From assembly GCA_040371205.1 (NCBI GenBank), contig AP031382.1, positions 2,787,562 to 2,851,561 on the forward strand: 64,000 nucleotides of DNA, written 5' to 3'. Origin of the DNA: Rhodanobacter sp. (GTDB lineage: Bacteria > Pseudomonadota > Gammaproteobacteria > Xanthomonadales > Rhodanobacteraceae). Shown in pieces: positions 1 through 64,000 of the stretch. The position numbers and the translations under genes are program-made. How positions within the stretch are numbered: the stretch's first letter is position 1; every line of letters begins with the position of its first letter. Below the pieces are notes generated by a model. It saw nothing but the letters and a program-made list of their open reading frames with translations, was not told the origin of the DNA and did no database searches.

Positions 1-180
1 CGGCGACCTGGCCGGATAGAACGCCTTGCGCAGCAGGTGCAGCAGCACCGAGGAGTCCTTGCCGATGGAATACAGCATCACCGGCCGGCGGAAGCTGGCG
101 GCCACCTCGCGGAAGATGTGGATGCTTTCGGCTTCGAGCTCGTCGAGATGACCGGTACGTGGAGCAAGGCGTGCGTTCAT
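1..180 (-). CDS. cysD: Sulfate adenylyltransferase subunit 2 (CysD), N-terminal part
   Basis: Only the first 60 codons lie in the window; the gene runs off the left edge. CysD is the ATP-pyrophosphatase-type subunit of the CysD/CysN ATP sulfurylase, which makes APS from sulfate and ATP in the cytoplasm. The translation starts [19 protein letters not shown] and contains the characteristic stretch [19 protein letters not shown], whose SxGKDSS element is the PP-loop that binds ATP pyrophosphate. The ATG at 180 fits the usual N-terminus of the family. It is followed upstream by about 150 bp without a gene, so a promoter probably lies in 181-328. CysN should follow beyond the window edge. APS is also the precursor of PAPS, the donor for the sulfotransferases found at 8.9-11.1 kb, although a functional link is only inferred. 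Confidence 0.9.
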
Positions 181-328
181 GGAGGACCGACTTCGTAAAC
201 GGTATGCGGCCCGCTACCCGCCAGGCCGATTGGGCATCCTACGCGAGCAGGGCCGATTGCCCAAACAACCATGCCGATGAAGCTGCGCGGCGGACGGCAT
301 ATGCCGCCGCGCCGGGCAAGCCGCACGA

Positions 329-1726
329 TCAGGCGATTGCCGGATAGGCCGGATCGGCGTCCAGCGTCGCTGCGCACACCGCCGCCAGTTCCAGCAGTCG
401 CAAGTCGGAGCCGCGCGCGCCGACCAGTTGCAGGCCCACCGGCAGGCCGTTCGGCAAGGTGCCCATCGGCAGGCTCACCGCGGGACAGCCGGCCAGGCTG
501 GCGAAGCTGGTGAGGTCGGCATGGCCGGCCGGCTCCGCCGCACCCAGCGGGAACGCGCCGCACGGCGTGGTGGGCAGCACCAGCACATCGATCTGCGCAA
601 ACAGCCGGCGCATCTTCAAGGTGGCCGCGTCGAGCACGCGATCGGCCTTGGCGTAGTCCGCCGCGCTCTTGCGCCCGGCATAACCCAGCATCTCGCGGAA
701 GCGCGGCGAGACCGGACGCGCCGTATCCGCCAGGTCGGCGGCGAAGGTGCCCAGCATCTCCGCCTCCATCAGCAGCAGGCCGGCGCGACGGGTGCGCGCG
801 AAGTCCCAATCGGCGAAATCCACCGTGCGGCGGTTGCCCAGCGCCAGCGCGAGCTTTTCCAGCGCCGACTCGAACAAAGCCGCCACCTCCGGCTCGACGC
901 CGACCGCGGCGAGGTCGGGCAGCACGCCGGTGCGCAACTTGCCCGGCTCCCAGTCCGGCAGGTCCAGCGCCACGCGGCGACGGCGCGAGCGCGCGTCGTC
1001 GGCGTCGTAGCCTGCCAGTACCTGCAACAGCACCGTGAGGTCGTCCACGCTGCGCGCGAGCAGGCCCACGGCATCCAGCCGCCGCGCCGCCGGCACCAGG
1101 CCGCGCGCGGAGATCTCGCCATGGGTGGGCTTGAGCGCATACACGCCGCAATAGCTGGCAGGAATGCGGATGGAACCGAGGCTGTCCGAACCCACGGCCG
1201 CCGCGGCCAGACCGGCCGCCACCGCCGCCGCCGCGCCGCCCGACGAGCCGCCGGCACTGAAACCGTGCTTCCATGGATTGTGGGTGGGGCCGTGGTGCGG
1301 GTTGTCGGTAGCCGCACCCAGCGCGCCTTCGTCCATGTTGGTCTTGCCCAACAGCACCGCGCCGGAGGCACGCAGCCGCGCCACCGCGTGCGCATCGTCC
1401 GCGGCGGGCGTGTCGCGTCCCGGCAATCCGGCACGGGTAGGCCAACCGGCGATGTCCAGGTTGTCCTTGACCGCCACCGGAATGCCATCGAGGCGACCGA
1501 TCACGCCTTCGCGGCGGCGATGTTCGGCCGTGCGCGCCTGTTCCTGCAGCATGGCCGGACTCAAGCCCACGTAGGCATTCAACTGCGGATCGATGCGCGC
1601 GATGGCTTCCGCGTACGCCTCGGCCACGGCCTGCGGGTTGGTACGCCCGATCGCCATCCAGTGCAGCAGCTGGCACACGGTGGCACGGCGCAGGTCCCGA
1701 TCGGCGACTGGCGGCAACGAACTCAT
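329..1726 (-). CDS. Amidase signature family enzyme
   Basis: A 465-residue amidase-signature hydrolase, probably cytoplasmic. The Ser-cisSer-Lys triad is visible: Lys87 in VAVKDN, the Gly/Ser loop SAGGSSGG around residue 161, and the nucleophile region DSLGSIRIPAS around Ser185. The usual family motif there is DTGGSIR, so the Thr/Gly to Ser/Leu changes are slightly unusual. Substrate cannot be deduced; members include GatA, indoleacetamide hydrolase and AtzF-type enzymes, but no GatB/GatC neighbours are present, so GatA is unlikely. The start at 1726 is chosen because a good AAGGAG ribosome-binding site lies about six bases upstream; the frame is open further upstream but that extension shows no family similarity. 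It is divergent from the ETF dehydrogenase gene. A bulged hairpin near 286-312 may terminate it. Confidence 0.85.
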   Translation of the reverse strand: MSSLPPVADRDLRRATVCQLLHWMAIGRTNPQAVAEAYAEAIARIDPQLNAYVGLSPAMLQEQARTAEHRRREGVIGRLDGIPVAVKDNLDIAGWPTRAGLPGRDTPAADDAHAVARLRASGAVLLGKTNMDEGALGAATDNPHHGPTHNPWKHGFSAGGSSGGAAAAVAAGLAAAAVGSDSLGSIRIPASYCGVYALKPTHGEISARGLVPAARRLDAVGLLARSVDDLTVLLQVLAGYDADDARSRRRRVALDLPDWEPGKLRTGVLPDLAAVGVEPEVAALFESALEKLALALGNRRTVDFADWDFARTRRAGLLLMEAEMLGTFAADLADTARPVSPRFREMLGYAGRKSAADYAKADRVLDAATLKMRRLFAQIDVLVLPTTPCGAFPLGAAEPAGHADLTSFASLAGCPAVSLPMGTLPNGLPVGLQLVGARGSDLRLLELAAVCAATLDADPAYPAIA

Positions 1727-1875
1727 GCTTTCTCCTTGTGGCGGTATGAGGGGATTATGGCCGCCCCACGTGAAGCCGTTGCAAGCGTGTTTGCCGCGCA
1801 GCGCGCGAAAACGGACAATACCGCACCGAATGTGTCGCACGGGCGACACCGTCCATCTTGAATGCCGGGGAAGCC

Positions 1876-3480
1876 ATGAGCGAACGCGAAACCATGGAAT
1901 ACGACGTCGTCGTGGTCGGCGCCGGGCCGGCCGGGCTGTCGTTCGCGATACGCCTGAAGCAGCTCAAGCCCGACACCACGGTGTGCGTGATCGAGAAGGC
2001 TTCCACCATCGGCGCGCAGATCCTCTCCGGCGCGGTGATCGAACCCGGCCCGCTGGACACCCTGCTGCCCGGCTGGCGCGATGCCCCGCCGCCGATCTGC
2101 GTGCCGGCGACCGAGGACGAATTCTGGCTGCTCAGCAAGACCGGCGGCCGCAAGCTGCCGGTGCCGCCGGGCATGAACAACCACGGCAACTATATCGTCT
2201 CGCTGGGCGCCATGTGCGCGTGGCTGGCGCCGCAGGCCGAGGCGCTGGGCGTGGACGTGTTCCCCGGCTTCGCCGCCGCCGACACCGTATTCAACAAGGA
2301 CGGCTCCGTCGCTGGCGTGCGCATCGGCGACATGGGCGTGGCGAAGGACGGCGCGCACAAGCCCGGCTACACCCAGGGCATCGACATCAAGGCCAGGGTC
2401 ACCGTGCTGGCCGAAGGCGCGCGCGGCAGCCTCACCAAGCAGCTGATCAAGCGCTTCAAGCTCGATGCGGACAGCGACCCGCAGAGCTACTCCATTGGCA
2501 TCAAGGAGCTGTGGCAGGTACCGGCCGGCCGCGCGCAGCCCGGCAAGATCGTGCACAGCTTCGGCTGGCCCGCCGACAACCACACCTACGGCGGCAGCTT
2601 CCTCTACCACCTGGACCAGGACCGCATCGCGCTGGGCTACGTCAGCGGGCTGGACTACAGCGACCCCAACTACCAGCCGTGGGAAGCCTTCCAGCAGTGG
2701 AAGAACCACCCGCACGTGAAGGACCTGCTCGAAGGCGGCAGCATCCTCTCCGCCGGCGCGCGCGCCATCGTCACCGGCGGCTGGCAGTCGCTGCCGAAGT
2801 GCGAGATGCCCGGCGCCCTGCTGATCGGCGACACCGCAGGCCTGCTTAACGTGCCGAAGATCAAGGGCACGCACCAGGCCATCCGCTCAGGCATGCTCGC
2901 CGCCGAACACCTCGCCGCCAGCGCCCTGAACCCCGCCGGCTTCGACGCCAAGCTGCGCGGCTCCGAGGCGATGGCCGAACTGAAGAAGGTGCGCAACGTC
3001 AAGCCCGCCTTCAAGAAAGGCCTGTGGTTCGGCCTGCTCAATGCCGCATGGGAAACCGTCACCGGCGGCCGCTCGCCGTGGACACTCAAGAACAAGGCCG
3101 ACTACGCATCGCTGCACAAGCTCGGCCAGTGCGAGGAGCCGAAGCGCGACTACGTGCAGCCGCGCGAACTCGCCCCGCGCGACCGCCTCGCCGCGGTCTA
3201 CTTCGCGGCCACCGAGCACGACGAAGACCAGCCCGTGCACCTGCGCGTGGCCGACACCAACGTCTGCGTGACGAAATGCGCCGAGGAATACGGCAACCCC
3301 TGTACCCGCTTCTGCCCCGCCAACGTCTACGAGATCGTGCAGGACGAGGCGGGCAAGCGCCTGCAGATCAACGCCGCCAACTGCGTGCACTGCAAGACCT
3401 GCGACATCAAGGATCCGTACCAGATCATCGACTGGGTCACGCCGGAAGGCGGGTCCGGGCCGAATTACCAGAACCTCTGA
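1876..3480 (+). CDS. Electron transfer flavoprotein-ubiquinone oxidoreductase
   Basis: ETF-QO, about 534 residues, passes electrons from reduced ETF (EtfA/EtfB, encoded at 5.7-7.5 kb) to ubiquinone at the inner membrane during fatty-acid and amino-acid oxidation. The N-terminus has the FAD-binding dinucleotide fold VVVVGAGPAGLSFAIRLKQL. The C-terminal ferredoxin-like part has the 4Fe-4S ligands CTRFC and CVHCKTCDIKDP, ending in the family-typical GGSGPNYQNL. The ATG at 1876 is preferred over an in-frame TTG six codons earlier, because GGGGAAGCC immediately before the ATG can serve as a weak ribosome-binding site. Eighteen bases after its stop begins a glycosyltransferase gene that separates it from etfBA, so the etf genes are split here. 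Confidence 0.93.
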   Translation: MSERETMEYDVVVVGAGPAGLSFAIRLKQLKPDTTVCVIEKASTIGAQILSGAVIEPGPLDTLLPGWRDAPPPICVPATEDEFWLLSKTGGRKLPVPPGMNNHGNYIVSLGAMCAWLAPQAEALGVDVFPGFAAADTVFNKDGSVAGVRIGDMGVAKDGAHKPGYTQGIDIKARVTVLAEGARGSLTKQLIKRFKLDADSDPQSYSIGIKELWQVPAGRAQPGKIVHSFGWPADNHTYGGSFLYHLDQDRIALGYVSGLDYSDPNYQPWEAFQQWKNHPHVKDLLEGGSILSAGARAIVTGGWQSLPKCEMPGALLIGDTAGLLNVPKIKGTHQAIRSGMLAAEHLAASALNPAGFDAKLRGSEAMAELKKVRNVKPAFKKGLWFGLLNAAWETVTGGRSPWTLKNKADYASLHKLGQCEEPKRDYVQPRELAPRDRLAAVYFAATEHDEDQPVHLRVADTNVCVTKCAEEYGNPCTRFCPANVYEIVQDEAGKRLQINAANCVHCKTCDIKDPYQIIDWVTPEGGSGPNYQNL

Positions 3481-3498
3481 TCGCCGGCACCCAGTCCG

Positions 3499-5580
3499 TT
3501 GGACGGCAAGCTCACCTGGCGGCTCAAGCGCATCGCCTACCTGCTGCAGCGATTGCGCGGCAGCGTGGCGCTGCGCGGCTGGCGCGGCACGCTGGCACGC
3601 GTGCGGCAGGAGTTTCAGCCGGTCGCCGCGCATGACGACTCGCTCGCGCTGATCGCGCTGGACGAACCCTTCGCACCGTTCGCCCTGCCCTGCCCAAGCG
3701 CACCGAAGGTCTCGGTGGTAGTCCCGGTACACGGCAAATGCGCGTACACGGTCGCCTGCCTGCGCTCGCTGGCCCGCCATGGCGCAGACGCGCCGTTCGA
3801 AACGATCGTGGTCGACGACGCCTCGCCCGACGACACCGCAGCCATCCTCGCAACCGTCGAAGGACTTCGCCTGCTGCGCAACTCGGAGAACCTCGGCTTC
3901 GTCGGCAGCTGCAACGCCGGCGCCGCACGGGCGCGCGGCGAATACCTGGTGTTCCTCAACAACGACACCCAGGTGACACCCGGCTGGCTCGACGCACTGC
4001 TCGCCTGTTTCGCCGAGCGCGCCGACTGCGGCATCGCGGGCAGCCGGCTGATCTACCCGGACGGCCGCCTGCAGGAAGCCGGCGCACTGGTGTTCGGCGA
4101 CGGCAGCGCCTGGAACTACGGACGCTTCGAGCCGCGCAACGACGCCGCCTTCCGCTACCGCCGCGACACCGACTACGTCTCGGGCGCTGCGCTGATGATC
4201 CGCCGCGAAACCTTCCAGCGCATCGGCGGGTTCGATGTGCGCTACGCCCCGGCCTACTACGAGGACGCCGACCTCGCTTTCGCCGTGCGCCAACTCGGCA
4301 TGCGCGTGTACTACGAGCCGGCGAGCATGGTGGTGCATTGCGAAGGCATCAGCGCCGGCACCGATACCGACAGCGGCATGAAGCGCTTCCAGCGCCTCAA
4401 CCAGGCAAAGTTCGTCCAGAAATGGAAAAACGAACTCACCCACCAGCCGCCCCCCGGCACGCCGCTGGAGCGCGCTATCCGCTGGCGCCGCCGCGGGCGC
4501 GTGCTGGTGGTGGACGCCATGACACCCGACCCCGGTCGCGACTCCGGCTCGCTGCGCCTCACCGCCATCCTGCGCGTCCTCGATGCGCAGGGCTGGAGCG
4601 TGGCCTTCTGCCCCGACGACGGCCGGGCCTCCGCAAGCGAAATCGCTGCATTGGGCACACTCGGTTGCGAAGTGCTGTGCAGGCCGGAAATCGCCAACCT
4701 TCCCGACTGGTTGCGCCGCCACGGCGGCGAACTGCACGCCGTAATGCTCTGCCGCCACACCGTGGCCGGCCAGTATGCGGCGCTGGTGCGCCGCCACGCG
4801 CCGCAGGCGAGGTTGCTGTTCGATACGGTTGACCTGCACTTCCTGCGCGAACAGCGCGCCGCGGAACTGGCGGGCAGCGACGCCATGCGCCAACAAGCCG
4901 AAAGCTCACGCCGCAACGAACTGAAGCTGATCGAACAAGCCGACATCAGCTTCGTGGTCAGCCCGCACGAGCAGGCGCTGCTGAAGCAGTTATTGCCGAG
5001 CGCGCGCGTGGAACTGCTCTCCAACATCCATGAAGTGCACGGCTGCCGCCGTCCGCATGCCGAACGCCGCGACCTGGTCTTCATCGGCGGCCACGGCCAT
5101 CCGCCTAACAGCGACGCGATGCGCTGGATCGCCAGCGAGATCCTGCCCCGCATACGGCAGTCCCTGCCGGACATGCGCCTGCATGTGCTCGGCGACGTTC
5201 CCGAAACCATGCGCCAGGAGCTTGCCACGCCCGGCCTGGAGTTCCATGGCCGCGTACCCGACCTCTCCCCGTGGCTGGACAGTTGCCTCGCCTCGCTCGC
5301 CCCGCTGCGCTTCGGCGCCGGCGTCAAGGGCAAGATCAACATGGCGATGAGCTACGGCGTGCCGGTCATCGCCACCCCTATTGCCGTGGAGGGCATGCAA
5401 CTGGAGCATGGCCGTGATGTGCTGGTGGCCGAGGACGCCGATGGCTTCGCCATTGCCACGCAAGCCCTCGACGCAGACGCTGCATTATGGCAACGCGTTT
5501 CCATGGAAGGACTGGACAACGTCCGCCATTACTTCTCGCAACTGACTGCTGTCCGGGCTCTGGATACCGCATTGAATTGA
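3499..5580 (+). CDS. Bifunctional GT2-GT4 glycosyltransferase
   Basis: A 693-residue protein with two glycosyltransferase modules. Residues about 69-310 are a GT-A family 2 domain: VSVVVPVHGKCAYTVACL, VVDDASPDD, NLGFVGSCNAGAARARGEYL, FLNNDT and YYEDADLAFAVRQ. Residues about 333-690 are a GT-B family 4 domain with DLVFIGGHGHPPNSDA and APLRFGAGVKGKINMAMSYG near its end. The start codon is TTG at 3499, 18 bases after the ETF-QO stop, so transcriptional coupling to that gene is likely. The same GT2-GT4 layout, with many shared motifs, forms the C-terminal half of the giant protein at 19763-23713, so the two appear paralogous. A role in cell-surface polysaccharide synthesis is inferred from the family and from the adjacent LPS locus; donor and acceptor are unknown. 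Confidence 0.85.
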   Translation: MDGKLTWRLKRIAYLLQRLRGSVALRGWRGTLARVRQEFQPVAAHDDSLALIALDEPFAPFALPCPSAPKVSVVVPVHGKCAYTVACLRSLARHGADAPFETIVVDDASPDDTAAILATVEGLRLLRNSENLGFVGSCNAGAARARGEYLVFLNNDTQVTPGWLDALLACFAERADCGIAGSRLIYPDGRLQEAGALVFGDGSAWNYGRFEPRNDAAFRYRRDTDYVSGAALMIRRETFQRIGGFDVRYAPAYYEDADLAFAVRQLGMRVYYEPASMVVHCEGISAGTDTDSGMKRFQRLNQAKFVQKWKNELTHQPPPGTPLERAIRWRRRGRVLVVDAMTPDPGRDSGSLRLTAILRVLDAQGWSVAFCPDDGRASASEIAALGTLGCEVLCRPEIANLPDWLRRHGGELHAVMLCRHTVAGQYAALVRRHAPQARLLFDTVDLHFLREQRAAELAGSDAMRQQAESSRRNELKLIEQADISFVVSPHEQALLKQLLPSARVELLSNIHEVHGCRRPHAERRDLVFIGGHGHPPNSDAMRWIASEILPRIRQSLPDMRLHVLGDVPETMRQELATPGLEFHGRVPDLSPWLDSCLASLAPLRFGAGVKGKINMAMSYGVPVIATPIAVEGMQLEHGRDVLVAEDADGFAIATQALDADAALWQRVSMEGLDNVRHYFSQLTAVRALDTALN

Positions 5581-5726
5581 CCCGCTGAACGATGGGCTTC
5601 ATTTCGACGTCTACACAAAGTCCGCCAAGACCATACGCATCCGCACGGAGCGCTCGATCAGGTTAGAATTCGGGTTTACGTGAATTCTTGGCGCACCTTG
5701 CGGCGCCCCTCTGCTGAGGAGCACAC

Positions 5727-6473
5727 ATGAAAATTCTGGTCGGCTACAAGCGCGTCGTGGACTACAACGTGCGCATCCAGGTGAAGCCCGACGGCACCGG
5801 CGTGGTGACCGACGGCGTGAAGCTCTCCGCCAACCCGTTCGACGACATCGCGCTGGAAGAAGCGCTGCGCCTGCGCGAGAAGGGCATCGCCACCGAAGTC
5901 GTCGTGGTGGGCATCGGCCCGGCCGACCTCACCGCCCACCTGCGCAACGGCTTGGCGATGGGCGCCAACCGCGCCATCCACGTCACCACTGCCGACGCCG
6001 TGCAACCGCTCACCGCCGCGCGCGCCTTCCTCAAACTGGTCGAGAAGGAGCAGCCGGGCCTGGTGCTGCTTGGCAAGCAGGCCATCGACGACGACGCCAA
6101 CCAGACCGGCCAGATGCTTGCTGCGCTGTGGGACCGTCCGCAGGCCACCTTCGCCAGCAAGGTCGAGATTGCCGATGGCAAGGCCACGGTGACGCGCGAA
6201 GTGGACGCCGGCCTCGAGACCATCGAGGTGGATCTGCCCGCCGTGGTGACCAGCGACCTGCGCCTCAACGAGCCGCGTTTCATCAAGCTGCCCGACATCA
6301 TGAAGGCCAAGAGCAAGCCGATCGACGTGGTCGAACTGGGCTCGCTCGGTGTCGACAGCGGCGACCACCTGAAGACCACCCATTACGCCGCGCCGGCCAA
6401 GCGCAGCAAGGGTGTGATGGTGAAGGACGCGGCCGAACTGGTTGCGGCGTTGAAGCAGAAGGGTTTGCTTTGA
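5727..6473 (+). CDS. etfB: Electron transfer flavoprotein subunit beta
   Basis: EtfB, 248 residues, the AMP-binding subunit of the soluble ETF heterodimer that collects electrons from acyl-CoA dehydrogenases and delivers them to ETF-QO (1876-3480). The N-terminus MKILVGYKRVVDYNVRIQV and the segment NPFDDIALEEALRLREKG are typical, and the length matches the family. A strong GAGGAG site lies 8-9 bases before the ATG. etfA follows after about 105 bp that contain a degenerate extragenic repeat. This gene pair marks one conserved border of the LPS locus in xanthomonads. Confidence 0.95.
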   Translation: MKILVGYKRVVDYNVRIQVKPDGTGVVTDGVKLSANPFDDIALEEALRLREKGIATEVVVVGIGPADLTAHLRNGLAMGANRAIHVTTADAVQPLTAARAFLKLVEKEQPGLVLLGKQAIDDDANQTGQMLAALWDRPQATFASKVEIADGKATVTREVDAGLETIEVDLPAVVTSDLRLNEPRFIKLPDIMKAKSKPIDVVELGSLGVDSGDHLKTTHYAAPAKRSKGVMVKDAAELVAALKQKGLL

Positions 6474-6478
6474 TCGCT

Positions 6479-6561
6479 CGTCATCCCTGCGCTTGCAGGG
6501 AACCAGCGACTGTAGTCCACACCAAGCCAAAGACACCGGATTCCGTCATCCGCCGGAATGA
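6479..6561 (+). repeat. Degenerate extragenic palindromic repeat between etfB and etfA
   Basis: Two small hairpins lie in the etfB-etfA spacer: CCCTGC-GCTT-GCAGGG at 6485-6500 and ATTCCG...CGGAAT at 6540-6559. The outer sequences read CGTCATCCCTGCGCTTGCAG at the left and GGATTCCGTCATCCGCC at the right. This resembles the extragenic inverted repeats common in Xanthomonadales genomes, which start with GTCATTCCCGC and end with the reverse complement, but the copy has diverged. It lies inside a probable operon and might act as an mRNA-stabilising or attenuating element; that is inference. Confidence 0.5.
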
Positions 6562-6579
6562 AGGTACGAGGAACCGAAC

Positions 6580-7521
6580 ATGTCCAAAGTCCTAGTTATC
6601 GCCGAACACCTGGACGGCAAGCTGAACTCCTCCACCGCCCGCGCTGTGAGCGCGGCCGCCGCGGTGAAGCCCGAAACCATCGACGTGCTGCTGCTGGCCG
6701 ACAGCGTCGCCGCGCTCGCCACCGAGGCCGCGAAGATCGACGGCGTGAGCCGCGTGCTCACCGTGGAGCGTGCCGAGAACGCGCATCCGCTGGCCGCCGT
6801 GCTGGCACCGCAGATCGCCAAGGCCGCCGCCGGCTACAGCCATGTGTTCGCGCCCTCCACCACTTTCGGCAAGGACGTGACGCCACGCGTGGCCGCCCTG
6901 CTCGGCGTGGCCCAGGTCAGCGACGTGATGAGCGTGGAAGGCGCGCATGTCTTCAAGCGGCCCATCTACGCCGGCAACGCCATCGTCACCGTCGAGGCCG
7001 AACCCTCGCACACCGTGGTCGCCACCGTCCGTACCGCCTCGTGGCCTGCCGCAGCAACGGGCGCGAACAGCGCGCCGATCGAAGCGCTTGTTCTGGACGT
7101 CGCGTTGCCCAGCCACACCCGCTACATCGGCCTGCAATCGGGCAAGAGCGATCGCCCCGACCTGCAAAGCGCCAACAAGGTGGTTTCCGGTGGCCGCGGC
7201 GTGGGCTCGAAGGAAAACTTCGACATCATCTTCAAGCTCGCCGACAAGCTCGGTGCCGCGGTGGGCGCCTCGCGCGCCGCCGTCGACGCCGGCTACGTGC
7301 CCAGCGACCTGCAGGTGGGCCAGACCGGCAAGATCATCGCGCCGGAGCTGTACATGGCCATCGGCATCTCTGGTGCCATCCAGCACCTCACCGGCATCAA
7401 GGACGCTGGCACCATCGTGGCGATCAACAAGGATGCCGAGGCACCGATCTTCGAGGTGGCGGATTTCGGGCTGGTTGGGGATTTGTTCAAGCTCATACCG
7501 GAGCTGGAGCAGGCGTTGTAA
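6580..7521 (+). CDS. etfA: Electron transfer flavoprotein subunit alpha
   Basis: EtfA, 313 residues, is the FAD-binding subunit of ETF. Visible family features are the N-terminal [20 protein letters not shown], the central [20 protein letters not shown], and the C-terminal FAD-binding segment with [56 protein letters not shown] and [26 protein letters not shown] precedes the ATG. It is followed 15 bp later by xanA, where the LPS island begins. Confidence 0.96.
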
Positions 7522-7536
7522 GCAAAAGCCGCCCAC

Positions 7537-8886
7537 ATGAATCTCAACAGTTTCAAGGCATACGACATTCGTGGTCGAGTTCCGGATGAATTGAACGAGG
7601 ATCTCGCGCGGCGCATCGGCAACGCTACAGCACAGCTGTTGGCGCCTGGCCCGGTCGTCCTCGGACGCGACGTGCGCCTCAGCAGCCCCGCCCTGCAGCA
7701 CGCGCTCGCAGACGGCATCACAGCTAGCGGGCGCAACGTCATCGATATCGGCCTGTGCGGCACTGAAGAGGTTTACTTCCAGACGGCACAGCGAGGCGCG
7801 GCTGGCGGCATCATGGTGACCGCCAGCCATAACCCGATGGACTACAACGGGCTCAAGCTGGTCCGCGAACAATCGAGACCCATCAGTGGCGATTCGGGCC
7901 TATGTTCGATCCGCGATGCTGTTGCCGCCGGAACGTTCATCGAAGCTCGCGCACGCGGCGAGATCGTGCAGGACACCGATAAGCATGCCTATATCGATCA
8001 CCTGCTCGGCTATGTCGAGCGGGCCTCGCTCAAGCCGCTCAAGATCGTCGCCAACCCCGGTAACGGCGGCGCCGGACTGGTGATCGACGCGCTTGCACCC
8101 CACCTGCCCTTCGAGTTCGTGCGCATCCAACACGAACCCGATGGCCGCTTCCCGCATGGCATTCCCAATCCGCTGCTACCGGAAAACCGCGAGGCGACGG
8201 CACATGCGGTGCGCAACCATGGGGCTGACCTAGGGATTGCATGGGATGGTGACTTCGACCGTTGCTTCTTCTTCGACGCCCAAGGGCGCTTCATCGAAGG
8301 TTATTACCTCGTTGGCCTGCTGGCCAAATCCTTGCTGGCCTCGCATCCAGGGGCCAAGGTCATCCATGATCCACGCCTGACCTGGAACACCATCGCCATG
8401 GTCGAACAGGCCGGCGGCGAGCACGTTCAAAGCAAGACGGGCCATGCCTTCATCAAGGAGCGTATGCGCGCCGAGAACGCCGTCTATGGCGGCGAGATGA
8501 GTGCCCATCACTACTTCCGGGATTTCGCCTATTGCGATTCGGGCATGATTCCGTGGCTCCTGATTGCAGGCCTGATTTCTCGCACAGGCCAACCGCTTGC
8601 CGCCATGATCGAGGATCGAATACAGGCCTATCCATGCAGTGGGGAGATCAACTTCAAGGTGAAGGATGCCAAAGCCGCAATGGACCGGGTTATGAGTCGG
8701 TATGCGCCTCTCGACCCCATCCTGGACCACACCGATGGCATCAGCGCAGATTTTGGGCGATGGCGATTCAACCTGCGCTGTTCCAACACGGAACCTCTTC
8801 TCCGCCTCAACGTGGAGGCGCGTAGCGATGCCGAACTGGTGCAGCATCAGGTTTCCGAGATCGCCGCGTTGATCACAGCCAACTGA
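7537..8886 (+). CDS. xanA: Phosphoglucomutase/phosphomannomutase XanA
   Basis: A 449-residue alpha-D-phosphohexomutase interconverting hexose-6- and hexose-1-phosphates (Man and Glc) in the cytoplasm, feeding GDP-mannose via XanB (30896-32308) and dTDP- or UDP-glucose. Domain 1 carries the phosphoserine loop TASHNP (Ser97), domain 2 the Mg-binding DGDFDR, domain 3 the sugar-recognition [13 protein letters not shown], and domain 4 the phosphate-binding [12 protein letters not shown]. The opening [20 protein letters not shown] closely matches Xanthomonas XanA. It begins 15 bp after etfA and may be read through from it. In Xanthomonas xanA and xanB are adjacent; here they lie at opposite ends of the island. 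Confidence 0.93.
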
Positions 8887-8912
8887 ATGCGTCACCACCA
8901 TAATTCCCCGTG

Positions 8913-9698
8913 ATGAACAGCAACTACGTCCTGATTCACTATCACATCTTCAAGAATGCCGGCAGCAGCGTGGATGCAAGCCTGCGGCATTCCTTCGGTG
9001 ACCGCTGGGGTACTTTCGAGGGTGCACACGCCCACGACATCCGGTCAAGCGACCAGTTGGCGGGCTTCATCGCTGCTAACACGCATTTGTCTGCGATATC
9101 CAGCCACCTGGCGCGCCCCCCGCTTCCCAAGCCTTGTTGCCTACCTGTAGTCTTCCTGCGCCATCCATTGTTGCGAGCCTATTCCGTCTATCAGTACGCC
9201 CGGTTGGATAGCTCGCAACCCTTTTCCGACGTCGCCCAGACATTGTCGTTCCCCGACTACATAAAATGGGCTCTCAAAAAGGAGAGTGGCAGCATCGTTA
9301 TCCGCGACTATCAAGTGGTACATCTATCAGACGCATCATGGCGGGGAAGCGACATCCTCGAGGCCGTGGCCACGCAAGCCGATCTGGAACAGGCACGCGA
9401 CCTGCTGTCGGACTGGGGAATGGCAGGCGTCGTCGAAGAGTTCGAGTTGTCCGTAGCTGTTTTCCAATCAAAGTATGGCAAACACCTGCCCGACCTCAAA
9501 TTTCTCCCTCGATGGGATAACGCCACTTCGCGCGACAGCATCCCGTTGTCTGACCGTTTGGATCAGCTGAGGCAATTGCTCGGCGACGACCTGCATGGTG
9601 ACTTCATGGAAGCCAACAGCCTCGACCTGGATCTATACATGCATGCCCAAGCGTTGCTGCACAGCGAAGCAGCTTCCATGGCCGCACCGCACCCGTAG
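8913..9698 (+). CDS. Putative sulfotransferase, family 2-like
   Basis: About 261 residues. The N-terminus YHIFKNAGSSVD (residues 10-21) is a 5'-phosphosulfate-binding loop of the type seen in carbohydrate sulfotransferases (consensus HxPKxAGTS), and FLRHPLLRAYSVYQYA (about residues 83-98) is the matching 3'-phosphate-binding strand-helix with Arg and Ser. No signal peptide or membrane segment is seen, so a cytoplasmic PAPS-dependent enzyme acting on a nucleotide-sugar- or lipid-linked saccharide is plausible. The ATG at 8913 is chosen; a GTG directly before it is an alternative. It follows xanA by 26 bp on the same strand. Specific acceptor unknown. Confidence 0.6.
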   Translation: MNSNYVLIHYHIFKNAGSSVDASLRHSFGDRWGTFEGAHAHDIRSSDQLAGFIAANTHLSAISSHLARPPLPKPCCLPVVFLRHPLLRAYSVYQYARLDSSQPFSDVAQTLSFPDYIKWALKKESGSIVIRDYQVVHLSDASWRGSDILEAVATQADLEQARDLLSDWGMAGVVEEFELSVAVFQSKYGKHLPDLKFLPRWDNATSRDSIPLSDRLDQLRQLLGDDLHGDFMEANSLDLDLYMHAQALLHSEAASMAAPHP

Positions 9699-9751
9699 TA
9701 GATATCCATCAATGCGCTGCAGCTTGCGATCCGCGCATCGGACAATCCGGC

Positions 9752-9793
9752 TACTTCAAGTTGAGGTTCGACCGCAGGGCAAAATCAGAGAGT
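9752..9793 (+). mobile_element. Relic of an IS5-type element end
   Basis: The segment 9767-9793 (TTCGACCGCAGGGCAAAA then TCAGAGAGT) matches the sequence just upstream of the IS5-family transposase at 19723-19748 with only one inserted base, in the same orientation. The similarity continues inward with a few transitions back to about 9752. No transposase sequence remains between 9699 and 9891, which otherwise holds no recognisable gene. I read this as a solo remnant of an insertion-sequence end. Confidence 0.5.
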
Positions 9794-9891
9794 AAAAAGA
9801 GACTTCTCCGTCCTATCGGCCTCGAGGGCCATGATGGTGTTGGCACAACCGTCAGCAGTCAGATGATCCCTAACACCTTCTTTTCCGGCAG

Positions 9892-11118
9892 TTATGGACA
9901 TGTGATCTTGCCCCGCGTGTTGCGCATCGCCAAAGCAATTTTCCTAGCGAGTTTTAGAAAACCTTCCTTGCGGATAGCAACATACATACCTGCACCAACA
10001 AGAGCGAAGCCAAACCAGGACAGATTGGTGCTTTCTGGAATGGAGTGGCCTATAAAAATGTTCCACAAATTGGAAAGTGATGCGACCAGCAGGTTGACCG
10101 TCAATGCCACACCGCACCAGTTCAGCCCCTTGAGCAGCCCCTTGATGATGCCTTGCAACCTGGCCACCTCTCGCTGAGCAAACGCATATGTACCATCAAG
10201 CTCCGCCATGAACGTGACCCGCCGGTCAAACGCCCCTTCCATTTCGGCAGCAGCCTGCAGCGATGGGGGTTCGTGCGCGGGCTGCTGAAGTTGCGCGCTG
10301 AGCCGCCTGGCGTGCCTGACCAGCTCTTTGTCAGTACCAGGTTCGCCAGCATGAAAATCTTCCGGAACGTGTGAGCTGTTAATCTTCACCTTTAATGGCT
10401 CGCTGCACTCCGGCATGAATGCCTCGCCCAGAAATTCAAGCACCTCACGCATGGCTTGAATGGGTCGCTGCACTAGTTCGTCGTATCGCAGCCGGCATAT
10501 GACATCCGGACCCAGCGCAGCCTCAGCCTGCACGCAGGCCTGCACTGTTCGCATCCAATATTCGTATGCCTCCTGCTCGGTCTTCACCAGGCGGGCGTCG
10601 CCATCAGTCTTGAAGTTCAGCATTGAAGCAACGACAGACTCCACATCGCGCACGATATGCACGAATCTCGCGTCCGGAAAGAGCTTTTTGAGGCCGGCGA
10701 TATACATCGAATTTTCCGGCGTGCCGTCCACCCAGCGCGACTTTGACTCGCTGTCTGATCTGGCGATATTGAACGCGGGATGCGTCTGCTCAGGATGCCT
10801 CTCGGCGCAGGAGCGGCTTCGCTCCTCCATCTGAAGGCGATGGCGCAAAATCATCTCATTGATGCTACCGCCGATCGTCTCGAAGAATTCCGCTCGCCCG
10901 ATGCCCGATGCGCTCAATGGGGACCGATCGCCCCGTCGGCACCCCACCCGGTACTGGACCTCAACGCCAACGGCAAACTCACCCAACCAGTTGGACTCCT
11001 CCAGCGGAAGGATGTTCGCGTGCTGCCCCAGGCACCAAGTGAGTACGCTTGTCCCGGACCGCGGTGAACCAACAACGAAAATTGGCCCACGGTCCTGGGC
11101 CGGAAGAAATTCAGACAT
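9892..11118 (-). CDS. Sulfotransferase with C-terminal membrane anchor
   Basis: A 408-residue protein. Residues about 13-27 read IFVVGSPRSGTSVLTW, the canonical PRSGTS loop binding the 5'-phosphosulfate of PAPS. RFVHIVRDVESVVASML (about 150-166) is the 3'-phosphate site with Arg, Asp and Ser. The catalytic domain ends around residue 310. The C-terminus contains two hydrophobic stretches, near VALTVNLLVASLSNLWNI and SWFGFALVGAGMYVAI, followed by basic residues, which suggests anchoring to the inner membrane. It is transcribed against its neighbours. It differs in fold details from the sulfotransferase at 8913-9698, so the pair is not a simple duplication. A role in sulfating a surface glycan or lipid is inferred from location only. 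Confidence 0.7.
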   Translation of the reverse strand: MSEFLPAQDRGPIFVVGSPRSGTSVLTWCLGQHANILPLEESNWLGEFAVGVEVQYRVGCRRGDRSPLSASGIGRAEFFETIGGSINEMILRHRLQMEERSRSCAERHPEQTHPAFNIARSDSESKSRWVDGTPENSMYIAGLKKLFPDARFVHIVRDVESVVASMLNFKTDGDARLVKTEQEAYEYWMRTVQACVQAEAALGPDVICRLRYDELVQRPIQAMREVLEFLGEAFMPECSEPLKVKINSSHVPEDFHAGEPGTDKELVRHARRLSAQLQQPAHEPPSLQAAAEMEGAFDRRVTFMAELDGTYAFAQREVARLQGIIKGLLKGLNWCGVALTVNLLVASLSNLWNIFIGHSIPESTNLSWFGFALVGAGMYVAIRKEGFLKLARKIALAMRNTRGKITCP

Positions 11119-11416
11119 GATCCGGCCCCCACCGAATGATGTATTTCAAAGCAAGAATGCGACCTGACCCATCCTGGAGCGGTAGCTGCGCTGTCGTCAA
11201 CGCAACCATGCCGAGGCGGAGTCCGACATCGGTCGGACGCACACGGCGCATGTAGCGTGCACCAAGCTGGAGGCCGCGCGCAACCAGAGCTGCTTGGGAT
11301 CCCGACGTTCCCGATCAAGACTGGCGCTTGCCCCGTTGGCAAGCACATCCCAGCAAACCATGCCGTCAAGCTGGTATCTTTAGCTACTTCGTATTCCCTG
11401 CTTCAGGAGCATCCCC
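11119..11416. other. Spacer of about 300 bp without a recognisable gene
   Basis: This stretch lies between the divergently transcribed sulfotransferase (minus) and the small lipoprotein (plus). I see no convincing coding frame, tRNA or repeat. Promoters for both flanking genes should be here; GGAGCAT before the lipoprotein ATG is its probable ribosome-binding site. The sequence looks like degraded former coding DNA, but I cannot assign it. Confidence 0.5.
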
Positions 11417-11830
11417 ATGCACCTCAATCGCATTGCTTTTTTGGCCCTTGCCATGCTCACCCTCGCCGCTTGCCAACAGGAATCCGCGCCCCCCGTCTCG
11501 GCACAGTCGAAAAATGGCGCTGGCTCCAATCAAACCATTGCAGCCAAGTCAAGCCCGGCGATTTCGATTGATCCAGCCACGATGAAGAGCTGCGATGGAA
11601 TCGCGGCAACCGTGCATTGGGATGCCAGCAAAGTCGGCACTAATACGGACAGCACCGAGATCTGGGTCGGCCCATCTGATAGCGACACCAAGCTTTTTTC
11701 GGCTGGAGGGGCGACTGGCGACACCCAGACCGGCCCATGGACACACCCGGGCACGCATTTTCTTCTCAAGAACAAGCAGGATGGCAAGGTGCTTGGCGAA
11801 GCCATCGTCGGCGGTCCCGCGTGCAGCTAG
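11417..11830 (+). CDS. Small lipoprotein of unknown function
   Basis: A 137-residue protein with a lipoprotein signal peptide: a short basic start, a hydrophobic core FLALAMLTL and the lipobox LAAC with Cys19, followed by a Ser/Pro/Gln-rich linker. The mature domain (about residues 50-137) is small and contains two further cysteines (SCDG and GPACS), which may form a disulfide. I do not recognise the family with certainty; the alternating hydrophobic pattern suggests a small beta-sandwich. It stands alone between two spacers within the LPS island, so any link to O-antigen export or display is only positional. Confidence 0.65.
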   Translation: MHLNRIAFLALAMLTLAACQQESAPPVSAQSKNGAGSNQTIAAKSSPAISIDPATMKSCDGIAATVHWDASKVGTNTDSTEIWVGPSDSDTKLFSAGGATGDTQTGPWTHPGTHFLLKNKQDGKVLGEAIVGGPACS

Positions 11831-11941
11831 GAGCCGATCGAACCACGTATCTAAACATATCAACCGTCTGGCGTGACTCGCTGCCGGTAACGAAGATAGC
11901 CTTCTCTGATTGAACACCAGCCACCTCTAGTGAAATCCCCG

Positions 11942-13042
11942 ATGACCATCATTCCTGTTAACGCGTTGGACCGCCATATTTTGCCGCTCAAGGATTGCCT
12001 GGCGCAGGCTAGCGCAGCCGTCATCGAGAGTGGCTACTTCGTCCTGGGCCCCAACGTGAAAGCCTTCGAACGCGAATTCGCTGCTTACTGTGGAGTCTCA
12101 GACTGCGTCGGCGTTGCCAACGGCACGGAGGCGCTTGAGCTTGGACTCCGCAGTATTGGCATCACTGGAGGCAAGCGCGTCGCCGTGGTTGCGAACGCTG
12201 CTATGTATGGAACTACGGCGGTGCTTGCCTGTGATGCCGAGCCCGTTTTTGTCGACATCGACCCTGTCACCCATACGCTCGATCCCAAATCACTCGAAGC
12301 AACGCTCGCCAGCAGCCCGATCGATGCGGTTATCGTCACCCATCTTTATGGGCGGCTCGCGAACATGGAGGCCATCTTGGCGCTTGCGGACAAGCACGGC
12401 TTTGCTGTTTTCGAGGACTGTGCGCAGGCCCATGGTGCACGCGATGCGTCCGGTCGTCGTGCCGGAAGTTTCGGAAGAGCAGCAAGTTTCAGCTTCTATC
12501 CGACTAAGAACCTTGGCGCCGTTGGCGACGGAGGCGCCGTGGTCACCAACGATCCACTTGTAGCCGATACGCTGCGCAAGTTGCGCCAATACGGCTGGAC
12601 CGCAAAGTATCGCAATGAGCTGGCCGGTGGCCGCAACAGCCGCTTAGACGAGCTGCAAGCGACCTTCCTGCGCACCATGCTACCTTTGCTCGATGGCTGG
12701 AATGCCCGTCGACGCGAAATCGCAAACCGCTACTCCAGGGAAATCCGCAACGACCGCATTAGCACGCCATTGGAAAGTGGCGAGGAATACGTCGCGCATC
12801 TCTATGTGGTGCAGGCATCGGATAGGAATGGGCTGCAGAAGCATTTGGCTGACGCTGGCGTCGGCAGCGATATCCATTACCCGATTGGAGATCATCGTCA
12901 GCCGCTCTTCAACCAGCAGTTCAGCTCGTTAACTTTGCCAACCACCGAATCGGCCTGCGAGAACGTGCTGACGTTACCGTGCTTTCCTGAACTTACCGAC
13001 CTCGAAGTCGCAAGAGTGATCGAGGCGTGCAATCAGTGGTGA
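11942..13042 (+). CDS. DegT/DnrJ-family sugar aminotransferase (WxcK/FdtB/QdtB type)
   Basis: A PLP-dependent aminotransferase of the DegT/DnrJ/EryC1/StrS family, 366 residues. Visible motifs are SGYFVLGPNVKAFEREFA, VGVANGTEALELGLRS, FEDCAQAHGA (Asp binding the PLP pyridine nitrogen) and SFYPTKNLGAVGDGGAVVT, in which Lys forms the Schiff base. Given the downstream WxcM-like 3,4-ketoisomerase/acetyltransferase, it most likely transaminates dTDP-3-oxo-6-deoxyhexose at C3, giving dTDP-Fuc3N or dTDP-Qui3N. The ATG at 11942 is chosen; a GTG four codons upstream is possible. Its end overlaps the next gene, indicating a translationally coupled operon through 15340. The gene order aminotransferase-GT2-WxcM-GtrA resembles wxcK-wxcL-wxcM-wxcN of Xanthomonas campestris, from memory. 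Confidence 0.85.
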   Translation: MTIIPVNALDRHILPLKDCLAQASAAVIESGYFVLGPNVKAFEREFAAYCGVSDCVGVANGTEALELGLRSIGITGGKRVAVVANAAMYGTTAVLACDAEPVFVDIDPVTHTLDPKSLEATLASSPIDAVIVTHLYGRLANMEAILALADKHGFAVFEDCAQAHGARDASGRRAGSFGRAASFSFYPTKNLGAVGDGGAVVTNDPLVADTLRKLRQYGWTAKYRNELAGGRNSRLDELQATFLRTMLPLLDGWNARRREIANRYSREIRNDRISTPLESGEEYVAHLYVVQASDRNGLQKHLADAGVGSDIHYPIGDHRQPLFNQQFSSLTLPTTESACENVLTLPCFPELTDLEVARVIEACNQW

Positions 13043-13986
13043 ACTCTCGCTATTCCATCGTCATACCCGTATACAAGAACGAAGGCTCCGTTCCCGCGCT
13101 GCTGCAGGCGCTGGAGGAGCTGTCGAAGTCTCTCGACGCACTGCTCGAGGTGGTGTTTGTAGTAGACGGAAGCCCAGACGCCAGCTTCCAGACGCTTGAA
13201 CGCGGCCTGCACGCAGTAACGTTTCAGGCAAAGCTTGTATTGCTATCGCGGAACTTTGGCGCGTTCGCTGCTATTCGTTGTGGCCTGTCCGAAGCAACCG
13301 GCGATTACATCGGCGTCATGGCGGCGGATTTGCAAGAACCGCCATCGCTGATGCTGGATTTTTTCGACGCGTTAAGGACGAAGCCGCTCGACGTAGTGTT
13401 TGGCCAGCGCTTGGGTCGATCCGATCCCGGCTTAACCAAACTGGCATCTGGAGTTTTCTGGGGAATTTATCGCCGCCTGGTGGTACCTGATGTGCCTGAA
13501 GGTGGCGTCGATGTATTCGCTGTTACCGCAGCATTCCGTGACCGCCTCTTGGCCCTTGGCGAAGCGAACAGTAGCTTGCTGGGCTTACTGTTCTGGCTGG
13601 GGGGGCGCCGGGAATTCATCGGATATCAGCGCCTTGAACGGCTCCACGGCACGAGTGCATGGACATTCCGCAAGAAGCTGACTTACTTACTGGACAGCGT
13701 ATTCGCGTTCTCCGATCTTCCTGTTCGCGTTCTTATGTCACTGGGCCTCCTAGGCTTAGGGGTTGCCTTCGTACTCGGCGTGATCGTGCTGCTTGCAAGG
13801 CTGCTCGGCGCACATGCAGTGCCCGGTTATGCCGGATCAATGCTGGCCATCCTTTTTTTTGGGGCTTTGAACACCTTCGGTATCGGTATCGTTGGAAATT
13901 ACGCTTGGCGCGCTTATGAAAACACCAAGCAGCGCCCCCTCAACATAGTTTCAACGCGTATCGAATTTCCAGGAAAGGTGATATGA
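13027..13986 (+). CDS. DPM1/GtrB-like membrane glycosyltransferase (GT2)
   Basis: About 319 residues. The N-terminal GT2 domain shows [50 protein letters not shown] and the catalytic MAADLQEPP (ADLQ carries the DxD-like metal site typical of the polyprenyl-phosphate transferase branch). Two hydrophobic segments follow around residues 235-290 ([20 protein letters not shown] and [17 protein letters not shown]). This is the layout of GtrB and ArnC, which charge undecaprenyl phosphate with a sugar at the cytoplasmic face of the inner membrane. The start overlaps the aminotransferase stop; GTG codons at 13027, 13036 and 13039 are all possible. A GtrA-like flippase lies two genes downstream, supporting a lipid-linked-sugar role. 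Confidence 0.82.
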
Positions 13987-14915
13987 GCCACTTTGTGCAT
14001 CCGAACGGGCTATGTGAATCGCCAAACATTGGCGAGGGAACCCGCATCTGGGCATTTGCCCATGTCCTGCCCAACGCAAGGATCGGCAGCGGTTGCAACA
14101 TTTGCGACGGCGTGTTCATCGAAAACGATGTCACGGTGGGCAACAACGTAACAGTCAAGTGCGGTGTTCAGCTGTGGGATGGTGTGACGCTCGAGGATGA
14201 TGTGTTCGTCGGCCCCAACGCAACCTTTACCAATGACTTGCGCCCGCGAAGCAAGGTCTACCCGGAAGCCTTCCTGCGCACCGTCGTCGAGAAGGGTGCA
14301 TCCATCGGAGCCAATGCCACCATTCTTCCTGGAGTTCGGATTGGCCGAAATGCGATGGTCGGCGCTGGTGCAGTCGTCACTCGCTCCGTACCTGCCAACG
14401 CGGTCGTTGTTGGCAACCCTGCCAAGATCGTTGGATACGTCGGCACGTCAGAGACACCTGCTAGCGAGGGGACGCCGTCTCAGATCCAGCCAAAGCGGGG
14501 GGCCCGTCCAACAGCTGTCCGGGGCGTACAACTGCACACCTTCAATGCCGTCACCGACATGCGCGGAACTCTCTCTGTTGGCGAGTTCGAGCACGAAATC
14601 CCTTTTGCAGTAAAGCGCTATTTCCTCGTTTACGATGTGCCTACGTCAGAGGTGCGCGGCGAACACGCACATCACCAGTGCCATCAATTCCTGATTGCCG
14701 TACGAGGCAGCGTACACGTCGTAGCTGATGATGGACATAACCGCGAGGAATTTGTCCTGGACCGACCCCACGTTGGTGTCTACCTCCCACCCATGACCTG
14801 GGGTACCCAATACAAGTATTCCAACGATGCGATGCTGCTTGTCTTCGCTTCACACTTCTATGATGCCAGCGACTATATCCGCGAGTACGACAAGTTCCTG
14901 GAACTGGTGCGGTAG
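13983..14915 (+). CDS. wxcM: Bifunctional sugar acetyltransferase / dTDP-4-oxo-6-deoxyglucose 3,4-ketoisomerase (WxcM)
   Basis: A 310-residue two-domain enzyme. Residues 1 to about 155 are a left-handed beta-helix acyltransferase with many hexapeptide repeats ([59 protein letters not shown]) and the typical [12 protein letters not shown] close. Residues about 165-310 are a cupin ketoisomerase of the FdtA/QdtA type: [46 protein letters not shown] and [15 protein letters not shown], where the paired histidines are the expected active-site residues. The two activities flank the aminotransferase step of dTDP-3-acetamido-3,6-dideoxyhexose synthesis, starting from the RmlB product. In many bacteria they are separate proteins; the fused form is known in Xanthomonas. 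It overlaps the preceding gene by 4 bp. Whether the product has the galacto (Fuc3NAc) or gluco (Qui3NAc) configuration cannot be read from sequence alone. Confidence 0.88.
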
Positions 14916-14923
14916 AATTTCGT

Positions 14924-15340
14924 ATGAGTACAACCGCGCTATCGCGGCTGCGAACATTGGTGGAACGCTCCCGGTTCCTGCGCTTCCTGGTCTCAGGCGG
15001 TCTCAACACCGCCGTGACCTACATCATCTATGTCGCCTTGCTTCAAATACTTGAGTACAGGCTCGCGTACACCGTCGCGTACGTAGTCGGTATCTTGCTG
15101 TCGTACTCGCTCAACCGCGCGTTTGTCTTTCGCAGTCATCGCGGCTGGTCATCCGTGCTGCTATTCCCCTTCGTATACCTGGCCCAATACTTAGTCAGTC
15201 TCGCAATTATCTGGATTTGGGTTGGCAAGCTAGGGCTGCCCAAGCTATTGGCACCGCCAGTCGCTGTTCTAATTTCCATCCCGTTAACCTATCTTTTTTC
15301 CGGATTCGTCTTTACTCCGAAGCCATCGCAATTTAAGTAG
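14924..15340 (+). CDS. GtrA-family membrane protein (putative lipid-linked sugar flippase)
   Basis: A 138-residue hydrophobic protein with four membrane segments. The signatures RFLRFLVSGGLNTAVTYIIY at the N-terminus, GILLSYSLNRAFVF in the middle and LTYLFSGFVFTP at the end are those of the GtrA/DPMS family, which is thought to flip undecaprenyl-phosphate-linked sugars to the periplasm. It begins 8 bp after wxcM and is the last gene of the aminosugar operon. It resembles the position of wxcN in Xanthomonas. Its partner is probably the GtrB-like enzyme at 13027-13986. Confidence 0.85.
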   Translation: MSTTALSRLRTLVERSRFLRFLVSGGLNTAVTYIIYVALLQILEYRLAYTVAYVVGILLSYSLNRAFVFRSHRGWSSVLLFPFVYLAQYLVSLAIIWIWVGKLGLPKLLAPPVAVLISIPLTYLFSGFVFTPKPSQFK

Positions 15341-15575
15341 TGTGGATCGTCCAACTTGCCAAAGTGGACGGTACGTTGGCGATTATTAATGGTGTGAGCC
15401 ATGATGCCGATCGTTGGGTCTTTCATGAAATGGCTGTCTACTGCTCCTCGGAGGTCACCGAAACCGGCGCAAGATCGCCCAGCGCCGAAGATTCGATCGT
15501 TTTCATCGCTTATCGATTGCCAGCGCCAACTTGAAGCAGACAGCGCCGAATTGCAAGGACGTCGGCTCTTGGAAG
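15341..15575. other. Gene-free spacer before the IS3 element
   Basis: These 235 bp separate the GtrA gene from the IS3-type insertion. Short open frames exist but none shows a recognisable protein signature. The stretch may be the remains of whatever the IS elements displaced, for instance the 5' portion or linker of a gene formerly continuing the operon. Confidence 0.4.
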
Positions 15576-15620
15576 CGACGTCCCCCCGCGTTGAGTAGCG
15601 GGTCGGTTTAGAGTCCAGAG

Positions 15621-16338
15621 TTATTTTAACTGCTTCGCGTAGGCGGCAGGGGTCAGCCCGCCCAACGCCTTCTTCGGTCGCTCCTCGTTGTATTCCCGCC
15701 GCCAGCGTTCAATCTCGGTGCGGGCGTGCAGCAGGCTGGGAAACCAGTGTTCGTTGAGACATTCGTCGCGCAGGCGGCCGTTGAATGATTCGATGTAGGC
15801 GTTCTGGTTCGGCTTGCCCGGTTCGATCAGGCGCAGTTGCACGCCGCGCTCGTGCACCCAGGCGATCCAGCACGCGCGTCACACCGATCCCGGAGATGGC
15901 TCGTTCGACCTCGATGCCCACCGATTCATGGGTGGCGTCGTCGACGATGGTCAGGCACTTGAGGACGCGGGCGTCGGCGGTGCGATCGAACACGAAGTCC
16001 ATCGACCACACCTCGTTGGGCGCCGATGGACGACACAGCGGCTGCCGCTCGCTCACCGGCACCTTCTTCCGCTTGCGCCGGCGCACCTGCAGCCGCTCCT
16101 CCCGATACAACCGCTCCACACGCTTGTAGTTCACCGGCTCGCCGCCCTCCTGCCGAAGCTTCAGGTGGATCATCCCCACGCCGTAGCGCTTGTGGCGCTG
16201 CGCCAGCTCCACGATCCGCCGTCGCAGCACCACGTTGCGGTCCGGCTGCGCCTGATAGCGGTACGCGCTGGCGCTCACGCCCACCACGCGCAACGCGCAC
16301 CGCTCGCTCAGCCCCTTGTCGATCATCTGGCGCACCAA
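15621..16338 (-). pseudogene. IS3-family transposase OrfB, disrupted by an internal deletion
   Basis: The upstream part (16338 down to about 15870) contains the HTH_21-like region KRYGVGMIHLKLRQEGGEPV, the linker RRRKRKKVPVSERQPL and the first catalytic Asp in VWSMDFVFD. The downstream part (from 15857), in another frame, resumes with [20 protein letters not shown] and carries the catalytic Glu in [17 protein letters not shown]. Between RVLDRL and HERGVQLR a normal OrfB has about 25 residues including the second catalytic Asp (TDNG-type motif). Here they are missing and the frame is shifted. The transposase is therefore inactive. Expected OrfB length is about 275-290 codons; only about 240 remain. 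Confidence 0.85.
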
Positions 16339-16358
16339 CGCGCGTCGGGCCGATGCGC

Positions 16359-16628
16359 CTACGGTTTTTTTCGCAGGACGTCCTTGATCACCTCGTTCTC
16401 AAGCATCTGCTCGGCCAGCAGCTTCTTCAGCCGCGTGTTCTCCGTCTCCAGCTCCTTCAGGCGTTTGGCGTCCGGCACGCTCATGCCGCCGAACTTGCTC
16501 CGCCACAGGTAGTAGGACGCCTCGCTGAAGCCGTGCTTGCGGCACAGCTCCTTGATCGGCAGGCCGGCATCCGCCTCACGCAGGAAGCCGATGATCTGTT
16601 CTTCGGAAAAGCGCTTCTTCACGTCCAA
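16359..16628 (-). CDS. IS3-family transposase OrfA
   Basis: An 89-residue DNA-binding protein of the IS3 OrfA type: FSEEQIIGFLREADAGLPIK, LCRKHGFSEASYYLWRSKFG (helix-turn-helix), then a leucine-zipper-like coiled coil with KRLKELETENTRLKKLLAEQ. It appears intact, and normally is joined to OrfB by a -1 frameshift near its 3' end; since OrfB is destroyed, no full transposase can be made from this copy. Confidence 0.88.
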   Translation of the reverse strand: MDVKKRFSEEQIIGFLREADAGLPIKELCRKHGFSEASYYLWRSKFGGMSVPDAKRLKELETENTRLKKLLAEQMLENEVIKDVLRKKP

Positions 16629-16690
16629 TCTCCTTCGGTTGGGGGATTGGACTCCAAACCGCCGTGCTACTCAAAACCGGGGGGGCGTCG

Positions 16691-16722
16691 CTGCTGGGCG
16701 GCGATTGATCAGATGATCCTTA
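16691..16722 (+). repeat. Left copy of a perfect 32-bp inverted repeat
   Basis: Bases 16691-16722 begin CTGCTGGGCGGCGATTGATC and end CAGATGATCCTTA. They are the exact reverse complement of 18576-18607. The repeat holds a 12-bp internal dyad GATCA-GA-TGATC (16707-16718) around a two-base centre. The last three bases (complement TAA) are the stop codon of the enclosed membrane-protein gene. The IS3 element ends at the base before the repeat. Confidence 0.9.
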
Positions 16723-18525
16723 GAGCCTCCGGCCCCCATCTCTTTCACAGACATATGAGTAACCTGTCAAAAGTACGCCCAAGTGTCGCCTGTCACTCGA
16801 TGCACTCATCACGGCAGCAGGCACCGTCGTGGCCGAGACTGAAAGATCTACCACTCTTTCATTTTTGGAAACTCCAAATGGAACTTGTTCACTTTGCCCA
16901 GGAAGTAACCTGATTTCGGCATTCGAAGCAGAATCTTGAACTCTCAAAGTACGCGCCGGAAAGTTTGCAGGCAAATAAACTTGGGCGACAAGATCGCAAT
17001 GACATGCAGGAATTAGCATGCGCGCATGCCCCTCCATCCACGTACTATCCCCTTCACTCAAGTACCAGCCTTTCAAAAGCTTCACACCATCATTTCTGCA
17101 TTCTTCAGACTTCAACTTTGAATACAAAGAAAATCCATGATTACGCATTACCTGATCTCCTCGTCGCGCATTATCCAGCGGCGACTGCAACAAATTAGCA
17201 GCCGCCTGATCAGGAACTCCATTCAACAATGCCTCATTCATTGCTTTGAACGTCAATGCACGATATGGCGCTATCCTCCACTCCTGCTTGTAATTAAGAT
17301 ATTGCCCTGCACCAACAACAAAGCAAAGCACTATAAATCCAGTCAACGTTCCCTTGGATTCTCTCACATTTGCTCGAATCAAATTCTCAAACCAAAGCCA
17401 AATCAAGCCCACGCCAAAAAGCATGATATCCATGTAATAGCGCGACGCCATGACCGCGCCGGGACCATCATGACCCCGCGCGACACTCACCGAAAATGCC
17501 GTGAAAAAGCCGTACGCCATCAAATAGAAAGGGAGCACCGAATAAGCACCCAGCGCATTACGGCGAAATCGAGAAAGCGTCAAGACAACAGCTGCCACAA
17601 ACATACTTGCGCCAATTAATTTTGGAAGTGCGGGAAAAGTTGTGAAATAACTGTGCATTACATCTTGATCAACCACCACAGATCCAAGCGCGTAAAATAC
17701 AAGTCCAGGGATATGAATCAAGGCCGCGGACTTTGCACTCGCCGGACTTCCACCAAAGCCGACGAGACTTGCGACGACATATACAGCCTGAGCAATTAGC
17801 AATGCTATTAACGGAAGAAATTTAGCAGCCGACCTTCGCCAGCCCCCTTGTTTGAACAAACCAATCATTTCAATTGCACTAGCAACCATTACAGCGGCCA
17901 CAAAAGCATATGACCATCCCATGGCCACAAACAAAACGATAACAGGCCCAGCTGAAATTAATCCGAGGCCAGCTATCCATGCGACTCGACGATTAAGAAC
18001 CGCACGCAGATACCAAGAATAGGCAGAAAAATAAATCACAAACAGCAGATTCTTTACCCATAGTGCAAAGCCCAAATCATTCGTAAAGAGTTCAAAGCCC
18101 GCACGACCAAAACAGATCGCTGCAATCAAAATTAAAATGGCCGTTTGAAACACCAAATCGGCCAGCGTTTTTCTTTCCTCTCGGACAGTCGAAACAAAAT
18201 TCGACAACAAAATCAGCGCCAATAACGCCACGACCACGCCAGTGGCTCTATTGGCTAAAATGATGTCAAGCGAAAAAAATTTGGTATTTCCAAGCAAGAT
18301 CAGCTGAAAGATAAACCCAAGATGCTGCCCCTGCCTCCAGTACTCCCAAAACGACATGCGCCCCGACAGCCATTGCTCAAGCTGGTACACCAACCTCAAC
18401 GTATCCATGAATGGAGCATCAGGGTTAGCACGCGTCACATATGCCTGATGAGCAATTAAAAAACAGGCAACAATCACCAAGGAAATCAGATGCCCTGCGA
18501 CACTTTTGTCTTTTATGATCTTCAT
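16720..18525 (-). CDS. Polytopic membrane protein, putative GT-C glycosyltransferase
   Basis: A 601-residue protein with roughly 10-12 membrane segments in the first 410 residues and a soluble, probably periplasmic, C-terminal domain of about 190 residues containing several cysteines. The loop after the first membrane helix reads TRANPDAPFMDTLRLVYQLE; an acidic first loop is typical of GT-C enzymes that use polyprenyl-phosphate sugars, such as GtrC-type O-antigen-modifying transferases. No known family is recognised with certainty. The gene is clearly AT-rich compared with the rest of the window, indicating recent acquisition. It lies wholly inside two perfect 32-bp inverted repeats, whose left copy contains its stop codon. 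Only 50 bp separate its start from the right repeat, so its promoter is short or outside. With the GtrB- and GtrA-like genes nearby it could complete a gtrABC-like set, but it is transcribed in the opposite direction. Confidence 0.65.
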   Translation of the reverse strand: MKIIKDKSVAGHLISLVIVACFLIAHQAYVTRANPDAPFMDTLRLVYQLEQWLSGRMSFWEYWRQGQHLGFIFQLILLGNTKFFSLDIILANRATGVVVALLALILLSNFVSTVREERKTLADLVFQTAILILIAAICFGRAGFELFTNDLGFALWVKNLLFVIYFSAYSWYLRAVLNRRVAWIAGLGLISAGPVIVLFVAMGWSYAFVAAVMVASAIEMIGLFKQGGWRRSAAKFLPLIALLIAQAVYVVASLVGFGGSPASAKSAALIHIPGLVFYALGSVVVDQDVMHSYFTTFPALPKLIGASMFVAAVVLTLSRFRRNALGAYSVLPFYLMAYGFFTAFSVSVARGHDGPGAVMASRYYMDIMLFGVGLIWLWFENLIRANVRESKGTLTGFIVLCFVVGAGQYLNYKQEWRIAPYRALTFKAMNEALLNGVPDQAAANLLQSPLDNARRGDQVMRNHGFSLYSKLKSEECRNDGVKLLKGWYLSEGDSTWMEGHARMLIPACHCDLVAQVYLPANFPARTLRVQDSASNAEIRLLPGQSEQVPFGVSKNERVVDLSVSATTVPAAVMSASSDRRHLGVLLTGYSYVCERDGGRRL

Positions 18526-18575
18526 GCTTCAAATGCTCGAGAGTAAATTTCATGCAAAATTTCAAATCGCATAGT

Positions 18576-18607
18576 TAAGGATCATCTGATCAATCGCCGC
18601 CCAGCAG
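18576..18607 (-). repeat. Right copy of the perfect 32-bp inverted repeat
   Basis: Exact reverse complement of 16691-16722, starting TAAGGATCATCTGATCAATC and ending CGCCGCCCAGCAG on the plus strand. Sequences outside the two copies are unrelated and show no obvious target-site duplication. The internal dyad is at 18580-18591. Confidence 0.9.
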
Positions 18608-18671
18608 CTTCTGCGTGTGATTAAGCGCGCTACGCGCACGCTTTTCTTCGCCAAACCCGTGGCCTTTTACG

Positions 18672-18700
18672 CCGCAGGGGCTCCACGGAGCCCCCTGCGG
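18672..18700. terminator. GC-rich hairpin downstream of the IS5 transposase
   Basis: CCGCAGGGGCTCC and GGAGCCCCCTGCGG pair with a single bulged base around an AC loop. It lies just after the stop of the minus-strand transposase and may act as its terminator or protect it from read-through. No T-run is present, so the terminator reading is tentative. Confidence 0.4.
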
Positions 18701-18711
18701 ACGCAGTCATC

Positions 18712-19695
18712 CTACGTTGCCTGCAACAACGTCCTGCGTGCCATCCACAGATTCACCAGCGCGAACAGCGTCGTCACCTGCGCACCGTTCTTCGCTAGCC
18801 CCTTGTAGCGCACCTTCGCGTAGCCGAACTGCCGCTTCAGTACCCGGAACGGATGCTCCACTGCCGCGCGGATCGAGGCCTTGGCGTGTTCCAGTTGCTC
18901 GGTGATCGCACGCAGCGTGGGGTCTTCGATGGCTTTCACCGCGCTGCACCTGGCGGCAATCCAGAACTTCCGACCTCGCCTGGGTGCGCGCTTGTGCGCG
19001 CCGGTGTAACCGGCATCGCCGAACACGTGTCGCTCTGTACCGTGCAGCAGGTTCGCCACCTCGGTCACGTCCGCCACATTCGCCGCCGTGCTCACCACGG
19101 TGTGTACCAGGCCTGTGCGCTCATCCACGCCGATGTGCGCCTTCATCCCGATGTGCCACTGCTGGCCCTTCTTCGTCTGGTGCATCTCGGCATCGCGCGT
19201 CTTGCTCTTGTTCTTCGTCGAGGGCGGTGCCGCGATGATCGTGGCATCCACGATGGTGCCTTGCGACAGCTTCATGCCGTGCCGCTTCAGGTGCTCGCTC
19301 ACCGCCGCGAACAGCTCACCGGCCAAGCCGTGCTTCTCCAGCAGGTGCCGGAACTTGCACACCGTCGTCTCGTCCGGCGCACCTTCCTGGCCCAGGTCGA
19401 TGCCCACGAACCGCCGCATGGCGGCTGAGTCGTACAACGCTTCTTCCACCGCCGGATCGGACAGCGCGTACCACTGCTGCAGGAAGTGGATGCGCAACAT
19501 CCGCTCCAGACCGACCGGGCGGCGACCGCCGCCCACGGGATCCTTCGGGTAGTACGGTCCGATGACCGCGCACAGCTCCGCCCACGGCACTACCTGGTCC
19601 ATCTCGGCCAGGAACACGTCCCGGCGCGTCGGCTTGCGGTGCCGCTCGAAACGGGCGTCGTGATGCATCCACAGACTCATTTGCTTCGACGTCAT
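18712..19695 (-). CDS. IS5-family transposase, apparently intact
   Basis: A 327-residue DDE transposase. The N-terminal domain has DPVGGGRRPVGLERMLRIHF and LQQWYALSDPAVEEALYDS, typical of the IS5 subgroup. The catalytic triad is visible: Asp in GTIVDATIIAAPPSTKNKSK, Asp in HVFGDAGYTGAHKR, and Glu in AAVEHPFRVLKRQFGYAKV with the DDE-associated R and K. The frame is complete, so the element may be mobile. Its right border is near 19748; the left border between 18608 and 18711 could not be fixed because I see no clear inverted repeat there. It sits between the IR-framed GT-C gene and the 3' end of the giant methyltransferase-glycosyltransferase gene. Confidence 0.9.
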   Translation of the reverse strand: MTSKQMSLWMHHDARFERHRKPTRRDVFLAEMDQVVPWAELCAVIGPYYPKDPVGGGRRPVGLERMLRIHFLQQWYALSDPAVEEALYDSAAMRRFVGIDLGQEGAPDETTVCKFRHLLEKHGLAGELFAAVSEHLKRHGMKLSQGTIVDATIIAAPPSTKNKSKTRDAEMHQTKKGQQWHIGMKAHIGVDERTGLVHTVVSTAANVADVTEVANLLHGTERHVFGDAGYTGAHKRAPRRGRKFWIAARCSAVKAIEDPTLRAITEQLEHAKASIRAAVEHPFRVLKRQFGYAKVRYKGLAKNGAQVTTLFALVNLWMARRTLLQAT

Positions 19696-19707
19696 CGCGT
19701 ACCATCC

Positions 19708-19748
19708 GTCCTCAGGTCGAACTTCGACCGCAGGGCAAAACAGAGAGT
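19708..19748 (-). mobile_element. Right end region of the IS5-family element
   Basis: The segment upstream of the transposase contains CTTCGACCGCAGGGCAAAAC followed by AGAGAGT. The same motif occurs at 9767-9793, which supports this being an IS end rather than host DNA. The giant gene's stop codon (19763-19765) lies only about 15 bp away. Confidence 0.55.
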
Positions 19749-19762
19749 TTCCCTAGAGACGG

Positions 19763-22700
19763 CTACGCAGATGCACCCAGCATGCGTCTCAATGCTTCTG
19801 CCATGCTCGCCGCCGAAAAATGCTCCTTGATATAACCCTGGGCTGCATTTGATGTTGCGCGCCAATGCGCATCGTTCGTCAACATATCGACCAGCGCATC
19901 GGCGATTCGCTCCGGATCATCAGATACGGGAATAGCCTCACCCAGGCCAGGCAGGCCCTGCGCCCCAGTCGTAGTCGTGGCCACGGGCACACCGTGGGCC
20001 ATTGCTTCTAGCACCTTCATCTTGACGCCCGCGCCGTAGCGCAGCGGCGCCACCACTACACGCGCGAGTCCGTACAGCATCGCCAACGTGGGGTCATCCA
20101 CATAACCCAGAACTTCGACATTGCTACTGGCAAGAGCCTTTACTTCATCGGTGGGATTGGAACCCACCAGTTGCAACCGTACATCGGGCAGGCGCGCACG
20201 AACGAGCGGCAAGATGGTCCCGACCAGCCACTGCGCCGCGTCTACATTCGGTGGATGTCCGAAACCGGCAACGAATAGAATGTCCCTGCGTTGGGCCAAA
20301 TTGATGCCTGGATCGCGTTCAATATCGCGAAAACAGTACAGCGGCACAGCCAATGCGTGAAGCGAAGGGGCCATCGAACGTACTTGAGCGGCCTCTTCCT
20401 CGGATGGATAAACAACTACGTCGCAGCGATGCCACAAATCCCGCTCGGCGCTTTCCATCGTGTCAGCTTCAATCCCATACCGATCGTCGCCGGTAGCTTG
20501 TTGTTGACGGCGCAGACGCATGAAGTGCAGGTCATGGCCAAAGTAACTTAGGCGCGCACTCGTCTGACGGCGCAATGCATCGATGTAGTGGACAGCGATA
20601 TGCGGACGACTCAGCAAAACATGATCGATCTCTGCCCCACGCTCAGCAATGAACCTGTCGAACTGTCCGACCCAGTTGTTGCCATAGATAACCTCAATCC
20701 CCATCGCCTGCAGCCGCTCCGTATAACCAGGCATGCGCCAGAGATTGTCGGGCCAGAAGATGACCTTCATACCCATGTCGATGAACTGGCGCATGAATTC
20801 AATCATGACCCGCGAGCCCGCGTCGCGATCAGGCTGCGGCACGTAATGATCGATCACTAGGATGGTCTTGGTTGGAACATTGCGCTCACGCGCCCGGGTA
20901 ACATTTTGCGCGTTGGGGTAATGGTCTCGGTTCAGCGACTCACGCCAGCACTCCAAGAACTTTTCCTTGTTCGCGACCTGATACGCCTTGATGCCAGAGT
21001 TCTCGTCGGTGCCGTGCGATATGCCTTCGTAGTGGATCACAGTAGAAAGTGGCGTGTAGTACACCCGCTTGCCCGCCGCCATAACCTTGAACGCTAGATC
21101 AGTGTCCTCGTAATAAGCCGGCACGTAACGCTCGTCAAAACGGCCGACCTGCTCGAACAACGAGCGAGGCACCAGCAGCGATGCGCCCGAACAGTAATCC
21201 ACAGTACGTACATAGTTGTATTCCGGCAATGCTGGATCCTGAAGCCGGCCGTAGTTCCAGCCGGATCCGTCGTTCCAAATAATGCCCCCGGCTTCCTGAA
21301 GCCTTCCGTCCGGATAGACCAGCTTCGACCCCACCATGCCGCAGTCGTCGAAGCGCGTGAACACGTCGAGCATGGCGTCCAGCCAGCCGGACGTCACTTC
21401 GGTGTCGTTGTTGAGGAAGTAAAGGTACTCGCCCCGGGCCATGCCGGCTGCGCGGTTGCATGAGCGGATGAAACCCAGGTTCTGCGGATTGACCTCGTAG
21501 CGCAGGCCCGCGACAGAAAAGAGCGCCTGCATGTCCGCATCTCCGGACGCATCCTCAGCCACCAGGATCTCGATCTCGACTGCAGGCATGTTCGCCTGAA
21601 TCGAGCGCAGGCAAGCTGCGGTGTAGTCCAGGCGGCCGTAGGTCGGGATGATGATACTGACCAAGGGGCGGGGCGCGTCGGGAAACGCGAGGCCTTCCAG
21701 TATCCGCATAGCCTCCGGCGCACTGGGGACTTGGAGCTGGGCAATCGCGCGCTGTGACTCTTCTGCTTTGCGCATGAGCCATTTCTTGGCACCACCCCTG
21801 ATTGGGCTCAGCCAACCGGCACGCGCCAGCGGGCTGCCACGCAGCGACGCCACCACGCCAGACCAGTCTCCTCGCACTAGCCGGCTCGTGAATCGCAGGG
21901 GTTTCGTCAATCGCCACGAATGGGAACGCACCAGCGCATCGTTCTGCTGGCGCAGCTGCTGAATTTCGTCGCGCAGGCTGCGGATGATTTCCTGCACGTT
22001 CCGTTCGTGTCGAGCATGCAGCTTGACTGACTCAAGCTGTTCGGTGAGCTTGCCTTCGAGGGAGGAGAGTTGCTCCCTAAGCAAGCGGTTTTCGTCACGA
22101 CGAGCCGCGATCTCATCCATAAGCGTGGCGTGGCGTGCAAACAGGCTGGCGCTCAGCGAGTCGCTTTCTTCATGGCGAGTGTCACCCAACAGGCTCGCGC
22201 CCAACCGATCGAGCTTTTGCTCGATTCCCCTGGCCCACTGCTCCATTTCCCCCTGCTCCTGTTCAAGGCTTACAACACTCGCAAGTGTATTCTCAAGCTC
22301 GCCTAACGCAAGAATGAGTCGTCTGTCACGGTCCCGCAATGCCGATTTGTGCTCGCCAACTTCTTCCTTCTCGATGGCCAATTCGCGAGACAACTCCACG
22401 ATTCGGGTCCGATAGCCCTCGCACTCGGCCCTGGCGCGCAGTGCCTCGTCGCGCTCACGGGCCGTGGCCGTCAGGGCTTCGGCAAGTTGATCGTGCAGGA
22501 ACCTGATCTTCGTCAGCAACACCTGCTGCTCAGCGTCGAACCGCTGTTGATCCTCCTGGGCGCGCAGCCTTCCCTGCCTGATCTGCTCCTGCGCCGAACG
22601 GAGATCGTCTTCCAAGGCCTGGGTATCGCCGAGTTGAATCTCCAAGCGTTCGACACGCTCACCCGCCCGCGCAAGCTCTTCATCCAGGCTCTTGGCCCAA

Positions 22701-23713
22701 ACAGCCACTTTTTCGTGCTCCGCCAGGGCAACGGCGTGCGTCTCACGGAGGGAGCCCAGTTCCTGATCCAGCTTTTTTGCCCACCCGGCAAACTCTTCCT
22801 TTTCGGCCTGCAAACGCTTGACGTGCTGGCCAGCGACTTCCAACTCCCCGTCCAGGGACTTGGCCCAGTTCACCGCGCCGGCGTGCTCGTCGACCAGCTT
22901 CCCGTATCGGTCCTGCAGCGACGCAAGTTCACCGTTGAGCCCCGTCGCCCAGCGAGCTACTTCGCGGTGGTGGGTATAAAGATCCTCGGCCTCGGAAAAC
23001 AGCACCGACGGCTGCAATTGGGCGGCAATACCGTCATCCACGGCGCCGGTGACGGCGATGAAGTAGACGGGATCAGCCAGTGATGCAGCGCGTTCGACAA
23101 CCTCCGAACCGGTATCCGTCAGTGCGTGAAGGGACCGGATGCTTTCGTCGCTGTGCAGGCCGAAGATCGAGGAACCGACAGCCAATCTCTGCCCGAAATA
23201 CACCACCCGATCGAATTTCTCCTTCAGCACCGCGTCGAATTCGTTGAAATCGAGTTCCTTGACGTGGAATTCGTTGTGATGGCCCGCAAGGTCGGTATAG
23301 ACGACACGGTTCGGCGAAGAAATCACCAATATTCCATCGGGACGCAGAACCCGGCGGATCTCGCTGACCATTTCGCTGTGGCGGTCATGGTGTTCGATGG
23401 TCTCGAACGAGATCACGACGTCGACGCTGTCGTCGGACAAGGGAATCCTGGCCGCATCGCCACGGAGAAATTCGAGCCCGGGAATGTCGCGGTACTGAGC
23501 CCTGGCATGCAGGACCGCCTCGTCCGAAATATCCACGCCAGTGACGGAACGCGCTCCGCGCGCGAGCATGGCGCTGCCGTAGCCCTCGCCACAAGCGATG
23601 TCCAGCACATCTTTTCCGCTGACCAACGGAGCACACCAGGCGTAGCGGTGCAGGTGCTCGTGCCTGATCTCGCCGGCCTCAGTGGGCACGTAACGCTCGC
23701 CCGTAAACTTCAT
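19763..23713 (-). CDS. Giant fusion: SAM methyltransferase, long coiled coil, GT2 and GT4 glycosyltransferases
   Basis: 1316 residues. About 1-225: class I SAM-dependent methyltransferase with [18 protein letters not shown] (motif I at 35-50), a following acidic VTGVDIS and [10 protein letters not shown]. About 240-600: a long predicted coiled coil, containing WAxxLxxEL repeats with Trp at 255, 283, 311 and 339, exactly 28 residues apart. About 684-920: GT2 domain ([52 protein letters not shown]). About 950-1316: GT4 domain ([34 protein letters not shown]). The ATG overlaps the wzt stop by 4 bp (ATGA), so translation is coupled to the ABC exporter. In E. coli O8/O9a, WbdD is a methyltransferase with a coiled-coil ruler that caps the chain and sets its length before Wzt recognition; an analogous role is inferred here, with GTs added and no kinase domain seen. 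The domain calls are firm, the function is inferred. Confidence 0.85.
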
Positions 23714-25107
23714 GTGCTCGCCTCGATGCGCTCGATGACGATGGCCTGCATCGGAATGCCCACCAAGCCATGCCGCATAGTGCTCTCTCTGGCCTTGAAC
23801 GCGAGTGCGTCATGGATCCAATGCTGTTGCGTGTGATCTTCCTGTGTCCCGGTGGCCAATGCTACATCGATCGAATAGTCGCCGCTGGGCAGGATGGGCA
23901 CGCGGAAGCGGAAACGCGCGCGCAGCCGATCTCCAGGCTCAGTCTGGATCGGCGCGTCCCTATAAGCGATGTAAGTGTTGTCGCCAAAGAGGCGCTGACC
24001 TAGGCGGTCCTTGATGTAGAAACCGAAGATGGGTCGGCTCGATGGTTCGATGACGTCCGCCTCAATGTCCAGATCGATCAGTTCGCCACCGTAGGTCAGC
24101 TGACATTGGCCGCCGCTTTCGTCACGCAGACACACGTTTCGAATACGCAACGTTCCTGCGCCGAACTCGGAGTCGATGCAAGCCTCGTCAAACTCGAAAA
24201 TCTCCACCAGATTCCGCTGGGCCTTGCCGTTCAGGATGTCGATACGCGAGTCGATGACGTCGTGCGTCCCGCCGCTGGTGCCTCCCTCGACATTCTTCGC
24301 CGCGGCAACGCGCAATGCGACTTTCTGCCCCAAGGAATCGCGATCCGCGGCGTGCTGAACGGCCAGGTACTGTTCGACCACATCCCGTGCCGCTCCGTCC
24401 ATCACCATTTGGCCCGAATCCAGCCAAATGGCCCGGTCGCACAGATTGAGCACCGCCCCCGTATCGTGACTGACGAAAAGCAACGTCCCGCGCTGCTGGA
24501 AATCACGCAGGTACCGCATGCACTTCTGCGTGAAGCGCACATCGCCCACGCTCAGCGCTTCGTCGATGATCAGTGTCTCGGCGTCTACGTGGGCGGCAAT
24601 CGCGAACGCCAAGCGCACGTACATACCACTGGAATAGGTTTTGACCGGCTGGTCGATGAAGTTGCCGATGTCGGCGAATTCCACGATTGCGTTGAAACGC
24701 CGGCGCAACTCGTCCTCGGCGATGCCATAGAGCAGGCCACTCAGGAAGATGTTTTCCTTGCCCGTGAATTCGGGATTGAAGCCTGCCCCCAATTCGAGCA
24801 AGGCGGCGATTCGGCCAGGTACCCGAACGGACCCTTCGGTCGGATGCAGGGTGCCGCATACCATCTGCAGAAGCGTGGATTTGCCGGAACCATTGCGACC
24901 AATGATGCCAACGGTCTCTCCGCGCCGTACGCTGAAGCTGACGTCTCTAAGCGCCCAGAACTCATCGAAGTACCGGCGCTCGCTCCGGCCAATGGCCCTC
25001 CAAAGGCGCGGCAAGATCATCTGCCTTAGACGATCGGTGGGTTCTGCGTAGATCTCGTAGCGCTTGCTCAGACCCTCGACGCAGATGCTCAGGTCATTAG
25101 AGGACAT
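23710..25107 (-). CDS. wzt: O-antigen ABC exporter ATPase Wzt with C-terminal carbohydrate-binding domain
   Basis: 465 residues from the ATG at 25107. The ABC domain has Walker [21 protein letters not shown], signature [14 protein letters not shown], Walker [13 protein letters not shown] and the H-loop FVSHDTGAV. The enlarged C-terminal domain (about residues 285-465) resembles the Wzt-C beta-sandwich that in E. coli O9a and O8 binds the modified non-reducing end of the finished O-polysaccharide: see [37 protein letters not shown] and [20 protein letters not shown]. The start overlaps the wzm stop by 11 bp; the stop overlaps the methyltransferase-fusion start. This marks the locus as an ABC-transporter-dependent, not Wzy-dependent, O-antigen system. 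Confidence 0.93.
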
Positions 25108-25921
25108 CGGCGAACCCCTTGCGTGTGCGCTCGAACCACACAAATGCCAACCACGCAAACAGGCACGAGCAGACCGAGTAACCCATGAGCAGCAACCAAT
25201 TGGGTAGCCGACCCCAAACCAGCACATCCTGGGAAGACTCCACGATGATGGTTAGCGGATTCAGCAGCATAAAGTGCCGGTATTGCGCAGGGATCGTGGT
25301 GCGCGGATACATGATCGGGGCCGTGAACATCATTGCCACGGTTATGATGCCGACCGCTTGCTTCAAATCGCGCAGGAACACACCCAGCGATGCAAACAGC
25401 CACATGGTGCCCGCAAGAAACGGTACGAAACAGGCCAATACGACAGGGAACAGCACCACGGTCCAGGGTACGGACCTATCCGCGAACAGGGATATGACTA
25501 ACAACACCAGGGTCGATACAGCCAGATGAAACAGCGCGGAACCTAGCGTGCTCCATGGCAAGGTCTCCAGCGGGAAAACTACCTTCTTGACGAAATTGGT
25601 ATTTTCCACAATCAACATCGGCGAACGATTCGCGCACTCGGCAAACATGGCATTGATGTTGAGCCCGGCGAACAGAATCACCACGAATTCCGCATGGCCA
25701 CCGGCCGGACCAACCCACCGCGACTTGAAGATGTAGCCGAACACAAATCCATAAATGGCCAACATCAGCAGCGGATTGAAGAAGGACCACAGGAGGCCGA
25801 TAAACGAGCCTCGATAGCGGCCAATCACATCGCGCTTGGCCATCTGCAACACGAGCGCGAAATGACGAAATAGCGCACGATAAGGCGCGGTCGGATCAGA
25901 GAGGCGGTAACCTGAGATCAT
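25097..25921 (-). CDS. wzm: O-antigen ABC exporter permease Wzm
   Basis: 274 residues with about six membrane helices, an ABC-2-type permease. Motifs of the polysaccharide exporter family are visible: GRYRGSFIGLLWSFFNPLLM, the FAGLNINAMFAEC region, LPWSTLGSALFHLAVSTLVL, GVFLRDLKQAVGIITVAMMF, TAPIMYPRTTIPAQYRHFML and LNPLTIIVESSQDVLVWGR. It is the first gene of a tightly coupled minus-strand operon wzm-wzt-giant fusion. The stop of metB, on the same strand, lies 192 bp upstream, so the operon promoter is either in 25922-26113 or shared with metB. No JUMPstart/ops element was found there. Confidence 0.93.
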   Translation of the reverse strand: MISGYRLSDPTAPYRALFRHFALVLQMAKRDVIGRYRGSFIGLLWSFFNPLLMLAIYGFVFGYIFKSRWVGPAGGHAEFVVILFAGLNINAMFAECANRSPMLIVENTNFVKKVVFPLETLPWSTLGSALFHLAVSTLVLLVISLFADRSVPWTVVLFPVVLACFVPFLAGTMWLFASLGVFLRDLKQAVGIITVAMMFTAPIMYPRTTIPAQYRHFMLLNPLTIIVESSQDVLVWGRLPNWLLLMGYSVCSCLFAWLAFVWFERTRKGFADVL

Positions 25922-26113
25922 TTAATTTTGTCTGTCCCTAAAACTTGCGGAGTCAGCTGCCTGGAGCACAACAGGTTTTCATTTCGGGGCGTCGCGGCGC
26001 CGGATTCCGTAGAGGCCGCCTGGATCCTGGCAGATCGCAATATTTGTCGCGCACTGCCCAGCAAGCCCTTTGACGCGTTCCAGCCCTGAATCGAGCGGCC
26101 GGTGTGACCCCTG

Positions 26114-27280
26114 TCAGCCAAGGGCAGCTTCCAATTCGCACCGCAGGTCCGTCACATCCTCAACGCCAACCGATAGCCGAACCAATCCATCACTGATACC
26201 GAGCTGCTTGCGATTGACGGGAGGCACCGAGGCGTGGGTCATGATCGCCGGGTGTTCGATCAGGCTTTCCACACCACCCAACGACTCGGCCAGCGCGAAC
26301 AACTCGCAGCGCTCCAGCATGCGGCGCGCCTTCTTCAGGCCGCCCTTGACCTCGATGCTGATGATGCCGCCGAAGCCGTGCATCTGGCGCTTGGCCAGCG
26401 CGTGCTGCGGGTGGCTCTTGAGTCCGGGGTAGACCACCCGTTCGACGGCGGGATGCTTGTCCAACCAGCTGGCCAATTCCAGCGCGCTGGCGCAATGCTG
26501 GCGCATGCGCAGGTGCAGGGTCTTCAGGCCTCGCATGGCGAGGAAGGCGTCGAACGGGCCGGCCACCGCGCCGACTGAGTTCTGCAGGAAGGCCATGCGT
26601 TCGGCCAACTCCTTGTTCCCGGCGACCACGATGCCGCCGACCATGTCGGAGTGCCCGTTGAGATACTTGGTAGCCGAATGCAGCACCAGGTCCGCGCCGA
26701 ATTCCAGCGGGCGCTGCACCATCGGCGAGCAGAAGGTGTTGTCCACCACCAGAATCAGGCCGTGCTTTTTCGCGAAGGCGGCGACCTTGGCCAGGTCGAC
26801 CAGCTTGAGCATGGGATTGGTCGGGGTTTCCGCCCAGATCATCCGCGTGTTCGGTTTCAGCGCGGCTTTCAATGCCGCGCCGTCGTTGAGGTCGATGAAG
26901 CTGAAATCCAGGCCGGCGGATCGACGACGCACCCGCTCGAACAGGCGGTAACTACCGCCGTAAAGGTCATCCATTGCGATCACGTGGCTGCCCGAGTCGA
27001 GCAGGTCCAGCGTGGTGGCCGCCGCCGCGAGCCCCGAGGCGAAGGCGAAGCCGGCCACGCCGCCCTCGAGATCCGCCACGCAGCGCTCGTACGCCATGCG
27101 CGTAGGATTTTGCGTGCGCGAATATTCGTAGCCCTTGTGCTTGCCCGGACTCTCCTGCACGTAGGTCGAGGTGGCGTAGATCGGCGTCATGATCGCGCCG
27201 GTCGACGGATCGGGATGCTGGCCGGCATGGATCGCGCGGGTGCCGATTCCAAGGCGGGCAGCGGACATCTTTCTAGGCAT
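26114..27280 (-). CDS. metB: Cystathionine gamma-synthase / Cys-Met metabolism PLP enzyme
   Basis: About 388 residues, a fold-type I PLP enzyme making cystathionine from an O-acylhomoserine and cysteine in methionine synthesis (a cystathionine beta- or gamma-lyase activity cannot be excluded by sequence alone). The Schiff-base Lys is in DLVLHSATKYLNGHSDMVGG; TSTYVQESPGKHKGYEYSRT, NPTRMAYERCVADLEGG, MDDLYGGSYRLFERV and AETPTNPMLKLVDLA are family signatures and match Xanthomonas MetB closely. The start at 27280 is one of several possible; an alternative ATG lies at 27268. In Xanthomonas metB is the conserved border of the LPS locus opposite etfA, and it has the same role here. Confidence 0.9.
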   Translation of the reverse strand: MPRKMSAARLGIGTRAIHAGQHPDPSTGAIMTPIYATSTYVQESPGKHKGYEYSRTQNPTRMAYERCVADLEGGVAGFAFASGLAAAATTLDLLDSGSHVIAMDDLYGGSYRLFERVRRRSAGLDFSFIDLNDGAALKAALKPNTRMIWAETPTNPMLKLVDLAKVAAFAKKHGLILVVDNTFCSPMVQRPLEFGADLVLHSATKYLNGHSDMVGGIVVAGNKELAERMAFLQNSVGAVAGPFDAFLAMRGLKTLHLRMRQHCASALELASWLDKHPAVERVVYPGLKSHPQHALAKRQMHGFGGIISIEVKGGLKKARRMLERCELFALAESLGGVESLIEHPAIMTHASVPPVNRKQLGISDGLVRLSVGVEDVTDLRCELEAALG

Positions 27281-27471
27281 AAGTGGGCAACCGTGCGGGA
27301 GACAGGCGCCATGGGCGGCTGCGGCTAAAGGATCGTTCATTGTACTTGCGGCGCGTCGATTTGCCTTAACCGTGCATTGCCATCGCGAACCACCTGCGCA
27401 CGCACGCAGGCATGGGTACGGCGCGGCCATGCGAGAATAGGCCTCTTGCAGCCACACGGATCCCGCGCTTC

Positions 27472-28521
27472 ATGAAAACCCTCCTCGTCACCGGCGGCGC
27501 CGGCTTCATCGGCGCGAACTTCGTGCTGCAGGCCGTGGCCGACGGTTTCACCGTGGTGAACCTCGACAAGCTCACCTACGCCGGCAACCTCGACACGCTG
27601 GCCTCCTTGAAGGACAACAACCGCCACGTGTTTGTGCAGGGCGACATCGGCGATCGCGCACTGGTGGCAAAGCTGCTGGCCGAGCACCGCCCCGACGCCA
27701 TCGTGAATTTCGCCGCCGAATCGCACGTGGACCGCTCCATCGACGGCCCCGCCGAGTTCGTGCAAACCAACGTGGTGGGCACGCTGGGTCTGCTGGAATG
27801 CACTCGCGACTACTGGCGCGGCCTCGAAGGCGACAAGCGCGACGGCTTCCGCTTCCTGCACGTTTCCACCGACGAGGTCTACGGTTCGCTGGGCGAAACC
27901 GGCATGTTCACCGAGACCACGCCGTATGCGCCGAACTCGCCCTATTCGGCATCGAAGGCCGCCTCCGACCATCTGGTACGCGCCTTCCACCACACCTACG
28001 GCCTGCCGGTACTCACCACCAACTGCTCGAACAACTACGGGCCGTTCCAGTTCCCCGAGAAGCTTATCCCGCTGGTCACCGCCAAGGCGCTGGCCGGCGA
28101 GGCGCTGCCGGTGTACGGCGACGGCCTCAACATCCGCGACTGGCTGTTTGTGGGCGACCACTGCAGCGCGATCCGCCGCGTGCTGGAAGCCGGCCGTGTG
28201 GGCGAGACCTACAACGTGGGCGGCAACGCCGAACGCACCAACATCACCGTGGTGAAAGCGATCTGTGCGCTGCTGGACGAGCGTCGTCCGCTCGCCGATG
28301 GGCGCCCGCGCGAGTCGCTGATCACCTATGTGCGCGACCGCCCCGGCCACGACCGCCGCTACGCCATCGATTCCTCCAAGCTGCAGCGCGAGCTGGGCTG
28401 GAAGCCGTCGCAGACCTTCGAGAGCGGCATCGCCGCCACGGTGGATTGGTACCTCGCCAACCAGCCGTGGGTGCAACGCGTGCTGGACGGCAGCTACCGG
28501 ATGGAGAGGCTGGGCGCATGA
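27472..28521 (+). CDS. rmlB: dTDP-glucose 4,6-dehydratase
   Basis: 349 residues, an extended short-chain dehydrogenase. Features: N-terminal NAD-binding [12 protein letters not shown], substrate Thr-Asp-Glu in [12 protein letters not shown], catalytic YSASKAA, and RIKD-type C-terminal [16 protein letters not shown]. It converts dTDP-glucose to dTDP-4-oxo-6-deoxyglucose, which feeds both dTDP-L-rhamnose (RmlC, RmlD) and, by inference, the WxcM/aminotransferase branch at 11.9-14.9 kb. First gene of the rmlBACD-xanB operon; its stop overlaps the rmlA start (ATGA). Divergent from metB, with a possible extended -10 TGCGAGAAT just upstream near 27428. Confidence 0.96.
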
Positions 28522-29402
28522 GCACCAAGGGCATCATTCTCGCCGGCGGCTCCGGCACCCGCCTGCACCCGATCACCCGCGCGGTGAGCAAGCAGCTGCT
28601 GCCGGTGTACGACAAGCCGATGATCTATTACCCGCTGGCCACGTTGATGCTGGCGGGCATCCGCGAAGTGCTGATCATCAATACGCCGCACGAGCAGGCG
28701 ATGTTCCAGCGCCTGCTGGGCGACGGCTCGCAGTGGGGCATCGACATCCAGTACGCAGTGCAGCCCACGCCGGACGGCCTGGCGCAGGCCTTCACCATCG
28801 GCCGCGATTTCATCGCCGGCCAACCCAGTTGCCTGGTGCTGGGCGACAACATCTTCTACGGCCACGGATTCACCGAGCGCCTGAAGCGCGCCGCCTCGCG
28901 CGAACTGAGCGCCACCGTGTTCGGCTACTGGGTGAAGGACCCCGAGCGCTACGGCGTGGCCGAGTTCGACGCCACCGGCAAGGTGGTCGGCCTCGAGGAA
29001 AAACCCGCGCAGCCGAAGTCACACTATGCCGTCACCGGCCTGTATTTCTACGACAAACGCGTCTGCGACTACGCCGCATCGCTGAAGCCGTCGCCGCGCG
29101 GCGAGCTGGAGATCACCGATCTCAACCGCTGCTACCTCGACGACGGTTCGCTGCACCTCGAGCAGCTCGGCCGCGGCTTCGCCTGGCTCGATACCGGCAC
29201 GCACGAGTCGCTGATGGAGGCCGGCAACTACATCGAGACCATCGAGAACCGCCAGGGCCTCAAGGTCTGCTGCCCCGAGGAGATCGCCTACATCAACGGC
29301 TGGATCAACGCCGAGCAGTTGCTCGCGCTGGCCGAGCCGCTGGCCAAGACCGGCTACGGCCAATATCTCAAACAACTGATCGGGCAGGGGCTGGTGCGAT
29401 GA
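28518..29402 (+). CDS. rmlA: Glucose-1-phosphate thymidylyltransferase
   Basis: 294 residues. Makes dTDP-glucose from dTTP and glucose-1-phosphate. The nucleotidyltransferase signature [20 protein letters not shown] (with catalytic Arg and Lys) is at residues 10-29, followed by [30 protein letters not shown] and [17 protein letters not shown]. Overlaps rmlB by 4 bp and rmlC by 4 bp. The glucose-1-phosphate substrate can come from XanA (7537-8886). Confidence 0.97.
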
Positions 29403-29956
29403 AAGTGATCGAGACGCGCCTGCCCGGCGCCGTGGTGATCGAGCCGCAGGTATTCGGCGATGCCCGCGGCTTCTTCTACGAGAGCTACAACGAGGCCAAG
29501 TACCGCGAAGCCGGCATCGACCGCCGCTTCGTGCAATCCAACGTGTCGCGCTCGGCGCGCGGCGTGCTGCGCGGCCTGCATTACCAGTGGCCCAACCCGC
29601 AAGGCAAGCTGGTCAGCGTGCTGGAGGGCGAGGTGTACGACGTGGCGGTGGACATCCGTCGCGGCTCGCCCACCTTCGGCCAGTGGGCCGGGGTGATGCT
29701 GACCGCCGAGAACCACCGCCACTTCTGGATACCGGAGGGCTTCGCCCACGGCTTCTGCGTGGTCTCCGAATTCGCCACCTTCGCCTACCAGTGCACCGCG
29801 CTGTACGACGCCAAGGCCGACGCCGGCGTCCGCTGGAACGACGCGGCGCTCGGCATCGACTGGACCATCGCCGAACCGCTGCTGTCGGACAAGGATACTA
29901 AGACACCGCTGCTGGCCGACGTGCCCGCCGATCGCCTGCCGGTATACGCAGCATGA
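29399..29956 (+). CDS. rmlC: dTDP-4-dehydrorhamnose 3,5-epimerase
   Basis: 185 residues, a cupin-fold epimerase. The catalytic His is in [20 protein letters not shown] and the Asp/Tyr region in [38 protein letters not shown] is the family hallmark. It epimerises C3 and C5 of dTDP-4-oxo-6-deoxyglucose on the way to dTDP-L-rhamnose. Overlaps both neighbours by 4 bp, indicating tight translational coupling. Confidence 0.97.
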
Positions 29957-30882
29957 GGGTCCTGTTGCTGGGCACGAACGGCCAGCTTGGCCGCAGCCTC
30001 GTCGAGGATAGCGGCCTCGCCGCGCGCGGCGCATTGATCGCCGCCAGCCGCGACGGCCGCCGCTACGACGGCGCCCGCATCGAAACTGCCGACCTCGCCG
30101 CACCCGACACCCTGCCCGCCCTGCTCGACCGCGTGCGCCCCGACGTGATCGTCAACGCTGCCGCCTACACCGCGGTGGATCGCGCCGAGCAGGAAGAGAC
30201 GCTGGCCACCCTTGTCAACGGCGAGGCGGTTGGCGTGCTGGGCCGCTGGGCGGCTGCGCACGATGCGCTGGTGGTCCACTACTCCACCGACTACGTGTTT
30301 GACGGCACGGGTTCTGCCCCGTACCCCGTCGATGCGCCGACCGCGCCGCTGGGGGCCTATGGCCGCAGCAAGCTGGCCGGCGAACGGGCGCTGCGCGACA
30401 GCGGCGCGGCGCATCTCATCTTCCGCACCGCCTGGGTGTATGCGCCGCACGGCCACAACTTCCTGCGCACCATGCTGCGCGTGGGCGCCGAGCGCGACGA
30501 ACTGCGCGTGGTGGCCGACCAGGTCGGCGCGCCCACCAGCACGGCACTGATCGTGTCCGGCACGCTGGCCGCACTGGATGCCTGGCATGGCGCCGACGCT
30601 GCAGGACGCGCCGCATTGACCGGCACGCATCACCTGGTCGCCAGCGGCCACACCAGCTGGCACGGCTTCGCTACGGCGATCTTCGAAACGGCGCACGCCC
30701 GCGGCCTGCTACAGCGTATACCTTGCGTGACGGCCATCACCTCCGCCGACTACCCCACGCCAGCCAGGCGCCCGGCGTGGTCTGTGCTGGACAACTCAGG
30801 TTTTGCCGAACGCTTCGGATATGCTCCGGCGGCTTGGCAAGACGGCTTGTACGACGTCATCGATTCACTATGCTCCAACTAA
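29953..30882 (+). CDS. rmlD: dTDP-4-dehydrorhamnose reductase
   Basis: 309 residues, an extended SDR that reduces dTDP-4-oxo-rhamnose to dTDP-L-rhamnose. Visible: LLLGTNGQLGRSLVE (dinucleotide binding), DVIVNAAAYTAVDRAE, VHYSTDYVFDGTGSAPYP, catalytic Tyr-Lys in PLGAYGRSKLAGE, and FRTAWVYAPHGHNFLRTML. Final dedicated step of the rhamnose branch; xanB follows 13 bp later, probably on the same transcript. Confidence 0.96.
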   Translation: MRVLLLGTNGQLGRSLVEDSGLAARGALIAASRDGRRYDGARIETADLAAPDTLPALLDRVRPDVIVNAAAYTAVDRAEQEETLATLVNGEAVGVLGRWAAAHDALVVHYSTDYVFDGTGSAPYPVDAPTAPLGAYGRSKLAGERALRDSGAAHLIFRTAWVYAPHGHNFLRTMLRVGAERDELRVVADQVGAPTSTALIVSGTLAALDAWHGADAAGRAALTGTHHLVASGHTSWHGFATAIFETAHARGLLQRIPCVTAITSADYPTPARRPAWSVLDNSGFAERFGYAPAAWQDGLYDVIDSLCSN

Positions 30883-30895
30883 GGACGGCAGAACC

Positions 30896-32308
30896 ATGTT
30901 GATCCCCTTGATCCTCAGCGGCGGCAGCGGCACCCGGTTGTGGCCCGTCTCCCGCCGCAACCTGCCCAAGCAATTCCTGTCGCTGGCCGGCCACGGCACG
31001 CTGTTCCAGCAGACCGTTGCACGCACGCGGGCCCTGCCCGAGGTGACCGCACCCATCGTGGTGGCCAGCGAGGACCATCGCTTCCTCGCCGCCGAGCAGT
31101 TGCTGGAGGCCGGCATCGAAGGCGCCGCCATCGTGCTGGAGCCTCTGGCGCGCAACACCGCGCCGGCCATTGCGCTGGGCGCGCTGGAAGCCTTGAAGCG
31201 CGATCCCGAGGCATTACTGCTGGTGCTGCCGGCGGATCACCTGATCGGCGACACCGCGGCCTTCGCGGCTGCCGTCGCGCGGGCCTTGCCGCTGGCCCGG
31301 CAAGGCCGGCTGGCCACCTTCGGCATCCGCCCGGATCGCGCGGAAACCGGTTTCGGCTACATCCGCCGCGGCGAGTCGATGGGCGAAGGCGCGTTTCGCG
31401 TCGAACGCTTCGTGGAAAAGCCCGACCTCGCCACCGCCGAAAACTACCTCGCCGACGGCGGCTACGACTGGAACTCCGGCATGTTCCTGTTTCGCGCCGA
31501 CCGCTACCTGGCGGAACTCGGCGAACACGCGCCCGCGATGCTCGCCGCGGTGCGCGCGGCGCACGCCGCCGCACACGTCGACCTCGACTTCGTGCGCGTG
31601 GACAAAGAGCTCTTCGCCAAGGTGCCGGAGGATTCCATCGACTACGCCGTCATGGAGAAGACCTCGCATGCGGCCGTGGTCCCGGTGAGCTGCGGATGGA
31701 GCGACATCGGTTCGTGGTCGGCGCTATGGTTGGCCGGCGAGCGCGACGCCGACGGCAACCTGCGCGAAGGCGACACACTCACGGTCAACACGCGCAACTC
31801 GCTGCTGCGCTCGCACGGCCGCCACCTCGTCGCCACCGTGGGCATGGAGGACGTGGTCGTGGTCACCACGCCCGACGCCACCCTCGTCGCGCACCGCGAC
31901 GCCGCGCAGGACGTGAAGAAAATCGTCGACCAGCTCAAAGCCGGCGGCCGCAGCGAGCACTCGTTCCACCGCGTGGTGCATCGCCCCTGGGGCAGCTACG
32001 ACTCGCTGGAGGCCGGCGAACGCTTCCAGGTGAAGCGCATCGTGGTGAAGCCCGGCGCCAGCCTCAGCCTGCAGATGCACCACCACCGCGCCGAGCACTG
32101 GATCGTGGTCTCCGGCACCGCCGAGGTCACCTGCGACGACAAGGTCTACCTGCTCGGCGAGAACCAGAGCACCTACATCCCGCTGGGCAGCACCCACCGC
32201 CTGCGCAACCCCGGCAAGGTGCCGGTGGAATTGATCGAAGTGCAGTCGGGCAGCTACCTCGGCGAGGACGACATCGTGCGCTACGACGACGTGTACGGGC
32301 GCGCCTGA
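30896..32308 (+). CDS. xanB: Mannose-1-phosphate guanylyltransferase / mannose-6-phosphate isomerase
   Basis: 470 residues, type II bifunctional PMI-GMP. The N-terminal nucleotidyltransferase has LILSGGSGTRLWPVSRRNLP with catalytic Arg and KQF, LVLPADHLI and FVEKPDLATAENYLADGGYD. The C-terminal cupin isomerase has RPWGSYDSLEAGERFQVKRI, GASLSLQMHHHRAEHWIVVS (zinc-ligand His and Glu) and STYIPLGSTHRLRNPGK. It makes mannose-6-phosphate from fructose-6-phosphate and GDP-mannose from mannose-1-phosphate, with XanA supplying the intermediate step. Last gene of the rmlBACD-xanB run. The SURF1 gene faces it; the 50-bp intergenic stretch contains GC-rich inverted bases but no strong terminator. Confidence 0.95.
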   Translation: MLIPLILSGGSGTRLWPVSRRNLPKQFLSLAGHGTLFQQTVARTRALPEVTAPIVVASEDHRFLAAEQLLEAGIEGAAIVLEPLARNTAPAIALGALEALKRDPEALLLVLPADHLIGDTAAFAAAVARALPLARQGRLATFGIRPDRAETGFGYIRRGESMGEGAFRVERFVEKPDLATAENYLADGGYDWNSGMFLFRADRYLAELGEHAPAMLAAVRAAHAAAHVDLDFVRVDKELFAKVPEDSIDYAVMEKTSHAAVVPVSCGWSDIGSWSALWLAGERDADGNLREGDTLTVNTRNSLLRSHGRHLVATVGMEDVVVVTTPDATLVAHRDAAQDVKKIVDQLKAGGRSEHSFHRVVHRPWGSYDSLEAGERFQVKRIVVKPGASLSLQMHHHRAEHWIVVSGTAEVTCDDKVYLLGENQSTYIPLGSTHRLRNPGKVPVELIEVQSGSYLGEDDIVRYDDVYGRA

Positions 32309-32359
32309 GCGCGCGCCTTTGCCGCAGCCGGACGCGCCAACCGCACGGCCGAAGTTCTC

Positions 32360-33133
32360 TTATCGAGACTTCTGCCGTTTGCGCAAGCGGTACTCGTCGC
32401 GCGCCACGTAACCCGCGGCACCCAGCACCATCAGCGCCAGCACGTACCAGGTGATCAGGTAGTTGAGGTGGTGGTTGGGGAAATGCACCACCGTCATGCC
32501 GCCGCGCGGCCAGGCCGACGGATGGACGCCGGCGTCGGCGTCCACGAAATACGGCGCCACATCGGTGAGCCCGCGCGCCTTGGCGATGGCCGGCACGTCG
32601 CGGGTGTACCAGGTATCGGCAGCCGGGTCGTTGCGCGCAAACAGGCCGGACGGTTCGCTGATCCGCAGCAGGCCGGTCACCGTGACCTTGCCTGGCGGCG
32701 CGGCCGGGCAATCGCCCTGGTAGTCGCACCAGCCGTCCGGTGCGAAACCGCGGTTCACCAGCACGATGCTGCCGTCGTCGCGGCGCAGCGGCGTGAGTAT
32801 CCAGTAGCCGCTGCCCGCGGCGGTGGCCGTCCACACGCGGATCTGCCGACCGGCCACCCATGTGCCGCTGAGCCGCACATGGCGGTACGCGGCATTGGCC
32901 GCGGTCAACCCGGCCCAATCCGCCCGGCCCGGCGCAGGCACGGGCGGCGCATGCACGCGCTCGTTGGTGTGCGCGATCAGCGCGGTTTTCCATGCCAGGC
33001 GATGCACCTGCCAGGTACCCAGCGCCACGAAGGCTGAAAACAGCGCAATGCCGAACAGCGCCAGCAACGCGAGCGCGAACGGTCCGCGCACGTGGCGTGG
33101 ATGGACGTCCAGGGAGTTCGAAGTGTCAGGCAT
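32360..33133 (-). CDS. SURF1-family protein (oxidase assembly factor)
   Basis: About 257 residues with one membrane helix near the N-terminus (FALALLALFGIALFSAFVAL, ending GTWQVHRLAWK) and one near the C-terminus (LITWYVLALMVLGAAGYVAR); the loop between is periplasmic. The SURF1 signatures GTWQVHRLAWK, VLVNRGFAP and NHHLNYLITWYVLA are present. SURF1 proteins help insert heme into heme-copper oxidases. In several proteobacteria a SURF1 gene accompanies cyo quinol-oxidase genes; here the cyo operon lies 1.6 kb away beyond an MHS transporter. ATG at 33133 chosen over one eight codons upstream because the MPDTSN start leaves a normal-length N-terminus. Confidence 0.88.
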   Translation of the reverse strand: MPDTSNSLDVHPRHVRGPFALALLALFGIALFSAFVALGTWQVHRLAWKTALIAHTNERVHAPPVPAPGRADWAGLTAANAAYRHVRLSGTWVAGRQIRVWTATAAGSGYWILTPLRRDDGSIVLVNRGFAPDGWCDYQGDCPAAPPGKVTVTGLLRISEPSGLFARNDPAADTWYTRDVPAIAKARGLTDVAPYFVDADAGVHPSAWPRGGMTVVHFPNHHLNYLITWYVLALMVLGAAGYVARDEYRLRKRQKSR

Positions 33134-33193
33134 GATGCGGGAGACCGCCTGCCGCACGGCATGCGGCAGGCGATGGGCGCGAGGCCCGCCTCG

Positions 33194-34519
33194 TCAATCG
33201 TTGGGCAGGCCGCCTTGGCGGCTGAACCACAGGGCCAGAAGCGTGCCGACCGCACCCGTCAGCAGGTACAGGCCGACGTAAGGCACGCCGGCGTAGATGG
33301 CTAGCGACAACGCCACCAGCGGTGCGAAACCCGCGCCGATCAGCCAGCCGAAGTCCGAGGTGATCATGGCGCCGGAATAGCGGAACTCCGGCGGGAAGTT
33401 CGCGCTCACCGCACCGGCCGCCTGGGCGTGGGCGAAGCCGAGCAAGGCGTAGCCGACGATGACGAACAGGTAGCTGTTGACCACGCCGCCAGACAGCAGC
33501 AGGGCGGTCCAGCCGCTGTACACCGCGATCAGCAGGCTACCCACGGCCAGCGTGGTGCGGCGACCGAAGCGGTTCGCCACCTTGCCGGAAATGATCATGC
33601 AAGGCATCGCCACGAAGGCGCCGACCACCTGCACGACCAGGAAGCTGGTGACCGACTGCTGCGTGTAGAGCAAGGCCCACGACAGCGCGAAGATCGTCAC
33701 CAGATGGAACAGCGCGTAGCTGGCCAGCGGCGCGAAGGTGCCCAGAGCGACGTTGCGGCCCTGCGCGCGCATCAGCAGGCGCATCGAGGTGGGCTCCAGG
33801 TCGCGCTCCTTGAGCTGCTCGGCGTAGCGCGGCGCCACCACCATGCGCAGGCTGGCGAACAGCGATACCACATTGATCGCGAACGCCGCGAAGAACGGAT
33901 AGCGCCAACCCCAGTCGACGAATTCCTGCGGCGTGAGGGCCGCCCAGATGTAGGCGAACAGGCCGGCCGCGAGGATGAAACCGATCGGATCGGCCAGCTG
34001 CGGCAGCATGGCATACCAGCCGCGCTTGTCCTTCGGCGCCTTGAGCGCCGCCAGCGAAGCCAGGCCGTTCCAGCTGCCGCCCAGCGCAAAACCCTGTGCG
34101 AAACGCAGCGCCGACAATGCCGCGATCGCAGCCCAGCCCAGCGTCGTATAGCCGGGCAGGAAGGCCGTGCCTGCAGTGGCCATGCCCAGCAGGAACAACG
34201 CGATGGTCAGCTTGGCGGCGGCGCCGAACTGGCGCTGCAGGACCACGAAGAACATCGAGCCCAGCGGACGCGCCACGAAGGCCAGCGCGAACAGCACGAA
34301 CGAATAGAACACGCCGTCCATGTGGCTGGCGAAGGGGAAGAACACCTCAGGGAACGCCAGCACGCACCCCAGACCGAACACGAACAGGTCGAAGGACTGG
34401 CAGATGCGGCCGATCACCACGCCGATGGCGAGGTCGCCCGAGGTGAGCTGGTCATGGGGATTCGCGCCGTGCGCAAGGGATGCCGGATGAGCGGCCGACT
34501 GGGCGTTGCTGATTGACAT
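33194..34519 (-). CDS. MFS transporter, metabolite:H+ symporter (MHS) type
   Basis: About 441 residues with 12 predicted helices. The opening IGVVIGRICQSFDLFVFGLG and VFYSFVLFALAFVARPLGSM, followed by ALRFAQGFALGGSWNGLASL, are typical of the ProP/KgtP/ShiA-like MHS family, which imports organic acids or osmolytes with protons. Substrate not deducible. The ATG at 34519 (MSISNAQ) is preferred. It is divergent from cyoA, sharing a 200-bp promoter region (34520-34719) that contains a TATTAT box at 34647-34652; a regulatory link with respiration is possible but unproven. Confidence 0.85.
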   Translation of the reverse strand: MSISNAQSAAHPASLAHGANPHDQLTSGDLAIGVVIGRICQSFDLFVFGLGCVLAFPEVFFPFASHMDGVFYSFVLFALAFVARPLGSMFFVVLQRQFGAAAKLTIALFLLGMATAGTAFLPGYTTLGWAAIAALSALRFAQGFALGGSWNGLASLAALKAPKDKRGWYAMLPQLADPIGFILAAGLFAYIWAALTPQEFVDWGWRYPFFAAFAINVVSLFASLRMVVAPRYAEQLKERDLEPTSMRLLMRAQGRNVALGTFAPLASYALFHLVTIFALSWALLYTQQSVTSFLVVQVVGAFVAMPCMIISGKVANRFGRRTTLAVGSLLIAVYSGWTALLLSGGVVNSYLFVIVGYALLGFAHAQAAGAVSANFPPEFRYSGAMITSDFGWLIGAGFAPLVALSLAIYAGVPYVGLYLLTGAVGTLLALWFSRQGGLPND

Positions 34520-34719
34520 GGGGATTCCGTGGAGAAGCGCGTGCAACGGGTATTGTCGAATAAACCGGCCGCGGCGCACTGGCAATGCGACACCTGACCA
34601 CATCTGGACAACCCCGCCCAGCCGGGAAACTCGACTTCATAACGGGTATTATAGGCGCCCCCTGCGGGAGCGGTGTAAGCGGCTCCTCCTTGCCTCCCTA
34701 AAAAAAGATACACGCGTCC

Positions 34720-35712
34720 ATGACAGTGAAACGTCTCCGCGGCTTGCTGCTGCTTCCGCTCGCGCTGCTTGCCGGCTGCCACCTTGCCCTGCTCGACCCC
34801 GCCGGCGACGTCGCTCGCCGCCAAAGCGACATCATGGTCGTCACCACGGTCATCATCGCGCTGATCGTGGTGCCGGTGCTGGTCGCCATCGGCGCCATCG
34901 CCTGGCGCTACCGCGCCTCCAACAAGAAAGCGCACTACGACGCCCATTGGGACCACTCGCCCAGCCTGGAGCTGCTGGTATGGGCCGCGCCGCTGGTCAT
35001 CATCATCGCCGTGGGCGCGATCAGCTGGATCGGCACGCACCAGCTCGATCCCTACCGCCCGCTCGACCGCGTCGCACCGGGGCAGCCGGTACCGGCGGAC
35101 ACCAAGCCGCTGGAAGTGGACGTGGTGTCGCTGCAATGGAAGTGGCTGTTCTTCTATCCGCAGTACGGCATTGCCACGGTGAACCAGCTGGCCGCGCCGG
35201 TGGACCGCCCGATCGAGTTCAAGCTCACCGGCGACGCCATGATGGACGCGTTCTCGGTGCCGGAACTGGCCGGCATGATCTACACCATGCCCGGCATGCA
35301 GACCGTGCTGCACGCGGTCATCAACAAGCCGGGGCAATACCAGGGCTTCTCGGCCAACTACAGCGGCGCCGGCTTCACCGACATGCGCTTCACCTTCGAC
35401 GGCCTGAGCCCGCAGGATTTCGACCAGTGGATCGCCAAGGCCCGCGCCGCCGGCGGCACGCTCGACCTGAAGGCCTACGAGCAGCTGCGCCAGCCCGAAC
35501 GCAACGTGCCGGCACGCTTCTTCGCCAGCTACGCGCCCGGCCTGTACACGCGCATCCTCGACCGTTGCGTGGACGCCACGCAAACGTGCATGAGCCAGAC
35601 GATGTCCGACGGCGCCCACGACGGCGACGCCATGTCCGGCATGCACGACGGCCATGCCGCGCCCACCGATGCCGCCCAGCCTGCCGCCACGCAGGCCGCC
35701 GAGACGCACTGA
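34720..35712 (+). CDS. cyoA: Cytochrome o ubiquinol oxidase subunit II
   Basis: 330 residues, a lipoprotein: lipobox ALLAGC (Cys19), then two membrane helices and a periplasmic cupredoxin domain. CuA ligands of cytochrome c oxidases are absent, and the CyoA motifs LQWKWLFFYPQYGIATVN, FSVPELAGMIYTMPGMQTVL and GFSANYSGAGFTDMRFTFDG are present, so the donor is a quinol. The tail after residue 295 is rich in Met, His and Asp (SDGAHDGDAMSGMHDGHAAP), perhaps metal-binding. First gene of cyoABCD; a 36-bp spacer precedes cyoB. Confidence 0.95.
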   Translation: MTVKRLRGLLLLPLALLAGCHLALLDPAGDVARRQSDIMVVTTVIIALIVVPVLVAIGAIAWRYRASNKKAHYDAHWDHSPSLELLVWAAPLVIIIAVGAISWIGTHQLDPYRPLDRVAPGQPVPADTKPLEVDVVSLQWKWLFFYPQYGIATVNQLAAPVDRPIEFKLTGDAMMDAFSVPELAGMIYTMPGMQTVLHAVINKPGQYQGFSANYSGAGFTDMRFTFDGLSPQDFDQWIAKARAAGGTLDLKAYEQLRQPERNVPARFFASYAPGLYTRILDRCVDATQTCMSQTMSDGAHDGDAMSGMHDGHAAPTDAAQPAATQAAETH

Positions 35713-35748
35713 CCTGCGCACACCGATCTGTTTTCCGGGATCCAGACC

Positions 35749-37776
35749 ATGCTTGAACCAACCGCCCATCCCGCCGCCAGGAGCTTCCTGTTCGGCCGGC
35801 TAACGCTCGACTCGCTGCCGTTCCTGCAGCCCGACCTCGAGGGCCGCATCGTCCTCGTCACCTTCATCGCCGTGTGCCTCGGCGGCCTGGCCCTGCTCGG
35901 CCTGATTACCTACAAGCGCCTGTGGGGCTACTTGTGGAACGAGTGGTTCACCAGCGTGGACCACAAGAAGCTGGGCATCATGTACATGATCCTCGGCACA
36001 GTGATGCTGCTGCGCGGTTTCGCCGACGCCGCGATGATGCGCGCGCAGCAGGCGATCGCCTTCGGCCCGAACATGGGTTACCTGCCGCCCGAGCACTACG
36101 ACCAGATCTTCACGGCGCACGGCTCGATCATGATCTTCTTCGTGGCGATGGCCTACATCGTCGGATTGATCAACTACGTGATGCCGCTGCAGATCGGCTC
36201 GCGCGACGTGGCCTTCCCGTTCCTCAACAACCTGAGCTTCTGGTTCACGTTCTGGGGCGCGATCACCTTCATGGTGTCGCTGTTCGTGGGCGACTTCTCC
36301 ACCGCCGGCTGGCTGGGCTACCCGCCCGTCTCCGAGCTGCAGCAGGGCCCGGGCGTCGACTACTACATCTGGGGCCTGCAGCTGTCCGGCGTGGGCACCC
36401 TGCTCAGCGGCGTCAACTTCGTGGTCACCATCATCAAGATGCGCGCGCCCGGCATGACGATGATGAAGATGCCGGTGTTCACCTGGACCTCGCTGTGCAC
36501 CAGCGGCCTGATCATCGCCACCTTCCCGGTGCTTACCGCCACGCTGTTCCTGCTCTCGCTGGACCGCTACATCGGCACGCACTTCTTCACCAGCGACTTC
36601 GGCGGCAACGTGATGATGTACATCAACCTGATCTGGGTGTGGGGCCACCCGGAGGTGTACATCCTGATCCTGCCGATCTTCGGCATCTACTCCGAGATCG
36701 TGCCCACGTTCTCGGGCAAGCCGCTGTTCGGCTACTCGTCGATGGTGTACGCCACCTGCGCGATCATGATCCTGTCGTACCTGGTCTGGCTGCACCACTT
36801 CTTCACGATGGGCTCGGGCGCGGACGTCAACTCGTTCTTCTCGCTGACCACGATGATCATCTCGATCCCTACGGGCGTGAAGATCTTCAACTGGCTGTTC
36901 ACCATGTACCGCGGCCGCGTGCAGTTCACCGTGCCGATGCTGTGGACGATGGGCTTCCTGTTCACCTTCACCATCGGCGGCATGACCGGCGTGATGCTGT
37001 CGGTGGCGCCGGCCGATTTCCTGCTGCACAACAGCCTGTTCCTGATCGCGCACTTCCACAACGTGATCATCGGCGGCGTGGTGTTCGGCGTGTTCGCGGG
37101 CGTCAACTACTGGTTCCCCAAGGCGTTCGGCTTCAAGCTCGACGAGTTCTGGGGCAAGGTCAGCTTCTGGTGCTGGCAGATCGGCTTCTGGCTGGCGTTC
37201 GGTCCGCTGTACATCATGGGCCTGATGGGCGTGACCCGCCGCCTGAGCCACTTCGACAACCCGGCGCTGCAGCCGTACTTCATCGTCGCCGGCATCGGCG
37301 CCGCGGTGATCGCGCTGGGCATCGGCAGCTTCATCCTGCAGATCGCGGTCAGCATCATGCGCCGCAAGCAGTACGCGGTGGGCGGCGACCCGTGGAACGG
37401 CCGCACGCTGGAATGGGCCACCTCCTCGCCGCCGCCGGACTACAACTTCGCGTTCACACCCAACGTGCATCAACGCGACGCCTGGATGGACATGAAGAAG
37501 CACGGCTACCAGCGCCCGCTGGAAGGCTTCAACGACATCCACATGCCGAAGAACACCGCCGCCGGCGTGGTCATCGGCGTGCTGTCCTTCGCCTGCTGCT
37601 TCGGCCTGGTCTGGTACATCTGGTGGCTGGCCGTGGCGTCCTTCGTCGGCGTGATCGTCGCCAGCATCGTCCACACCTTCAATTACCGCCGCGACTACCA
37701 CATCCCGAAGGATGAAGTCCGCGCGTTCGAACACAGCGGCAACTGGCAGGACGCCGCCCAGGGAGCACACGCATGA
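35749..37776 (+). CDS. cyoB: Cytochrome o ubiquinol oxidase subunit I
   Basis: 675 residues, the catalytic heme-copper subunit of the bo3-type terminal oxidase with about 15 membrane helices. Key residues are in place: low-spin heme His in [13 protein letters not shown], CuB His and cross-linked Tyr in [16 protein letters not shown], CuB His pair in [10 protein letters not shown], heme ligands in [16 protein letters not shown], and the quinol-site region [15 protein letters not shown]. Overlaps cyoC by 4 bp. The enzyme oxidises ubiquinol, reduces oxygen and pumps protons. Confidence 0.97.
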
Positions 37777-38390
37777 GCAGCATGGCTGTCGATACCGCAC
37801 GATCGCCATTCCTCTGCCACGAGGAACCGCACGCGCACAACGGAACCCTGCTCGGGTTCTGGATCTACCTGATGAGCGACTGCTTCATCTTCGCGTCGCT
37901 GTTCGCCTGCTACGCGGTGCTCGGCACCAACACCGCGGGCGGCCCGAGCGCGGCGCAGGTGCTCGACCTGCACGGCCTCGCGGTGAATACCGCGCTGCTG
38001 CTGATCTCGTCGGTGACCTTCGGCTTTGCGATGCTGGAGATGGCGCGCAAGCGCAAGGGCGCCGTGCTGGCGTGGCTGGCCGTGTCCGGCCTGCTTGCCG
38101 CGGGCTTCGTGACGCTGGAAATCCGCGAGTTCCTGGGCATGATCGCCGACGGCGCCGGCCCAGACCGCAGCGCCTTCCTGTCCTCGTTCTTCACCCTGGT
38201 CGGCACGCACGGCCTGCACGTGTCGGTCGGCATCCTGTGGCTGATCGTGCTGATGGTGCAGTTGGGCAAGCACGGCTTCAACGAAGCCAACATCCGCCGC
38301 CTGCAATGCCTCAGCATGTTCTGGCACTTCCTCGACCTGGTATGGGTCGGCGTCTTCAGCTTCGTCTATCTGGCAGGTGTGCTGCGATGA
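37773..38390 (+). CDS. cyoC: Cytochrome o ubiquinol oxidase subunit III
   Basis: 205 residues with five membrane helices. Motifs [20 protein letters not shown], the [20 protein letters not shown] segment and the C-terminal [20 protein letters not shown] are characteristic of CyoC. Overlaps cyoB and cyoD by 4 bp each (ATGA), so all three are translationally coupled. Confidence 0.96.
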
Positions 38391-38767
38391 GCCATTCCCA
38401 CTCCCACGACCACGCCGCGCATGGCCACGGCGAACAGCCCAGCCACGGCAGCCTGCGCAGCTACCTGACCGGTTTCGTGCTGGCGAGCATCCTCACCGTC
38501 ATCCCGTTCTGGCTGGTGATGGGCCATGTGTTCCAGAGCCACTGGCTGACCATCACCCTGGTGCTGCTGCTGGCCGTCGTGCAGATCCTCGTGCACGTCA
38601 TCTACTTCCTGCACCTCGACACGCGCTCGGAAGGCGGCTGGAACATGCTGTCCTTCGTCTTCACCATCGTGCTGGTGGTGATCGTGCTGGGTGCATCGAT
38701 CTGGGTGATGTACAACGAGAACTCCCTGATGATGCCGATGTCGCAGCAATCGCACCAAGGCACGTGA
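38387..38767 (+). CDS. cyoD: Cytochrome o ubiquinol oxidase subunit IV
   Basis: 126 residues with three membrane helices and a His-rich N-terminus ([15 protein letters not shown]). LRSYLTGFVLASILTVIPFW and VQILVHVIYFLHLDTRSEGG are CyoD signatures. It closes the operon; a strong bidirectional terminator follows at 38840-38865. No cyoE (heme O synthase) gene follows, although one is needed for a bo3-type enzyme, so it must be elsewhere. Confidence 0.95.
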   Translation: MSHSHSHDHAAHGHGEQPSHGSLRSYLTGFVLASILTVIPFWLVMGHVFQSHWLTITLVLLLAVVQILVHVIYFLHLDTRSEGGWNMLSFVFTIVLVVIVLGASIWVMYNENSLMMPMSQQSHQGT

Positions 38768-38839
38768 GCTTGGCGCATCGGCGGCCGCTCGCGGTCGCCG
38801 ATGCCGCACATACGGCCGTCCATGGCCGCTCCGCTCAGG

Positions 38840-38865
38840 AAAAAGCCGGCATCGCCGGCTTTTTC
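38840..38865. terminator. Bidirectional terminator between cyoD and the MFS gene
   Basis: AAAAAGCCGGC, loop ATC, GCCGGCTTTTT: a perfect stem flanked by A- and T-runs, giving an intrinsic terminator in both directions for the converging cyo operon and the minus-strand MFS gene. Confidence 0.85.
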
Positions 38866-38904
38866 CGTTTCTGCCGGCCGTGTGCGCCGAGCCGGCAACA
38901 CGCT

Positions 38905-40197
38905 TCAACGCACCCCGCGCACCGGCAGGATCGCCCAGGCGCCCAGCGCAACCAGAGCCGCCGCCACGGCGAACAGCACCGAATAGCTGCCGTCGCCCAG
39001 TCGCAGGATGACCGGCGCAATGGCCGGCATCAGCGATTGCGGCATGACGCTGGCGATGTTGAAGATGCCCAGGTTCCTCGCCGCGTGGGTTTCGCGCTCC
39101 GGCAGCACATCGGTCACCAGCGCGAGATCGACCGCCACGTACACGCCCTGCGCGACGCCCGCGGCCGCCATGCCGACGAGGAACAGCGACAACGAGGCGG
39201 CGAAGGCGATCAGCAGCAGGGCCAGCGCGTAGAACAGCGCCGCGCCGCAGACGAAGGCCTTGCGCCGCCCGACAGCATCCGACAAGCCGCCCCCTGCCGC
39301 GCTGAACACGGCCACCGCGCAGGACTGCACAAGGGTGGACAGGAAGATCAGGTGCGGCGCCTCGGCCGGCACACGTCCCAGGTGCTGTATCAGGTAGAAC
39401 TCCTGATAGGTCATCAGCAGCGCGACACCGGTGAAGAGCAGGAAGCGGCTGCTCCATACCCAGGCAAAGTCGGGAAAACGCAGCGGATGGATCCAGAAGC
39501 TGCCGAGGAATTCACGCCACCCGTAGCGAGGGCGCTGCGCCACCGCCAGGCGGCGATCCGGCAACACCATGGCCAAGGCAAACGCGCCCGCCAGCGCAAA
39601 GGCCGCGGGCAACAGGAAGATGGCGAGTGTGGAGTGCTCGACGGCCTGTACCAGGAAGGTGCCCGCCGTCATGCCCAGCGGCAGGCTGACGCCCACGATG
39701 CCGGATACCGTGCCGCGCTGGGCCGCCGGAATCTGGTCGGAGAAGATCGCCACCAGTGCGGCCAGCTCCGCATTGCAGGCGAGCTGCGTCAGGCACCAGC
39801 CGAGCAGAAGCACGGGAATCGACGACGCCGTCGCGATGACCGCCAGGCCCGCGAAGCCGCCCAGCGCTCCGGCGATCAGCCAGGGGCGGCGCATGCCGAA
39901 GGACGACACCGTGCGGTCGGACAGACGCCCGAAGAACGGATTGCCGAACAGCGCGAGCAGCGCCCCCACGCTCACCACCAGCGACAAGCTGCCGGCGGCA
40001 TCCGCCGGCGCGATCTGGCGCACGCGCAGGCCCAGCCCTACCAGGATCGGCGGCAGCAGCGCCATCCACAGGCCCGTATAGGCCATACCGTAGGCGGCAA
40101 TGAACGGCCAGCCGACGCGGGCCGCATCGGCGTTCGCCGCAGCCGGCGGCACTCCCTGCATGGCAGCTTCGGCGTTGTCGTCGGTCACCCTGCACAT
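38905..40197 (-). CDS. MFS transporter, probable sugar permease
   Basis: About 430 residues, 12 predicted membrane helices, with the MFS loop GNPFFGRLSDRTVSSFGMRR between helices 2 and 3 and GGGLSDAVGRRKAFVCGAAL in the second half. The pattern GRLSDRTxSxxGxRRP resembles sugar permeases of the SLC45/GPH-like group found next to glycosidases. It follows a LacI-type regulator on the same strand by 55 bp and faces away from the GH3 and TonB receptor genes, so it probably imports the oligosaccharide or glucose released there. Start at 40197 chosen; 40161 is an alternative. Confidence 0.75.
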   Translation of the reverse strand: MCRVTDDNAEAAMQGVPPAAANADAARVGWPFIAAYGMAYTGLWMALLPPILVGLGLRVRQIAPADAAGSLSLVVSVGALLALFGNPFFGRLSDRTVSSFGMRRPWLIAGALGGFAGLAVIATASSIPVLLLGWCLTQLACNAELAALVAIFSDQIPAAQRGTVSGIVGVSLPLGMTAGTFLVQAVEHSTLAIFLLPAAFALAGAFALAMVLPDRRLAVAQRPRYGWREFLGSFWIHPLRFPDFAWVWSSRFLLFTGVALLMTYQEFYLIQHLGRVPAEAPHLIFLSTLVQSCAVAVFSAAGGGLSDAVGRRKAFVCGAALFYALALLLIAFAASLSLFLVGMAAAGVAQGVYVAVDLALVTDVLPERETHAARNLGIFNIASVMPQSLMPAIAPVILRLGDGSYSVLFAVAAALVALGAWAILPVRGVR

Positions 40198-40252
40198 CCC
40201 CGTGAAGCCGCCGGCCGGCCCCTTGCGGACCCGGCGGCAGCACGAGGCCATC

Positions 40253-41266
40253 CTACGGCTTTCCGGGACCCGCCGTGGATGCGCGCAAATGTATCTGGTA
40301 GGGCACGCGCGCCTGCTGCCGCAAGGCCGGGTCGCGGATCGACTGCAGGACGCTTTCGGCGGCCAGGCAGCCGATCTCCCGGCACGGTTGTCGCACCGTG
40401 GTCAGGCCGGGCGAAACGAGCAGCGAGGCGGGCGTGTCGTCGAAGCCGCAAACCGACAGGTCGCCGGGAATGCTCAAGCCGCGCTCGTAGGCTTCGCGCA
40501 TCACGCCGCAGGCCATGTCGTCGTTCGCCGCGAAGATCGCCGTGGGCGGACGGCGCCGGTCGAGCAAGGCCTTGGCCCCGGCCGCGCCCGACCCGAAGGT
40601 GAAATCGCCCGCCACCACGAGCGACTCGTCGAAGGCGATGCCTGCCCGGCGCAGCGCATCGCGGTAGCCGCTGAGCCGCCACACATGCGCGCCATGGCCT
40701 TTCAGTCCGGTGATGTGGCCGATCCGCCGGTGCCCCAGCGAAATCAGGTGCTCGACGATGTCCGCGGCCGCCCTGCGCTCGTCGAAGCCGATGTCGATGC
40801 GCGACTGGCGGAGCTTCGAGGAAATCGTGGAATAGGGAATTTCCAACTCGTCGAGCCGCTGCAGCAGCCGGGCGTTGTTGGCGTGCGGCGGCACCAGCAC
40901 CAGCGCGTCCGGGCGATGCTGCGCCACGAAACCGTCGATCTGCGCGGCCAGGTCGTCGGTCGATTCGAACGGGTGCAGCACCGCGTTGTACGGCGTCCCC
41001 TTGCAGGCCTGCAGCACGCCGACGATCAACTCCATCGTGTAGCTGGAGCCGGCCATCGGGTTGTCGTACAGCAGCGCGACCAGATACGAGCGGTTCCCCG
41101 CCAGCCCGCGCGCCGACGGGTTAGGCACGTAGTTCAGCGCGAGGATCGAGGCCTCGATGCGCGCGCGCAGCTTCGGCCGCACGTTCGGATATCCGTTGAG
41201 GACACGGGACACTGTTTTGGTGGATACGCCGGCATGCGCAGCGACATCTTCGATTCTCGCAGGCAT
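40253..41266 (-). CDS. LacI-family transcriptional regulator
   Basis: 337 residues. The N-terminal HTH and hinge read IEDVAAHAGVSTKTVSRVLN, followed by a periplasmic-binding-protein-like ligand domain with SYLVALLYDNPMAGSSYTME, LGHRRIGHITGLKGHGAHVW, TAIFAANDDMACGVM and LSVCGFDDTPAS. It probably represses the divergent GH3-TonB receptor genes and its own operon with the MFS permease, with a sugar as inducer. ATG at 41266 puts the HTH at the very N-terminus, as usual in the family. Confidence 0.92.
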   Translation of the reverse strand: MPARIEDVAAHAGVSTKTVSRVLNGYPNVRPKLRARIEASILALNYVPNPSARGLAGNRSYLVALLYDNPMAGSSYTMELIVGVLQACKGTPYNAVLHPFESTDDLAAQIDGFVAQHRPDALVLVPPHANNARLLQRLDELEIPYSTISSKLRQSRIDIGFDERRAAADIVEHLISLGHRRIGHITGLKGHGAHVWRLSGYRDALRRAGIAFDESLVVAGDFTFGSGAAGAKALLDRRRPPTAIFAANDDMACGVMREAYERGLSIPGDLSVCGFDDTPASLLVSPGLTTVRQPCREIGCLAAESVLQSIRDPALRQQARVPYQIHLRASTAGPGKP

Positions 41267-41377
41267 GTACGGCCTCCCCCGTGTGACGAGCAGCGCCACA
41301 TGCTACCTGAAGTAAGCGCCCCGTGACCGGTCGCGGCCGCCTGTTCCGGTCAAAAAGTCCAGCGCTTGTATTTTCTG

Positions 41378-41406
41378 TTGACAGCGCATGTATGTTTGAC
41401 TAGCTT
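41378..41406 (+). promoter_or_regulatory. Sigma-70 promoter for the GH3/TonB receptor operon
   Basis: TTGACA at 41378-41383 (perfect -35) is followed by a 17-bp spacer and TAGCTT at 41401-41406 (-10). It lies in the 301-bp divergent region between lacI (minus) and the GH3 gene (plus), about 160 bp before the GH3 start. The surrounding sequence is AT-richer than its neighbours. A LacI-type operator should overlap it, but no obvious palindrome with a central CG could be singled out. The remainder of 41267-41567 shows no gene. Confidence 0.55.
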
Positions 41407-41567
41407 GCGGCGGGCGCAGGCAAAGCCACGCGCTGCAGCGCACAACAAACAGACGCATAAAAAACAGGATGGAGCCGAGGGGAAAAGCTCCATCCGACGG
41501 CTCGCTGGCGACGCCCGGCGACCATGGGGTTCGACGGGATACACGCGACATGCGAGGGACAGGGTTG

Positions 41568-44156
41568 ATGAATGCTCGTCACTGGAGTCGGCTGGCCACG
41601 ATGGTGGCCGTGGCGTGCGTAGCTTCCGGCCAGGCGGCCGCCCAGGACGTGCCATCCGTCACGCACTACGCCGACTGGCCGGCGATCGAGGGCCCCTACG
41701 GCAACGATGCCGCGCTCGATGCGCGCGTGCATCGGATCGTGGCCGGCATGACGCTGGCGCAGAAGGTCGGCCAGATGACCCAGGCGGAGATCAAGTCGAT
41801 CACGCCGGACGAGGTGCGCCGCTACTACATCGGCTCGGTGCTCAACGGCGGCGGCACGTGGCCGAACAACGACAAGCACGCCTCGATCAAGGACTGGCTG
41901 GCGCTCGCGGACAGCTACTACGACGCCTCCATGCACACCGACATGGCGGTGAAGATCCCGGTCATCTGGGGCACCGACGCGGTACACGGCGACAACAACG
42001 TGTTCGGCGCCACGCTGTTCCCGCACAACGCGGGCCTGGGCGCGACGCACGATGCGGAGCTGGTGCGCGAGATCGGCGCCGCCACCGCCAAGGCCGTGCG
42101 CGCCACCGGCGTCACCTGGGCCTTCGCCCCCACGCTGGCGGTGGCGCAGAACGTGCGCTGGGGCCGCAGCTACGAAAGCTTCTCCAGCGAGCCGCAGTGG
42201 GTGCGCGCCTACGCGCGCGCCTACATCGAGGGCATGCAGGGCGCGTTCGGCCCGCGCAACGTGATGGCCACCGCCAAGCATTTCGTCGGCGACGGCGCCA
42301 CGTGGCAGGGCGTCGACCAGGGCCAGGCCCGCGTCGACAAGTCCACCATGATCAACGTGCACGGCGCCGGTTATTTCGGCGCGCTGCAGGCCGGCGTACT
42401 CAGCGTGATGGCCTCGTTCAACAGCTGGGACGACCGCGCCGACGGCGTGGACTACGGCAAGATGTCCGGCTCGCGCGCATTGCTCACCGGCGCGCTGAAG
42501 CAGAAGATGGGCTTCCGCGGCTTCGTGGTGTCGGACTGGAACGCCATCGGCCAACTGCCCGGCTGCAGCAACGCGGACTGCCCCCAGGCGATCAACGCCG
42601 GCATCGACATGGCGATGGTGCCGTCCGACTGGAAAGCCTTCATCGCCAACACCGTGCGCGAAGTGCGCGACGGCCAGATCCCGATGGCGCGCATCGACGA
42701 CGCGGTGAGCCGCATCGTGCGCGCCAAGCTGCGCATGGGCCTGTTCGACGGCAAGCGACCCTCGCAGCTGCCCGGCGCCGGCGACGCCGGCCTGCTGCAG
42801 GACCGCGCGCTGGCACGGCGTGCGGTGCGCGAATCGCTGGTGCTGCTGAAGAACAACCGCAACGTGCTGCCGCTGAAGCGCGGCATGAAGCTGCTGGTGG
42901 TCGGCAAGAGCGCGGACAGCCTGCCCAACCAGGCCGGCGGCTGGTCGCTCACCTGGCAGGGCACCGACAACACCAACGCCGACTTCCCCGACGCGCAAAG
43001 CATCCTCGGCGGCCTGCGCGACGCCGATGGCGCGGCCAACGTCACCTTCAGCGAGAACGGGCTGGGTGTGGACGCGAAGGACTACGACGCCATCGTGGCG
43101 GTGGTCGGCGAAACGCCGTCGGCGGAGATGATGGGCGACATCGCGCCCTCCTCGACGCTGCGCTTCGGCGACCGCTACCCGGAAGACGCGGCGCTGCTGC
43201 GCAAGGTGGCGAAGTCCGGCAAGCCGCTGGTGGTGGTGTTCGTGGCGGGGCGGCCCTTGTTCGTGAATTCCCTGCTCAATCTTTCCAGCGCCTTCGTGAT
43301 GGCCTGGTTGCCCGGCAGCGAGGGTGGCGGCGTGGCCGACGTGCTGTTTGCCGCAGCCGACGGCCAGCGGCGCGACAACTTCACCGGCACGCTGCCGCGG
43401 CCCTGGCCGGGCGTGCCCTGCCCCTACGCCGCGCACGCCGGCGCATCGGCCTGGTTGTTCGCGCCGGGTTACGGCCTGCGCTACCCCACCCGGCACGACC
43501 TGCCGGCACTGCCCGAACATGCCGACGTGAAGGCCTGCGCCGACGCTTCCAGCCTGCCGATCTTCCACACCCTGGCCGTTGCGCCGTTCACGCTGTACCT
43601 CGCCGACGCGGCGCACGGCGCGCAAGCCGTGGGTTCGGACTTGAACGGCAGCATCGCGTGGCCCGCCGACCGCCCGCTGCTGCGCCTGCGCACCGCGCAG
43701 ATTGACACGCAGCAGGATGCCAAGGCCATCGAATGGCTGGGGGCTGGACGGTTCCTCGCGCGCAGCGCGAAGCCGGTCGACCTGACCCGGCTGGCCGCCG
43801 CACACGCGGCGCTGCAGTTCGACGTGGTGATCCAGGCGCCGGCCAAGGGTCCGGTGATCCTGCGCATGGAGTGCGGCGCCGGTTGCGGCACCGGCGCGCA
43901 GGCCGGCCTCGATCTCGGCCCGGTGTTCGCCGGCTACGCCGCCGGCACGCGGCAAAGCGTGTCGATCCCATTGGAGTGTTTCGCCAGGCAGGGCGTGAAC
44001 CTGGCACACGTCGATGTGCCGTTCGAAATCGAAGCCGATGCGCCGTTCGCCGCATCCTTCGCCGATATTCGCGTCAGCTCCACGGCCACCGCGAACCGCC
44101 ACGATCTGCCATGCGCCAGTTTGGGGAAACCGGCCGGCAGCATCGGCAACAAGTGA
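41568..44156 (+). CDS. Glycoside hydrolase family 3 beta-glucosidase, exported
   Basis: 862 residues with a signal peptide (MVAVACVASGQAAAQ, cleavage after about residue 26). The GH3 N-terminal barrel shows MTLAQKVGQMTQAEIK, IPVIWGTDAVHGDNNVFGAT, NVMATAKHFVGDGATWQGVD and the nucleophile Asp323 in GFVVSDWNAIGQL. The GH3 C-terminal domain follows (RESLVLLKNNRNVLPLKRG, VVGETPSAEMMGD), and the last ~170 residues look like an extra beta-sandwich as in 1,3/1,4-beta-glucan exohydrolases. Likely a periplasmic exo-beta-glucosidase on cello- or other beta-gluco-oligosaccharides. The ATG at 41568 follows AGGGACAGGGTTG. The TonB receptor starts 60 bp later, suggesting co-transcription. Confidence 0.92.
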   Translation: MNARHWSRLATMVAVACVASGQAAAQDVPSVTHYADWPAIEGPYGNDAALDARVHRIVAGMTLAQKVGQMTQAEIKSITPDEVRRYYIGSVLNGGGTWPNNDKHASIKDWLALADSYYDASMHTDMAVKIPVIWGTDAVHGDNNVFGATLFPHNAGLGATHDAELVREIGAATAKAVRATGVTWAFAPTLAVAQNVRWGRSYESFSSEPQWVRAYARAYIEGMQGAFGPRNVMATAKHFVGDGATWQGVDQGQARVDKSTMINVHGAGYFGALQAGVLSVMASFNSWDDRADGVDYGKMSGSRALLTGALKQKMGFRGFVVSDWNAIGQLPGCSNADCPQAINAGIDMAMVPSDWKAFIANTVREVRDGQIPMARIDDAVSRIVRAKLRMGLFDGKRPSQLPGAGDAGLLQDRALARRAVRESLVLLKNNRNVLPLKRGMKLLVVGKSADSLPNQAGGWSLTWQGTDNTNADFPDAQSILGGLRDADGAANVTFSENGLGVDAKDYDAIVAVVGETPSAEMMGDIAPSSTLRFGDRYPEDAALLRKVAKSGKPLVVVFVAGRPLFVNSLLNLSSAFVMAWLPGSEGGGVADVLFAAADGQRRDNFTGTLPRPWPGVPCPYAAHAGASAWLFAPGYGLRYPTRHDLPALPEHADVKACADASSLPIFHTLAVAPFTLYLADAAHGAQAVGSDLNGSIAWPADRPLLRLRTAQIDTQQDAKAIEWLGAGRFLARSAKPVDLTRLAAAHAALQFDVVIQAPAKGPVILRMECGAGCGTGAQAGLDLGPVFAGYAAGTRQSVSIPLECFARQGVNLAHVDVPFEIEADAPFAASFADIRVSSTATANRHDLPCASLGKPAGSIGNK

Positions 44157-44215
44157 CAAACAACGCGGCGCAAGGCCGCAACAATCGAAAACTCATTGGA
44201 TGTCCGGAGGGGAAG

Positions 44216-47200
44216 ATGAACCAGCAAGCCATGCATGCACGCCACGCCAAGCAACCGTGCCGACTCTCGCTCGCGATCGCGATGGCGTTGTTCGCCGCCG
44301 GGCAGTTGCATGCGCAAACCGCGCAGCCGGCGCCGCAAGCCGCCGACCAGGCCGCTCCCGTCGCCAAGAACGACGCGAAAGCCGCCGACAAGAAGAACGC
44401 CGCGCAGGCGGACAAGAACGTCACGCAGCTCAACGGCATGACCGTCAACGGCTTCTCGGGCAGCCTTAACCGGGCGCAGGAAATCAAGCGCTACGCCGAT
44501 ACGGTGGTCGACGCCATCTCCGCGCAGGATGCCGGCTCGCTGCCCGACCTGTCGGTGACCGAAGCCCTGCAGCGCGTGCCCGGCGTGGCGGTCAGCGCCT
44601 TCGGCATCGCCGCCGACCCGGATCACTTCTCCATCCAGGGCTCGGACATCAGCCTGCAGGGCCTGCCCTACACCAGCACGCTGTTCAACGGCCGCGAGGT
44701 GTTCTCCGCCGGTGGCGGCCAGGGGCTGAATTTCGCCACCGTGTCGCCGGAACTGATCGGCTCGGTGCTGGTGAGCAAGAACCAGACCGCGGACATGATC
44801 GAAGGCGGCATCGCCGGCTCGATCGACCTGCGCACCCGCAAGCCCTTCGACAGCGACAAGGACACCCAGGCCTCGATCACCCTGGGCGACTACTGGGGTA
44901 GCCTGGCCAAGAAGGGCACGCCGCAGATCGCCGCCCTGTTCAGCCACAACTGGAATACCGATATCGGCCGCTTCGGCTTCCTCGCCAACGTGGCTTACGA
45001 TCGCATCGACCAGACCGACAATGCGATTTCCGTGGTCGACTACCAGCGGCGCTGCGATGGCTGCAGCCTGCCGGGCGGCAGAACCGACGCTTTCCCCGGT
45101 CTGGCGCCCGGCCAATCGGTGTACGTGCCGGTCGGCGGCGACCTTCGCCATCAGGACGAAACAAGCACGCGCTTCGGCCATGCGCTGGCCCTGCAATGGG
45201 AAAGCCCGGACAAGGCCTGGCAGGCCGCGCTGACATGGAACCGGGCTTCTGACACCGAAACCACGTTCGAGCACACCCTGCAGGCCTCGACCGATGCCTG
45301 CAGCGGCCAGACGCTGGCCGGGTGCGCCGTACCGCTGGCGGGCACCACGCCGGTGTACGACGCCAACGGCATCTTCCAGTCCGGCACCATCTCGGGCGCG
45401 CCGGCCGCATCGACCTTCCTGCCGTTCACCTACGGCGGCGTGCCCACGCAGCTCGACACCGCCGGCTTCGCGCGGCGCTACGTGACCAACGACTACGCCT
45501 TCAACCTGAAGTGGAACGTCAATGACCGGCTGCACCTGAGCCTGGACGCGCAGGACACGCATTCCGATTACTCGGATTCCTACTACTACATCCGCCAGAT
45601 GACCCAGGCCAACTGGTACATCGCCACGCACGGCGACAACGTGCCCACGATCAAGGTGTTGTCGCCCGATCCCAACCAAACCACGGCCCAGTATTTCTCC
45701 AACCCCAACAACACCTACTGGTCGGCAGCGCAGGACCACCAGGAAAAGTCCTGGGGCAACCAGCGCGCCTTCCGCCTGGACGGCAGCTTCGACGTGGACA
45801 AGGGGCCGCTCAACGACATCCAGTTCGGCTTCCGGCACAGCGATCAGGAGGAAACGCTGTACTACTCGCCGTACAGCTACTTCTGGGACATCAGCACGCC
45901 TTACGCGGGCGGCCCGGGGCTGGCGGTCACTGCCGCCGACACGCCCGGCTACGTGTCGCCGTACCACGTCGACCTGCCGGCCTTCGGCGGCGGCGACTTC
46001 GGCGTGATCGCGCCCTTCTTCAACCTGAATCCCCAGTCGCAGTTCTGGCAATCCGTCGCCGCGATGAAGCAGATCAACCAGCAGTCGCTGGCCATCAATC
46101 CGGGCTGGAGCTGGTGGAGCCCCTACTACACCAACTACGAGCGCGATCAGTACGGCTATACCTTCGTGCCGGGCACGCATTACCTGCCGCAGGAAATCTC
46201 CTCCAACGGGGAGAAGACCAACGCCACCTATCTGCGCCTGAACTTCGGCAACAGCAACATGGATTTCCTGAGCGGCCTGCAGATCAGCGGCAACATCGGC
46301 GTGCGCTACGTGCATACCCAGGACGACGCCTCGGGCTACCTGTTGCTGCCGGACATGAAGCAGACCCTCGGCAACGCCAGCATCGCGCAGTACTGCCAGG
46401 GCGTCACGAAGAACGGCACCCAACCGGCCTCGCCGGGCACGTTCTGCGCGCTCACGCCTTCGCAGCAACAGCAATACGTGACCTTCGCCAACGGCGGGTA
46501 CAGCCCGATCACGGCCAGCAGCGGCTACGGCAACTGGCTGCCCAGCTTCAATCTGTCGATCGGATGGACCGACGATCTCATCACCCGTTTCGCGTTCTCC
46601 GAGTCGATCTTCCGGCCGGCGCTCAACCAGCTGGAGGCGGGCCAGTCGATCAGCGGGCTGCTGCCCTACGGCACCAACGGCAGCACCGAGCCGACGGTGG
46701 GCAACGGCTACAACGGCACCAACCCCTACCTGCGGCCCATCACGGCGCACAATTTCGACCTGTCCCAGGAGTGGTACTTCGGCAATGCCGGATCGCTCAC
46801 CGGCATGTTGTTCTACAAGCAGTTGAACCACACCATCCAGTACATCACCAACGTCGTGGATGTCTCGGTGACGAACAACGGCGTGACCTATCCGGAGCAG
46901 TACACGGCGGGGCTGGCCAACCTCAACCAAAAGGGCAGCGTGAGCGGCGCGGAACTGGCCTATCAGCAGAAATTCGATTTCCTGCCCGGCTGGCTGTCCG
47001 GCTTCGGCGTGCAGACCAACTACACCTACATCAAGCCGCACGGACTGTCCTTCGGCCAGGTCAACTATTGCCCCGTCACGTACCTGGCGGCCACGCAGTG
47101 CGTCAACCAGCTCAAGCTGCCGCCGGGCGAATTGTCCCGCGACACCTTCAACTTCACCGCGTACTACGAAAAAGGTCCGCTGTCGGCCCGCCTGGCCTGG

Positions 47201-47461
47201 AACTGGCGCTCGCAGTTCCTGATCACGGGCCAGGAGGCGGATTACCCGCTGCTCCCGGTCATGGCCGACTCGCAAGGCCAGTTGGACGGCTCGCTGATCT
47301 ACTCGCTCAACGACCACGTCAAGGTGGCCTTGCAGGTGGCGAACCTGCTGAACTCGACGTTCAAGAGCCGCGAGATCATCGACACCAACGGCACCACCGT
47401 GCCCAAGGGCTTCTTCCGCGACGACACCCGCTACAACCTCAGCCTGCGGGCAAGCTTCTGA
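44216..47461 (+). CDS. TonB-dependent outer-membrane receptor (carbohydrate type)
   Basis: 1081 residues. A signal peptide (LSLAIAMALFAAGQLHAQ) is followed by an unusual Ala/Lys/Gln/Asp-rich linker (about residues 35-75, with KNDAKAADKKNAAQADKN). The plug domain has DTVVDAISAQDAGSLPDLSV, TEALQRVPGVAVS and FNGREVFSAGGGQGLNF, which are hallmarks of the Caulobacter/Xanthomonas TonB-receptor subgroup (TIGR01782 type). A 22-strand barrel follows, ending in the expected Phe (SLRASF). A strong GGAGGGG site precedes the ATG. With GH3, LacI and MFS neighbours it forms a carbohydrate utilisation locus of the CUT type, importing oligosaccharides across the outer membrane. Confidence 0.92.
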   Translation: MNQQAMHARHAKQPCRLSLAIAMALFAAGQLHAQTAQPAPQAADQAAPVAKNDAKAADKKNAAQADKNVTQLNGMTVNGFSGSLNRAQEIKRYADTVVDAISAQDAGSLPDLSVTEALQRVPGVAVSAFGIAADPDHFSIQGSDISLQGLPYTSTLFNGREVFSAGGGQGLNFATVSPELIGSVLVSKNQTADMIEGGIAGSIDLRTRKPFDSDKDTQASITLGDYWGSLAKKGTPQIAALFSHNWNTDIGRFGFLANVAYDRIDQTDNAISVVDYQRRCDGCSLPGGRTDAFPGLAPGQSVYVPVGGDLRHQDETSTRFGHALALQWESPDKAWQAALTWNRASDTETTFEHTLQASTDACSGQTLAGCAVPLAGTTPVYDANGIFQSGTISGAPAASTFLPFTYGGVPTQLDTAGFARRYVTNDYAFNLKWNVNDRLHLSLDAQDTHSDYSDSYYYIRQMTQANWYIATHGDNVPTIKVLSPDPNQTTAQYFSNPNNTYWSAAQDHQEKSWGNQRAFRLDGSFDVDKGPLNDIQFGFRHSDQEETLYYSPYSYFWDISTPYAGGPGLAVTAADTPGYVSPYHVDLPAFGGGDFGVIAPFFNLNPQSQFWQSVAAMKQINQQSLAINPGWSWWSPYYTNYERDQYGYTFVPGTHYLPQEISSNGEKTNATYLRLNFGNSNMDFLSGLQISGNIGVRYVHTQDDASGYLLLPDMKQTLGNASIAQYCQGVTKNGTQPASPGTFCALTPSQQQQYVTFANGGYSPITASSGYGNWLPSFNLSIGWTDDLITRFAFSESIFRPALNQLEAGQSISGLLPYGTNGSTEPTVGNGYNGTNPYLRPITAHNFDLSQEWYFGNAGSLTGMLFYKQLNHTIQYITNVVDVSVTNNGVTYPEQYTAGLANLNQKGSVSGAELAYQQKFDFLPGWLSGFGVQTNYTYIKPHGLSFGQVNYCPVTYLAATQCVNQLKLPPGELSRDTFNFTAYYEKGPLSARLAWNWRSQFLITGQEADYPLLPVMADSQGQLDGSLIYSLNDHVKVALQVANLLNSTFKSREIIDTNGTTVPKGFFRDDTRYNLSLRASF

Positions 47462-47472
47462 CCGTGTGCGCC

Positions 47473-47510
47473 CCGTCCTTCCTTGCCGGCGTTCCGGCAA
47501 GGAAGGACGG
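47473..47510. terminator. Perfect 17-bp-stem hairpin after the TonB receptor
   Basis: CCGTCCTTCCTTGCCGG, loop CGTT, CCGGCAAGGAAGGACGG. It starts 12 bp after the receptor stop codon. There is no T-run, so it may be a processing/stabiliser hairpin or partial terminator that separates receptor from downstream gene expression. Confidence 0.6.
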
Positions 47511-47641
47511 ATACGACAACTTATTCCCCGTTGCCTTCATGCCTGCGCCGAGGGGCAACCATGAAGGCATTTTTTCGTTCCTGTGGCCGTGACGCGACAC
47601 TATGCGCTCGCGCTCTCGCGGCAGGAACGGAGAGGCGGTTC

Positions 47642-48940
47642 ATGACTGCACGCCCTGCCATCCGCATCGGCAAGCCGCGCCACGGCCGATTGGTAGCAAT
47701 CGCCATGGGCCTGGCACTGGCCGTCTGCGCACCCGCGACAGCGACTCCGCCATGGAACGCGGCCATCGCGACGGCCGCCGCGAAAGACGGAAACCTGGCA
47801 AGTCCGGGTTGCCGCATCATCGCCACGCGCGTCGACGCGATACCGGGAACGGGACCCGTCCTGCTGCGCAGTTACGACAGCCGCCGCGGGCAAGGCGCCC
47901 CCGACCTCCCTCCGCTGCACTCGGCAGCCTTCAGCTACGACAATGCACTCGCCGTGATCGCCCTGCTCGCTTGCGGCAGGCAGCCGGAGGCTGCACGCAT
48001 CGCCGAAGCCTTGCGGCTTGCGGCAATGCACGACACGCGCCTGCGCGACACCTACCGCGCCGGCGCCGTCGAGGGCAGGCGGCCCCTGCCGAACGGCTGG
48101 TGGGATGCGGAACGCAAGCGTTGGGTCGATGCCGCGCACGACTATTCCGGCGCCTACCAGGACGGCACCTCAAGCGGCAACGTCGCCTGGGTGGCACTGG
48201 CCTTGCTCGCCATGCACCACGCCAGCGGCGCAACACGCTGGCGCGACGCGGCCGCAAAGCTTGCCGAGTGGGTGGTTGTCCATGCCTCGGACACGCGCGG
48301 TGCCGGCGGCTTCGACGGCGGCATCGAGTCCTGGCAGCTGACGCCGCGCAAGGCATCCTGGAAATCCACCGAACACAACATCGACCTCGCCGCACTGTTC
48401 GATTGGCTGGCCCGCATCGACGCACCGGGCGGCGACTGGAACGCGCAGGCAAGGCATGCCCGCGATTTCGTGGCCGCCCAGTGGGACGCGGCGAGCGGGC
48501 ATTTCTGGATGGGCACCACGGCCGATGGCGTGACGCCGCTGCGCTCGCCATCCGCCCTCGACGTGCAGCTCTGGGCGCAACTCCTGCCGGATGCGCCGCG
48601 GGAATGGCAACGCGCTTTGACCTGGGTCGAACACCACCACGCCGTCGACGGCGGCTTCGATTTCACCGACGTCCGCGACGGGTTATGGACAGAAGGCACC
48701 GCGCAGGCTGCGCTCACCTATCGCTGGCTGGGCCACAAGGCCGAAGCCAGCCGGCTGCTGATGTCCGTCGCGCAACAGGCATCGCCCGGCGGATTCCTCT
48801 ACGCGACGCCGCAGGCACGCATCACCGCAGCCTATGCGTACTACTACCATCAGCCGCATCTCGCGGCGACCGCATGGGCCGTGCTTGCCGCCCTGGATCG
48901 CAACCCGTACCTGCCCCAGGGCGGCGCGACCGCACCGTGA
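47642..48940 (+). CDS. Secreted helical-barrel protein, six-hairpin glycosidase-like
   Basis: 432 residues with an N-terminal export signal (basic start, then VAIAMGLALAVCAPATA). The mature chain is almost all helical, with repeated Trp/Ala-rich hairpins: FSYDNALAVIALLACGR, GNVAWVALALLAMHHAS, WKSTEHNIDLAALFDWLARI, VQLWAQLLPDAPREWQRA, GLWTEGTAQAALTYRWLGH. This arrangement, with several Asp and Glu at hairpin tips, recalls (alpha/alpha)6-barrel glycosidases or polysaccharide lyases, but I cannot assign a family. Position directly behind the GH3-TonB receptor pair suggests a role in the same glycan pathway. Start chosen at 47642 because it directly precedes the signal peptide; upstream in-frame sequence covers the hairpin. 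Confidence 0.65.
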   Translation: MTARPAIRIGKPRHGRLVAIAMGLALAVCAPATATPPWNAAIATAAAKDGNLASPGCRIIATRVDAIPGTGPVLLRSYDSRRGQGAPDLPPLHSAAFSYDNALAVIALLACGRQPEAARIAEALRLAAMHDTRLRDTYRAGAVEGRRPLPNGWWDAERKRWVDAAHDYSGAYQDGTSSGNVAWVALALLAMHHASGATRWRDAAAKLAEWVVVHASDTRGAGGFDGGIESWQLTPRKASWKSTEHNIDLAALFDWLARIDAPGGDWNAQARHARDFVAAQWDAASGHFWMGTTADGVTPLRSPSALDVQLWAQLLPDAPREWQRALTWVEHHHAVDGGFDFTDVRDGLWTEGTAQAALTYRWLGHKAEASRLLMSVAQQASPGGFLYATPQARITAAYAYYYHQPHLAATAWAVLAALDRNPYLPQGGATAP

Positions 48941-48959
48941 CATCCGCTCGCCCGACGGT

Positions 48960-50789
<1,830 letters not shown>

Positions 50790-50870
50790 GGCTAGGCTCC
50801 GTATCGGCGAGTGCAAGCGAAGGCGGCGACTCTGCCGCCCACGCGTTTCAACCGGCTTTCGACACCGATG

Positions 50871-52241
50871 TCAGTTCACCTTGCGGCGCAGCCAGTTGAG
50901 CAGGTCGATGCGGGTGATCAGGCCCATGAACTGCTCGCCGTCCATCACGATCGCCACGTGGCCGCGCTCGAACACCGGCAGCAGCGATTCGATCGGCGAA
51001 CGCACGTCGAGCATCTGCAGGTCCGCGATCATCGCCACCGACACCGGGTCGCGGAAACGCGACTCGTCGGCGTGCACGTGCATCAGCACGTCGGACTCGT
51101 CGACGATGCCCACCAGCCTGTCGCCGTCCATCACCGGCAACTGCGAGACGTCGTACAGTTTCATGCGCGTGTAGGCGGTGATCAGCAGCTCGTTCGGGCC
51201 GATCACCACGGTGTCGCGCTTGGCGAACGGACGCAGCAGCAGGTCGCGCAGGTCGCCGTGCCGCTCGCGTTCGAGGAAGCCGTTGTCCAGCATCCAGTAG
51301 TCGTTGTACATCTTCGACAGGTACTTGTTGCCGGTGTCGCACACCAGGGTGACCACGCGCTTCGGCGCGGCCTGCTCGCGGCAATACTTCAGCGCGGCGG
51401 CGAGCAGGGTGCCGGTGGAGGAACCGCCCAGCACGCCTTCCTTCGCCAGCAGTTCGCGCGCGGCGAGGAAGCTCTCCTTGTCGGTGATCGGGTAGGCCTT
51501 CTTCACCCGGCTGAAATCGCTGATGGTGGGCAGGAAATCCTCGCCGATGCCTTCCACCATCCAGCTTGCCGACTTGGCGGAGAGCGTGCCCTCGTTGATG
51601 TACTGGGCGAGGATGGAACCCACCGGATCGGCCAGCACGATCTCGGTGTGCGGCGAGACCTTGGCGAAGTATTGCGACAGGCCGGTCAGGGTGCCGGACG
51701 AACCGCAACCCAGCACCACGGCGTCGACCTTGCCGTCCATCTGCTCGAAGATCTCCGGCCCGGTGGTCTCGATGTGCGCACGCGGGTTGTCGGGGTTGCC
51801 GAACTGGTTGATGAAGTACGCGCCGGGCGTTTCGCGCGCGATGCGCTCGGCCATGTCCTGGTAGTACTCGGGATGGCCCTTGGCCACGTCGGAGCGCGTG
51901 AGCACCACCTCGGCGCCCATCGCCTTCAGGTTGAAGATCTTCTCGCGGCTCATCTTGTCCGGCACCACGAGGATCAGCCGGTAGCCCTTGGCCTGCGCCA
52001 CCAGCGCGAGGCCCAGGCCGGTGTTGCCGGCGGTGCCTTCGACCAGGATCGCGCCGGGCTTGATCTTGCCGGCTTTCTCGGCGCCTTCGATCATCGACAG
52101 GCCGATGCGGTCCTTGATCGAGCCGCCGGGATTGGCGCTTTCCAGCTTCAGGAACAGCTCGCACGCGCCCGTGTCGAGGCGCTGCGCGCGCAGCATCGGG
52201 GTGTGGCCGATCAGTTCAAGGACGCTGCGCCGTATCGTCAT
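50871..52241 (-). CDS. Cystathionine beta-synthase with CBS pair
   Basis: 456 residues. Residues about 1-310 are a fold-type II PLP enzyme: the Lys in LESANPGGSIKDRIGLSMIE, phosphate loop GTAGNTGLGLALVAQAKG, GCGSSGTLTGLSQYF and LGGSSTGTLLAAALKYCRE. The C-terminus (about 335-456) is a CBS tandem: MKLYDVSQLPVMDGDRLVGI and FERGHVAIVMDGEQFMGLIT. It condenses serine and homocysteine to cystathionine (reverse transsulfuration) or could act as a cysteine synthase; the CBS pair favours the former. With metB at 26 kb the window has both transsulfuration directions. ATG at 52241 chosen because MTIRRSVLELIGHTPM aligns with the family start. Confidence 0.9.
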   Translation of the reverse strand: MTIRRSVLELIGHTPMLRAQRLDTGACELFLKLESANPGGSIKDRIGLSMIEGAEKAGKIKPGAILVEGTAGNTGLGLALVAQAKGYRLILVVPDKMSREKIFNLKAMGAEVVLTRSDVAKGHPEYYQDMAERIARETPGAYFINQFGNPDNPRAHIETTGPEIFEQMDGKVDAVVLGCGSSGTLTGLSQYFAKVSPHTEIVLADPVGSILAQYINEGTLSAKSASWMVEGIGEDFLPTISDFSRVKKAYPITDKESFLAARELLAKEGVLGGSSTGTLLAAALKYCREQAAPKRVVTLVCDTGNKYLSKMYNDYWMLDNGFLERERHGDLRDLLLRPFAKRDTVVIGPNELLITAYTRMKLYDVSQLPVMDGDRLVGIVDESDVLMHVHADESRFRDPVSVAMIADLQMLDVRSPIESLLPVFERGHVAIVMDGEQFMGLITRIDLLNWLRRKVN

Positions 52242-52312
52242 GGAAAACCCATCGCTCGCTGGAAAGGCCTGCATGATAGCCGAGCGCGGGAAACGCACTG
52301 CCTGAAACGTCG

Positions 52313-52353
52313 CGGCCCCGGTCGGCTTCCTGCGCGGAAGCGGGCCGGGGCCG
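52313..52353 (-). terminator. GC hairpin between the ydcH-like gene and cystathionine beta-synthase
   Basis: CGGCCCCGG at 52313-52321 pairs with CCGGGGCCG at 52345-52353 around a 23-base loop. It lies just downstream of the minus-strand ydcH-like gene. No T-run, so termination strength is uncertain. Confidence 0.4.
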
Positions 52354-52376
52354 TCGTGACAGGGGTGGATCCGCGG

Positions 52377-52604
52377 TCAGCTGGATAACGAGCGCCGCCC
52401 TTCCCACATGCGCTCGAGGCGCGTCTTGGCGTGCAGCTTTTCTTTTTTCATGCTGGCGAGGGTGAAGTCGTCGAGCGGAAGTACGCCGATCTCGGCGTCG
52501 TGCACCTTGCTGTCGAGTTCCCGGTGATGCTGGAAGAGCCGGCGGAACTCCGCGTTGGCTTTCATCAATGCTTCGACGTCATCACGCTGCTGGTTTTCAA
52601 ACAT
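52377..52604 (-). CDS. YdcH/DUF465-family small protein
   Basis: 75 residues, charged and helical. ANAEFRRLFQHHRELDSKVH and MKKEKLHAKTRLERMW are the signatures of the DUF465 (YdcH/SlyX-like) family, short helical-hairpin proteins of unknown function found across proteobacteria. AGGAGGTTG precedes the ATG. It stands alone, 135 bp upstream of the cystathionine beta-synthase gene on the same strand. Confidence 0.85.
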   Translation of the reverse strand: MFENQQRDDVEALMKANAEFRRLFQHHRELDSKVHDAEIGVLPLDDFTLASMKKEKLHAKTRLERMWEGRRSLSS

Positions 52605-52931
52605 GATTCAACCTCCTCGTGAGAGAGCATTACGGGCGCATGGCGCGCCCATCCGCCGTCGAAAATGCGCGCACGCTCCCACCCGCCCGCACCGACGACT
52701 CGGTTGGCGGGCGGAACATGGGCGGAAATGTGGGGCATGGTTCGGACCGGCGGGCATGGAGCAAAACGGCTCCATGGCTTCGACCCTACTCTCCCCGGAA
52801 AAGTGCCGCAAGCCCGTTGCGCAGCGATCGCGCCGGGCTGCTAAAACCTTGTGAAATCAACATGAAAAACTGCCGGAACAGCTGATTTCCGCAACCCGCA
52901 CGGCACCGCTTCCGCAGCGCCGTGTTCACGG
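52605..52931. other. Spacer without a recognisable gene
   Basis: About 330 bp between the ydcH-like gene and the terminator of the coiled-coil/lipoprotein pair. It should hold the ydcH promoter. Several short frames exist but none looks coding. A run of local inverted bases (for example GGCGCATGGCGCGCC near 52649) is present. No RNA gene recognised. Confidence 0.5.
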
Positions 52932-52960
52932 ATGGGGGCCGGACCGCTGCCCGGCCCCAT
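52932..52960 (-). terminator. Hairpin after the coiled-coil/lipoprotein operon
   Basis: ATGGGGGCCGG and CCGGCCCCAT pair with one bulged G around the loop ACCGCTGC. It is 24 bp downstream of the stop codon of the minus-strand coiled-coil gene, a position typical of terminators. Confidence 0.5.
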
Positions 52961-52984
52961 GCGGTCAGGGACGATCGCAAAGAC

Positions 52985-53599
52985 TCAAGGCTTGCCGCCG
53001 CCGGCATCCTGCTGCATCTGCTCGCGCATCGCCTTGGCCGCCTTCGCCGCCAGCGCCGCCTCGTGCCTGGCGGCACGCGCCACGCGCCCCTGCGCCTCGG
53101 CCAGCCGCTTTGCCTTGGCGGCCTCGGCCTGGGCCTGCTGCGCGGCCAGCGAATACGCCTCGCCCTGCTCCTGCAGGCGCTGGGCTTCCTCCTGCGCCAT
53201 CTGGTTCAACAGCTTCTGGCGCTCCAGCTCGCGCTGCGCCGTCTCCGCCTCGCGGCGGGTGTTCTCCAGTTGGATCTGGTCGTGCTCGCGGTCGAGCTGG
53301 GCCAGCTTCACCTGGGCATCCTGCAGCTGCGCGGAGGCGCGCGCCGTGTCCACCAGGCGCTCCGCCATGTACAGCGCGTGCGGCCGCTCGCTGGAGTCGG
53401 CTTGCGCCAGTTGGGCGATGGCGTCGCGGGCCAACGACTGCTCGGCCTGCGCGTAGTTGCCGAGCACCGGATCGCTGGCCAGCTGATTGAGGTTGCTGGT
53501 CAGCCGGCTGACGTCGATGTCGTCGCGCCCGGCCTGGGCGGTGCCGGCCACGGCCAGTGCGATCAGGCTGGTGGCGAACAAGGTAGCGATGCGCTTCAT
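52985..53599 (-). CDS. Periplasmic coiled-coil protein, partner of the DUF4398 lipoprotein
   Basis: 204 residues with a signal peptide (MKRIATLFATSLIALAVAGT, cleavage after AQA). The first mature part (about 25-90) is DVSRLTSNLNQLASDPVLGN and AQAEQSLARDAIAQLAQA, resembling the DUF4398-type two-helix hairpin; residues about 95-200 form a Gln/Glu/Ala/Arg-rich coiled coil. The C-terminus is Lys/Ala-rich. It is translationally coupled (ATGA) to the upstream lipoprotein. In related genera such pairs lie near OmpA-like proteins and are thought to act in the periplasm at the cell wall, but no function is established to my knowledge. Confidence 0.75.
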   Translation of the reverse strand: MKRIATLFATSLIALAVAGTAQAGRDDIDVSRLTSNLNQLASDPVLGNYAQAEQSLARDAIAQLAQADSSERPHALYMAERLVDTARASAQLQDAQVKLAQLDREHDQIQLENTRREAETAQRELERQKLLNQMAQEEAQRLQEQGEAYSLAAQQAQAEAAKAKRLAEAQGRVARAARHEAALAAKAAKAMREQMQQDAGGGKP

Positions 53600-54243
53600 G
53601 GCTGACCTCCGACAGGCTGGAAGCCCTGTGTCGCGCTGGAGTCCCCGCCCTGCCCCTGCGTTTGCGCAGGCACGGACTGGAAGCCCTGGCCCGAAGCCGG
53701 CTCCGACAGCACGGACGCCGACGGGGCCGGCATGTCCTCGACCGGCGCGGCCGGCGGCAGCGTGCTTGCGCTCGCCGGCGGCGCCGAGGAACCGGCGGCA
53801 GCGGGCAGCGGCAGCGGCTGGGCGAACTCGGCGGCGGCCGCGGCGGCGGCCTGCGCGCCCTTCTCGCGCAACGCGGCGTTGGCGTCCATCTTGGCCTGAA
53901 TCTGTGCCCGCGCCGCGCCCAGGTTGGCCTTGGTCTTCGCCAGATTGGCGTCGGCGCGCGATTCGGCCGCCAGGTCGGCCGCCAGCGCGTACTTGCGGGC
54001 CGCCATCGCCGCCTGGGCCTGCTGGAACTTGTCCTGTGCGAAGCCGAGGTCCACCGGGTCGTAATCCGACGCCCCGGCATCGTTCGCGGCCTGCAACTGC
54101 GACTGCGCCAGGTTCATCGCCTCGTTCGGCGGGGGGACGCTGGCGCATCCGGCCAGCAGCAACAAACCAACCAGCAAACCGGCCCGCGCCGATGCGCTCA
54201 AGCCTGCCGGGCGCCGGGTCGATAAAAGAGAGATGTGCACCAT
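53596..54243 (-). CDS. DUF4398-type lipoprotein
   Basis: 215 residues. A lipoprotein signal (LLVGLLLLAGC) is followed by a helical domain with MNLAQSQLQAANDAGASDYD, PVDLGFAQDKFQQAQAAMAA and ADLAAESRADANLAKTKANL, matching the DUF4398 pattern of short repeats resembling TPR-like hairpins. The last ~85 residues are a low-complexity Ala/Pro/Ser/Gln tail, probably a cell-wall-spanning linker. Start at ATG 54243; a GTG one codon earlier is possible. It precedes the coiled-coil gene by a 4-bp overlap and is divergent from pilU. Confidence 0.75.
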   Translation of the reverse strand: MVHISLLSTRRPAGLSASARAGLLVGLLLLAGCASVPPPNEAMNLAQSQLQAANDAGASDYDPVDLGFAQDKFQQAQAAMAARKYALAADLAAESRADANLAKTKANLGAARAQIQAKMDANAALREKGAQAAAAAAAEFAQPLPLPAAAGSSAPPASASTLPPAAPVEDMPAPSASVLSEPASGQGFQSVPAQTQGQGGDSSATQGFQPVGGQP

Positions 54244-54325
54244 CACGCATTCCTGATTAAGCTTCTGCGCTTATTGTGGGCGTGCGCATTCGCTCAATGC
54301 AACGAGAACAGACAGGGGACTTGGC

Positions 54326-55453
54326 GTGGACATCGGTTACTTCCTGAAGTTGATGGTCGACAAAGGCGCCTCGGACATGTTCCTGTCCACCGGCGCGCCG
54401 GTGAACATCAAGGTGGAGGGCAAGCTCTACCCGCTCGGCAACACCGGATTGCCCGGCGGCATGGTGAAGAAGATCGCCTACTCGCTGATGGACGAGGGCC
54501 AGGTGCCGCAGTTCGAGCGCGATCTCGAGCTGAACATGGCGCTGGCGGTGAAGGAAGCCGGCCGTTTCCGCATCAACGTGTTCAAGCAGCGCGGCGAGGT
54601 GGGCATGGTGATCCGCGCGATCAAGAGCGAGATCCCCAACGTCGAGCAGCTGCAGCTGCCGCCGATCTTCCGCGAGCTGATCATGGAGCCGCGCGGCCTG
54701 ATCCTGGTGGTGGGCGCGACCGGCTCGGGCAAGTCCACCACCCTGGCCTCGATGATCGACCACCGCAACACCAATTCGTCCAGCCACATCCTCACCATCG
54801 AGGACCCGATCGAATACCTGCACCGGCACAAGCGCTCCATCGTCAACCAGCGCGAGGTGGGGCTGGACACCCACACCTACCACGAGGCGCTGAAGAACGC
54901 GATGCGCGAGGCGCCGGACGTCATCATGATCGGCGAGATCCGCGACACCGACACGATGGAAGCGGCGATCGCCTTCTCCGAGACCGGCCACCTGTGCCTG
55001 GCCACCTTGCACTCCAACAACGCCGACCAGACGCTGGAGCGCATCCTCAACTTCTTCCCCGAGTCGGCGCACAAGAACGTGCTGATGAACCTGGCGCTGA
55101 ACCTGCGTGCGGTGATCAGCCAGCGCCTGGTGGTGGGCAAGGACGGCCGCCGCATCCCCGCGGTGGAGGTGCTGCTGAACACCCCGCTGATCCGCGACAT
55201 GATCCGCCGCGGCCAGATCCACGAGGTGAAGGAGGCGATGGACCGCAGCCTGCAGGACGGCATGCAGACCTTCGACCAGTCGCTATACCGGCTCTACAAG
55301 GAAGGCCGCATCGAGCTGGACGAGGCGCTCAACAAGGCCGACTCCCGCGACGGGCTGGCGCTGAAGATCCGCCTCGCCGAAGGCGGCGGCAACCATTCGG
55401 ACAGCAATGCGCTGATGGGCGGCAGCAACGACCCCTACGGCATGGGGTTCTGA
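54326..55453 (+). CDS. pilU: Type IV pilus retraction ATPase PilU
   Basis: 375 residues with GTG start at 54326 after CAGGGGACTTGGC. Walker A GATGSGKSTTLASMIDHRN, Asp-box THTYHEALKNAMREAPDVI, Walker B VIMIGEIRDTDTMEAAI and the His-box TGHLCLATLHSNNADQTLER mark the PilT/PilU retraction class. The N-terminal VDKGASDMFLSTGAPVNIKV and the extended Gly/Asn-rich C-terminus distinguish PilU from PilT. It supports PilT-driven pilus retraction at the cytoplasmic face of the inner membrane. No pilT gene is adjacent, which is unusual since they are commonly together. Confidence 0.9.
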   Translation: MDIGYFLKLMVDKGASDMFLSTGAPVNIKVEGKLYPLGNTGLPGGMVKKIAYSLMDEGQVPQFERDLELNMALAVKEAGRFRINVFKQRGEVGMVIRAIKSEIPNVEQLQLPPIFRELIMEPRGLILVVGATGSGKSTTLASMIDHRNTNSSSHILTIEDPIEYLHRHKRSIVNQREVGLDTHTYHEALKNAMREAPDVIMIGEIRDTDTMEAAIAFSETGHLCLATLHSNNADQTLERILNFFPESAHKNVLMNLALNLRAVISQRLVVGKDGRRIPAVEVLLNTPLIRDMIRRGQIHEVKEAMDRSLQDGMQTFDQSLYRLYKEGRIELDEALNKADSRDGLALKIRLAEGGGNHSDSNALMGGSNDPYGMGF

Positions 55454-55633
55454 CCGGTTGCTTGCAGCAGCCGGTCAGCACGCAGGCCACGGATGGCCCG
55501 CACACCCGGCGATCGCATCAGCGATGGCCGGGCGGAGCCAAGTCCGGCATCGCTGGACTTGGCGAGCCAGGCGGGTGCAGGACTGCACTCGCCTGACATC
55601 AAACAACCGCCTTTGCCCTTCGAGCCACCACCG

Positions 55634-56296
55634 CTACGGCGCCGGCGCGTCCGGCTGCAACTCCGGCACAGCGGCCCGGAACGCCTCCAGCTCGTTGCAC
55701 TCGGCATCGATGCGGCGGATCGTCGGGTAGTCGTCCAGCGGCAATTTCCAGCGCCGCGCGTTGTACACCTGCGGGATCAGGCAGGCATCCGCCATGCCCG
55801 GCATCTCGCCGTGGCAAAAGCGCCCGGTGGCCGCATTGTCCGCCAGCATCGTCTCCAGTGCCGCAAAGCTCGTGGCGATCCAGTGCCGCGACCATGCCCC
55901 TCGCTGCGCCTCGTCGGCACCCAGCTCGCGCTCCAGGTACTGCAGCACGCGCAGGTTGCCCAGCGGATGGGTGTCGCAGGCCAGCAACTGCGCCATCGCC
56001 CGCGCCTGGGCACGCCCGCGCGCGTCGGCCGGCAGCAGCGGCGGCTCGGGATGGACTTCCTCAAGGTATTCCATGATCGCCAGCGACTGGGTCAACACCC
56101 GGTCGCCGTCACACAGGCAGGGAATCAGCTGCTGGGGATTCATCGCGGCGTAGGCCGGCGCATGCTGTTCGCCGCCGTCCTTCACCAGGTGCACGGGACG
56201 GTTCTCGTACCCCAGCCCCTTGAGGTTCAGCGCGATGCGCACGCGATAGGCGGCGCTGGAACGCCAATAGCCGTACAGCACGAGATCGTAGGTCAT
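55634..56296 (-). CDS. maiA: Maleylacetoacetate isomerase (zeta-class GST)
   Basis: 220 residues. N-terminal thioredoxin-like domain with the zeta-class motif YGYWRSSAAYRVRIALNLKG (SSxxYRVRIAL contains the catalytic Ser), the cis-Pro and glutathione-binding MNPQQLIPCLCDGDRVLTQS, then LPADARGRAQARAMAQLLAC and GEMPGMADACLIPQVYNARR in the helical domain. It isomerises maleylacetoacetate to fumarylacetoacetate in tyrosine or gentisate degradation; no other pathway gene is nearby, so its context is not informative. Divergent from pgk. The spacer 55454-55633 towards pilU shows no gene. Confidence 0.9.
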   Translation of the reverse strand: MTYDLVLYGYWRSSAAYRVRIALNLKGLGYENRPVHLVKDGGEQHAPAYAAMNPQQLIPCLCDGDRVLTQSLAIMEYLEEVHPEPPLLPADARGRAQARAMAQLLACDTHPLGNLRVLQYLERELGADEAQRGAWSRHWIATSFAALETMLADNAATGRFCHGEMPGMADACLIPQVYNARRWKLPLDDYPTIRRIDAECNELEAFRAAVPELQPDAPAP

Positions 56297-56408
56297 GACG
56301 CGCCCCCCGCCGCCGAAAGGCCACAGTGTAATTTGCATCCCCTCCGAGCGGGCATGAAAATATGCGGTTCCTGCCGCCGCCGCGGCCATCGCCATCCCGG
56401 AGCCTGAT

Positions 56409-57590
56409 GTGACCGTCCTGCGCATGAACGACCTCGACCTCCACGGCCAGCGCGTGCTGATCCGCGAAGACCTGAACGTGCCGATCGACGATCACGGCCG
56501 GATCACCTCCACCCAGCGCCTCGACGCCGCGCTGCCGACGATCCGGGCCGCCCGCGACGCCGGCGCGAAGGTGATGGTGCTTTCGCACCTGGGCCGGCCG
56601 AAGGAGGGTCAGTTCGACGAGGCCTCCTCGCTGGCGCCGGTGGCGGCGTGGCTGGGAGACAAGCTGGGCAAGCCGGTGCGGCTGGTGCGCGACTACCTGG
56701 ACGGCGTGGACGTCGCCGACGGCGAAGTGGTGGTCCTTGAGAACTGCCGCATGAACGTGGGCGAGGGCAAGGACGACGAGGCACTGGCGAAGAAGTACGC
56801 CGCGCTGTGCGACATCTTCGTGATGGACGCCTTCGGCACCGCGCACCGCGCACAGGCCTCCACCCATGGCGTGATCAAGTACGCGCCGGTGGCCGCCGCC
56901 GGCCCGCTGCTCTCGGCCGAACTGGACGCACTGGGCAAGGCGCTGGAGCACCCGGCCAAGCCGCTGCTCGCCATCGTGGCCGGCTCCAAGGTCTCCACCA
57001 AGCTCACCCTGCTGGAAAACCTGATCGGCAAGGTCGACCAGTTGATCGTGGGCGGCGGCATCGCCAATACCTTCATCGCCGCGCTGGGCCATTCGGTGGG
57101 CAACTCGCTGGTCGAACCCGACCTGCTCGACGCCGCCAAGAAGGTTTTGGCCGACGCCAAGCGCCGCGGCGCCGAAGTGCCGTTGCCGGTGGACGTGGTG
57201 GTGGCGCCGGAGTTTTCCGCCAACGCACCGGCCACGGTGAAACCGGTGGACCAGGTACGCGACGGCGAGATGATCCTCGACATCGGCCCGGAAACCGCCC
57301 GGCGCTACGCCGAACTGATCGCCAAGGCCGGCACCGTGGTGTGGAACGGCCCGGTCGGCGTGTTCGAGTTCGATGCCTTCGGCAAGGGCACCGAAACGCT
57401 GGCGCGCGCCATTGCCGCCTCCAAGGCGTTCTCCATCGCCGGCGGCGGCGACACGCTGGCCGCGGTGGACAAGTACGGCATCGAGAAGGACGTGTCGTAC
57501 ATCTCCACCGGCGGCGGCGCGTTCCTCGAATTCCTCGAAGGCAAGGAGCTGCCCGCGGTGACTGCGCTGAAGGCGCGCGCCGGCCGGTGA
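56409..57590 (+). CDS. pgk: Phosphoglycerate kinase
   Basis: 393 residues. Family signatures: [90 protein letters not shown] and the C-terminal nucleotide site [20 protein letters not shown]. It interconverts 1,3-bisphosphoglycerate and 3-phosphoglycerate in glycolysis. GTG at 56409 gives MTVLRMND, close to the Xanthomonas start; ATG at 56424 is possible. The next gene (HAD phosphatase) overlaps its stop by 4 bp (GTGA). Confidence 0.96.
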
Positions 57591-58222
57591 CGCTCTGCCT
57601 GTTCGACCTCGACGGCACGCTGATCGACTCCGAACCCGGTATCGGCGCGTGCATCCGGTACGCCTGCGACAAGTTGGGCGTACCGGCGCCGTTCGACCTG
57701 CGCCCCTGGATCGGGCCGCCGCTGCGGCACAGTTTCGCGCCGCTGCTCGCCCATGACCCTGTGCGCGTCGAGGCGGCCGTGGACTACTACCACGAACGCT
57801 TCGCCACGCTGGGCTGGCGCGAGCATGCGGTCTACCCCGGCATCGCGGCGATGATCGAGCGCCTTCAAGCCGCCGGCCACACGCTGGCGGTCGTCACCAG
57901 CAAGCCCGAACGCCACGCACGCCCCATCGTCGAACACCTGCCGTTCGGCGGCGCGTTCGTCCGCCTGTACGGCCCCGATCCGACCAGCCCGCACAGCGAG
58001 AAGGCCTCGATGATCGCCGCCGCGCTGGCAGATTTCGGCACATCGCCGGAACATGCCGCGATGATCGGCGACCGCCACTTCGACATCGAAGGCGCGATCG
58101 CCAACCGCGTGCGCGGCATCGGCGTGCTGTGGGGCTTCGGCAGCCGCGAGGAGCTGGAACTTGCCCGTGCGCACGAGCTGGCGCGCGATCCGGGCCATCT
58201 GGCGGATCTGCTGGCGGCGTGA
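57587..58222 (+). CDS. HAD-family phosphatase, phosphoglycolate-phosphatase-like
   Basis: 211 residues of the haloacid dehalogenase superfamily. Motif I is [16 protein letters not shown] with nucleophile Asp7, motif [12 protein letters not shown], motif III Lys in [12 protein letters not shown], motif [22 protein letters not shown]. The capping domain (about 20-90) suggests a Gph/PGPase-like enzyme acting on small phosphorylated metabolites. GTG start overlapping the pgk stop indicates translational coupling, so a metabolite-repair role for glycolytic side products is plausible. Confidence 0.85.
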
Positions 58223-58233
58223 CGCCACTGCGA

Positions 58234-58273
58234 CAAACAACAACGCCGCGGAATTCCGCGGCGTTGTTGTTTG
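58234..58273. terminator. Perfect 40-bp palindromic bidirectional terminator
   Basis: The 40 bases are their own reverse complement, with centre GGAATTCC and outer arms CAAACAACAACGCCGCGG. It separates the converging pgk-phosphatase and transketolase genes. The stem GCCGCGG...CCGCGGC with flanking AC/GT repeats can serve both strands. Confidence 0.75.
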
Positions 58274-58288
58274 GGCGAAGACCGCGGA

Positions 58289-60289
58289 TCAGCCGGCGAC
58301 GCGCTTCACCGCATCGACCACGTTCGCCACGGTGATGCCGAAGTAATCGAACAACTGCTCGGCCGGCGCCGAGGCGCCGAAGGTGGTCATGCCGATCACC
58401 TCGCCGTCCAGGCCCACGTACTTGCGCCAGTAGTCGGTAATGGCCGCCTCCACCGCCACGCGCGCGCGGCACCAGCCGGGCAGCACGCCTTCGCGGTATT
58501 CCAGCGGCTGCGCATCGAAGGTCTCGGTGCACGGCATCGACACCACGCGTACCGGCACGCCCTGCTGGGCCAGCGTGCGCATCGCCTCCATCGCCAGCTC
58601 CACCTCGGAACCGGTGGCGATCAGGATGGCCTTGAACTTCGTGTCCGCCGGGTCGGAGAGCACGTAGGCGCCGCGCGCGATGTCGGCCACCTGCTGCGCG
58701 CTGCGCTGCTGGTGCTTCAGCGTCTGGCGCGAGAACACCAGGCAGGAAGGACCTTCGCGGCGCTCGATCGCCGCCTTCCACGACACCGCCGATTCCACCG
58801 CGTCGCAGGGACGCCAGACGCGGTTGTTCGGGATGATGCGCAAGCTGGCCAGGTGTTCCACCGGCTGGTGGGTGGGGCCGTCCTCGCCGAGGCCGATGGA
58901 GTCGTGCGTGTAGACGTGGATGGAGTGCGCGGGGATCAGCGCGCTCATGCGCACCGCATTGCGCGCGTAGTCGGAGAACACCAGGAAGGTGGCGTCGTAG
59001 GGAATGAAGCCGCCGTGCAGCGCGATGCCGTTGCCGATCGCGGTCATGCCGAACTCGCGCACGCCGGAATGGATGTAGTTGGCCTTGGGGCTGGCTTCGG
59101 TGACGCTGACCGAACCTTTCCAGATCGTGAGGTTGGAGCCGGCCAGATCGGCCGAACCGCCGATCAGCTCCGGCAGCAGCGGGCCGTAGGCGTCCAGCGT
59201 CATCTGCGAGGCCTTGCGGCTGGCCACGTCCGGACCATCGGCCTGCAGCTTGTCGACCCAGGCCTGCGATTGCGCGGCCCAGTCGGCCGGCAGCTCGCCG
59301 GCAAGGCGGCGCTTCAACTCGGCGGCCAGTTCGGGGTGCGCCTTGGCATAGGCGTCGAACAGGGCGTTCCACTCGGCTTCGCGCTTCGCGCCGGCCTGCT
59401 TCGCGTCCCAGCCGGCGTAGATCTCGTCAGGAATCACGAACGGCGGCGAGCGCCAGTCGAGCATGTCGCGCACGGCGGCCACTTCGTCCTTGCCCAATGC
59501 CGAGCCGTGGCAGGCTTCGGTGCCCTCCTTGTTCGGCGAGCCGAAGCCGATGATGGTCTTGCACATCACCAGCGTGGGCTTGCCGGTTTCCGCCTTGGCG
59601 GCGGCCAGCGCGGCCTTGATCTTCTCCGCGTCGTGGCCGTCCACGCCGCGGATCACGTGCCAGCCGCAGGCCTCGAAGCGCATCGCGGTGTCGTCGGTGA
59701 ACCAGCCCGGCACTTCGCCGTCGATGGAGATGTTGTTGTCGTCGTAGATCAGCACCAGCTTGCCCAGCTTCCAGGTGCCGGCCAGCGAGATCGCTTCCTG
59801 GGAAATGCCTTCCATCAGGCAGCCGTCGCCGCAGAACACCCAGGTGTGGTGGTCGACGATGTCGAAGCCCGGCTGGTTGAAGCGCTCGGCCAGCACCTTC
59901 TCGGCCAGCGCGAAACCCACGCCGTTGGCGATGCCCTGGCCCAGCGGGCCGGTCGTGGTTTCCACGCCCACGGTGTGATGCGCCTCGGGATGGCCCGGCG
60001 TCTTCGAATGCAGCTGGCGGAAACGCTCCAGCTCGCCCATCGGCAAGTCGTAGCCGGTGAGGTGCAGCAGCGCGTACTGCAGCATCGAGCCGTGGCCGTT
60101 GGAAAGCATGAAGCGGTCGCGGTTGAACCAGTGCGGATTGCCCGGGTTGTGGCTGTGGAAATCGTTCCACAGCACCTCGGCGATGTCGGCCATGCCCATC
60201 GGCATGCCCGGATGGCCGGAATTGGCCTTCTGCACGGCATCCATGGCAAGGGCTCGCACGGCATTGGCGAGTTGGCGGCGGGTGGTCAT
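58289..60289 (-). CDS. tkt: Transketolase
   Basis: 666 residues. Thiamine-pyrophosphate site: [20 protein letters not shown] followed by [14 protein letters not shown] (the GDG...NN motif), with the N-terminal [20 protein letters not shown] and [20 protein letters not shown] substrate and cofactor histidines. The pyrimidine-binding middle domain has [20 protein letters not shown] and [20 protein letters not shown]; the C-terminal domain is present, so length is normal. It transfers two-carbon ketol units in the pentose phosphate pathway. It is convergent with pgk and the HAD gene. Confidence 0.97.
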
Positions 60290-60550
60290 GAGGGGAACGC
60301 TCCGGACGGCGACGGAAAACGTGCATTGTCCCCGATCCGCGCCGGGCTGTCGCGCGCGACGCCCTCCGTGCGGCAGGCATCCCTTCCCTGAAAAGTTAAT
60401 CGTGACTTAATAATGAACTAACCGGTATTGAATCTTTTGCCTGCGGACGCCATCCAAGGTTCTGTGCCCGGCATTTCCCCGATGCCGGGCATGCGGCGGC
60501 GCCCTTTCCCCAAGGCCGGCGACCGCTTTCCCAATAACAGGAGACTCTCC

Positions 60551-61147
60551 ATGAAAAAGACTTTGCTCGCCCTTGCCATCGCTTCGACCGGCCTGCTGGC
60601 CGTCTCTGCCGCTTCCGCGCAGAACGCCCCCTCCGACAACGGCAACTGGTTCATCAACGGCAACGTGGGCCGCACCGCGATCAACCAGGGCCCCTACGAC
60701 AACGGCCACGACACCGGCTACGCCCTCAACGGCGGCTACCGCTGGTCGCTGTCGCCGAACTTCCAGCTCGGTGCGGAAGTGGGCTACAACGACCTGGGCA
60801 ACATCCGCGCGAAGAACATCTTCAATAGCCAGCCGATCGTCGCCCCCGGCAAATCGCAGCTGCACGGCTGGACCGCCGGCGTGAACGCCCATCTCGACCT
60901 CAGCCCGAGCTGGTATCTGAGCGCCCGTACCGGCCTCTACAGCTGGACCGGCCACGGCATGAGCAACGACGTCAACCCGGTGCGCAAGAGCCTGGACGAC
61001 AACAGCTGGTACGGCGGCGTGGGCGTGGGCTACAACCTCACGCAGAACGTCAGCGTCGGCCTGAACTACGACTACTTCGACGCCAAGAAGCAGAACGTGG
61101 ACCTCAGCACGGACATGATCTCGGCCAACGCGGAATTCCGCTTCTGA
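60551..61147 (+). CDS. Small outer-membrane beta-barrel protein (OmpA/OmpW-like), copy 1
   Basis: 198 residues. Signal peptide MKKTLLALAIASTGLLAVSA with cleavage near ASA-Q. The mature part shows eight alternating amphipathic strands: WFINGNVGRTAIN, TGYALNGGYRWSLSPNFQLG, AEVGYNDLGNI, WTAGVNAHLDLSPSWYLSAR, WYGGVGVGYNLTQNVSVGLN and the C-terminal SANAEFRF ending in Phe, the BamA recognition pattern. OmpA-like transmembrane domain without a peptidoglycan-binding part. Function unknown (pore, adhesion or Ail-like). AACAGGAGA precedes the ATG. A paralogue follows at 61304. Confidence 0.85.
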   Translation: MKKTLLALAIASTGLLAVSAASAQNAPSDNGNWFINGNVGRTAINQGPYDNGHDTGYALNGGYRWSLSPNFQLGAEVGYNDLGNIRAKNIFNSQPIVAPGKSQLHGWTAGVNAHLDLSPSWYLSARTGLYSWTGHGMSNDVNPVRKSLDDNSWYGGVGVGYNLTQNVSVGLNYDYFDAKKQNVDLSTDMISANAEFRF

Positions 61148-61174
61148 TCCGAGCCGTCCCGTGAGGCAGGCAAA

Positions 61175-61204
61175 CACGAAGGGCGCCGCAAGGCGCCCTT
61201 CGTG
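61175..61204. terminator. Terminator after the first outer-membrane barrel gene
   Basis: CACGAAGGGCGCC, loop GCAA, GGCGCCCTTCGTG: a perfect 13-bp stem with a stable GCAA tetraloop, 27 bp after the stop codon, followed by CTTTC. It limits read-through into the paralogue. Confidence 0.75.
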
Positions 61205-61303
61205 CTTTCAGCCGCCCTTGATGCCTGGAAAACACGCCCTTAACATCCGGCGGTCGCCGGAAAGGGCGACAGGACAATTCTCAGGGCTCAAGGAAAACCC
61301 TTC

Positions 61304-61894
61304 ATGGACAACAAGAAACTGCTTCCGCTGCTGGCCGCTGCCTGCGGCCTCTTCGCTGCCAGCGCCCACGCCGACCAGACCAACGGCTGGTTCGTCAACG
61401 GCAATGCCGGCACCGCCCATTACAAGGCCACGGTCGATGGCGTAGGCACCGGCACCGACAGCGACACGGCCTTCATGCTCAACGCGGGCTACCGCGACCA
61501 GGGCATCCTCGGCTTCGAGGCCGGCTACACCAACCTCGGCAGCGTCAGCTCGAAGGACGGCTACGGCGACACCTACAAGCTCAAGGGCGACGGCTGGACC
61601 CTGGGCCTGAACGGCCACTTCAACTTCAACGACCACTGGTACATGTCGGCCCGCGCCGGCGGCTTCCTGTGGAAGCTGAAGAGCACGCTCTCGGTCGACA
61701 TCCCTGGCCTCGGTTCGGCAACCTACCGCGACAGCAAGCAGGGCCTGGGCTGGTATGCCGGCGTGGGCACCGGCTACGACATCGACAAGCACTGGAGCGT
61801 GGGGGCGGATTTCGACTACTACTACATGCGTAACCGGGGCAACTACGAGATCGGCACGCGCATTTTCTCGGTCAGCGCCGAATACCGCTTCTGA
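61304..61894 (+). CDS. Small outer-membrane beta-barrel protein (OmpA/OmpW-like), copy 2
   Basis: 196 residues, paralogue of the preceding barrel: same layout of signal peptide (LLPLLAAACGLFAASAHAD), NGWFVNGNAGTAHYKATVDG, FMLNAGYRDQGILGFEAGYT, WTLGLNGHFNFNDHWYMSAR, GWYAGVGTGYDIDKHWSVGA and C-terminal ISVSAEYRF-like VSAEYRF. The loops are diverged, as expected of surface-exposed segments. It has its own terminator and probably its own promoter in the 100-bp spacer. Confidence 0.85.
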   Translation: MDNKKLLPLLAAACGLFAASAHADQTNGWFVNGNAGTAHYKATVDGVGTGTDSDTAFMLNAGYRDQGILGFEAGYTNLGSVSSKDGYGDTYKLKGDGWTLGLNGHFNFNDHWYMSARAGGFLWKLKSTLSVDIPGLGSATYRDSKQGLGWYAGVGTGYDIDKHWSVGADFDYYYMRNRGNYEIGTRIFSVSAEYRF

Positions 61895-61913
61895 GCCTTC
61901 GCGGCAGGCAAAG

Positions 61914-61942
61914 CAAAACGGGCGCCCCAGGCGCCCGTTTTG
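61914..61942. terminator. Bidirectional terminator between barrel copy 2 and aldolase
   Basis: CAAAACGGGCGCC, loop CCA, GGCGCCCGTTTTG: a perfect 13-bp stem with A- and T-runs at its base, located between converging genes. Confidence 0.85.
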
Positions 61943-61972
61943 TTGCAGAGACAGGGTGTGCGGTTCCCGCGA

Positions 61973-62977
61973 TCAGCCTTTCCAGCGCCCCTGCGCGGCG
62001 AGGCCGTTGTCCTTGGCACGCGCGTGCACGGTCTTCTGCGCCTCGGCGTAGTTGGCCTTCATGTCCTTGGCCCACAGCTTGAGCGCGGCCTGCTGCATGG
62101 CGCGGCCGTAGGAGAACGACAGCGGCCACGGATGCGGGCCGATGCGGTTCATCGCGTTGAGGTGGGCCGTGCTCTGTTCGTCGGTCTGGCCGCCGGAGAG
62201 GAACACGATGCCAGGCAGCGAAGCCGGCACGCAGGTCTTGAGCACGCGCACGGTGGCCTCGGCCACTTCCTCGACGTCGGCCTGCTCGGACGAATCCTTG
62301 CCCGGAATCACCATGCTGACCTTGAGGATGGTGCCCTCCAGCATCACGTTCTGCTCGTACAGCGCGCCGAACAGGCTGCGCAGCACGGCTTCGTGCACCT
62401 CGTAGCTCACCTCGATGCTGTGGTCGCCGTCCATGATCACCTCCGGCTCGACCATCGGCACCAGGCCGGCCTCCTGGCACAGCGCGGCGTAGCGGGCCAG
62501 CGCGTGGCAGTTCGCCTCGATCGCGGTGGAGGACGGGTTGTCCTCGGAGATGTTGATCACGGCGCGCCACTTGGCGAACTGGGCGCCGAGCTTGACGTAT
62601 TCGGCCAAGCGCTCGCGCAGGCCGTCGAGGCCTTCGGTGACCACGTCGCCGGGGAAGCCGGCCAGCGGCACCGGGCCCTTGTCCACCTTGATGCCCGGGA
62701 TGATGCCGAGCTTCTTCATCAGCTGGGTGAACGGCACGCCGTCCTTGGTGGACTGGCGGATGGTTTCGTCGTACAGGATCGCGCCGGAGATGTGCTCGTT
62801 CAGGCCCGGCGTGGTGAGCAGCAGTTCGCGGTAGGCGCGGCGGTTTTCTTCCGTGTTCTCGATGCCGACGGCCTCGAAGCGCTTCTTGATGGTGTTGGTC
62901 GACTCGTCGATGGCGATGATGCCCTTGCCGGGGGCGACCATGGCCAAGGCGACGCTTTCGAGATCTTCGATACTCAT
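61973..62977 (-). CDS. Fructose-bisphosphate aldolase, class I
   Basis: 334 residues of the eukaryote-like class I (Schiff-base) aldolase family. Signatures: VAPGKGIIAIDESTNTIKKR, ENRRAYRELLLTTPG, AILYDETIRQSTKDGVPF, KWRAVINISEDNPSS, VPMVEPEVIMDGDHSIEVSY and the Schiff-base Lys in MLEGTILKVSMVIPG; C-terminal LSFSYGRAMQQAALKLW. It cleaves fructose-1,6-bisphosphate in glycolysis and does not need a metal. With transketolase, pgk and pyruvate kinase nearby it belongs to a central-carbon cluster. Confidence 0.95.
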   Translation of the reverse strand: MSIEDLESVALAMVAPGKGIIAIDESTNTIKKRFEAVGIENTEENRRAYRELLLTTPGLNEHISGAILYDETIRQSTKDGVPFTQLMKKLGIIPGIKVDKGPVPLAGFPGDVVTEGLDGLRERLAEYVKLGAQFAKWRAVINISEDNPSSTAIEANCHALARYAALCQEAGLVPMVEPEVIMDGDHSIEVSYEVHEAVLRSLFGALYEQNVMLEGTILKVSMVIPGKDSSEQADVEEVAEATVRVLKTCVPASLPGIVFLSGGQTDEQSTAHLNAMNRIGPHPWPLSFSYGRAMQQAALKLWAKDMKANYAEAQKTVHARAKDNGLAAQGRWKG

Positions 62978-63056
62978 GACGGCTCCGTACGACGAGGCGT
63001 GATCCGCCCGCCCGAGGTGGATGCCGCCCGGACGGGCGGCGGGATAAAGGCCGCCG

Positions 63057-63062
63057 ATTATA
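63057..63062 (-). promoter_or_regulatory. Candidate -10 box for the aldolase gene
   Basis: On the minus strand the sequence reads TTCGTTATAATCGG, a perfect TATAAT, about 80 bp upstream of the aldolase start. The -35 region is not close to TTGACA. A stable hairpin GCCGCCCG-GA-CGGGCGGC (63023-63040) lies in the predicted 5' leader. Confidence 0.4.
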
Positions 63063-63086
63063 ACGAAACCGACTTAGCGACGCCGT

Positions 63087-63530
63087 TTAGGACCCGTAAC
63101 CGGGCAATTTGCAGGGTTCCATCACCTTCTGCATGCCGTCCGCCCCGTCGGGCGCGTTGAACGGCACGATGTAGTAGGTATCGACGGGGTCGTCGGCGCG
63201 GTTGGTGAGCGAGGGGCCGTAGCGGAAGTTCTTCACCGCCGTCACCGCCGCGTTGCCCAGGTCGCTCCTGGGCACCAGCTTGACCAATTGCACGTTCATC
63301 GGCACGCCGTCGGAACCGATGGTGAAGGTCACCGCTGCACAACCGGGCTTGTCCAGGTTGAGCCCGGAATTGGGCAGGTCCGTGCTCACCTTGGTGTTGA
63401 GCCGGATCCAGTAATGGTAGAGGTTCTGCGGATCGATCCGGTGCGACGACTGCGCCAGCGCGGGCAGCGCGCAGGCCAGTGCCGGCACCAGCAGCAAGGA
63501 ACGGACCAGGCGAGGGACGCGTAGGTTCAT
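63087..63530 (-). CDS. Secreted TonB C-terminal-domain-like protein
   Basis: 147 residues with a signal peptide (VRSLLLVPALACALPALAQ). The mature domain has the energy-transducer TonB C-terminal pattern CAAVTFTIGSDGVPMNVQLV followed by AAVTAVKNFRYGP, but no membrane anchor, so it is not a classical TonB. Such free periplasmic TonB-C-like proteins are of unclear function. Two cysteines (CAAVT and EPCKL) may form a disulfide. It lies between the aldolase and pyruvate kinase genes on the same strand. Confidence 0.65.
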   Translation of the reverse strand: MNLRVPRLVRSLLLVPALACALPALAQSSHRIDPQNLYHYWIRLNTKVSTDLPNSGLNLDKPGCAAVTFTIGSDGVPMNVQLVKLVPRSDLGNAAVTAVKNFRYGPSLTNRADDPVDTYYIVPFNAPDGADGMQKVMEPCKLPGYGS

Positions 63531-63596
63531 GGCGATGCTCCGGCGAAGTGGGGACGCCGACAGTCTAACTGCGCGGCGTCATGCCGACGTCACGGC

Positions 63597-64000
63597 TCAG
63601 AGGTCGCGCATGCTGTCCACCGCGCCGCCCGCGCCCACCGCCAGCAGCTTGAGCGTGTTGGTGCCGCCGACGTGGCCCACGCGGTCGCCGTAGGTGATCA
63701 CCACGCTGTCGCCCGCGGCCAGCTTGCCTTGCTCGAACAACTGGCGCACGGCGGCACGAGTGGAGGAGGCCATGCTCTGGTTCTGGCCGTGGCTGAATTC
63801 CACCGCGCGCACGTCGCGCAGCACCTGCATGCGGCGGCGTGCGGCGGCGAACGGCGACAGGCCGTAGATCGGCACGGCGCTGCGGTAGCGCGACAGCCAC
63901 TGCGCGGTGGCGCCGGATTCGGTGAGCGCCACGATCGCGCGCACGCCGAGCTGGGCCGCCAGCACCATCGCGGCCAGCGCGATCGCCTGGTCGGTGCGGC
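63597..64000 (-). CDS. pyk: Pyruvate kinase, C-terminal part
   Basis: The gene runs off the right edge; about 134 codons of the C-terminal domain are visible, reading ALAAMVLAAQLGVRAIVALT, ESGATAQWLSRYRSAVPIYG and GDSVVITYGDRVGHVGGTNT. These are signatures of the pyruvate kinase C-terminal (allosteric) domain. It closes the glycolytic cluster. Confidence 0.88.
   Translation of the reverse strand, partial: RTDQAIALAAMVLAAQLGVRAIVALTESGATAQWLSRYRSAVPIYGLSPFAAARRRMQVLRDVRAVEFSHGQNQSMASSTRAAVRQLFEQGKLAAGDSVVITYGDRVGHVGGTNTLKLLAVGAGGAVDSMRDL

Follow-up and report, generated by a model that had tools for sequence, protein, structure and literature searches.

A predicted methyl-terminator, ruler and polymerase in one chain in Rhodanobacter, and the apparent joint exchange of its N-terminal module with the Wzt reader

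What is known of how terminator chemistry is matched to exporter specificity, and of how chain length is set, comes largely from a small number of enteric model systems. In Escherichia coli O8 and O9a the chain-ending methyltransferase WbdD, which in O8 is described as a simple methyltransferase without a kinase and in O9a carries a C-terminal coiled coil, acts beside a polymerase, WbdA, that is a separate protein (PMC3482155). By contrast, WbbB (Klebsiella pneumoniae O12 / Raoultella terrigena) is one enzyme for polymerisation and termination, in which an N-terminal terminator (a beta-Kdo transferase) is followed by a coiled-coil ruler and by two polymerising glycosyltransferases (GTs) near the C-terminus (PMC11231755). 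Similarly, ORF6 of K. pneumoniae O7 joins an N-terminal methyltransferase, a kinase, a CBM, a coiled coil and two C-terminal GT modules, both of them GT2, and its cap is a methyl-phosphate (PMC11231755). WsaE, from the S-layer glycan cluster of Geobacillus stearothermophilus, combines a methyltransferase with two rhamnosyltransferase domains and has a role in the 2-O-methyl cap; the wzm, wzt and wsaE frames overlap, and the account of WsaE describes no coiled coil (PMC2943079).

Here we describe a protein of 1316 residues encoded in a 64,000-nucleotide stretch of Rhodanobacter sp. DNA (hereafter the window). Its layout is that of WbbB, with a Methyltransf_11 domain at the N-terminus instead of the Kdo transferase, and that of O7 ORF6 without the kinase and CBM; like WsaE, to which it is likened by description, its start overlaps wzt. 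It agrees with O8 WbdD in the kinase-less methyltransferase layout (the chain-ending role in the fusion being putative), and differs from WbdD in that the GTs are fused to it; no chain named WbdD occurs among the best 60 of the 62 PDB matches of its methyltransferase. The first-pass annotation had regarded such a terminator-ruler-polymerase, with no kinase domain, as not described. That view cannot be upheld, as WbbB, O7 ORF6 and WsaE already unite terminator and polymerase in one chain (PMC11231755, PMC2943079) and O8 WbdD already does without a kinase (PMC3482155). A one-protein terminator, ruler and polymerase is thus known, and what deserves attention is how the modules are exchanged and that the rod is built from repeats.

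The fusion, its exporter and its genomic site

The fusion is an open reading frame on the minus strand with an ATG start and a single terminal stop, at exactly the coordinates of the first-pass annotation, and frame 1 of the plus strand over the same interval contains many stops. Pfam placed Methyltransf_11 at residues 37-131 (E 1e-23), Glycos_transf_2 at residues 686-807 (E 1.8e-18) and Glyco_trans_1_4 at residues 1143-1280 (E 2.3e-27), so that the domain search for which the annotation had called located all three enzymes, and the ORF list, Pfam and periodicity together bear out its description of a single protein with a SAM methyltransferase, a heptad region of about 360 residues, a GT2 and a GT4-like domain. 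The kinase is missing, as had been claimed: none of the 21 Pfam families listed at E <= 0.1 is a kinase, and the methyltransferase and the heptads lie too close together to accommodate one comparable to that of K. pneumoniae O7 (223 residues), which rules out a hidden kinase. Between rod and GT2 lies a conserved S-x-S-W helix with S597, W600, P605 and R607 invariant in the alignment of 23 sequences, possibly a membrane-proximal helix. At 8 loci in Rhodanobacter, Pseudoxanthomonas, Dyella and Lysobacter there are full-length relatives, 46-55% identical over the best segment, whose parts follow one another in the same order, and the architecture is therefore more than a chance joining. That the fusion came from a phage or mobile element was rejected for want of evidence, though transposase genes flank it; comparison with PHROGs gave weak methyltransferase and GT matches only.

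Table 1. Features of the fusion locus (positions in the window)
Feature	Position	Strand	Basis or remark
Fusion gene, 1316 aa (methyltransferase, heptad rod, GT2, GT4-like)	19763..23713	minus	
SAM methyltransferase, N-terminal, residues 1-200	23114..23713	minus	Pfam core 37-131; strongly conserved in 23 relatives
Heptad (coiled-coil) region, residues 240-600	21914..22996	minus	period 3.50
28-residue units, Trp at residues 255, 283, 311, 339	22616..22951	minus	lag statistics
S-x-S-W helix, residues 597-625, between rod and GT2	21839..21925	minus	conserved
GT2 domain, about residues 684-910	20984..21664	minus	Pfam
GT4-like domain, about residues 950-1312	19778..20866	minus	domain search
ATGA overlap of fusion start and wzt stop	23710..23713	minus	junction sequence
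wzt	23710..25107	minus	start placed at internal ATG; longest frame begins 25227
Wzt_C cap-reading domain, residues 353-490 of 505-aa frame	23758..24171	minus	Pfam Wzt_C 4.1e-32; PDB 8dky 8.4e-10
wzm	25097..25921	minus	ABC2_membrane 1.3e-25 (Pfam)
Paralogue of the GT2-GT4 half, 39% identical, opposite end of cluster	3499..5580	plus	sequence comparison

The wzt and wzm genes lie upstream of the fusion. As the annotation had noted, the fusion start and the wzt stop overlap: the junction reads ..AGCACATGAAG.., with the fusion ATG and the wzt TGA sharing ATGA. Wzt has ABC_tran and Wzt_C domains (Pfam), and the cluster contains both a Wzm permease and a Wzt with C-terminal carbohydrate-binding domain, as in ABC-transporter-dependent O-antigen assembly. 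A Wzt of this kind is present in a single copy in the window genome (the next match, at 35%, is a 277-aa frame), and PF01943, the one flippase family searched there, had no match at E <= 1e-10; Wzm/Wzt are therefore the natural exporter. By eye we recognised, adjoining the cluster, what we take to be a cystathionine gamma-lyase gene (metB-like, 26114-27457) and, at its far end, presumably electron-transfer flavoprotein genes (5727-7521). This is the site of the Xanthomonas LPS clusters, which sit between metB and etfA and also begin with wzm and wzt from the metB side (PMC2238763). Unlike the one-chain fusion, the WsaE-like region of Xanthomonas BXO8 and Xac 306 consists of two ORFs, one described as truncated (PMC2238763). 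Rfam had no match in window positions 9000-34000.

N-terminal modules and Wzt readers among related loci

Related loci were picked by hand as 40 regions that are mostly the best family matches (L086-L125) and 40 regions from the methyltransferase matches listed for the order (L146-L185). Five loci (L009, L012, L013, L018 and L020) duplicated later entries and were dropped, and only rows that combine Wzm, Wzt and a fusion entered the co-exchange set, leaving 29 loci. Their N-terminal modules are of three kinds, with 21, 4 and 4 loci, and a distinct Wzt_C class goes with every kind; GTs from different kinds are as similar to one another as GTs from one kind. The second kind (L089, L105, L108 and L110) has a different methyltransferase, and several hundred additional residues precede the rod, a layout that would resemble O7 ORF6, and the third (L094, L098, L104 and L107) has DUF4915 (both by Pfam). 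In these 8 fusions, which share the GT pair of the window protein, the adjacent Wzt matches at 55-68% in its ABC domain and has a different Wzt_C. Conversely, methyltransferase-bearing fusions that adjoin a Wzt have a window-like Wzt_C (51-74% identical in the match), and the Wzt_C class still follows in L118 and L119, where the same methyltransferase stands on other GTs.

Quantification over the 406 pairs of the 29 loci gave a correlation of 0.976 between Wzt_C and the N-terminal module, compared to 0.022 between Wzt_C and GTs and -0.021 between N-terminal module and GTs. With ABC domain, Wzm and GTs held constant, the partial correlation of Wzt_C and N-terminal module was 0.626 (permutation p 0.001). 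The co-exchange pattern is partly due to linkage, as the ABC domain also follows the N-terminal module (partial r 0.549), and only a weak specific signal is left when the methyltransferase kind is analysed by itself (0.396, p 0.004, for Wzt_C with N-terminal module versus 0.304, p 0.049, for Wzt_C with GTs). Since permutations and shuffles leave relatedness in, a more sober count is the fewest changes of kind on trees, which number 6 for the GTs (tree of 27 rows) compared to 3 for Wzm and the minimum of 2 for the ABC domain (trees of 29 rows), all three being quick trees with some weak nodes. A same-genus pair, L101 and L104, shows where the exchange took place: per 50 residues, identity is 62-88% in Wzm, 18-34% in Wzt_C, 12-26% in the N-terminal module and 64-94% in the GTs, and the exchanged block extends from a point in Wzt beyond the ABC domain to one within the rod. 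The cap-reading Wzt_C thus seems to change with the N-terminal module and independently of the polymerase half, as if cap writer and cap reader swap together. In this natural series one and the same polymerase pair is combined with three N-terminal kinds and three corresponding reader classes, which makes writer-reader matching testable.

We built a profile from the first 21 readers and kept 9 further loci out of the build. These came from 10 further fusion loci (L166-L175), one of which repeats L014 and has no Wzt; the readers of the other 9 all matched the profile, at 240-279 bits. In total there are 32 distinct fusions with the window-type methyltransferase (23 + 9), two of which, L014 (recurring as L168) and L117, adjoin no Wzt and have only weak Wzt matches in their genomes (37% and 42%). 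Neither Wzm nor Wzt was found within the stretches fetched around the plasmid-borne L186-L189 and the Paenibacillus locus L190. Among shorter relatives of the methyltransferase (281-676-aa frames) 29/30 adjoin a Wzt, yet none of these 29 readers matches the profile and only 1/29 has the HW motif. Kinship of the methyltransferase alone therefore does not fix the reader; the pairing holds for this methyltransferase clade (9/9 fusions), not for the whole family (0/29).

The closest solved relative of the window Wzt_C is the Wzt CBD of Aquifex aeolicus (PDB 8dky, 6o14; 8.4e-10). In Aquifex a 3-O-methyl mannose or rhamnose terminates the O antigen, and the CBD binds 3-O-methyl-mannose and not mannose through a methyl pocket of Leu300, Thr346, Ala348 and Trp362, with the Trp stacking on the methyl (PMC9445017). 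By our reading of the alignment, the window matches 2/4 pocket residues (Ala348 and Trp362) and has other residues in place of Leu300 and Thr346, nor does it keep His350, Asp354 and His355; with several sugar-contacting residues differing in this way, the sugar or the methylated position may differ too. The methyl-stacking column holds Trp in 30/30 readers beside the window-type methyltransferase, compared to Arg in 4/4 and 4/4 of the two other reader kinds. The latter are closest to PDB 2r5o (1.5e-25 and 4.7e-17) and share with it a D-R-R-x-D motif. We take 2r5o to be the E. coli O9a reader of the methyl-phosphate cap. So judged, what the reader sequence indicates is consistent with the predicted writer chemistry both in the methyltransferase kind and in the kind with O7-like layout; for the DUF4915 kind, a charged, perhaps phosphate-bearing cap is a speculative prediction. 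The Trp/Arg switch would make cap chemistry predictable from the reader.

The coiled-coil rod and its 28-residue unit

Residues 240-600 have their best hydrophobic period at 3.50 (0/2000 shuffles as strong) and contain 5% Pro+Gly compared to 10-13% in the enzyme domains, in line with the coiled coil of about 360 residues proposed by the first-pass annotation. Heptad periodicity is strong in the first half (residues 240-420; 0/2000 shuffles) and less regular in the second (residues 420-600; best period 3.46, p 0.089). Together with the domain search, this gives the order of a terminating enzyme at the N-terminus, a coiled coil and GTs at the C-terminus.

Superimposed on the heptads is a 28-residue unit with the motif W-A-K-S-L-D-x-E-L. 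Across the rods of 43 proteins, identity at lag 28 is 0.219 versus 0.123 in heptad-preserving shuffles (z 26.5); in the non-methyltransferase kinds the rod was counted from the first W motif onwards, a choice that may bias slightly towards repeats. Identity is also raised at lag 56 (z 17.4) and is not raised at lags 27, 29, 35, 42 and 49; the window rod alone reaches z 3.8 at lag 28. Rod length, measured between invariant alignment columns (Trp255 to Trp600), ranges from 76 to 395 residues in 23 relatives, and 7/23 lengths fall into one class modulo 28 (p 0.0006 versus random lengths), a figure that near-identical relatives inflate. One terminator on rods of such different length makes the ruler model testable without engineering. 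At the coiled-coil rise of 0.148 nm per residue, the window's 345-residue rod would extend about 51 nm.

The window rod has no tandem repeat at the DNA level except a 5-bp run, and its 28-residue units are therefore old. The unit is still visible in the DNA of L106 (84 bp x 3.9, 85%) and more weakly in that of L107, and a distant plasmid-borne relative from Pseudodesulfovibrio (L187) has another unit, of 18 residues (54 bp x 9.0 copies, 99% alike). This pattern suggests that rods may grow by tandem duplication.

Proposed mechanism and rival explanations

On the basis of domain order, gene neighbourhood and analogy, we propose, with a probability of roughly 70%, that the fusion is a methyl-terminator, ruler and polymerase in one chain, coupled to Wzm/Wzt. 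The C-terminal GT2 and GT4-like domains would extend a lipid-linked glycan at the membrane, and the heptad rod, by analogy with WbdD and WbbB, would hold the methyltransferase away from the polymerase such that only long enough chains reach it. The methyltransferase, kinase-less like that of E. coli O8 WbdD, would then O-methylate the non-reducing end and stop growth, and the Wzt of the neighbouring exporter would recognise the methyl cap. Writer and reader, side by side across the ATGA, would be exchanged together and independently of the polymerase half. More tentatively, and with some doubt on our part, writer and reader may constitute one exchangeable cassette across the wzt/fusion overlap, combined with a constant polymerase, while the gain and loss of 28-residue units retunes O-chain length by in-frame repeat number. 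If so, a cassette swap would change termination chemistry and export specificity in one step. A limited literature search found neither the joint exchange of terminator and Wzt_C nor a 28-residue unit in such rulers, which does not establish their absence from print.

Co-variation of writer and reader might reflect nothing but their proximity on the DNA, with no functional match between them. That the two abut at the ATGA overlap and that the adjoining ABC domain co-varies as well (partial 0.549) fits this view, which we nevertheless consider improbable: the GT half, encoded in the same gene as the methyltransferase, does not co-vary (r -0.02; 6 changes on the GT tree), and the swapped readers differ at the very residue that touches the methyl, Trp versus Arg. 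Only slightly less improbable is that the methyltransferase decorates along the chain or acts on another acceptor, and is no terminator, with the rod an oligomerising scaffold whose length is meaningless. The concerted change of reader and methyltransferase kinds, the methyl-stacking Trp retained in 30/30 readers and a 28-residue register kept beyond what a loose spacer needs all argue against it, set against the two fusions (L014 and L117) without a Wzt, the plasmid relatives with none nearby and a variation in rod length that a neutral spacer would also show.

The polymerase half itself invites a different reading, by which the GT2-GT4 half is an adaptor-type pair and the main chain is made by the paralogue at 3499-5580 or by another GT. 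A second GT2-GT4 protein in the same cluster, and matches of the paralogue's size without N-terminal parts in many family genomes, lend this reading somewhat more weight than the other two. In the characterised one-chain systems, however, the GTs after the coiled coil are the polymerase (PMC11231755), and we regard an adaptor pair as unlikely.

The presumed terminator-ruler-polymerase is no singleton but an ordinary member of a widespread set: 158/233 genomes of the family have a match to the fusion at 1e-100, and 160/398 genomes of the order have the methyltransferase (residues 1-250) at 1e-50, in many cases as a short protein on its own. Further full-length relatives, on plasmids of Gluconobacter and Pseudodesulfovibrio, are 36-38% identical. 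Within the genus, a match of some kind occurs in 12/15 genomes, for the most part with the GT half, and in two of its genomes (G003 and G013) the methyltransferase is joined to other C-terminal parts.

Alternative N-terminal modules on the rod and glycosyltransferase pair

The position of the terminator at the N-terminus is not always held by a methyltransferase, as in four loci (L094, L098, L104 and L107) it is taken by a DUF4915 module while the heptad rod and the GT pair are the same. These DUF4915 fusions go with a separate class of Wzt_C, the cap-reading domain, with Arg replacing Trp, and DUF4915, which has matches in 14 of the 233 genomes searched in the host's family, may be an unrecognised cap-writing enzyme. 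A sulfotransferase-like N-terminus, possibly a sulfate-type terminator, precedes a rod and GTs of this kind in L095, L096, L097 and others; Wzt was not found directly adjoining in L095-L097. Matches to this part occur in 80/233 family genomes, though not always as a fusion.

The methyltransferase and the rod in other loci

The methyltransferase of the fusion is also joined to different GTs (L118 and L119), which in L118 are arranged as GT4-like, then GT2. Short relatives of the methyltransferase (frames of 281-676 aa) have a nearby Wzt in 29 of the 30 loci examined (L146-L165, L176-L185) and constitute a Wzm/Wzt-linked methyltransferase family. Wzm/Wzt was not found alongside the same methyltransferase fusion in L014 and L117, where genome searches returned only weak Wzt matches. 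In L187, a relative carried on a Pseudodesulfovibrio plasmid, the rod contains 9.0 copies of a 54-bp unit that are 99% alike, a recent minisatellite within the putative chain-length ruler.

Surroundings of the fusion gene in the window

Among the relatives with a downstream neighbour listed, the next gene has a GHMP-type sugar kinase-like start in 10 of 22, and in the window the presumed transposase immediately downstream of the fusion occupies this place. Elsewhere in the O-antigen cluster, the DegT, GT2 and hexapeptide/FdtA fusion genes suggest a dTDP-3-amino-sugar. Speculatively, these genes could form, with the 601-aa frame (no Pfam match), a side-branch system whose sugar is added post-export.

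Coordinates of cluster genes, presumed mobile elements and the rod repeat
Feature	Position	Strand	Basis
Sulfotransferase-family gene (Sulfotransfer_3), O-antigen cluster	window 9892-11118	-	Pfam
DegT aminotransferase, GT2, hexapeptide/FdtA fusion, 601-aa frame	window 11930-14915 and 16720-18525	+ and -	Pfam (no match for the 601-aa frame)
Second element, presumably an IS3-like fragment	window 15709-16338		by eye
Presumed IS5-like transposase	window 18712-19695	-	by eye
54-bp repeat array	L187:6620-7105
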